Notes: a model not told the origin generated them from the sequence alone. 28,721 bases of DNA from a virus (IMGVR_UViG_3300025652_000374:1-28721), one strand, 5' to 3'. Positions 1 through 28,721 are shown, counted from the first letter of the stretch. A program made the numbers and translations.

Positions 1-98
1 CTATATACTGTGATGAATACTACGAAAACCAATGCATTCGTTAAAAGTATTGGGTTCTCTATAGCTTCAATCATCTTAATCATTATCTTATCACTCAT
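1..98 (-). CDS. Partial small membrane protein, holin candidate
   Basis: The gene starts with ATG at 98 and runs off the left edge, so only 32 residues are visible. It begins MSDKIMIKMIEAIENP and continues into a hydrophobic stretch (LLTNALVFVVFITVY) that looks like the start of a transmembrane helix. It lies after the fibre genes at the end of the late region, where lysis genes are often found, and a holin is a reasonable guess from position and topology. No family motif is visible. The start is the first ATG after the stop of the upstream gene, with an A-rich leader. Confidence 0.5.
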   Translation of the reverse strand, partial: MSDKIMIKMIEAIENPILLTNALVFVVFITVY

Positions 99-140
99 TT
101 TTTGTGATTTTTAGATGTGAAACTTATGTTTTAATTTGTT

Positions 141-443
141 TTAGTTATAAAAGCTATGATTAGGGTTTGATGGATGAACCTCATATTGACTCCAATCCTC
201 ATTCACAGTCTTCCAAGCTACATCCACATTGAAAGTAGTACCTTGCTCATCTATAACATAAGTGTCAGTATCCTCATCAAAATGTCCTTTATCTTGAAAT
301 CCTAATACAACTATTCCTTTTGTTGTGTCAGTTACCTGAACCTTTCTAAAATTAGGTAGGTCACCATTTTCATCTTGTTGTGCTAATGCTAAAATCATTG
401 TTTCAGCTTCTGCTTCGCTTGTAAAAATATACTTCTTATTCAT
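141..443 (-). CDS. Hypothetical late protein, 100 aa
   Basis: A 100-residue acidic soluble protein without signal peptide or membrane segment. It ends in a Pro/Asn-rich tail (VHPSNPNHSFYN). The start ATG at 443 follows an AT-rich leader with AAATAAATAATT, the initiation context used throughout this genome, and lies 10 bp after the stop of the large fibre-like gene. It follows two modular fibre proteins, so a role as fibre accessory protein or chaperone is possible but only from position. I do not recognise the family with certainty. Confidence 0.7.
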   Translation of the reverse strand: MNKKYIFTSEAEAETMILALAQQDENGDLPNFRKVQVTDTTKGIVVLGFQDKGHFDEDTDTYVIDEQGTTFNVDVAWKTVNEDWSQYEVHPSNPNHSFYN

Positions 444-453
444 AATTATTTAT

Positions 454-1950
454 TTATATAGTTGTTAATGTTTGTAATTCTGCATCTGATAATGCTTCGT
501 CAAATACTTGGATGTTTTTAGTTTTGCCATAGAAAGATTCGAGTGTTGTACTGTCAAGGTTAAGTTCAGATAATGTACCTATCGGAAATGTACTTCCACT
601 TGTGTCAGTTGCAACTTCTAAACCATTAACCCACAATGCAAAATCATTTTCTTTAAACTTTACAGCAATTTTTAAATTATCTAAAATATCGTAAGCAAAC
701 GTATTCATATTTGCTTGTATAGCACCACTACTAACAACAATATATTCTAACTTATTTAATTGATTACCATATCTTAGAATAATTCTATTTGAAATTGTTC
801 CATCAGATATTGAAATACCTTTTTTTGTACTATTATCACCTAAAGCACTTATCTCAACAAACAAGACACCCTCTTCACTATTAAAGTTATTTACATCCCC
901 TGCGTTATTAACAACATCGGCTAACCTTGTTGCTACAACACCTACTGTCGGGATTAGACTTGTAGGGTAAGATAAAGCTTCTTCTTGCCACCCCCAAATA
1001 TATACTTCATCTCCACTTGTTAAGCAACTAACAACAAGCTGACCAAGTCCCGTTGTTGAAGAAATAGAAAATCTTTTCCACTCATTCGTTACTGCCATTG
1101 TTGTATTAGATACACCCCCATTTATTGACATTCTAATATCTCCTACTCCCGTTTTTCTTTTTAAATATACAGAAAATGTACCATCCCCCGTTAAAATACT
1201 ACTATCTAAAATAAGACCATTTGCACTTGTTGCAGTAAGATATTCGACACCTAAAACACCCGATGGAGATGGTTCAGTAGCATCATTATTTATTGTGCCC
1301 CTTATTGTTGCATCACCAACATAGGTGTTGCTCAATTGTCTCAAATTCGTTGATTGTGGTTCAGTTAAAAGAACTCCTGCTGCATCATCTGTATAATCTA
1401 TACGAGCAAGGTTATCTCTGTTAACTTCTACTACTGATATATTGTCTATTGAGAGTTGTGTTGATTCGCTTGTACTTGCATTCATAAAAAGATTAGAAGT
1501 ATTTGCAACAAAATATTCTGTAAATGTACCATTGCTATTGTATAAAGGAAGTGCACCATCTTGAGATACATTTCTAATATATCCTTGAACGTAATTAGAA
1601 ACAGTAAAAGTAAGTTTGTAAGTTTTACCTACTGTAAGTATAGTCTGATATATATTTCCATTACCTCCAAGTACCATATTAGCATTAGCCTTACCTCCAC
1701 TTATAGTCCATCCATCTTGTTTAGTCCAATCAGTATCCGTTGTGAAATCACCATTAGTAATCAAGTCTGCACTTAGAATCTCTGTAACAGTTTCAATTAA
1801 TCCACTTTGATTAACTCTTGTTCCTGCTGAACCTCTTGCAACATCAAATGTTTCAGGTAGAAACCTACCATTCTGTCTTTTTTTATATCCAAGTAATGAG
1901 GAGTCTTTAACTCCCCAATTACCATTTCCTAAATTTAATGTATTTCCCAT
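454..1950 (-). CDS. Modular tail fibre or receptor-binding protein, 498 aa
   Basis: Probably a distal tail protein that contacts the host surface. The N-terminal ~50 residues carry a conserved attachment-like segment (FDVARGSAGTRVNQSGLIE). Residues about 60-175 form a beta-rich carbohydrate-binding-like module starting NGDFTTDTDW and ending LSIDNISVVEV. A second beta-rich domain (about 200-340) and a C-terminal LamG/concanavalin-like domain (about 350-497, with FKENDFALWVNGLEVATD) follow. It is a shorter paralogue of the 761-aa protein encoded just upstream, sharing the N-terminal segment, the module layout and the LamG-like domain. The two genes are separated by 1 bp and are clearly co-transcribed. 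Sugar-binding specificity cannot be read from the sequence. Confidence 0.75.
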   Translation of the reverse strand: MGNTLNLGNGNWGVKDSSLLGYKKRQNGRFLPETFDVARGSAGTRVNQSGLIETVTEILSADLITNGDFTTDTDWTKQDGWTISGGKANANMVLGGNGNIYQTILTVGKTYKLTFTVSNYVQGYIRNVSQDGALPLYNSNGTFTEYFVANTSNLFMNASTSESTQLSIDNISVVEVNRDNLARIDYTDDAAGVLLTEPQSTNLRQLSNTYVGDATIRGTINNDATEPSPSGVLGVEYLTATSANGLILDSSILTGDGTFSVYLKRKTGVGDIRMSINGGVSNTTMAVTNEWKRFSISSTTGLGQLVVSCLTSGDEVYIWGWQEEALSYPTSLIPTVGVVATRLADVVNNAGDVNNFNSEEGVLFVEISALGDNSTKKGISISDGTISNRIILRYGNQLNKLEYIVVSSGAIQANMNTFAYDILDNLKIAVKFKENDFALWVNGLEVATDTSGSTFPIGTLSELNLDSTTLESFYGKTKNIQVFDEALSDAELQTLTTI

Positions 1951-1951
1951 A

Positions 1952-4237
1952 TTAACTTATGTTATAGTTTAACGCAGCTGCCATTGATGCGTATGATGAA
2001 TAGTCAATATCTTTAGTCGTTAATAATTCTAATTCATTATCCGATAAAGCAGTTTTAAATACTTGTACTTGTGATGTTTTACCAAAAAGACTTGAACCTG
2101 AAGTCCCATCTGCAAGACTTAATTGATTAAAAGTGTTTGCAGGAAATGTAAGTCCGTTATTATCAGTACCAACCTCAACGCCATTTACCCACAAAGCAAA
2201 ATCATTTTCTTTGTATTTAACTGCTATTTTATTTAGGTCAGTTATAACTACTGTATGAGCCATACTTGCTTCAGTAACACCATTTCTACGGACAAGCATA
2301 GAAGCGTTAGGGCCATTGAGTGTTATAACAACTCTATTGTTGTTAGACCCATCAGACAAGGATATTCTTTTGCTTTCTACCTCATTAGATAAAGCACCTA
2401 CCTCAGCAAACAATACGCCTTCAACACTATTAAAATCACTTGATGTTCCTGCTCCCGTTACAGAATCTTGTAACCTTGTACGAACTGCTCCGTATGTTGG
2501 GATGTAACTTGTAGCGTAAGATAATTGTTCAAATTGAGCTCCGTATATGTATATAGATGGATTATTAAATAAAAATGCTTCAATCTGAGGATATAGATTA
2601 CCTACTGATGTTGTAGTTTCTGATACCTCAAATCTTTGCCACTTGCTTGTAGCTGTTTTTTTAACTTCTGAAGCTCCCGGAGCACCTCCTATTTCCATTC
2701 CGAAATCAACATTACTACCCGTAGCACTTTTTGCGTAAACACTAAAAGTATGTGTGCCAATTGCAGCTGCAACTATTGTCGTCTCAATTCTTGATGCTGC
2801 TGAAGATTGGTCAAAATTTAATTTAGAAGCATCGTTTTCACCACTTGGAGAAACAGTATCATTTGAATTTAAAGTAGAACCACTTACTAAGTTCCAAACA
2901 CTAAAATCATTTGACTGAGTAATAAGATTTGTTGATTGTGGTTCTGTTAATAGAACAGGGCATCCTCCATCTGTGTAATCTATTCTTGGAGTATCATCAC
3001 CATTTAATCTCTTGATTTTTATGTTGTCTATTGTAACGTCACAAGCAGCATTTCTTTTAATAGTAAGAGCAGCGTTAGTTGCAACTGCATAGAACTTATG
3101 AACACCAACAGTATCTTTAAGTATAATCCCCGAACCAAAAGAAGCCGTCACAGAAAGACCACCAATAACTGATTCTGTTATTTCATACTCCATTTCGTAA
3201 GTATCTCCAACTACTAATTTATTAAGTTGTTGAATGTGTTGATTTGTTCCATCAGATAAAATCCTTGCTCCTTGTGCAGTTATACTACATCCGTCAGTTA
3301 AAGTCCATTCTTGACCTACTTCTTCAACAATTATGTTTGATACAGAGCCTATGAAGCCTACTTGTGCTCGAAGCCTAAAAAGAGTTGTACTTGCAACTCC
3401 ATAAAAAGTATATGTGCCATTTGCAGTAATGCTGCCGATTACATTAGCAGCTCCAAGCCTTACAACAAGATTGCCTTGTACATAATCTAAAACCTCAAGT
3501 GTTACTTTGTAGTTTTCTCCCGTTACTAACGAATTTTGTTGTAAATCTCCGTTTGCACCATCTTGAATAGCCTTATCCTCTCCAATACTCCAACCACTTC
3601 CTAAACTCCAATTTTGACCAACCTCAACAAAACTAACATTGTCTATTGAGAGTGAGCCACTTGTTTGAGTTGAACCTACAGTAATAAAAAGCCTAACGCC
3701 CGTAGCAGTTGAACTTGTACATTTCAAGTATCCCGTTAATGTTTCTGCAGAACCACTTAATGTATGCGTGTATTCATTATTACCCAATGCAATCTTTAAA
3801 GATTGACCACTTAGTGTTGAACTTAATATATCTATAGAATACTTGAATGTTTTGTCAATTTCCCCAATAGATTCTTGAGTTAATAACTGTGTTGTTCCAT
3901 CTGCAATACAACTTGCTGCACCTCCACTAATAGTCCATTGACTACCTTTACTCCAATCAGTATCTGTAGCGAAATCACCATTCAAAATTACGTCTGAACC
4001 TTCTTGTGAGAAATCACCATTTAAAATTTGGTCTGCTCCCGTTTCTTCAAAGTCACCATTTAAAACCACATCTGCACCTAATGTACCTACGGGTTCAATT
4101 AATCCATCTTTATTTACTCTTGTTGCCAAACTTCCACGAGTTACGTCAAAATCGCCTCCTGCATTGTTTGGTAATACACTATATAATGTTCCATCCTTAT
4201 AACCTGAAGGAATCATTGCTACACTTGGTGTTGCCAT
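1952..4237 (-). CDS. Large modular tail fibre protein with three carbohydrate-binding-like modules, 761 aa
   Basis: A paralogue of the neighbouring 498-aa protein, probably receptor-binding. After an N-terminal attachment segment (FDVTRGSLATRVNKDGLIEP) there are three successive NGDF headers (NGDFEETG, NGDFSQEG, NGDFATDTDW at about residues 62-96). Three beta-sandwich-like modules follow at about 90-205, 208-305 and 308-410. The second and third restart with EVGQNWSLGSGW and EVGQEWTLTDGC, so the modules appear nested in one another. A further beta-rich domain (about 430-580) and a LamG-like domain (about 600-745, with YKENDFALWVNGVEVGTD) end the protein. No enzymatic motif is visible. The start ATG at 4237 has an A-rich leader (AAATAAATTATG). 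Confidence 0.78.
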   Translation of the reverse strand: MATPSVAMIPSGYKDGTLYSVLPNNAGGDFDVTRGSLATRVNKDGLIEPVGTLGADVVLNGDFEETGADQILNGDFSQEGSDVILNGDFATDTDWSKGSQWTISGGAASCIADGTTQLLTQESIGEIDKTFKYSIDILSSTLSGQSLKIALGNNEYTHTLSGSAETLTGYLKCTSSTATGVRLFITVGSTQTSGSLSIDNVSFVEVGQNWSLGSGWSIGEDKAIQDGANGDLQQNSLVTGENYKVTLEVLDYVQGNLVVRLGAANVIGSITANGTYTFYGVASTTLFRLRAQVGFIGSVSNIIVEEVGQEWTLTDGCSITAQGARILSDGTNQHIQQLNKLVVGDTYEMEYEITESVIGGLSVTASFGSGIILKDTVGVHKFYAVATNAALTIKRNAACDVTIDNIKIKRLNGDDTPRIDYTDGGCPVLLTEPQSTNLITQSNDFSVWNLVSGSTLNSNDTVSPSGENDASKLNFDQSSAASRIETTIVAAAIGTHTFSVYAKSATGSNVDFGMEIGGAPGASEVKKTATSKWQRFEVSETTTSVGNLYPQIEAFLFNNPSIYIYGAQFEQLSYATSYIPTYGAVRTRLQDSVTGAGTSSDFNSVEGVLFAEVGALSNEVESKRISLSDGSNNNRVVITLNGPNASMLVRRNGVTEASMAHTVVITDLNKIAVKYKENDFALWVNGVEVGTDNNGLTFPANTFNQLSLADGTSGSSLFGKTSQVQVFKTALSDNELELLTTKDIDYSSYASMAAALNYNIS

Positions 4238-4254
4238 AATTTATTTCTTATTTA

Positions 4255-4389
4255 TTATGTTAATTCTAATTTCTTGTCGATACAGTTTGGAGACTCTATA
4301 ACCCCTCCATCTGCCTTAACTCGTGTTATAAATGCTTTGGTCTCATCAGAGAAACCTAAAAGCAACATCATTACTCTACGCCTACTCAT
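4255..4389 (-). CDS. Small phage protein, 44 aa
   Basis: A short gene starting MSRRRVMMLLLGFSDETK and containing FITRVKADGGVIESPNC. Its ATG overlaps the TAA of the upstream 83-aa gene (TAATG), which indicates translational coupling. From memory, the segment FI-RV-ADGG-VES is recurrent in fibre-adjacent proteins of Bacteroidota phages, either as a small separate gene or at the N-terminus of larger tail proteins. Here it directly precedes the modular fibre gene, so it may assist fibre attachment. That role is inferred from position only. Confidence 0.6.
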   Translation of the reverse strand: MSRRRVMMLLLGFSDETKAFITRVKADGGVIESPNCIDKKLELT

Positions 4390-4640
4390 TATATCTCTGA
4401 ATCAAAGTATCCATCTAATGCAGTTTTAAGAGCTGCAAAAGAAGCATATACTGTTCCTGCTTCATTGTGTAAAGAAGTGTAAGGAGCTTGTATTAGCAAT
4501 TCACCTGTTTGTACTGTCTTAACAAGTAAATAATCCCCTTGTTTTTGTCTTTGAATCTCGCAATATGCCGGGTATCTGTATTCTATACCATTCTCAATTA
4601 CTAATTCCTTTGTTGCTGAATCTTCATAAATTTTAATCAT
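4389..4640 (-). CDS. Hypothetical structural or tail-associated protein, 83 aa
   Basis: A small soluble protein (MIKIYEDSATKELVIENG...) that ends with an acidic helix (SFAALKTALDGYFDSEI). Its position between the 167-aa tube-like protein and the fibre genes suggests a minor structural or fibre-attachment role. The leader has a run of AAATAAATAAATAATAA before the ATG. Its stop codon overlaps the start of the next small gene. No catalytic or membrane motif is visible. Confidence 0.65.
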   Translation of the reverse strand: MIKIYEDSATKELVIENGIEYRYPAYCEIQRQKQGDYLLVKTVQTGELLIQAPYTSLHNEAGTVYASFAALKTALDGYFDSEI

Positions 4641-4675
4641 CGTCTTATTATTTATTTATTTATTATTAATTATTG

Positions 4676-5179
4676 TTAATCTACTACGTTAAATATTGTT
4701 TCAAAATTAGGTATGTAATACGCTTGATTATCTTCTTTAGCAGTTAAAGATATATTGAAACCATTCATATCTGAGCGACTTGTTCCACTTGAAGCACTTA
4801 CAGTAACTTCACCACCATTTCTCATCCCTATAAATCTATACTTCCCATTCCTATCTAATATAACTGCACTATAATCTTTATTAGCTAACTTATATACTTC
4901 AGATAACTCATCTGATTCTGTTATAGTAAAATTTAATTTCTGCGTCCACTCAATACCACCATTTAATACTGCCGTTGATTCTGTAAAAGATATATTTTGT
5001 GCTTCATATAAAAAAGCATCAGTTAATGGGAATGTCACCACCTCTTGGTCTGATACTAAGTTCAAGCTCTTTGAATATTTTTTATAAGCAAATAGATACA
5101 GTTTATCTATACCTCCTTGCCTGTCTTTGCAATTTTTTTTAATTGCTTTGGTAATATTACAGGTTATAAATTCAGCCAT
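4676..5179 (-). CDS. Tube- or decoration-like structural protein, paralogue of the 173-aa protein
   Basis: A 167-residue protein with the same plan as the product of 8363-8884. Both start with an Ile-Thr-Asn-like N-terminus and a Cys-Lys basic patch (ITCNITKAIKKNCKDRQGG here, CDITNGRDRACKEGLGG there), then LYLF/LYLY. Both share a C-terminal block with DRNGKYRFIGM...SRSDMNGF here and DRNGNHHAIGL...AKTDMNGY there. The predicted fold is mostly beta. Such small beta proteins next to connector genes are often tail-tube or head-decoration subunits. It lies 2 bp from the connector gene upstream. Confidence 0.65.
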   Translation of the reverse strand: MAEFITCNITKAIKKNCKDRQGGIDKLYLFAYKKYSKSLNLVSDQEVVTFPLTDAFLYEAQNISFTESTAVLNGGIEWTQKLNFTITESDELSEVYKLANKDYSAVILDRNGKYRFIGMRNGGEVTVSASSGTSRSDMNGFNISLTAKEDNQAYYIPNFETIFNVVD

Positions 5180-5181
5180 AA

Positions 5182-5760
5182 TTATCTTCTGTGTTTATAT
5201 GAATATCTATTCCATTCACCATTGCCTTCCTCGTAATTCCTATCCTCTACTCTGTTTGATGGTCTATCAAAGAACCATCCACTTCTATTTGTAATACTTT
5301 TAGATGCGTTAACCTCATCCTGATATAATTTATATTCAGGTATTGTATTGTGACATAACCATTTATCAAGTCTACTGATGTATGTATCAGCTATCCCTGC
5401 GTAAGTATCAGCTAATCCATTTATCTCATCATCACTCATTAACTCAGCATTTTCAGCAGTATGTTTGAACGCACCTCCATTAGCTATCATGTAAGAACTA
5501 ATTTTAATGTATTCAGACAATGCTTGATTCTTTGTAATTGGCTTAACAAACTTATCGTACAACTCAAGGTATAATCCTGTTAACGTATCTGCTTCAGCAC
5601 CACTTAAAATTACATCATATAGCTCTGTACCTAATAATCTTTGTATTGTAATTATCTGAACATTTGCTATTGAAAATAAGAATTTGTCTTGGTCCACATT
5701 ACCTCCTAAGATAGTAGTTGACTTTAATTCTTGTGGTGTTATAAATAAAAACTCTGCCAT
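5182..5760 (-). CDS. Head-tail connector-like protein (DUF6712-like), 192 aa
   Basis: A mostly helical 192-residue protein beginning FLFITPQELKSTTILGGNVD. The N-terminal pattern, with a following helix containing IQRLLGTELYD, resembles gp6-like adaptor proteins and the family I recall as DUF6712 in Bacteroidota phages. It is encoded 2 bp downstream of the portal gene, the usual place for a head completion or adaptor protein that bridges portal and tail. The C-terminal ~35 residues are charged and aromatic (FFDRPSNRVEDRNYEEG). The assignment rests on position and general similarity. Confidence 0.62.
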   Translation of the reverse strand: MAEFLFITPQELKSTTILGGNVDQDKFLFSIANVQIITIQRLLGTELYDVILSGAEADTLTGLYLELYDKFVKPITKNQALSEYIKISSYMIANGGAFKHTAENAELMSDDEINGLADTYAGIADTYISRLDKWLCHNTIPEYKLYQDEVNASKSITNRSGWFFDRPSNRVEDRNYEEGNGEWNRYSYKHRR

Positions 5761-5762
5761 TG

Positions 5763-7520
5763 TTACGATTTATTATTGTGAGGCTTAATTGAAACGTCAC
5801 TCTTGTTAGAAGGTACTTTATACCCTTTTCTTTTTGCTTCTGATGTACTTATTGTTTTAGCTAATGGAGAATTTGCATCTGTCTTACCTTTGTTTAAGTA
5901 TATTTCTCTCTGCCATTGGTGCTTACAAGTTCCGTTAGGGAAGTCCTTAGACATTTTACCCCCACCTTTCCATAACCATATAGAGTAAGGAGCATCACCA
6001 CCTTTACCTTTACCGAAACCGGGATTGGTAGATGATTTCTCCATTTTCAATATATCTTCTTTTCTATATAGTTTATTTGCCGACATCATTTTAGCACAAA
6101 ACTCTCTTTGTGGATTTGGATTCCCTACGTATCTGTATCTAATTCTTACTGCTTCACTATCTTGTGAACTCTTTGCATTTGGTCTTGCAGTACCTGTGTT
6201 TGGTTCTGCTGCTAATGTCAAAAAACCTCTCAAATCATCGTCAGTATCATAGTCAACCTCAGATGAACATAATAACTCCCATTCATCTTCATTTGTAACT
6301 TCACCCATCTGAATCAACTCATCAGCCATAGATGTCAATACACCACATCCTTCTTTACACCCTTCAGAAGACATTTTAAGGTCTGTTTCATGCACGTTAT
6401 CATCTTTAGACTCTGTTTCTTCCTTAATCATCTCTTCCTCCTGTGTAATAGGCTTAAAAATCAAATCTAAGTTTATGTCAAACTGAACTAATACTTCCTC
6501 AATAGCTTCCAAAACGAATTGTTGTTTAGGTGCAATCACTCTTTTCATTAATTGCTTCTCTGACATATCCATCATATCAGCCTCATTAGCGAATCCTGTA
6601 GCTGAAGATAGTCCAACAAGTGAAGGTGATATAACTCTATGAGCAGTCATTATCTGACTCTTCGCTTCTATAGTTAAGAAATCCCATTGCTTATGTACAT
6701 TTGCATTAACAGGGAATGGTGTTACTGATATCTCAACATCTAATCCGTTAAAAGATATAATAAAATTACTCGCATTACTTGAAGATGTTAGTTTCTTTTT
6801 AACTTGTGCTTCAAACTCTGCCTTCTCTTCATCAGAATAACTGTCTCCATTAGGTATATTAATGATATAACCTGCTGATAATCCGTTCTGAATAGATGAG
6901 ATAGCCATATTAGAAATCTCTTCCTCCATTTGAGCGTATTGTAATCCTGCCATGTAATCAGGTGTTCCGAAAAATTCGTTACCTGCCTTATATTCTTTAG
7001 CTACATATATCTCTGTTTGTTTTGTGTCTGATATTCCGAATGCAGGGAAGTTCTGAGGGAAATACTTTTCTTTTCTTCTGTCTTTCCAACTTCTTGAATA
7101 CCAATAAGAAGTAATGTCTCCATCCTCATCTTCTAATGAAGGCACTACCATTTGCTTAGGTAAGTGTATTAAAGAGTTTAAACTACCGTCTCTGTTCTTT
7201 ATAACTTGAAATGAGAACTCTCCAAATATCTGAGCGTCCTGCACCATTTTTCTTAAATCTTTTGGTCTCAATATAGACTGTAGTAACGCCCAATCATTAA
7301 CAACTGCATCACTAATGTTGTTTGTAAAACCTAATCCTCTTCCGTATGTGAGAGTTTCATAAGATTTATTGATTGATGAGTTAGTAGGTGAACCATTATT
7401 TCTTTTGATTATATAATCATAAAAGTTATTATCCTTCCCGTTTAGAACCCAATCATTACTCTTATCTTCTTGTATAGCAGGTCTCGTGTAACTTGAGAGT
7501 GTTATTAATTTAATATCCAT
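5763..7520 (-). CDS. Portal protein with C-terminal MuF-like domain, 585 aa
   Basis: Residues about 1-355 look like a phage portal. They include an N-terminal region with a conserved NDNFYDYIIKR-like stretch (NNFYDYIIKRNNGS), a central domain with MEEEISNMAISSIQNGLSAG, and the FLTIEAKSQIMTAHRVISPSLVG region typical of the portal stem. After an acidic linker with Cys residues (EGCKEGCGV, about 385) comes a ~150-residue tail. It contains RYRYVGNPNPQREFC, KLYRKEDILKM, NPGFGKGKGG and YSIWLWKGGGK, then a His/Trp-containing block, which resembles head-morphogenesis (MuF-type) domains. Portals are dodecameric DNA-entry rings, and MuF proteins are minor head proteins. The fusion would explain the 585-residue length. 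Confidence 0.75.
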   Translation of the reverse strand: MDIKLITLSSYTRPAIQEDKSNDWVLNGKDNNFYDYIIKRNNGSPTNSSINKSYETLTYGRGLGFTNNISDAVVNDWALLQSILRPKDLRKMVQDAQIFGEFSFQVIKNRDGSLNSLIHLPKQMVVPSLEDEDGDITSYWYSRSWKDRRKEKYFPQNFPAFGISDTKQTEIYVAKEYKAGNEFFGTPDYMAGLQYAQMEEEISNMAISSIQNGLSAGYIINIPNGDSYSDEEKAEFEAQVKKKLTSSSNASNFIISFNGLDVEISVTPFPVNANVHKQWDFLTIEAKSQIMTAHRVISPSLVGLSSATGFANEADMMDMSEKQLMKRVIAPKQQFVLEAIEEVLVQFDINLDLIFKPITQEEEMIKEETESKDDNVHETDLKMSSEGCKEGCGVLTSMADELIQMGEVTNEDEWELLCSSEVDYDTDDDLRGFLTLAAEPNTGTARPNAKSSQDSEAVRIRYRYVGNPNPQREFCAKMMSANKLYRKEDILKMEKSSTNPGFGKGKGGDAPYSIWLWKGGGKMSKDFPNGTCKHQWQREIYLNKGKTDANSPLAKTISTSEAKRKGYKVPSNKSDVSIKPHNNKS

Positions 7521-7523
7521 ATC

Positions 7524-7928
7524 TTAGTAGTAAAATTTATCTTTAGTCAACAGGTATTCTTGTGAATCTTGTGTTGTGGATATAAAAATACCTCTATATA
7601 TAACCTCTAAAGTGTTTATATAATTAACAACTACATCATATCTGCTTTCACTTCTGAAGTTATAGTCAAATGTCAGAACTAACTTACCATTTTGAACTTC
7701 AAATGTGTTCTCTAATAAAGTAGATTCACTTTTAAAATTATCAGTTATAATTATACTTAAATAATCCTCTTGAATAGAACTTTTTATGCAACCATCATCC
7801 TCAATAATCCCTGAATCAGCAGAAACTCTATCTACAAATGCCTGAACTTCTTCAGTCACAGATTCTACATCGAATCTTGGAACTACAGAAATTGTATGTG
7901 TTGTATCGTTAGGGTTTACTACTATCAT
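7524..7928 (-). CDS. Hypothetical structural protein, 134 aa
   Basis: A mostly beta protein (MIVVNPNDTTHTISVVPRF...) with a C-terminal part ending IYRGIFISTTQDSQEYLLTKDKFYY. It is the first minus-strand gene after the plus-strand island and is followed by the portal gene 3 bp later. The start is fixed by a late-promoter-like motif at 7941-7956, 12 bp before the ATG. I recall similar small proteins beside portal genes in Bacteroidota phages, but no function is known to me. A minor head or neck role is possible. Confidence 0.68.
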   Translation of the reverse strand: MIVVNPNDTTHTISVVPRFDVESVTEEVQAFVDRVSADSGIIEDDGCIKSSIQEDYLSIIITDNFKSESTLLENTFEVQNGKLVLTFDYNFRSESRYDVVVNYINTLEVIYRGIFISTTQDSQEYLLTKDKFYY

Positions 7929-7940
7929 TTATATTGTCTT

Positions 7941-7956
7941 TATACTATTTAACGTT
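7941..7956 (-). promoter_or_regulatory. Late-promoter-like motif, copy 4 (divergent form)
   Basis: The minus strand reads AACGTTAAATAGTATA, aligned with three closer copies that read (C/A)ACGTTAATA(A/G)GTATAT. It lies in the 147-bp spacer between two divergent genes and 12 bp upstream of the ATG at 7928. The motif restarts minus-strand transcription after the plus-strand island, whose bidirectional terminator would stop readthrough. The promoter role is inferred from its repeated placement. Confidence 0.55.
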
Positions 7957-8016
7957 TAGATGTTTGTTTTGTTATTATAAAAAAAAATAATTTAAAATAA
8001 ATTAAAATAAATTAGG

Positions 8017-8044
8017 TTTGTATTAATATGTTTGCTTATCTTTG
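8017..8044 (+). promoter_or_regulatory. Host-type promoter for the plus-strand gene at 8076
   Basis: The pattern is TTTG (8017-8020), a 16-bp spacer and TATCTTTG (8037-8044), followed by CAGAGT. This fits the Bacteroidota consensus TTTG/TAnnTTTG. The flanks AAATTAGGTTT and TTTGCAGAGT are the same as at the minus-strand promoters at 25580 and 28306, so these are copies of one promoter cassette. The ATG lies 32 bp downstream, after the leader TAGAAATT. Confidence 0.8.
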
Positions 8045-8075
8045 CAGAGTAATAAATAATTAAAAAATAGAAATT

Positions 8076-8294
8076 ATGTATTTAACTGAAAACCAAGAGA
8101 ATAAGATTTATACAGAAGTGACTAACTATTTCGAAAAAAATAATGGAGAAGTTACTAACTGCGAAACTAAATTTGTAACAGAAGATTACAACTATTTTTA
8201 TTTTTGTACTGAAGAGTTGTTTCAGGTAAAAGTTACATTCAAAACAAATAACGGAAAGCTATTAAAAAGAAGCTTAAGAACAGAATTAGAATAA
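8076..8294 (+). CDS. Plus-strand moron-like small protein, 72 aa
   Basis: A 72-residue protein starting MYLTENQENKIYTEVTNYF, of mixed helix and beta character, with two Cys residues and many aromatic residues in the middle (EDYNYFYFCTEELFQV) and a basic C-terminus. It has no signal peptide or membrane helix. It is transcribed against the late operon from its own host-type promoter and is closed by a bidirectional terminator, so it can be expressed independently of the late programme. That arrangement is typical of morons and of small anti-host or regulatory genes. I do not recognise the family. Confidence 0.75.
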   Translation: MYLTENQENKIYTEVTNYFEKNNGEVTNCETKFVTEDYNYFYFCTEELFQVKVTFKTNNGKLLKRSLRTELE

Positions 8295-8310
8295 CTAAAA
8301 ACTAAACAAA

Positions 8311-8344
8311 AAAAAGCTCCTCACAATTAAGTCAGGAGCTTTTA
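8311..8344. terminator. Bidirectional intrinsic terminator
   Basis: The arms AGCTCCT (8315-8321) and AGGAGCT (8334-8340) form a 7-bp stem around a 12-nt loop. T runs follow in both directions: TTTTAT on the plus strand, and TTTTTTTT on the minus strand from the A-run at 8307-8315. It lies between two convergent genes and can end both transcripts. Confidence 0.85.
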
Positions 8345-8362
8345 TATTTAAAATAGTATTTA

Positions 8363-8884
8363 CTAAGTTGTAGCTTGTACTATTGCTTCAAATTCTGATA
8401 CTGTTGAGTCATCTAATACAGGAGCTAATTCTGATACTGTAGATACGCCTGTTAATGTGTATCCATTCATATCCGTTTTAGCACCACCCGAAGAAGATAC
8501 TACTGTAAAATCAATTCCATCATCTAATCCTATAGCGTGGTGATTTCCATTTCTGTCTACCACTACTGCTTGAGGATAACCTGCTGCTAATAAATTGAAT
8601 TGAGCGTTTGTAGCTGCATCCATATTCTTTAGCACTACTGTTAATGTTTGAGTGTTAACTCTTGTTCCTGTATTTCTATCAGAAACCATTGATTGCTCTA
8701 AAGTGTTACCATCCCCTTCTAAAGGAAATGCCCACGCCTCAGTAAGCAATACATTCATTGCCGTAGCTTCACCATTTGTCACAGTAAAAGCATCTGCTAA
8801 TTCGTTATAAAGATATAAAGTAGAAGCTCCTCCGAGTCCTTCCTTACACGCTCTATCACGTCCATTTGTTATATCGCACGCCAT
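8363..8884 (-). CDS. Tube- or decoration-like structural protein, 173 aa
   Basis: A beta-rich 173-residue protein starting MACDITNGRDRACKEGLGG. It is encoded just after the major capsid gene. A C-terminal block with VVVDRNGNHHAIGLDDG and GGAKTDMNGYTLTG is shared with the 167-aa product of 4676-5179, so the genome carries two diverged copies of one family. The gene sits between a hairpin (8917-8942) and the bidirectional terminator, so it forms the end of a transcription unit of protease-scaffold, capsid and this protein. A head decoration or major tail-tube subunit fits its size and place. Which one cannot be decided here. Confidence 0.7.
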   Translation of the reverse strand: MACDITNGRDRACKEGLGGASTLYLYNELADAFTVTNGEATAMNVLLTEAWAFPLEGDGNTLEQSMVSDRNTGTRVNTQTLTVVLKNMDAATNAQFNLLAAGYPQAVVVDRNGNHHAIGLDDGIDFTVVSSSGGAKTDMNGYTLTGVSTVSELAPVLDDSTVSEFEAIVQATT

Positions 8885-8916
8885 AATTATTTATATGTTT
8901 TTTTAATTAGTAATAT

Positions 8917-8942
8917 AAGAGGGTAAAATTAATCACCCCCTT
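8917..8942 (-). terminator. Weak hairpin between the capsid gene and the 173-aa gene
   Basis: On the minus strand AAGGGGG (8942-8936) faces CCCTCTT (8923-8917) with one mismatch around an AT-rich loop. No good T run follows, so it may be a partial terminator, a processing site or a 3'-end stabiliser that adjusts expression after the capsid gene. Confidence 0.35.
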
Positions 8943-8958
8943 ATTTATTTGCTTAATA

Positions 8959-9876
8959 TTAAGCTTGTGTGCTTAGTAACCAAACGATTTCATTTCCGTA
9001 AGAATATCCTACTGCACCACCAAATACTGACTTGTACAATACATTTCCACTCAAATCAACCTCATCCATATCCTTAACACGGATAGAATCAGCATCGTTA
9101 GCTAAACCTAAACCTAAAGTAATATTTTCTTTTTCGAAGATTACGATAGTATTGTCAGGTAAACCATTTACAGTTTGGATTGTGTAACGTCCGTAAACCA
9201 TTCCTGTGTTAGCATCACCACCTAAACCATTAGCAGCACCATTTTCAATTAAGAATTTAGTGTAAGCATCAGCAACGTCAGGAGACACGATGAAGTTTAC
9301 ATTCTTTCTTCTTAGAGAGTAAGGCATTGCAGCAGTAGCAGTATCAAATGCATCAGCTACATTAGCTTTAGTAATAGCTGCACCGATTGCAGTAATACCA
9401 CTATTAGCTTTGATTACATCACTATCAGCAGCGAATTGAGTAATTAACCCACTCATTTGTCCTGCAGAACCTGCACCATTCCAAATTTGGTTTTCAAACC
9501 ATACTGCTAACTTACTTGAAGTTGAAGCAACGATTGCCTGAGAAATCTCAGCAGGTGTTTGGTCGTTAAAAGCTGAAGCTCCCATAGACTCACCTGACCA
9601 AGTTGGACGGAAATCTTCTTTACATATTTCAAATTCATTCTTGAACTTGTCTAATGTAAGAACTTTTTCTTCATAGTTTACTGCGTCTGTCGCAGGTGAA
9701 GTACCACAAGAATAATCAACTACTCCTAATGTTACATCTAAATTTCTAAGGTTCAATTTGTACCCTACGTTTGGAACTACTGTAATAAGATTTAATCTTA
9801 AAGTGTCCTCCTCTTTTTGAGCTTGAAGCATAATGTTTGTTGCTTCGAAACCTGCATAATTACTTGTTATTGCCAT
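8959..9876 (-). CDS. Major capsid protein, HK97-like, 305 aa
   Basis: The main shell subunit of the head. Size and gene position directly after the prohead protease-scaffold fit HK97-fold capsid proteins of Bacteroidota phages. Visible features include an N-terminal helix (GFEATNIMLQAQKEEDTLRLN), a spine-helix-like stretch (DQTPAEISQAIVASTSSKLAVWFENQIWNG region), a beta-rich P-domain with NVNFIVSPDVADAYTKFL, and a C-terminal segment GVVG-like (VFGGAVGYSYGNEIVWL). Only one Cys pair region (DYSCGTS) is present. The leader AAATAAATAATAGTAAAATG supports the start. The N-terminus may be trimmed by the upstream protease, which I cannot confirm. Confidence 0.83.
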   Translation of the reverse strand: MAITSNYAGFEATNIMLQAQKEEDTLRLNLITVVPNVGYKLNLRNLDVTLGVVDYSCGTSPATDAVNYEEKVLTLDKFKNEFEICKEDFRPTWSGESMGASAFNDQTPAEISQAIVASTSSKLAVWFENQIWNGAGSAGQMSGLITQFAADSDVIKANSGITAIGAAITKANVADAFDTATAAMPYSLRRKNVNFIVSPDVADAYTKFLIENGAANGLGGDANTGMVYGRYTIQTVNGLPDNTIVIFEKENITLGLGLANDADSIRVKDMDEVDLSGNVLYKSVFGGAVGYSYGNEIVWLLSTQA

Positions 9877-9900
9877 TTTACTATTATTTATTTAATTAAA

Positions 9901-11082
9901 TTAACTTTGTTTTTGTTCGTAACCTCTCATTACGTTTAAAATTCTTTCTTGTTTTGTCATTGCCACCTGAGTAGGAACAGATTTGATTACTTTAGAAGCA
10001 GGTGTTTTAGATAACACTACTAATTCAGCTTTCAATTCATTATTCTTTTCAGTCACCACCGACATCTTAGTATCAAAATCAGCTTTAATAGCATTCATTT
10101 GTACTTCCATTTTCTCAGCATAAGCTTGAAACATTTCTTCTAAGATAGATTTGATTGTGTCAAGTTCATTACTTGGACTATCAGTCTCTTCAGTTACTGC
10201 TTCTTCAGCCTTAACTTCTTCCTCTTCTTTAACGTCTTCTTCTTTTGCTTCTACAGTCTCCTCTTCCTTAGCTTCAGCTTCCCCCATAGACTCAACAGAA
10301 CCATCTTTTACTTCGATAGTACCTGCTTCATCAAGTTGGTAGCTTCCATCAGGTAAAGCAACTTTTTCTTCCCCGTTCATTACGAACACAGGAGAACCTA
10401 CTTCTAAAGAATCACCTTCAAACTGAATGTCTAAATCCCCTGATTTTGCACTCCCTAATGCAACCTCAACAGTCTCTTCAACTTTCTCAGCTCCTGAAAT
10501 GATTTCTTTAAGCATCGTAATAATACTCTTGTTTTCACTCATTTTAACTTCTGATTTTAAATTAATTTCTTCTAAATCTACCATAGCATCAACTGAGAAT
10601 CCTTCAACTTCACCTGTCTTAATATAATTATTCCAAATGTCATCATTGTCAACTTTCATTGTTGCTATCCAACTCCCCTTAGGAAAATTCATTCCGAAGT
10701 TCGCACTCTTATCTATTTCAGAATTCTCAACTATCCAACTTTCAACAAACGTCACATCTTTTATAGGACTGTTATGTTCCAACTTTGAATTTAATTGAAA
10801 ACCTGATTTAAAGAAGTTGTGTGATAACTCCTTAATCGTATCGGCAGAAAAAACTATATTGAACTGTTCTCCTGTAGTAGGGTCTTCTCTTAGAATTAAT
10901 TGTTTTGGCTGAAGAACTAAACCCATTACAATCCTTTGTTCCTCATTTACCTTAGCCATCTTAATCATCTCTTCTTGAGCTGACATCGCAATAAATGTCT
11001 CTTCAGTTGCAGGTGTCTTTACTAAACTTATAGCAAAAACTCCTTTTCCTCCCTTTTTAAATTTAGCATTAAATGTTTTCAT
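9901..11082 (-). CDS. Prohead protease (XkdF-like) fused to scaffold, 393 aa
   Basis: The N-terminal ~175 residues resemble the XkdF-type phage serine protease. They contain VMGLVLQPKQLILRED, SHNFFKSGFQLNSKLEHNS with a candidate catalytic His at 103, KGSWIATMKVDNDDIW, and the hallmark TGEVEGFSVDAMV with a candidate Ser at 163. The C-terminal half is very acidic (Glu/Val-rich repeats about 255-300). It ends in a helix with coiled-coil pattern (about 305-365) and a basic tail, as expected for an internal scaffold. Protease-scaffold fusions act during prohead assembly, then cut themselves and other head proteins. The start ATG at 11082 overlaps the late motif, so the transcript may be nearly leaderless. 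Confidence 0.77.
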   Translation of the reverse strand: MKTFNAKFKKGGKGVFAISLVKTPATEETFIAMSAQEEMIKMAKVNEEQRIVMGLVLQPKQLILREDPTTGEQFNIVFSADTIKELSHNFFKSGFQLNSKLEHNSPIKDVTFVESWIVENSEIDKSANFGMNFPKGSWIATMKVDNDDIWNNYIKTGEVEGFSVDAMVDLEEINLKSEVKMSENKSIITMLKEIISGAEKVEETVEVALGSAKSGDLDIQFEGDSLEVGSPVFVMNGEEKVALPDGSYQLDEAGTIEVKDGSVESMGEAEAKEEETVEAKEEDVKEEEEVKAEEAVTEETDSPSNELDTIKSILEEMFQAYAEKMEVQMNAIKADFDTKMSVVTEKNNELKAELVVLSKTPASKVIKSVPTQVAMTKQERILNVMRGYEQKQS

Positions 11083-11096
11083 ATACCTATTAACGT
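11081..11096 (-). promoter_or_regulatory. Late-promoter-like motif, copy 3
   Basis: The minus strand reads ACGTTAATAGGTATAT, one base different from the copies before terS and the chaperone gene. Its last bases include the start codon at 11082, exactly as at 18921-18936. It begins the protease-scaffold, capsid and tube-like unit after a 191-bp gap with an inverted repeat. Confidence 0.62.
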
Positions 11097-11154
11097 TTTG
11101 ATTTAATTATTGTTATAACCCCTCTTAAATTGTGTTAAAATTATGTTAACAAAA

Positions 11155-11200
11155 GGTATCATTTTTGGTAATTTTTGAGATTTTTACCGAATTTGATACC
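11155..11200. repeat. Nested inverted repeat in the tape measure-protease gap
   Basis: Outer arms GGTATC (11155-11160) and GATACC (11195-11200) enclose inner arms GGTAA (11167-11171) and TTACC (11184-11188), with 6-bp T/A-rich spacers on both sides. T runs lie just outside on the plus strand (ATTTTTTT) and shorter ones on the minus strand (CCTTTTG). It could end the tape measure transcript or be a protein-binding site for the next unit. The rest of the 11083-11273 gap contains no convincing gene. Confidence 0.5.
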
Positions 11201-11273
11201 ATTTTTTTGAGGGTTTACGGGGTGCCATTGGGGGTAGCTCTTAGTTATATATTATTAGTAATAGCTTCTTATT

Positions 11274-13145
11274 TTATATCCCACTATTTGATTCAATTTG
11301 TCTGTCTAAAGATTGTTGTGAAGTTACATCTTGTGCTACTACAAATGCTCTCAATGGAGTTTCATTAACATTCTGAATACTGTTCTGTATTTGATTACCC
11401 TCTGAACCTTCAACCAAGTTAAATGACGGTGCAGGAGCACTACCTCCACCTCCTTGTGAGTCATCACCTCTATCTACTGAGCCTCCTTTACCTAAAGCCT
11501 GTAACCCTTTGGTAGTTGCTAATGCAGTTGACGCTAAACCTATACCTAAATTAACTTTATTTAGTATCAGTTTACTTGTTAAGTATCCCGGACCTGCCAC
11601 AGGACCTAAGGTAGCAGCGTGAGCAGTATCAGCTAAATCAGCAGTATTCTTACCTATTATCATCTTAGCAACACCTACACCTGCCTCTGCTATAAGTGCA
11701 GTAGCTTGAAGTGCTTTTGAATCCTCACCTAATTTTTTAAGTAAACCAATTCCTCCAACAATAGTATTTAGAGTAGCGTCCTGTATATCTTTCTTTGCGT
11801 CTGCTACTTTCTTTGCAGTATCTATCTCTTTTTTAGCATCATCTTCATCTCTCTTTGATTTTTCTTCACTTCTTTTGTTAGCTAACTCATCTTCCTTTTG
11901 GTCGTAGAATTCATTAAGTAACAGAAGTGCTTCTCTCTTTTCCTCATCAGTACCAACTAATCTCTCTAATTCCTCTTCTGCTCTTGTTCTTTCAAGTTCT
12001 AATTTTTCCTCTTCACTTGTAGCATCTAAGTCCTCATTCTTTTTCTTCAATGCGTTTTTGTAATCAGATAATGCTTTTAACCTAACTTTCTCAGCTTCAT
12101 CGATTACTTTCTGCTCTTCAGCTTTTTCCTTTAGTCTCTGCTCCTCTTCTCTTGCAATCTCATTCTCAGCAGTAGACAATTCTCTTTGTATGGTCCTTTT
12201 CTGATTTAACCTCCTTGTTTCAACTGCTATAGATTCAGCTTTTAATCTCTCTTCTGTCTCTAAATTTTCTTTAGTAGAACGTGCAAAGCTATTCTCAAGT
12301 GTCTGTGCATCCCTCCTTAAATTAGCCACCTCTTGCTCACTACCAATTAAAGAGTCTTGTAGTACCATTACTTTTTTTAATGCTTCTTCCCTTTCTTTTG
12401 CAGTAGTGTTATTTACATCTTTTGCTTTAACTCTTAATTCTGCAATCTCTCTCTCAGCTTTAGCTCTCCTAACTAATAAACCTCTCTCAACCTTGTCAGC
12501 CTTAGCTCTCATGTCAGCTACGTCAGCTGCCTGTTTTGCCTCTTTTTCATTCTGTTTTATAAAGTCACCAACTGCATCAGTAGCGTTCTTAACCTTACCT
12601 GTAACATCCTCTACACCTAAAGCAACTTTACCCATAGCATTACCTGCTACCTTACCTGCTTCAGCAAATTCACCTTCAAACAGTAGTCCAATAGCAGTAC
12701 CAAGAGCAGGAATCAATTCCATTAACCCCTCAAATCTATTAACTACATTATCCTTTATTAGTTTACCAAATGACTTTAAAGATTGTTGTGGATTCTCAAA
12801 TACATTAATTAATAAATCACCTAAGTCAGCCAACACATCAACAAGGTTACCTGTAACTGCACCAATAACCCCCATTATTTTAGCGAACTTATTCTGACCT
12901 TCCTCTGAGCCTTTGAAGGCTGCACTAATAGCCGATATAGTTATTACTAATAAACCTAATCCTGACAAAGCAATAGCTCCCCCAACAGTTCTAAAACCTG
13001 CTGCAATAGACTTTAATCCTGCTGTAAATGATTTAAACATAGTACCTGCACCACCCGATAACTTATCTACTGAACCTGTAACATTATCTACTCCTTCTTG
13101 TGCTTGAGTAGAGTCCACAGTCATTTTTACTTTTACTTCTTTCAT
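11274..13145 (-). CDS. Tail tape measure protein, 623 aa
   Basis: A tape measure sets the length of a long tail. The N-terminus (KVKMTVDSTQAQEGVDNV) and two hydrophobic segments (about 52-80, GGAIALSGLGLLVITISAIS, and about 88-115) are typical. A long charged coiled-coil region runs from about 195 to 475 with Lys/Glu-rich heptads, followed by Gly/Ala-rich hydrophobic helices (about 478-560). The C-terminus is Ser/Gln/Asn-rich. From 1.5 Angstrom per residue the tail would be roughly 90 nm, a general rule rather than a measurement. The ATG overlaps the stop of the 54-aa gene by one base. Confidence 0.88.
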   Translation of the reverse strand: MKEVKVKMTVDSTQAQEGVDNVTGSVDKLSGGAGTMFKSFTAGLKSIAAGFRTVGGAIALSGLGLLVITISAISAAFKGSEEGQNKFAKIMGVIGAVTGNLVDVLADLGDLLINVFENPQQSLKSFGKLIKDNVVNRFEGLMELIPALGTAIGLLFEGEFAEAGKVAGNAMGKVALGVEDVTGKVKNATDAVGDFIKQNEKEAKQAADVADMRAKADKVERGLLVRRAKAEREIAELRVKAKDVNNTTAKEREEALKKVMVLQDSLIGSEQEVANLRRDAQTLENSFARSTKENLETEERLKAESIAVETRRLNQKRTIQRELSTAENEIAREEEQRLKEKAEEQKVIDEAEKVRLKALSDYKNALKKKNEDLDATSEEEKLELERTRAEEELERLVGTDEEKREALLLLNEFYDQKEDELANKRSEEKSKRDEDDAKKEIDTAKKVADAKKDIQDATLNTIVGGIGLLKKLGEDSKALQATALIAEAGVGVAKMIIGKNTADLADTAHAATLGPVAGPGYLTSKLILNKVNLGIGLASTALATTKGLQALGKGGSVDRGDDSQGGGGSAPAPSFNLVEGSEGNQIQNSIQNVNETPLRAFVVAQDVTSQQSLDRQIESNSGI

Positions 13146-13309
13146 TATTTTTTAGATTTTAGTATTCGTTTGATTTTTGTTTTTGCGTCATTCCAATTAG
13201 AAATCATTTGGTACTTCCCTTTAGCTATCTCTATATTATCACCACCACCATAAAAGTCATTGGTCCTTAGTATATCAATAGCATATTTTATGTCATTATT
13301 TTCCTTCAT
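13145..13309 (-). CDS. Small protein upstream of tape measure, 54 aa
   Basis: The gene starts MKENNDIKYAIDILRTND and ends with a strongly basic tail (KTKIKRILKSKK). It has a short Gly-rich turn (DFYGGGDNIE) in the middle. Its TAA overlaps the tape measure ATG (TAATG), which implies translational coupling. It starts 4 bp after the stop of the 917-aa gene, so it is a tightly packed member of the tail cluster. Function unknown; a small tail assembly factor is possible from position. Confidence 0.65.
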   Translation of the reverse strand: MKENNDIKYAIDILRTNDFYGGGDNIEIAKGKYQMISNWNDAKTKIKRILKSKK

Positions 13310-13313
13310 ATTA

Positions 13314-16067
13314 TTATCCTTGATTTACTTGTGTTATACACATTCCACCTTGTTCTTTAAATATTCTTTTACATCCCGTTATAGATAGATTAGATACTTT
13401 ACCTATGAATATACCATTTAGATGATTAGGTTCATTTATTTGCACTAACCCTATATCATCAGCATCGAATCCTGCTACGTGAGTTCCCGTGTAAGTACCA
13501 TTCCCCGAATTCTTAATATGAACGCCATTAGAAGAACCAAACCAAATCCCTACTTCTCCCGATACCCAATCAGATATAGTGTATTCAACTTCATAAGTAC
13601 ATCCTCCGACTACTGAATCAAAGCTTGACGTTTGGTCTAATCGCCTCCCTGCAATACCTGTACTCTCAGCAAACCCACCACCTACAATCCAACCATCTGT
13701 GTAGCCGTTAGGTATGTACCATTCTGAAGCATCTGCAAAGTCACCATTTCTAACTATATCCCCCTGAACTATTGTTGATTCAGTATCTGTAAAGACTAAG
13801 TTAGTAGTCCTTGAGAACGTTCCTACAGGAATAGATGTCCAAGCATCAACAATTACTTTAAGTTGATTATCAACGTCTACAGACTCTGTAACGAAAGATG
13901 CACCACCTCCAACTACTGATGATGTAATAGTATAGTCTTGTATGTTAGGTATGTTAAATCCATAAGTACCTCCTGAAACACTTGCATTAAAGCATTCTGT
14001 AGGTAATATAACGTCGTTAGTCTCGTATTTATCAAACCCATTAATTAGTTCTAATTGAGTTCTACCGGTTAATAGATTATATTTGAAATTATTAATTCTA
14101 TAATCTAATTGGTTTATTGTGATTATATCGTTTAATTGTAATCGTGTTATAATCTGAATAGGTAACTGAGCAGATATTTTAAAAGTTCTACGTTTAACGT
14201 TAAAAATAGCCTCTAAATAGTTCTGATAATGATTAGAATATAACGTATTGTTCATAATCTCATTTGAATATGTACTAACTTCTGATTCAAATCCTAATGA
14301 ATAAGCCGGTGAATATATTCCAAAGTGACTCATTGGCATAAACATATTAGTGTTTAACTGTTGAGGTGTTGATGTTCCCCATTTAATAGGATTATCTACA
14401 ATAGAAACCAAAGATGCGTAGTGAATATGTGGTTCAGTAAACACCGGTTCATAAGCGATATCTATAGCACTACCTATCTGAATAGTTGTATCAGTATCAG
14501 TATCAGCATCTGTTAATCTTTCATAAACAATAGTTTCAAAAGGTAATTTCACAGTTAATACATCACCATCATAAGCAACTCCATTTTCATTTGTAAGCTT
14601 TACCTTACTGTCTCCATAGCCTACACCATTGTCATCTTTAAACTTTTTAGCTAAAATTGTAGTAGGGTCCTCATAAGTAAAATCTAACTCCGATATTATT
14701 TCTCCTCTATCTACACCTATAGAAGCAAAATCTACATACTTAGTAATTTCGTGACGATTACCCGTTCTATAAAAAGCATCTAATGAATTTACATAGAAGT
14801 CCTTATCACCTTTACCAATTACTACAAGCTTAAACATTTGTATAATACCTCTAAGAAATTCAGTTACTTCTAATTCCGGCATCAATCTCTTCATAACAAC
14901 TCCGGCAGTAGTAACTACATTACCTGATGTAGACGATGTTTCCGGGATACCAAATCCAACTCCGTTAAGAATATAAGTTGATTTTAAAGAAGCAGAATAT
15001 TCGAAAGCCTCAGTACTTACTACATAAAATTCAATAATAATATCGTCGTGTGTAATTGGATTAAATCCGGGATATCTTAATGGTGTTAATATTTGAGTTC
15101 CCGACACACTTGTTAATTGTGCGATTCTACCCTCACCATTATCTATCCTTTTAATATAAGTGGTATAGTTAACGTTTTCAAAACCTACTGAAGGTGTGAT
15201 TTTTAACTCAATTCTAATGCCATCATTGCCGGTACTTGAGGGGTCATAAGTGTAAGTAGCAACATCTGTAGTTGTATTCATCCAAGAGCCATCTGTAGTA
15301 TTCCAATCGATTAATTCATCATTGTTTCCTATTGCTTTTCCTTCTAAATCAGCAGATAACCATATATAAAGCTCATCGAACTCTGTAGTACCAAAGAAAT
15401 CACGTGAGAATGTAATACCATATTTAACCTCTATAGCTTTAATTATCTCTATGACCTTCATCGATGGTCTAAGTTCTCTGTACTCTATACCTGAACCTCC
15501 ACCATTCCAAGCGATATTCCTTCTCCTTAAAATTCCGTTAACCACCTCATCTGTAGTAGCTGAATCAGAATCATAAAACATCCCCTTCTGTGCTATAGGA
15601 GTGTATATAATAGAGCCATTACTTAATCCTTGTGTTAATCCTTCTTTTATTTTATCAGGCGTGTAGACGTGGTCTAAATGGGTGAAATCTAAATCCTTTA
15701 GTATATCCTTTCCTACTGTCTCAGATAGTGAAGCAGTATCACCATAAAAGTTTATTTTGTATGAATCCGGTACACCTTTCTTTAAATTCACACTTCTAAG
15801 CAACCACTTACCTGTCTTAAAAGGAACTCCATCAATATCAATAGAACCTTCTACTCTTGTACGAGCATCAAATCCATTATCAATACTTGAATTGTACCAA
15901 TGTTTAAACACTTTGTTATTGCGTTTAGATGAAGGAACTGAGAATTCCTTTGAATAATCACCTGTGTTCTTTGTGATATCCTGTACATCTAATACTGAAC
16001 TAACAATATCAACACTCTCATCAGTATATTGGTCTATCAACTGACCTTTTACGTATAGATTAACCAT
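13314..16067 (-). CDS. Large tail or baseplate protein with C-terminal carbohydrate-binding-like module, 917 aa
   Basis: The N-terminus is LYVKGQLIDQYTDESVDIVSSVLDVQDITKNTGDYSKEFSVP, followed by PFKTGKWLLRSVNLKKG, a pattern I recall from large tail proteins of Bacteroidota phages. The body to about 700 is mixed beta. The last ~170 residues hold a module beginning VRNGDFADASEWY, with WIVGGGFAES, YEVEYTISDWVSGEVGIW and a closing VSNLSITG. It is of the same type as the modules in the two fibre proteins. The module is followed by a short Cys-containing tail (MCITQVNQG). A baseplate or central tail role with added host-binding ability is likely. Confidence 0.7.
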   Translation of the reverse strand: MVNLYVKGQLIDQYTDESVDIVSSVLDVQDITKNTGDYSKEFSVPSSKRNNKVFKHWYNSSIDNGFDARTRVEGSIDIDGVPFKTGKWLLRSVNLKKGVPDSYKINFYGDTASLSETVGKDILKDLDFTHLDHVYTPDKIKEGLTQGLSNGSIIYTPIAQKGMFYDSDSATTDEVVNGILRRRNIAWNGGGSGIEYRELRPSMKVIEIIKAIEVKYGITFSRDFFGTTEFDELYIWLSADLEGKAIGNNDELIDWNTTDGSWMNTTTDVATYTYDPSSTGNDGIRIELKITPSVGFENVNYTTYIKRIDNGEGRIAQLTSVSGTQILTPLRYPGFNPITHDDIIIEFYVVSTEAFEYSASLKSTYILNGVGFGIPETSSTSGNVVTTAGVVMKRLMPELEVTEFLRGIIQMFKLVVIGKGDKDFYVNSLDAFYRTGNRHEITKYVDFASIGVDRGEIISELDFTYEDPTTILAKKFKDDNGVGYGDSKVKLTNENGVAYDGDVLTVKLPFETIVYERLTDADTDTDTTIQIGSAIDIAYEPVFTEPHIHYASLVSIVDNPIKWGTSTPQQLNTNMFMPMSHFGIYSPAYSLGFESEVSTYSNEIMNNTLYSNHYQNYLEAIFNVKRRTFKISAQLPIQIITRLQLNDIITINQLDYRINNFKYNLLTGRTQLELINGFDKYETNDVILPTECFNASVSGGTYGFNIPNIQDYTITSSVVGGGASFVTESVDVDNQLKVIVDAWTSIPVGTFSRTTNLVFTDTESTIVQGDIVRNGDFADASEWYIPNGYTDGWIVGGGFAESTGIAGRRLDQTSSFDSVVGGCTYEVEYTISDWVSGEVGIWFGSSNGVHIKNSGNGTYTGTHVAGFDADDIGLVQINEPNHLNGIFIGKVSNLSITGCKRIFKEQGGMCITQVNQG

Positions 16068-16068
16068 C

Positions 16069-17160
16069 TTAAATATTGTTTATTTCATTATAACTCATTT
16101 CAAACTTGATAGTATAAGATATTAACCTATCATTCTGCCTTGTTTTATACTTGAATGTTTTGTCAACTACGTTTAAAGGAGTAGGAACTGCATCAACATA
16201 CATCCAAACTCTCTCACTAAGCAGCATTTGTTTAACTACTTCAGTATTATCTTCATCAATAAATCCTGTTTCTACTGTTAATGATGTTCTACCTTGCACA
16301 TTATGTCTTACAAACTGATGGAATCCTACAGAAGCTTGACCTCTATTTGTTTCAAAGTGATTATCTGTGATAGTCATAGCCTCCTCTTGCTTCTTAAAGA
16401 ATGTGAATATCTGATTAGCTCCATCCTTATTCTGAAATATAACATCTAAAGGTGTGTACTTGCATTCGTTTACTATATCTAAAACTGTTGTAGAAGATAC
16501 TGATGTGTTAGTATTAGTATTAACTATATTAACAAAAGCATCTGTTGTAGTATCGTTTAAATCAACCCACAAGTACTGTACTGAGTCATCTGAATTTAAT
16601 GTTGGAGGTATTGTAAATGATTCGTTTAATTGCTGATTAGGTTCTGATATAGCAGTAACAGTTAATGTATCTAATGAAGATGCTGCGAAAGGATATATAA
16701 AGAATCCTTTTCTGCTTACCTTATAATCTTGTGTCTTTAACAACACACCATCTTGAACAGTATCAAAGTTTTTACCCTCATCCCCATAAGAATATCCCAA
16801 TGTCATAATGTCTCCCTTCTCATCAAACTCAGTAGCAACATCATCATATTTAACTGTTGTTCTAACCCACATCTGATTCTTACCATCTATGACTTGAGTA
16901 GTCTCAGCAGGATTAGGGAATGGCTGCTTAAACTCTATGTAATCTTGGATAATTGCATTGATGTTTATATCGTGAGTTGTAGGGTCTGCTTGTGTGTTAA
17001 TAAATGTAATATCATAAGTGTTTACACCTGCATCATTATAACCCGTTACTATTCCATTCCATACTTGAATAGTTAATGTATATTTCTGACATATAATCGA
17101 AGTAGGATTAAGATATGTTAAATTTGTTGTTACGTAATATGGACTTAATGCTCTTATCAT
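16069..17160 (-). CDS. Tail protein, 363 aa
   Basis: A beta-rich 363-residue protein starting MIRALSPYYVTTNLTYLNP. The N-terminal ~130 residues look like a folded beta domain. The C-terminal part contains repeated beta strands and a DNHFETNRGQASVGFHQFVRH block. It is separated by one base from the 917-aa gene and by one base from the HK97 gp10-like gene, inside the tail cluster upstream of the tape measure. From its place it is a tail or baseplate structural protein. I do not know an experimentally studied homologue. Confidence 0.65.
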   Translation of the reverse strand: MIRALSPYYVTTNLTYLNPTSIICQKYTLTIQVWNGIVTGYNDAGVNTYDITFINTQADPTTHDININAIIQDYIEFKQPFPNPAETTQVIDGKNQMWVRTTVKYDDVATEFDEKGDIMTLGYSYGDEGKNFDTVQDGVLLKTQDYKVSRKGFFIYPFAASSLDTLTVTAISEPNQQLNESFTIPPTLNSDDSVQYLWVDLNDTTTDAFVNIVNTNTNTSVSSTTVLDIVNECKYTPLDVIFQNKDGANQIFTFFKKQEEAMTITDNHFETNRGQASVGFHQFVRHNVQGRTSLTVETGFIDEDNTEVVKQMLLSERVWMYVDAVPTPLNVVDKTFKYKTRQNDRLISYTIKFEMSYNEINNI

Positions 17161-17161
17161 T

Positions 17162-17704
17162 TTATTTTATTATTATATTATCATTTACTAAACTCTCCTC
17201 TAATTTATTCTCTATTTCGAGGACCAATGCATCACCTAAATCATTCGATACTTTGTCTATCTGATTATAAAAAGCATCTGTAAAAAAGTTAGTTGTTTTT
17301 ATTCCTGTGTGATATACAGAATTAGCTATTGCAAACATAGTACTCTTCCTACTTATAAACTGACCTTTCTTATTTCTCCCTTGTATTCCTTTCTTATACA
17401 TAAAGTTATTAAATACATTAGCAGGAGGTTTCTTATCTCTGTACTTAAATTTATTATTAGTTACCTTCTTTACTTTCCATTTCTCACCATTAGCTTTCTC
17501 ACCACCTACACCTTTCACACCTGCATCAACATACTCCCAATAGTCATTAATCTTAAACGTCAATGATGTAACCCCCTTCTTAGTCTTTACACTATATTTA
17601 AGAGACTTACCTAAATCAGAATCCTTTATCTTGTTCTTTTTAAGATTCTTTTTAGATTCACTTACAACCTTCCTCCCAAACTTTCTAAGCTCTTTATCTA
17701 ACAT
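17162..17704 (-). CDS. HK97 gp10-like tail completion protein, 180 aa
   Basis: A basic 180-residue protein beginning MLDKELRKFGRKVVSESKKNL, with a central WEYVDAGVKGVGG turn and a conserved K-rich segment (KGIQGRNKKGQFISRKS). Helix-strand-turn structure with a YxDAGxKG-like motif is typical of HK97 gp10-like neck or tail completion proteins. It overlaps the preceding gene by 7 bp. Such proteins sit at the head-tail joining region or form the tail terminator interface. The match is by pattern, not by alignment. Confidence 0.66.
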   Translation of the reverse strand: MLDKELRKFGRKVVSESKKNLKKNKIKDSDLGKSLKYSVKTKKGVTSLTFKINDYWEYVDAGVKGVGGEKANGEKWKVKKVTNNKFKYRDKKPPANVFNNFMYKKGIQGRNKKGQFISRKSTMFAIANSVYHTGIKTTNFFTDAFYNQIDKVSNDLGDALVLEIENKLEESLVNDNIIIK

Positions 17705-18156
17705 AAGCTAACCTCATACATTGGCATCTCTACATCAAATGACATTGTCCATCCGTCAGAAAGATTAATCCCTTCAAAATCTATTTGGTCTATAGTAGGG
17801 TTATCAGATGCAGTTATATTATTACGTGCAAAGTCTCTACTCATCTTAGTCCAAACCATAGCTAATGAAGCTAATGTAGCATTATGATTGTCTACACTAT
17901 TGTCATTATCCCAAAACTTATCATTTATGTTCTCTTTGTTAATCATTCTAATATCAACACAAGTTAGTTCCACATTAAATAGAACTGTTGCAGTAGACGT
18001 TATAGAGCCTCCTAATGCACTTATATTAAATATTGGGAATATATTACCTTTCTCCCAATCGAAGTCATCAGGAACTCTGTTAAGGACTGTGGTGATGTAT
18101 TCATCTTCCTCTACTAATCCTTTAATGTATCTTAATAATTGACTATATGCATTCAT
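17698..18156 (-). CDS. Tail terminator- or completion-like protein, 152 aa
   Basis: A 152-residue protein starting MNAYSQLLRYIKGLVEEDEY. It has an N-terminal helix, then beta strands (FPIFNISALGGSI, VLFNVELTCVDIR), a helix, and a C-terminal strand (WTMSFDVEMPMYEVSLC). This order resembles tail completion or terminator proteins of siphoviruses. It lies between the frameshifted chaperone and the gp10-like gene. The ATG lies 2 bp after the stop of the frameshift product. The last codons overlap the next gene. Confidence 0.58.
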   Translation of the reverse strand: MNAYSQLLRYIKGLVEEDEYITTVLNRVPDDFDWEKGNIFPIFNISALGGSITSTATVLFNVELTCVDIRMINKENINDKFWDNDNSVDNHNATLASLAMVWTKMSRDFARNNITASDNPTIDQIDFEGINLSDGWTMSFDVEMPMYEVSLC

Positions 18157-18158
18157 AT

Positions 18159-18922
18159 TTATAATGTTGTTACGTTACTTCCTTTTCTAATGTTTGCCTC
18201 CATCTTCTGCTTATCTAATCTGTGTGCGAGTCCTATATGAAATGTATGTACAGGTAACTCAGTAACTTCATTAATCTTCAGTATATCACCACCTGCCATC
18301 ATGTCTAATGTTGGGTACCATCCCCACTTTGAGAAATAACCTGTTGCACTCTTCTCGCTTCCTCCACTACTTCCTCCGTAGATTTCATTATATATGTCTT
18401 TAATTCCCTCGATAAATGGCAAAAAAAAACCAACATCCCATTAACGATATTCATAGGTGCTTGTTTCATAACCTCATTATACTTGTTGTCAGCCTTGTAC
18501 TTCTCTATCTTGTAGTGTCCGTGTCTATCTTCCTTTACTATTGGTCTAAACAGAATACCCATTATCTTATGTAGGTTCTCTGCTGACACTCCTGTTGAGG
18601 TTAAATCTATATACTCACCTGCACTCATCTCATCTAAGTTAGGTATGAATCCAAACTCTACCCCATTAAGTGTAAATCTCTGTGTGAACTCAACCTCTGT
18701 ATTTAATGCTAATGTAATCTGTGATACGATATTCTCATAGTCTGTAATAGTCATAGCATCCACCTCTTTAGTCTTTAGTCCTGTGAATAGTTTTACTACT
18801 CTTTTGGTCTTATCTAATTCGCTGAGGTTATCCCTATCAGCTATAGACAAATACCTTTGACTCTGTTCTAATGTGATGTCTGAGTTATTCTCAGGTAATG
18901 ATATTGTAATACTTTCCTTCAT
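18159..18922 (-). CDS. Tail assembly chaperone, long -1 frameshift product, 254 aa
   Basis: The 205-aa reading frame that starts at 18922 reaches a run of nine T (18429-18421) in the codons GTT TTT TTT TGC. A -1 slip there joins residue 167 to a second open frame (LPFIEGIKDIYNEIY, then KSATGYFSKWGWYPTLDMM), giving a 254-residue protein that stops at 18159. The extension has the features of chaperone T-type tails: an aromatic WGWY block, AGGDILKINEVTELPVH and a basic end. Without slipping the product is the 205-residue form ending at 18305. Siphophages make such G and GT pairs to load the tape measure. The start ATG overlaps the late motif. Confidence 0.7.
18305..18922 (-). CDS. Tail assembly chaperone, short form without frameshift, 205 aa
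   Basis: This is the unshifted product. It starts MKESITISLPENNSDITLEQ and has a conserved-looking core (GVEFGFIPNLDEMSAGEYIDL, LHKIMGILFRP, NEVMKQAPMNIVNG). After the T-run it continues CHLSRELKTYIMKS and ends in an acidic tail. The size and the position in a tail cluster fit the G-type chaperone. The distance from the tape measure (five genes away) is larger than usual. Confidence 0.68.
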   Translation of the reverse strand: MKESITISLPENNSDITLEQSQRYLSIADRDNLSELDKTKRVVKLFTGLKTKEVDAMTITDYENIVSQITLALNTEVEFTQRFTLNGVEFGFIPNLDEMSAGEYIDLTSTGVSAENLHKIMGILFRPIVKEDRHGHYKIEKYKADNKYNEVMKQAPMNIVNGMLVFFCHLSRELKTYIMKSTEEVVEEARRVQQVISQSGDGTQH

Positions 18923-18936
18923 ATACTTATTAACGT
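18921..18936 (-). promoter_or_regulatory. Late-promoter-like motif, copy 2
   Basis: The minus strand reads ACGTTAATAAGTATAT, identical over 16 bp to the copy before terS, with AGGG(A)TAAA-like bases upstream in both. The last bases form the ATG at 18922. If it is a promoter with the start point near the ATG, the mRNA is leaderless. It restarts the minus strand after the plus-strand island. Confidence 0.62.
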
Positions 18937-18977
18937 GGGTTTTATCCCTTTGTTATTTACTTATCTAATGTTAACAA

Positions 18978-19007
18978 ATGTTAAAGTTTTATGTAGTTCA
19001 TCGAATA
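18978..19007 (+). repeat. 30-bp upstream element, copy at 19 kb
   Basis: The element starts ATGTTAAAGTTTTATGTAGT and ends TTCATCGAATA. A copy with one mismatch lies on the minus strand at 25654-25625. Both copies sit 13-17 bp upstream of the -33 part of a host-type promoter. The shared ATGTTAAAGTT also appears at 28370-28360 before a third promoter. Confidence 0.72.
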
Positions 19008-19020
19008 TATTAAAATAAAC

Positions 19021-19051
19021 TTGTGAGGTATCTACATCGGGTGTATATTTG
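19021..19051 (+). promoter_or_regulatory. Host-type promoter for the plus-strand gene at 19088
   Basis: TTG at 19021-19023, a 20-bp spacer, and TATATTTG at 19044-19051 match the Bacteroidota consensus. The ATG lies 36 bp downstream, after TTAGAAATT. The TTG codon inside the -7 box could be read as an earlier start, but it would lie upstream of the transcript, so ATG 19088 is chosen. Confidence 0.8.
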
Positions 19052-19087
19052 TACTGTTGCAACGAAGCAACCACAAAATTAGAAATT

Positions 19088-19315
19088 ATGTACAACGATA
19101 ACAACATTAAAAAATTAGTATCTTTAATTGAAAAGTATGGGAAAAGAACTAAAGAGAATTTAGTATGGAGAGGTTCAAAATTAAACATTAGTGAAAGTGA
19201 AGTAATAAACTCTATTGAATTACTGTTAGATTTAAAAGTAATAAATGAAGCAGAAGAGATGATAGGAGACGGATGGAACAGTAGACAAACTGCTAAGTAT
19301 TATCAATTAGCATAA
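19088..19315 (+). CDS. Plus-strand moron-like protein, possible winged-helix regulator, 75 aa
   Basis: A 75-residue protein beginning MYNDNNIKKLVSLIEKYG. It has helices separated by short turns and a segment LNISESEVINSIELLLDLKVI that looks like a helix-turn-helix, followed by a possible wing (GDGWNSRQTAKYYQ). It may bind DNA and regulate phage or host genes. It is encoded against the late operon between terL and the chaperone gene, with its own host-type promoter, a 30-bp upstream element and an intrinsic terminator. The start at 19088 is preferred because an earlier TTG lies in the promoter. The family is not recognised with certainty. Confidence 0.72.
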   Translation: MYNDNNIKKLVSLIEKYGKRTKENLVWRGSKLNISESEVINSIELLLDLKVINEAEEMIGDGWNSRQTAKYYQLA

Positions 19316-19321
19316 ACAAAT

Positions 19322-19346
19322 AGGGAGCGTAACAACTCCCTTTTTT
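19322..19346 (+). terminator. Intrinsic terminator of the plus-strand gene
   Basis: AGGGAG (19322-19327) and CTCCCT (19336-19341) form a 6-bp stem with an 8-nt loop, followed by TTTTTT (19341-19346). It lies just past the plus-strand gene and 2 bp from the terL stop. On the minus strand the T run is poorer (TATTTGTTT), so it may also slow readthrough from terL, less strongly. Confidence 0.82.
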
Positions 19347-19347
19347 A

Positions 19348-20571
19348 TTACCTTATACTTATCTTACCATTCCCCATTAACTGATGTGATACTGAATACC
19401 TCAACGCATCGCAAAGGTGATTGTAAGCATCTATAATTGTACCTGACTTCTTATGACTGTACGCATAGTTATTAAGCTCTTTAGCGAGGTTTAAACTATC
19501 AGGACATACTACAAGGTCATAATCTTGAATAAGTGCAATACCTGCGTTAATAGAACCTGCTCCTTTCTTAGCTCCTATTATATTACATTTCTGTCTACGC
19601 ATCTCGTCAATCATGCGAGGCTCAGCTGAATCAGCCACAACTAATGACTTCCCACAAGTATTTAAAGTTATCTTAGCAGTATCTGTTGTGCTTATCCCTG
19701 TGTGATACATATGTTCCTGTGCATATATAATCCTCTTCTTTTTATCTATAGCAACACCAATTAATGTAGTGGGGTCATTTGTAAAACCAAAGTCCATTCC
19801 ATAAGTTACCTGTAAGTTGTTAGGGTTAAATACACCTGTACTCCAATCTTTAAATACAACACCTTCTGCTGAATCCATCCATCCACCCATTATCTCGTGC
19901 TGATACTTAATAGGTCTATCTCTCTTCATTCTATCCATATTAGCTATGAATGATTTAGATACGTTCTCCTCATTGTCTTTGTACGTAGTGTGTATGTACG
20001 TCACATCACCCTTAGTCAAATTAGCTCCACCATTTACACCTGTCTCCTCAAAGAATCTCTTATATATCCAATGTTCTTTTGTAGCCGGATTCATCACTAA
20101 TATAACTCTGTTCTGTATTCCTTTCTGTCGTACACTTAAATCAATCTTATCAAACACATCTTCATCAACTAACTCTTCTGCCTCCTCTATAATCCAACAA
20201 GTAATCCCCTGCAATGATTTTAGATTTGCTGATTGGTCTCCTGATGAGGTTTTGATTCCTCTAAACAATATCTTGCTCCCTGTCTCTATATTTACTATCT
20301 CATTCTTAGTAACTACAAATAGCTCTTCTAATCCCATTATCTCAATCTTCTCTAAGAACTCAGGTATGATTGATATTAACGTAGACACCATTGTATATCT
20401 CGTGAATAATATTGTATGTCCTACCTCACAAGTAAGCATAGTAAGGATAGCAGTAATACTAAATGACTTAGAACTACCCCTTCCCCCTGTGACTACAAAA
20501 TATCTGCTCGGCTCTGAGACTATAGGTGAATACTTTGGTGATATTAATATGTTAGGTTTATTCCTCTCCAT
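19348..20571 (-). CDS. terL: Terminase large subunit, 407 aa
   Basis: The packaging motor and nuclease. Residues 29-36 hold the ATPase Walker A (GGRGSSKS). WIIEEAEE (126-133) is the Walker B. LVMNPA (about 158-163) is near the coupling motif. The C-terminal nuclease part has acidic residues in YGMDFGFTNDPTT (Asp 260), VVADSAEP (Asp 314) and DAYNHLCDALRYS (Asp 381 and 388), the order of the RNase H-like nuclease in PBSX-type terminases. Length is normal. The start overlaps the small subunit gene by 14 bp. It would cut and package concatemeric DNA with the small subunit and the portal. Confidence 0.95.
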   Translation of the reverse strand: MERNKPNILISPKYSPIVSEPSRYFVVTGGRGSSKSFSITAILTMLTCEVGHTILFTRYTMVSTLISIIPEFLEKIEIMGLEELFVVTKNEIVNIETGSKILFRGIKTSSGDQSANLKSLQGITCWIIEEAEELVDEDVFDKIDLSVRQKGIQNRVILVMNPATKEHWIYKRFFEETGVNGGANLTKGDVTYIHTTYKDNEENVSKSFIANMDRMKRDRPIKYQHEIMGGWMDSAEGVVFKDWSTGVFNPNNLQVTYGMDFGFTNDPTTLIGVAIDKKKRIIYAQEHMYHTGISTTDTAKITLNTCGKSLVVADSAEPRMIDEMRRQKCNIIGAKKGAGSINAGIALIQDYDLVVCPDSLNLAKELNNYAYSHKKSGTIIDAYNHLCDALRYSVSHQLMGNGKISIR

Positions 20572-20893
20572 CTACTTCTATTGTGTAATCTTCACTCACT
20601 CCAAATCCTATAAGACTTTTGAAATCAATCCCTGCTGCCATTGTAGCTTTTATCTCTACTTGTGCTGTAGGTTTAACTGTACTGTACTCTAATAATAGTT
20701 TAGCTGCTTGTATGTTCCCATCTATAGCTTCATTAAATAATGTACGAAATACTTTACCTAACTCTTCTCTTGACATTGAATCTTGCATTACATCTTTAAA
20801 TTGATTCTTACGTCTGTCATTAGGGTTCAAGCTCTTTGTGCTATGTCCACCATTTCCTATCCTACCATCAACTTTCTTTATACCTTTATCCAT
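20558..20893 (-). CDS. terS: Terminase small subunit, 111 aa
   Basis: A 111-residue protein with a basic N-terminus (MDKGIKKVDGRIGNGGHSTK), a helical middle (SREELGKVFRTLFNEAIDGNIQAAKLLLEY) and a C-terminal acidic end. The GNIQAAKLLLEY part is common in small proteins paired with terL. Small subunits recognise DNA and regulate packaging. The gene overlaps terL by 14 bp and is the first gene after the late-promoter-like motif at 20921-20936, 27 bp away. A clear helix-turn-helix is not visible, so the assignment leans on position. Confidence 0.75.
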   Translation of the reverse strand: MDKGIKKVDGRIGNGGHSTKSLNPNDRRKNQFKDVMQDSMSREELGKVFRTLFNEAIDGNIQAAKLLLEYSTVKPTAQVEIKATMAAGIDFKSLIGFGVSEDYTIEVDGEE

Positions 20894-20920
20894 TTTAATA
20901 GAAATTATATATTAATCTTT

Positions 20921-20936
20921 ATATACTTATTAACGT
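20921..20936 (-). promoter_or_regulatory. Late-promoter-like motif, copy 1, before terS
   Basis: The minus strand reads ACGTTAATAAGTATAT, then AAAG, with 27 bp to the terS ATG. It lies just downstream of the early-region terminator at 20962-20992, exactly where late transcription should begin. Four such sites occur in the window. Confidence 0.65.
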
Positions 20937-20961
20937 GCGATTTACCCTAATGTTATATAAC

Positions 20962-20992
20962 AGAAAAGAGAGATGCTTTCACACCCCTCTTC
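20962..20992 (-). terminator. Intrinsic terminator ending the early region
   Basis: On the minus strand GAGGGGTG (20989-20982) pairs with CATCTCTC (20975-20968), with two G-U pairs, around the loop TGAAAG. One or two A-T pairs extend the stem. TTTTC follows. It lies after the 98-aa gene and before the terS motif, so it separates early and late transcripts. Confidence 0.75.
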
Positions 20993-21034
20993 CAATCAAA
21001 CAAACAAAACTTAAAATAAAACTAAACTAAACTA

Positions 21035-21331
21035 TTATCTATCACCTATCAATGTATTTAGGATTTGTATATCTTCATCCTTACTATCTAATCTTTTGTA
21101 TAATCCTCTTATGTCATATAGTAAAACTGTGTTGGTAGCTTCTGCGTCCATTAACCACATTTTATTGTCAGCCAATATCGCTGCGTTATCCTCAATAATA
21201 TCATTAAGAGCTTCAATCTGTCCTTCATAATTTTCAGACTCTAAGTAATCAACTCTCTTCTTTAGTGCTACATTCTTATCTACTAAATTTCCTATCAGTA
21301 CATCTTTTTCTTTATGCGTCATCTTTATCAT
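21035..21331 (-). CDS. Coiled-coil hypothetical protein, 98 aa
   Basis: A helical 98-residue protein (MIKMTHKEKDVLIGNLVDK) with heptad-like Leu/Ile spacing across most of its length (VALKKRVDYLESENYEGQIE), suggesting a coiled coil or oligomer. It overlaps the upstream 55-aa gene by 20 bp and ends the early operon. The second ATG (Met4) is an alternative start. No catalytic motif is visible. Phage coiled-coil proteins of this size may be scaffolds or regulators, and nothing here decides. Confidence 0.65.
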   Translation of the reverse strand: MIKMTHKEKDVLIGNLVDKNVALKKRVDYLESENYEGQIEALNDIIEDNAAILADNKMWLMDAEATNTVLLYDIRGLYKRLDSKDEDIQILNTLIGDR

Positions 21332-21479
21332 CTTCTTTAGGAGTTAATACTTCAACTATCTTCTGTTGATTGAATGCGATGTTATCAACCAATATCTTTA
21401 AGTTGTTTAATCTATTCTCTAATTCATTCACTCTATTTTTAAGTGTGATTGCCTTTACATTACTTGTTACCTTTTTCAT
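21312..21479 (-). CDS. Small helical protein, 55 aa
   Basis: The gene starts MKKVTSNVKAITLKNRVNEL and continues as a long helix with heptad-like leucines (LENRLNNLKILVDNI), ending in an acidic tail (PKEDDKDDA). It begins 3 bp after the 156-aa gene and overlaps the following coiled-coil gene by 20 bp, so it is probably translated in the same operon. Function unknown. The coiled-coil content of both neighbours may mean they interact. Confidence 0.6.
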   Translation of the reverse strand: MKKVTSNVKAITLKNRVNELENRLNNLKILVDNIAFNQQKIVEVLTPKEDDKDDA

Positions 21480-21482
21480 ATC

Positions 21483-21953
21483 TTATTCTTTATGGTTATT
21501 ATACGTTTTATCTAAATCTGTCATTGCTTCCTTAACTCTCCCTGCTAATGCACATTGTGTACACCTCACTTTCCTCCAAGTTCTATTGTATATCTTAGCG
21601 TATATAGACATAAGATACTTAACCTCATCTTTTTCTAACCTCCCTGCTTTCCGAGTCTGCATAAACTCACCATACTCAATATACTCTTCATCAGTAAAAC
21701 ATCTCTGTTGTTTACGTCCTCTTGGTAGAAGGCTATTCAGTCTCTCTCTCCTCTCGTCACATCCACAGTCTACTCCTAATGCATCTGATACTTTGTCAAC
21801 AATCGCTTTAATACCTGTAGCTTTAGTTATGTCCTCTATAACGTCACCTAATCCATTAACCACGTTTTGTGAGGCAAACTCTTCTTTCATCAATCTATAT
21901 TCCTTAGAACGTCTGTCACCTTTGTATTCCTTTAAATCCTTTTTAGTTATCAT
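21483..21953 (-). CDS. Conserved phage protein with Cys-rich motif, 156 aa
   Basis: The N-terminal ~50 residues are basic. A central block, ATGIKAIVDKVSDALG followed by CGCDERRERLNSLLP (about 46-80), is, as I recall, a recurrent signature of Bacteroidota phage proteins. A second Cys pair (CTQC, about 131-134) lies near the C-terminus with RTWRKVR before it, so metal binding is possible. It is encoded 2 bp from the sigma-like gene and probably works in the same regulatory step, an inference from adjacency. No enzyme motif is visible. Confidence 0.68.
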   Translation of the reverse strand: MITKKDLKEYKGDRRSKEYRLMKEEFASQNVVNGLGDVIEDITKATGIKAIVDKVSDALGVDCGCDERRERLNSLLPRGRKQQRCFTDEEYIEYGEFMQTRKAGRLEKDEVKYLMSIYAKIYNRTWRKVRCTQCALAGRVKEAMTDLDKTYNNHKE

Positions 21954-21955
21954 AA

Positions 21956-22558
21956 TTATTTCTTTTTAGCTTTACGAATCTTCATATTCGAGTTATTATA
22001 TAATTGCTCCTTACTATCCCCTAATACAGAATCAAGAGCTTTGTGCAATTCTCTATATACAAAGCCATAATTGATATTATATACTTTGGCTATATTTCTT
22101 ATTGACCTGTCGTAAGATTCCTCAATAATCTCTCTCTGATGATAAGGTAGTTTTGCTATCCTATCTAAGATTTCCTTCTGCTCATCTGTTGGCTCAAAAG
22201 GAATTGACTTATCTTCTGCATCCATTCCATAAAGTAAATTAAGCATCGATTGCTTACTGACGTATTTCTTCTCAGCGTTCTCCTCAGCTTCTTCAAAAGT
22301 ACCTGCTCCGTATATTGCGTACTCTTCAAGTGGCATATTTATAGTATGACCATCAACCTTTTCTTTTCTAATCATATCAATAAAGATAGATTTTAGTGTT
22401 AACGTCACGTAGTAGTCATTAACATCCTTATCTTTATCCATTAATTTAAGATACATATCTTGTACCAAGTCATCGGCCGACATCTTATTCCCTGTAATTT
22501 TGGCTGCTATAGTTCTCCACTTTGCATCATGCTCTACTAATTCATTTATACCTCTCAT
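21956..22558 (-). CDS. Sigma-70-like (ECF-type) factor, 200 aa
   Basis: A putative RNA polymerase sigma factor of phage origin. Residues about 27-66 (SADDLVQDMYLKLMDKDKD to FIDMIRKEK) match region 2, including the D-L-V-Q-D core-binding motif. Residues about 132-178 (RIAKLPYHQREIIEESYD, then IRNIAKVYNINYGFVYRELH) look like region 4 with a helix-turn-helix for the -35 element. There is no region 1.1 or 3, as in ECF sigmas, though the region 2 core is short. It lies one base from the phosphoesterase gene and precedes the late genes, so it is the best candidate to recognise the four ACGTTAATA motifs. Confidence 0.72.
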   Translation of the reverse strand: MRGINELVEHDAKWRTIAAKITGNKMSADDLVQDMYLKLMDKDKDVNDYYVTLTLKSIFIDMIRKEKVDGHTINMPLEEYAIYGAGTFEEAEENAEKKYVSKQSMLNLLYGMDAEDKSIPFEPTDEQKEILDRIAKLPYHQREIIEESYDRSIRNIAKVYNINYGFVYRELHKALDSVLGDSKEQLYNNSNMKIRKAKKK

Positions 22559-23299
22559 CTATTCTTTGATGTTTAATGGCATTTTAACTGCTATTGGTGT
22601 CTGTCCATTATCTAATACAACACCACATCCTAAAGCTTCTTTCTTACCTCCTTGCATATAACCCATAGCATAACTCTCTGAATCAATACCACATCCTACT
22701 GCTAATGCAAATACTGCTTTCTTAGCACCGAACATCCAATCAACATACATATCAGTATGGTAGTGACCGGTAACTGTACTCTGCATATCTCTTTTGGCAG
22801 CAGTACGAGCTTTAGAACTCTTATGACCATGTACATATCTTACGTCATCAATAACGACCTCAGTAACCCATTTCCATTTAGGAGTTCCTAACACTTCGTT
22901 ATAAGCTTTAATCCATCTTGAAGGTATTGAAGAAGATTGTGCCTTCCTCATTATAATCGCATCATGATTACCAATAGTGACATATGCGTTTGGAAAAGCT
23001 TTATACCAATCTTGAATCATCTCAATAGCTAATGTCAACTCAGTATCACCACCTAATCCATCTGCGTCTGTCTCGTGATAAGAACTGTAATGATTGTCTA
23101 TGATGTCTCCTATAAATACCACTTTATTGCACTCATATTTATTATATGTATCAATACAAAACTGAAGGTAATCTTTGCGTGTGAATGGTGCGTGTATGTC
23201 TCCAATAACCAACACCTTGTTTTCTTTAGCTTCTTTTACTCTTGAAGCCATTAAAGCAGAAATCTCTACTTCACTTAATCTATATCTATTATCTCTCAT
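22559..23299 (-). CDS. Calcineurin-like metallophosphoesterase, 246 aa
   Basis: A metal-dependent phosphoesterase. The motif order is complete: GDIHAPF (Asp 34, His 36), GDIIDNH (Asp 65), GNHD (Asn 111, His 112), VHGHKSS (about 156-162), and GHYH (178-181). Target may be phosphoprotein, nucleotide or nucleic acid, because phage members of the family have varied substrates. The gene starts after the SSB-like gene terminator and is one base from the sigma-like gene, so they are expressed together. There is no signal peptide. Confidence 0.85.
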   Translation of the reverse strand: MRDNRYRLSEVEISALMASRVKEAKENKVLVIGDIHAPFTRKDYLQFCIDTYNKYECNKVVFIGDIIDNHYSSYHETDADGLGGDTELTLAIEMIQDWYKAFPNAYVTIGNHDAIIMRKAQSSSIPSRWIKAYNEVLGTPKWKWVTEVVIDDVRYVHGHKSSKARTAAKRDMQSTVTGHYHTDMYVDWMFGAKKAVFALAVGCGIDSESYAMGYMQGGKKEALGCGVVLDNGQTPIAVKMPLNIKE

Positions 23300-23310
23300 T
23301 TGTTTTTCTT

Positions 23311-23348
23311 CCTTTAAAATAAAAGGGATGAAGCGTTAACCCCATCCC
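23311..23348 (-). terminator. Intrinsic terminator after the SSB-like gene
   Basis: On the minus strand GGGATG (23348-23343) and CATCCC (23330-23325) form a stem around a 12-nt loop, followed by TTTTATTTT. It lies 12-50 bp upstream of the phosphoesterase ATG, so some transcription must pass it or start elsewhere. Confidence 0.7.
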
Positions 23349-23362
23349 CATCTTATTGGTTA

Positions 23363-23662
23363 TTAGAATGGCAAGTCATTTGAATCTGACTCATCATTAG
23401 ACGCAGCTGCATCCTCTCTTTCAGCAGTAGAAACTCCTTCTCCTGACACCCACACAACTTTTCCATTACCTAAATAAACTTTAGGGGTTTTAGCTTCTCT
23501 GTCCTCTATTGATTGTGATACAGAAATACTTGCGTTATTCCCATACTTTGTCTCATCATTTTGAAACATTGTTAGGTTTACATAAGAACCTTTTTTACCT
23601 TTAACGATTAGTTCTTTTGGAATCGCTTCTAAATTGATACTGAAATTTGTTATTGCACTCAT
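23363..23662 (-). CDS. Single-stranded DNA-binding-like protein, 99 aa
   Basis: A 99-residue protein with an OB-like beta N-terminus (MSAITNFSINLEAIPKELIV, YVNLTMFQND) and a Ser/Asp-rich flexible tail ending SNDLPF. The acidic tail with terminal Pro-Phe is the hallmark that SSBs use to recruit replication and repair partners. It lies after a promoter and a long leader with a tiny upstream frame. It probably coats single-stranded DNA in phage replication together with the exonuclease and the DnaA-like protein. The N-terminal family match is weak, but the tail is strong. Confidence 0.7.
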   Translation of the reverse strand: MSAITNFSINLEAIPKELIVKGKKGSYVNLTMFQNDETKYGNNASISVSQSIEDREAKTPKVYLGNGKVVWVSGEGVSTAEREDAAASNDESDSNDLPF

Positions 23663-23709
23663 AATTTAATGCCTGATTTACAGGACTTTTGTTTAGCCGT
23701 CCACTTCAT
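23659..23709 (-). CDS. Possible leader peptide overlapping the SSB-like start
   Basis: A 16-codon frame (MKWTAKQKSCKSGIKL) starts at 23709, about 15 nt after the expected transcription start. It ends with TGA overlapping the ATG of the SSB-like gene (ATGA). This arrangement could couple translation. It is short and could be chance. A hairpin (TCCAC/GTGGA) covers its start region. Confidence 0.25.
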   Translation of the reverse strand: MKWTAKQKSCKSGIKL

Positions 23710-23731
23710 TGTGGAACATTCGACGTTACTT

Positions 23732-23739
23732 CAAAGATA
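23732..23739 (-). promoter_or_regulatory. Host-type -7 box for the SSB-like gene
   Basis: The minus strand reads TATCTTTG, followed by AAGTAAC. A -33 TTG is not clear, only a TTAG-like sequence about 18 bp upstream. The leader to the ATG is about 65 nt, with two small hairpins (TCCAC/GTGGA and CCTG/CAGG). Confidence 0.55.
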
Positions 23740-23781
23740 CAAAATATACCTCTTAATCTAATAATACTTTATTGAAAGTTA

Positions 23782-24045
23782 TTAACTTAAAAACTTTACT
23801 GCTAATAATAATAATGTAGGTGAGAATGTGAATACTGCATCCATTGCGTTAGGCGTACTGAATCTCATCTTAGCGTCTACAATCTCTTTAAGGATTGATA
23901 CGAATATCATAAACCCTACTGCTTCCATTGTCGTTCCCCATATTACTAATGGTGTTGCGATAATACTTCCGTAAAAGAAATGTAATAGCTTGTCATTTGG
24001 TACTGATGACATTACCGATAATACTCTTTTTAATACTGCTTTCAT
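23782..24045 (-). CDS. YfiM-like (DUF2279-like) membrane protein, 87 aa
   Basis: The N-terminal part has PNDKLLHFFYGSIIATPLVIW, giving a first transmembrane region followed by a second (FMIFVSIL). The conserved-looking KEIVDAK segment is next, then NAMDAVFTFSP and a last hydrophobic helix. The pattern DK-LHF, KE-DA and DAVFT is that of small YfiM-like membrane proteins found in phages and bacteria. It is downstream of the lipoprotein gene and upstream of the SSB-like unit. It could modify the envelope or take part in lysis or superinfection exclusion. I infer this from topology and neighbours. Confidence 0.6.
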   Translation of the reverse strand: MKAVLKRVLSVMSSVPNDKLLHFFYGSIIATPLVIWGTTMEAVGFMIFVSILKEIVDAKMRFSTPNAMDAVFTFSPTLLLLAVKFLS

Positions 24046-24087
24046 AATTTACTTATTTATTTAATTGCTTGGCATTATTGCCTATTT

Positions 24088-24300
24088 TTAATATTCGATA
24101 CAAAGATAATCTCCAATATTCGCTTCCCACCACGTGCTAAAAGTTACATTGTGAGATGTTCCGTCTATATAAACAATATAGTTTCCATTGTTTCCGATGC
24201 TATAATTTGTTACTGTTCCACATTGGTCTTCCGGAGTACAACTCGTAAATGTCATTCCGATTGCTAATCCCATTAATAATACTATTGCTACTTTTTTCAT
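24088..24300 (-). CDS. Phage-encoded lipoprotein, 70 aa
   Basis: MKK-type signal peptide with a hydrophobic core (AIVLLMGLAIGMTF) and a lipobox TSC with Cys 21, so the mature protein is 50 residues anchored in a membrane. The mature part has a Cys at 27 (QCG) and near the end (DYLCIEY), which may form a disulfide. Phage lipoproteins of this size act in superinfection exclusion or as outer-membrane spanins. It is expressed early, which fits exclusion better than lysis. The gene lies 6 bp from the 49-aa gene upstream. Confidence 0.7.
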   Translation of the reverse strand: MKKVAIVLLMGLAIGMTFTSCTPEDQCGTVTNYSIGNNGNYIVYIDGTSHNVTFSTWWEANIGDYLCIEY

Positions 24301-24306
24301 CTTTAT

Positions 24307-24456
24307 TTATTTATTTAATTTATTATAAACTTCTTTTAGTATAAGGTAGCTCTCTTCACTAACTCCGTTATACATTCCTAATTCAATCTTTGAAATTGTA
24401 GCTCTCAAAGATTCTGATACTTGCTTAATTTCTAATTCATTTAATTCTACTGTCAT
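24307..24456 (-). CDS. Small helical protein, 49 aa
   Basis: The gene starts MTVELNELEIKQVSESLRAT and is helical throughout, with no membrane segment. A -7-like box (TAAGTTTG, 24510-24503) lies about 47 bp upstream, so it may begin the small transcript that includes the lipoprotein and the YfiM-like gene. The stop and the next leader form the run TAAATAAATAAATAAAGATG. Function unknown. It may be a small regulator or partner of the lipoprotein, a guess from the operon. Confidence 0.55.
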   Translation of the reverse strand: MTVELNELEIKQVSESLRATISKIELGMYNGVSEESYLILKEVYNKLNK

Positions 24457-24502
24457 ATTTATTTATTTAATTGATTAATTGCTTATATATACTATATAAC
24501 TA

Positions 24503-24510
24503 CAAACTTA
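24503..24510 (-). promoter_or_regulatory. Host-type -7-like box before the 49-aa gene
   Basis: The minus strand reads TAAGTTTG, matching TAnnTTTG, in the 102-bp gap 24457-24558. A -33 TTG at the right distance is not obvious. It would drive the 49-aa gene, the lipoprotein and the membrane protein. Confidence 0.42.
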
Positions 24511-24558
24511 CTGTACTGTTTGATTATTTAGTTCGATTATTATAAAGAGTTATTAACA

Positions 24559-24705
24559 TCATCTATTGTAATCTGTTATCCATTTGAATCTTAACCTTTT
24601 AACTTCAGCTTCATACTCATCTTTACTTAGTGAACAAAATCCTCCATTATGATACAACTTGTGTAAAGCCTTTAACTCTTCTAAAATTTCATCTCTCTTT
24701 AACAT
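24559..24705 (-). CDS. SHOCT-like small protein, 48 aa
   Basis: The sequence MLKRDEILEELKALHKLYHN, then GGFCSLSKDEYEAEVKRL, has the two-helix pattern of the short C-terminal (SHOCT) domain, which is used for oligomerisation or protein contact. It overlaps the end of the DnaA-like gene by 7 bp. Such domains usually occur at the C-terminus of larger proteins, and here the domain stands alone. A partner role with the DnaA-like protein is possible from coupling, but unproved. Confidence 0.52.
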   Translation of the reverse strand: MLKRDEILEELKALHKLYHNGGFCSLSKDEYEAEVKRLRFKWITDYNR

Positions 24706-25166
24706 CCTATGTATATTTTTTCAAACACTTCTTTTCTATCCTCATCTTTACGTTTCCACTCGAAACTCTTTAATACTAATGCAGCTCTCTCATCATATAC
24801 CTTCCTATCTTCCTCAGACAATTCTCTATACGCTTTCTCATTAGTTGTTAGTACTTCATTTTCTACACTCCTGAATGAACTCTCAAGGTTATCTAATCCA
24901 AAGTAACTCCTGTAGATATTCATATAAAAATTATCACTCTCAATGTTATGGAATACTTTATCTCTCGAATGCATTACTGTTGCGTGGTTAGTTCCAACTG
25001 TAGCTCCTATATTCTTTAGTGAAGTAACTACATCTTTCAAAGCTATCTTATAATACAAAGCTCTACCGTATATAACTTCTCTATCCCTTGACTTCTTGCT
25101 AACATCAACACCTACATTCTTACTGACGTACTTTACTATCTCTTCTAATCTTTTTGTGTTCTCCAT
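24699..25166 (-). CDS. DnaA domain IV-like DNA-binding protein, 155 aa
   Basis: Residues about 33-76 (IYGRALYYKIALKDVVTSL, then IGATVGTNHATVMHSRDKV) match the C-terminal DNA-binding domain of DnaA. In DnaA the related sequence is G..-HTTV-HA..K. The conserved His-Ala-Thr-Val-Met-His core binds the DnaA box. The AAA+ domain is absent, and the C-terminal ~75 residues are charged helices. It may bind DnaA boxes, redirecting host initiator or acting at the phage origin. The gene follows a 92-bp structured leader and ends in a 7-bp overlap with the SHOCT-like gene. Confidence 0.72.
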   Translation of the reverse strand: MENTKRLEEIVKYVSKNVGVDVSKKSRDREVIYGRALYYKIALKDVVTSLKNIGATVGTNHATVMHSRDKVFHNIESDNFYMNIYRSYFGLDNLESSFRSVENEVLTTNEKAYRELSEEDRKVYDERAALVLKSFEWKRKDEDRKEVFEKIYIGC

Positions 25167-25188
25167 TTTATTTACTTGTTTTTATTTA

Positions 25189-25250
25189 AAGAGGATGCTC
25201 CTGTTCGAGGCGCGACGACCAAGTGTTAACTCTAAAGGTTACACCCTCTT
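25189..25250 (-). ncRNA. Structured leader candidate before the DnaA-like gene
   Basis: Arms AAGAGG and CCTCTT close a 62-nt region on the minus strand. Inside, GTGTAAC can pair with GTTAACAC with a bulge. The core (CGTCGCGCC, CTCGAACAG) is unusually GC-rich for this genome. Poly-A/T follows the second arm. It may be a regulatory leader, a terminator or a protein-binding site. It is not a tRNA, because the GTTCGAG on the plus strand lacks a paired T-arm. Confidence 0.38.
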
Positions 25251-25258
25251 ATTCTTTA

Positions 25259-25390
25259 TTATCTTAATTCAGCTAATTTAATTGTCAGTTCAGCTATCAG
25301 CTCTAAAGCTTCTTCTCTATCATTACTCTCGATGTAATCTGTTTGAACATCTTTGTAAAGTTGGTTTAGAAATTCTTGTGTTGTAGTCAT
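25259..25390 (-). CDS. Small protein, 43 aa
   Basis: The gene starts MTTTQEFLNQLYKDVQTDY and is mostly helical (NDREEALELIAELTIKLAEL). It lies 5 bp after the 48-aa gene that begins the transcript from the promoter at 25580-25607, so both belong to a small operon. It ends 9 bp before the structured leader. Function unknown. Small helical proteins after early promoters are often host takeover or regulatory factors, an inference only. Confidence 0.55.
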   Translation of the reverse strand: MTTTQEFLNQLYKDVQTDYIESNDREEALELIAELTIKLAELR

Positions 25391-25395
25391 AATTT

Positions 25396-25542
25396 TTAGT
25401 TTTTAGTTATTGATATTACTCTAATACTTAGTACATCTAAGAACCAAGCTACTACTCCGTTAACCGTAACAAAGTCTAATGTCATTTGTTCCGTTTTTAA
25501 TTCTCCTAATGCGTCTTTGAATGTAATTGTAAATGTGTTCAT
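25396..25542 (-). CDS. Small early protein, 48 aa
   Basis: The start MNTFTITFKDALGELKTEQ at 25542 is chosen because a more upstream ATG (25596) lies before or inside the -7 box at 25580-25587 and could not be in that transcript. The protein is mostly beta and ends VRVISITKN-like (SIRVISITKN). It is the first gene after the duplicated promoter cassette, so it is likely expressed early and strongly. The function is unknown. Confidence 0.6.
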   Translation of the reverse strand: MNTFTITFKDALGELKTEQMTLDFVTVNGVVAWFLDVLSIRVISITKN

Positions 25543-25579
25543 AATATTTAGTTTTTTTAGTTGTGCCTTATTGACTCTG

Positions 25580-25607
25580 CAAACATACAACAACATTTAA
25601 ATGTAAA
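25580..25607 (-). promoter_or_regulatory. Host-type promoter for the 48-aa gene
   Basis: TTTA (25607-25604), 16-bp spacer, TATGTTTG (25587-25580), then CAGAGTC. The flanks AAATTAGG, TTTAAATGTTGTTG and GCAGAGTCAA are shared with 28306-28333 almost base for base, and partly with 8017-8044. The ATG is about 37 bp downstream of the box. Confidence 0.78.
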
Positions 25608-25624
25608 CCTAATTTAATTTCATT

Positions 25625-25654
25625 TATTCGATGAACTACACAAAACTTTAACAT
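25625..25654 (-). repeat. 30-bp upstream element, copy at 25.6 kb
   Basis: On the minus strand it starts ATGTTAAAGTTTTGTGTAGT and ends TTCATCGAATA, with one mismatch to the plus-strand copy at 18978-19007. It lies 17 bp upstream of the -33 part of the promoter and just after the exonuclease gene stop. A repressor or activator site is the simplest reading. Confidence 0.72.
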
Positions 25655-25660
25655 ATCTTT

Positions 25661-26320
25661 TTAAAAAACATTGAGTTTTAATAGAAGATAAGTCCTGATT
25701 AACTTCTCTCGTGCCTTACCTTTATAGAGTTTCTTATACAATCCTAACACAGTTCTCATCATACCAAACTCACTCTTGCCTTTAAAGTTTTTCTCACACC
25801 ACTTAACACCATATCCTTTACACACTAAAACATTATCAGCTCTATCACCTACCACCATCTGCTCCCACAAATTGTATAGTGCTTCCTTTTTAGTAATCTT
25901 TGTGAATTCCCTCTTATTGTAATTATATATGGTGCATTCGAATTGATTATAATCTTTGTCAATAGATATTATCACACTCTTATCCCTCCCGTAATAATCT
26001 AAGAACTTAGCTACCAAATCATCAGTCTCTATACCTGACCTCATCTCTACATCTAAATTCTCTTTTACATACTCTATAAGCTCTTCTAAATGTTCAGGCT
26101 TATCTTGCGTCCGGTTTCCTTTATAAGATGCATCCACCTTCTTCCTGTAGTTATTAGTGCAGAATCCAACATTAATCATTTTAACGTTACCATATCGCAT
26201 TTCCATATTATATACAATATCCTTGTACTTACTCCAAAACGAATCTGTAACCTCCTCAAAATCCTCTGAGTTATAACAGGATGCGTACACTATACTATCT
26301 ATATCAAAAATTCCTACCAT
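25661..26320 (-). CDS. FEN-like 5'-3' exonuclease, 219 aa
   Basis: A structure-specific nuclease of the RNase H/FEN class, removing 5' flaps or RNA primers and processing DNA ends. Metal ligands are visible in FDIDSIVYA (Asp 6, Asp 8), YKGNR (66-70), IETDDLVA (about 97-104), SIDKDYNQF (Asp 121, Asp 123) and VGDRADNV (Asp 159, Asp 162), followed by the helix-hairpin-helix GYGVK (169-173). The C-terminus is short. The start overlaps the previous gene by 7 bp. It is a free-standing version rather than part of a polymerase. Confidence 0.88.
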   Translation of the reverse strand: MVGIFDIDSIVYASCYNSEDFEEVTDSFWSKYKDIVYNMEMRYGNVKMINVGFCTNNYRKKVDASYKGNRTQDKPEHLEELIEYVKENLDVEMRSGIETDDLVAKFLDYYGRDKSVIISIDKDYNQFECTIYNYNKREFTKITKKEALYNLWEQMVVGDRADNVLVCKGYGVKWCEKNFKGKSEFGMMRTVLGLYKKLYKGKAREKLIRTYLLLKLNVF

Positions 26321-26496
26321 ATTATCTTTAATTGCTTATTAATACTTTTACTAACCTCAGGTGATTCTGTTATATCACTACTACTCTTCTTTAACCAATC
26401 GCCATCCCAAAGGTTATTCTCTGATAAATACTCTAATGATATATTAGTTCCCATCAGGATAGCGTTGACTTTACTTTGTGATTGTGAGAATGTCAT
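26314..26496 (-). CDS. Hypothetical protein, 60 aa
   Basis: A small protein (MTFSQSQSKVNAILMGTNIS) with Ser-rich stretches and no clear motif. It starts exactly at the stop of the dATP/dGTP diphosphohydrolase-like gene (one shared base) and overlaps the exonuclease start by 7 bp, so it is tightly coupled to both. The overlap argues that the frame is real. Function unknown. Confidence 0.55.
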   Translation of the reverse strand: MTFSQSQSKVNAILMGTNISLEYLSENNLWDGDWLKKSSSDITESPEVSKSINKQLKIIW

Positions 26497-26954
26497 TATG
26501 ATTTTTTATTCTCCATAGTTTTCTGAAGCATAGCAAGTAGTCTCCAAGTTGTTTTAGTCAAGTGTCTTACCCCATCATCATCAAACTCAATACCTGCTGC
26601 GTGGTCCGTTAAATGTCTCATTGCTGCATCTAATTCATCACCACTCTTATTCCTATCCCAATGCAAAGGTTTGTCTTTATGGTGTTGGTCATTGCCAACT
26701 TGTGAACATTTAGCTACCTCTCTAATTGCGTCAGGAAAATACTTAATGAATCCTGAGTATATTGGTGTGGCTTTACGCTTCTGAGCTTTAACCTCTAACT
26801 TATCTTCACTCCCTCTGTTACTACAAAGGCAATCATCACAGTCACCTTTACAATTACTCCCTTCCATTTCCATCATATCTTTTATTGACATACCTGAGTT
26901 ATTAGTGATATACTGATTCCATTCGTCTTCCATGTACTTATCTAAACTATTCAT
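26496..26954 (-). CDS. dATP/dGTP diphosphohydrolase-like protein (DUF5664/MazZ-like), 152 aa
   Basis: The C-terminal ~90 residues match the family often named dATP/dGTP diphosphohydrolase, N-terminal. The stretches are SGFIKYFPDAIREVAKCSQVG, KPLHWDRNKSGDELDAAMRHL and DDDGVRHLTKTTWRLLAML. The E-D and H-L patterns are typical of all-helical nucleotide pyrophosphohydrolases. The N-terminal part carries a Cys cluster (CKGDCDDCLC) that could bind metal and is unusual for the family. Such enzymes reduce dATP and dGTP pools, and in phages with modified adenine they help exclude normal bases. No PurZ is seen in the window. Confidence 0.68.
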   Translation of the reverse strand: MNSLDKYMEDEWNQYITNNSGMSIKDMMEMEGSNCKGDCDDCLCSNRGSEDKLEVKAQKRKATPIYSGFIKYFPDAIREVAKCSQVGNDQHHKDKPLHWDRNKSGDELDAAMRHLTDHAAGIEFDDDGVRHLTKTTWRLLAMLQKTMENKKS

Positions 26955-26957
26955 ATC

Positions 26958-27347
26958 TTATCCTTCTCGTTTAAATGATTCTGATTCATCCTGACCAAAT
27001 ACACCCTGTTCGTATAAACCTGTCATCTTAAGTGTTGCTCTTGACAAAGCTCTCTTTTCTGCCATTTCCATAACATACCAAGTATTTGTACTCCCATCTT
27101 TAAATCCTGCACCCTTCAATGCTGAACCAAATGTCTCGATTACTTTATCACCTTTTACAGCAGTAGCTTTTACTACAGCGAAGTTAGGCTCACTATTGAT
27201 TACCTCATAAGTAATGTCAATCTGCTCCTGAGCGCTAATCTTTTCCACTCCGGACCTTGTAAGGATAATGTAATGTTGATGCTTAAATACATCTGCCTTC
27301 GTTAAGTTGTATTTAGAATACATCTCTTTTAATTTGTTTACTTCCAT
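26958..27347 (-). CDS. Conserved phage protein, possible recombination (Erf/Rad52-like) protein, 129 aa
   Basis: The protein starts MEVNKLKEMYSKYNLTKADVF. It has a beta-rich middle (QIDITYEVINSEPNFAVVKAT) and a C-terminal segment with WYVMEMAEKRALSRATLKM, then TGLYEQGVFGQDE. The A-E-K-R-A-L-S-R-A motif resembles the conserved helix in single-strand annealing proteins of the Erf/Rad52/Sak type. This is a weak, pattern-level match. It lies among replication genes and 3 bp from the diphosphohydrolase-like gene, which suits a DNA-metabolism role. The start uses the TAGAAATTATG leader. Confidence 0.6.
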   Translation of the reverse strand: MEVNKLKEMYSKYNLTKADVFKHQHYIILTRSGVEKISAQEQIDITYEVINSEPNFAVVKATAVKGDKVIETFGSALKGAGFKDGSTNTWYVMEMAEKRALSRATLKMTGLYEQGVFGQDESESFKREG

Positions 27348-27372
27348 AATTTCTATTATTTATTTTTATTTA

Positions 27373-27612
27373 TTAATATTCATTCAAATCTTCACCCATA
27401 AAACTTTTGTCTTCATATCCGTCTGAGCAATCCTCTAATTCATCGTAATTGAATCTCGCTACTTTATTATCTCTCCATCTCTCTAAAGCTACGTCCTGCT
27501 CTTTAGATTGATTGTGTATGTGTAACTTGTTATCGTCTGCACATTTCTTCATTGTAATTGGATTTCTGTTTGTTAGCCAAAATCTATGGCATTTAGTTTG
27601 ATTGTTTTTCAT
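27373..27612 (-). CDS. Hypothetical protein, 79 aa
   Basis: A small hydrophilic protein (MKNNQTKCHRFWLTNRNPIT) with a basic N-terminal half and an acidic tail (ELEDCSDGYEDKSFMGEDLNEY). It has three Cys and two His residues spaced widely, and no clear zinc finger. The leader TTAGAAATTATG is the same as that of several early genes. No function is visible. Confidence 0.6.
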   Translation of the reverse strand: MKNNQTKCHRFWLTNRNPITMKKCADDNKLHIHNQSKEQDVALERWRDNKVARFNYDELEDCSDGYEDKSFMGEDLNEY

Positions 27613-27625
27613 AATTTCTAATTGT

Positions 27626-27838
27626 TTATTTTATAACTTCGACTGCCAATGCATCTAAGTCTGTTAAGTTTTCTTCTGTTAATAAGTTTGTTATTAGTAC
27701 GCCTCCTGCGTAAACTTCTTGTGTTTCAAAATCTATCTCTATAGACCTTTCTTCGTATCTACCATTATAAGCCTGTATAATGTCACCTTCTAATTCTAAT
27801 GTTATTCCTCTGTACTTTACTGTTAATGTTTCTGCCAT
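27626..27838 (-). CDS. Hypothetical protein, 70 aa
   Basis: A 70-residue acidic protein (MAETLTVKYRGITLELEGDI) that is mostly beta with a C-terminal helix (TEENLTDLDALAVEVIK). The leader TTAAATAAATAAAGATGG also contains the stop codon of the gene before it. No signal or membrane segment. Function unknown. Confidence 0.6.
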   Translation of the reverse strand: MAETLTVKYRGITLELEGDIIQAYNGRYEERSIEIDFETQEVYAGGVLITNLLTEENLTDLDALAVEVIK

Positions 27839-27840
27839 CT

Positions 27841-27966
27841 TTATTTATTTAAGTGTTCTAATATTCTTTCTATCTTACTATTAGTGTCATAAGTCCAAAC
27901 GTCATCTTTAAGACTATTCTGATACATTTTAAGAGCTGCAATTACTATCTCATTATAATCCTCCAT
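27841..27966 (-). CDS. Small protein, 41 aa
   Basis: The gene starts MEDYNEIVIAALKMYQNSLK and is helical with a Trp (DDVWTYDTNSK). The stop TAA is 2 bp from the next gene start, and the ATG lies 2 bp after the stop of the 41-aa membrane protein. Dense packing supports the frame. Function unknown. Confidence 0.52.
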   Translation of the reverse strand: MEDYNEIVIAALKMYQNSLKDDVWTYDTNSKIERILEHLNK

Positions 27967-27968
27967 AA

Positions 27969-28094
27969 TTAAAATATGATGTTTGATGTGGTTAATACTT
28001 TAGTAGTGATTGATACAAGTAAAGGTAAAATAAATACTATTGCTATTGATAATCCTACTTTTGTCGTTTTGTCTAATTTTTTAATGTTTTTCAT
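27969..28094 (-). CDS. Small single-pass membrane protein, 41 aa
   Basis: A basic N-terminus (MKNIKKLDKTTKV) precedes a hydrophobic stretch (GLSIAIVFILPLLVSI) that fits one transmembrane helix. There is a short tail. The start has a TAAATTATG leader. Such early small membrane proteins can interfere with host envelope functions, but nothing here shows that directly. Confidence 0.52.
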   Translation of the reverse strand: MKNIKKLDKTTKVGLSIAIVFILPLLVSITTKVLTTSNIIF

Positions 28095-28100
28095 AATTTA

Positions 28101-28126
28101 GTTTTTAAAGGGGTTTTTACACCCCT
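28101..28126 (-). terminator. Weak hairpin terminator after the 43-aa gene
   Basis: On the minus strand AGGGGT (28126-28121) and ACCCCT (28114-28109) form a 6-bp stem around GTAAAA, followed by TTAAAAAC. The T run is short, so it may be an attenuator rather than a full stop. Confidence 0.42.
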
Positions 28127-28134
28127 GATTATTT

Positions 28135-28266
28135 TTAGTTATTAGTTAGTGAGTTGTAAGTATCTATTCCTGACTGAAGTCTATTTATTTCTTTTTTGAT
28201 TTCTGTAGTTTGTACTTCTACTGATTCTAAAACTTTGATAAATTTTGTTGCTAATTGAACTGTCAT
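28135..28266 (-). CDS. Small helical protein, 43 aa
   Basis: The gene starts MTVQLATKFIKVLESVEVQT and has a helical pattern (TTEIKKEINRLQSGIDTYNSL). It is the first gene after the promoter at 28306-28333 and uses the TTAGAAATTATG leader. The N-terminal MTV...L resembles the start of the 49-aa gene at 24456 (MTVELNEL), but the rest differs. Function unknown. Confidence 0.52.
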   Translation of the reverse strand: MTVQLATKFIKVLESVEVQTTEIKKEINRLQSGIDTYNSLTNN

Positions 28267-28305
28267 AATTTCTAATTTTTAAGTTGTTTGTCATTGTTGA
28301 CTCTG

Positions 28306-28333
28306 CAAATATACAACAACATTTAAATATAAA
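28306..28333 (-). promoter_or_regulatory. Host-type promoter for the 43-aa gene
   Basis: TTTA (28333-28330), 16-bp spacer, TATATTTG (28313-28306), then CAGAGTCAA. It is nearly identical to the promoter at 25580-25607. The upstream part ATGTTAAAGTT (28370-28360) is shared with the 30-bp element. The ATG is 39 bp downstream of the box. Confidence 0.8.
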
Positions 28334-28370
28334 CCTAATTTATCTTATAATTTTAACATAACTTTAACAT

Positions 28371-28547
28371 TTAATTAATAATTGATATCAACTTTAGCAC
28401 TAAGAATATTGTAGATAATCCTCCTATAACACAGATAAACACAGTATCCCTAAGCTTAATTATATTCATCTTGTTAATAATTTCTTTTTGTGTTTCAATT
28501 TGTTTTCTTAGGTGATAAATCTCGAATTGTTCGTTTGTCATCTTCAT
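28371..28547 (-). CDS. Small membrane protein, 58 aa
   Basis: An N-terminal hydrophilic helix (MKMTNEQFEIYHLRKQIETQ) is followed by a hydrophobic segment (VFICVIGGLSTIFLVLKLI) that fits one transmembrane helix. It starts 1 bp after the stop of the partial gene at the right edge. Position in the early region suggests an envelope or host-takeover role, unproved. Confidence 0.52.
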   Translation of the reverse strand: MKMTNEQFEIYHLRKQIETQKEIINKMNIIKLRDTVFICVIGGLSTIFLVLKLISIIN

Positions 28548-28548
28548 C

Positions 28549-28721
28549 TTAAAAAGGTTTTTTAGCTTTAAAAGAATCCACTCCCAATATTAATTCCATC
28601 ACCATTATATCTGCATCCTTTGCTTCTATAGTGTTCATTGCATTAGTGTAGTCATCCAACAGACATTCGTTGATGTGCTTCTCTAATTCTAATTCCTTAG
28701 ATAGTTTGTCTATCTTTTGCA
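28549..28721 (-). CDS. Partial hypothetical protein at right edge, 56 aa visible
   Basis: The open frame enters from the right edge and ends at 28549. The visible part is hydrophilic and helical (QKIDKLSKELELEKHINEC, then NTIEAKDADIMVMELILG) and ends SFKAKKPF. No start is seen, so total length is unknown. Function cannot be assigned. Confidence 0.5.
   Translation of the reverse strand, partial: QKIDKLSKELELEKHINECLLDDYTNAMNTIEAKDADIMVMELILGVDSFKAKKPF

Follow-up and report, generated by a model that had tools for sequence, protein, structure and literature searches.

What starts transcription of the late genes in this phage, and what reads the short sequence that is repeated in front of them? 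The DNA analyzed, here called the window, is virus record IMGVR_UViG_3300025652_000374, a genome fragment of 28,721 bases. The original prediction placed four copies of a 16-bp motif on the minus strand of the window and proposed that they are phage-specific late promoters. A motif search of the window for ACGTTAATANGTATA gives three exact matches (20936-20922, 18936-18922, and 11096-11082) and one match with 2 mismatches (7955-7941), all on the minus strand, and these are the only 4 sites at ≤2 mismatches; both the positions and the letters quoted in the prediction agree exactly with these results. Sites with 3 mismatches are not above chance (12 seen versus 7.5 expected), and since loose matching is at chance level, the case for the elements had to rest on other evidence. 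ACGTTAA strings also occur elsewhere (minus strand, 26187, 22405, 20382, 15175, 14200, 10235, and 5586; plus strand, 4686 and 14197), and inspection of each one bears out the claim that they lack the rest of the element.

The 16-bp motif is real but incomplete. Alignment of the four sites reveals a further sequence, ATAACA, upstream at one fixed distance in 4 of 4 sites, so that the full element is bipartite, with the form ATAAC-N16-CGTT. When the window is compared with order-2 shuffles, TAACA-N15-CGTTAA is seen 4 times versus 0.03 times expected. TAAC-N16-CGTT alone is seen 4 times versus 0.76 times expected, and shuffles also reached 4; the significance belongs to the longer form and not to the shorter one. 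The same pair is recovered by a blind search in which no motif was supplied, and in which spaced pairs of 3- to 5-mers with gaps of 8 to 24 were scored by a Poisson score across all upstream regions. ATAAC-16-CGTT is the top-ranked spaced pair in the upstream regions of the window (-log10 p, 9.4), and 0 of 60 Markov shuffles reach its score (null maximum, 7.1). A matrix built from the sites of relatives only ranks the window's four sites 1, 2, 3, and 5 among 57,364 positions; rank 4 is a strong match within a gene at 18465, which is presumably due to chance. Two other approaches were abandoned: a first motif finder with strong G/C weighting, which in most genomes picked up chance matches rich in GC and gave way to the search for exact spaced pairs, and counting of AAC plus tetramers at a fixed distance to the ATG without a de novo step, which was uninformative.

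Each of the four elements precedes a minus-strand gene. Candidate late promoter 1 (20922..20956, minus strand; -35 ATAACA at 20956-20951, -10 CGTTAA at 20935-20930, and an AAC-to-CGTT spacer of 16 nt) lies upstream of the probable terminase small-subunit gene terS (20558..20893, minus strand; phrog_38011, function unknown), the first gene of late unit 1, which directly precedes the terminase large-subunit gene terL (19348..20571, minus strand; phrog_2, 2.5e-45). Candidate late promoter 2 (18920..18956, minus strand; -35 ATAACA at 18956-18951, -10 CGTTAA at 18935-18930) extends through the ATG (18922-18920) of the first gene of late unit 2 (18305..18922, minus strand; phrog_32199, function unknown). 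Candidate late promoter 3 (11080..11116, minus strand; -35 ATAACA at 11116-11111, -10 CGTTAA at 11095-11090) likewise includes an ATG (11082-11080), that of an S78-type head protease gene (9901..11082, minus strand; profile match to a Peptidase_S78_2-type phage protease), the first gene of late unit 3. Candidate late promoter 4 (7941..7975, minus strand; -35 ATAACA at 7975-7970, -10 CGTTAA at 7954-7949) precedes the first gene of late unit 4 (7524..7928, minus strand; function unknown), which is followed by the portal gene at 5763-7520. The earlier observation that the ATG is part of the motif in two copies thus holds at 18922 and 11082; the ATGs of the other two units are farther on, 26 nt (7928) and 42 nt (20893) past the start of the -10, and terS would be leadered. 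From their positions, promoters 2 and 4 would restart transcription past the first and second plus-strand islands, respectively. The islands were dropped as the sole cause of restarts, because three close relatives (L005, L006, and L007) have a site straight after terL with no island between.

A search with TerL gave 80 related phage loci. The absence of the motif from orthologous sites in close relatives had been named beforehand as a result that would refute the prediction. In L005, L006, and L007 (TerL 83% identity), which cover two of the orthologous sites, the element is present at both: TAACA...CGTTTA with a spacer of 16 to 17 is found before terS and immediately past terL. At 55 to 59% TerL identity, sites are kept before terS and the protease gene and also after terL. 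The blind pair search ranks the AAC-16-xGTT pair first or near first in relatives, finding TAACA-CGTT four times each in L022 and L073, GAAAC-TGTT four times each in L018, L019, and L020, and the TGTT and GGTT versions in L049 and L056. At a score of >12, the matrix has 98 matches on the forward strand (27 seed sites included) versus 8 on the reverse strand. The spacer from AAC to CGTT is 16 in the window; relatives have either 16 or 17 (17 in L005 and L006 and at the majority of P12024L sites). What the relatives keep is AAC, the 16- to 17-nt spacer, and xGTT, and GTATAT, which the original prediction had made part of the motif, is not a conserved core. Because the relatives share ancestry with the window, this conservation is partly inherited. 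A clear xGTT pair was not found in several records (L062, L066, L078, and others), which may use AAACTA...CTATTATATA instead; this assignment is less secure, and the weaker AAACTA-N14-CTATTATATA pattern was seen by eye in some clades (e.g., L031, L062, and L078). When the late region was used as a nucleotide query against phage records, nothing matched.

The candidate reader of these elements is encoded by the phage itself. A gene at 21956..22558 (minus strand), ~1 to 1.1 kb upstream of terS, encodes a 200-amino-acid ECF-like sigma factor with regions 2 and 4 only. The protein matches NCBIfam TIGR02937 (sigma70-ECF) at 52.4 bits versus a cutoff of 42.9, a family that 38 of 38 aligned relatives also match, and it matches Pfam Sigma70_r2 at residues 15 to 67 (25.9 bits versus a cutoff of 24), while Sigma70_r4_2 at 128 to 175 falls below the Pfam cutoff (22.9 versus 25.7 bits). 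Among solved structures, SigW (1e-7), SigL, SigE, and SigH are matched in a profile search. The best Foldseek matches of an AF2 model are also ECF sigmas, and the helices of the model agree with a two-region (2 plus 4) layout; the pTM is low (0.39), and the TM-scores are low because the two domains are loosely placed, so that the fold matches rest on the separate domains. By sequence, the protein belongs to the ECF (group 4) family. The features used to recognize ECF promoters are AAC in the -35, a spacer of 15 to 17 (the range used in PMC10880074), and a short -10, and the elements have all three, as AAC-N16-CGTT at the four sites in the window and with N16-17 in relatives.

Orthologues of this sigma were found by iterated search in 47 of the fetched loci, with exactly one copy in 10 of the 10 records checked. 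A tblastn search of phage records with the sigma gave no match, even in P12024L, which does have an orthologue; since a known orthologue was missed, protein profiles are needed. The combination of an orthologous sigma and AAC-N16/17-xGTT before late genes extends down to ~55% terminase identity and includes the Nonlabens (Persicivirga) phages P12024L and P12024S (genus Inhavirus), in which the sigma (gp35/gp33) is annotated only as containing Sigma-70 region 2. In P12024L, the present analysis found six AAAACA...CGTTAA sites, each followed at 11 to 12 nt by the annotated start codon of a gene (gp05, gp08, gp37, gp42, gp45, and gp46). The AACs of these six sites are at positions 2999, 5380, 22059, 24740, 25979, and 27580 of the P12024L record. 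Compared with the window, the -35 is AAAACA instead of ATAACA, the spacer is mostly 17, and the ATG lies 11 to 12 nt past the -10 start at every site. In RAP44 and Harreka_1, which have more distant TerL proteins, neither the sigma nor the paired motif was found in the stretches examined, an absence comparison that consists of these two phages. The elements with their exact spacing, positions, and conservation, and the sigma gene beside them, are all directly legible in the DNA.

The -10 differs among these phages. We counted AAC-N16 with seven possible -10 tetramers in each genome, and in the window and nine relatives, the genomes with a clear signal, one version is dominant per genome: CGTT in the window, L022, L023, and L073; TGTT in L018, L019, L020, and L049; GGTT in L056; and AGTT in L008. 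On the TerL tree, the version changes ~10 times, a number that is approximate because the labels were assigned by hand and many loci have single sites. A phage-encoded reader that acts in trans would be expected to give this pattern, in which several sites of one genome have a version in common and a related genome has another. This pattern bears on the strongest of the alternatives, that the late promoters are read by an alternative (ECF) sigma of the host and not by that of the phage. Bacteroidota encode many ECF sigmas, and AAC in the -35 is common among ECF promoters. However, one sigma is found in the same place in every relative checked, the sites of one genome change their -10 version together, and both phages that lack the sigma also lack the motif, and we consider a host ECF sigma unlikely.

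Sequences of the host type are present in the window, although not in front of the late genes. The first plus-strand island (open reading frame [ORF] at 19088-19315) has a host-type promoter, TTGTG...TATATTTG (19021..19051, plus strand), that is divergent from late promoter 2, and the second (ORF at 8076-8294) has a host-type -7 element, TATCTTTG (8037..8044, plus strand), that is divergent from late promoter 4. On the minus strand, TATCTTTG at 23732..23739 lies upstream of the gene block leading to the sigma gene and is a candidate early promoter; because a terminator-like hairpin lies between this element and the sigma gene, a second promoter may serve the latter. Another minus-strand block has a host-type element upstream, at 28306. 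In contrast, none of the four late genes has TAHHTTTG in the 75 nt preceding it, in agreement with the earlier statement that the motif copies do not match the host TAnnTTTG type. Host-type elements at the islands and the minus-strand blocks, with none at the late genes, fit an order in which the host sigma would act first and the phage sigma second. The same absence tells against the elements being operators for a phage repressor or activator that acts on nearby host-type promoters. Short repeats before several operons are typical of operators, and there is a TGTTAACAT sequence further upstream of promoters 2 and 3, but the element is not palindromic, and its often fixed distance of 12 to 13 nt to the ATG suits a -10 element and not an operator. 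We regard this reading as slightly less probable again than a host ECF sigma.

That distance also bears on the form of the late mRNAs. The distance from the first base of the -10 tetramer to the ATG is 12 or 13 nt at 2 of 4 sites in the window and at 3 of 4 sites in each of L018, L019, L020, L022, and L073, while the terS site would be leadered in CGTT genomes (39 to 43 nt). If the start site lies 3 to 6 nt past an ECF -10 (the range used in PMC10880074), transcripts from sites with the 12- to 13-nt spacing would start at most a few nucleotides before the ATG. The mRNAs from these sites are probably leaderless, and the suggestion of leaderless transcripts in the original prediction gains indirect support from the conserved spacing. 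In Flavobacterium johnsoniae, 87% of mapped transcripts have leaders of >10 nt (PMC6847099), and late mRNAs without leaders would be an exception to this host pattern. A compact, conserved sequence of ~16 bp near the start site is superficially similar to the promoters of a T7-like single-subunit phage RNA polymerase. We think this very improbable, since two parts 16 to 17 nt apart are the pattern of a sigma; PF00940 has no match in the window and nine relatives (two of them complete genomes), a negative to be read with the facts that no control genome matched either and that the window is a fragment. A role as a translation start signal, or a chance resemblance with no promoter function, as the ATG within two copies and the AT-rich DNA might suggest, is barely credible given counts far above shuffles, the strict dyad spacing, the conserved orthologous sites, and two copies 26 and 42 nt before the ATG.

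We conclude that the four elements are very likely bipartite late promoters of a Bacteroidota phage, read by the host RNA polymerase core with the phage's own ECF-like sigma; the prediction of a phage-specific late promoter is strengthened by the motif in relatives and now has a concrete candidate reader. We infer from the DNA that this sigma reads the elements, that they act late, and where their transcripts start. In the mechanism that we propose, host sigma-A promoters (TAnnTTTG) would drive the early genes, the sigma gene among them; the phage sigma would then join the host core, and the resulting holoenzyme would start four late units (terS/terL, tail-region genes, protease/head genes, and portal/tail genes), with transcription from promoters 2 and 3 starting at the ATG or within a few bases of it to give leaderless mRNA.

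Similar arrangements are known from other systems. The SigW consensus is TGAAAC-N16-CGTA. Like Bacillus subtilis SigW (structures 5wuq and 5wur), the phage protein has regions 2 and 4, and its putative promoters have AAC in the -35 and a CGT-type -10 ~16 nt away; unlike SigW, it is phage encoded, has a late-gene context, and has low sequence identity to SigW. The sigma SaPh711_gp47 of Salmonella phage 7-11 reads late promoters of the form GTAAtg-(16)-aCTA with the host core RNA polymerase (PMC8948821). The likeness to the window is drawn from promoter layout and sigma type, that is, a phage-encoded sigma with region 4 and bipartite late promoters with a 16-bp spacer upstream of late genes, whereas the -35 and -10 sequences and the host phylum differ. 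In phiEco32, the sigma gp36 directs middle and late transcription with the host core from the promoter tAATGTAtA (PMC8948821, PMC4331800). The window resembles phiEco32 in encoding a sigma and in having a common promoter element before late structural genes, but the phiEco32 promoter is a single element without a -35, and gp36 has no recognizable region 4. We therefore propose a mechanism of the phiEco32/7-11 kind that differs in host phylum, in promoter sequence, and in its probable leaderless starts.

In a search of mainly non-subscription literature, we found no report of phage-encoded late sigmas or late gene control in Bacteroidota phages. These phages are abundant in the sea and in the gut, and the control of their late genes is little described. 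The present results suggest a likely function for the unannotated phage protein family phrog_31712 (no function given in PHROGs), to which the sigma belongs, and they provide a specific, testable pair of sigma gene and promoter in two cultured phages as well as candidate sigma-promoter pairs for use in Bacteroidota. It is possible, though we hold this only tentatively, that a whole group of Bacteroidota phages runs a separate late program with its own ECF-like sigma and largely leaderless mRNAs, and that sigma and promoter specificity shift together in each clade (CGTT, TGTT, GGTT, AGTT, and perhaps CATT, AATT, and CTAT). If sigma and promoters do change together, these phages would offer a naturally occurring series of matched pairs, possibly without cross-reaction.

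The phage-encoded, ECF-like sigma factor proposed to read the late promoters (window 21956-22558, minus strand; 200 amino acids) is ~35 residues longer than its closest relatives between regions 2 and 4, and the structure of these extra residues is predicted with low confidence. When the sigma model was used in a structure search, the match at rank 9 (E value of 1.2e-3) was the chain 9n9q_C, which belongs to an RNA-guided transcription complex. This match of a predicted model probably reflects only the shared sigma fold. Upstream of the sigma gene, the sequence contains a terminator-like hairpin (GGGATG...CATCCC, followed by TTTTATTTT; 23310-23350, minus strand), which separates the gene at 23363-23662 from the phosphoesterase-sigma pair.

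Immediately 5' of terS, the first gene of late unit 1, is an TAATTTCTATTAAAATG-like leader stretch (about 20893-20915, minus strand) that is also found before terS in the related phage loci L005, L006, L029, and L068, and it may be a translation signal. Within the first gene of late unit 2 (ORF 18305-18922, minus strand), there is a run of nine T's, GGTTTTTTTTTGCC (18429-18437, minus strand), at which a second reading frame opens (the region of ORF 18159-18422); L005 shares this run. The run has the appearance of a site for programmed slippage or frameshifting, and the ORFs around it are perhaps a tail assembly chaperone pair.

Two apparent paralogue pairs are present, 454-1950 with 1952-4237, both matching phrog_5939 (tail), and 4676-5179 with 8363-8884, both matching phrog_19091.

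Small plus-strand genes at 19088-19315 and 8076-8294, each with a host-type promoter (the Bacteroidota primary-sigma kind), lie back to back with minus-strand late promoters 2 and 4, respectively. In the cultured Nonlabens phage P12024L (L085), some TATATTTG elements of the host type lie on the opposite strand and overlap the late -35/spacer itself (CAAATATA), an arrangement in which early use and late use could exclude each other in this phage.
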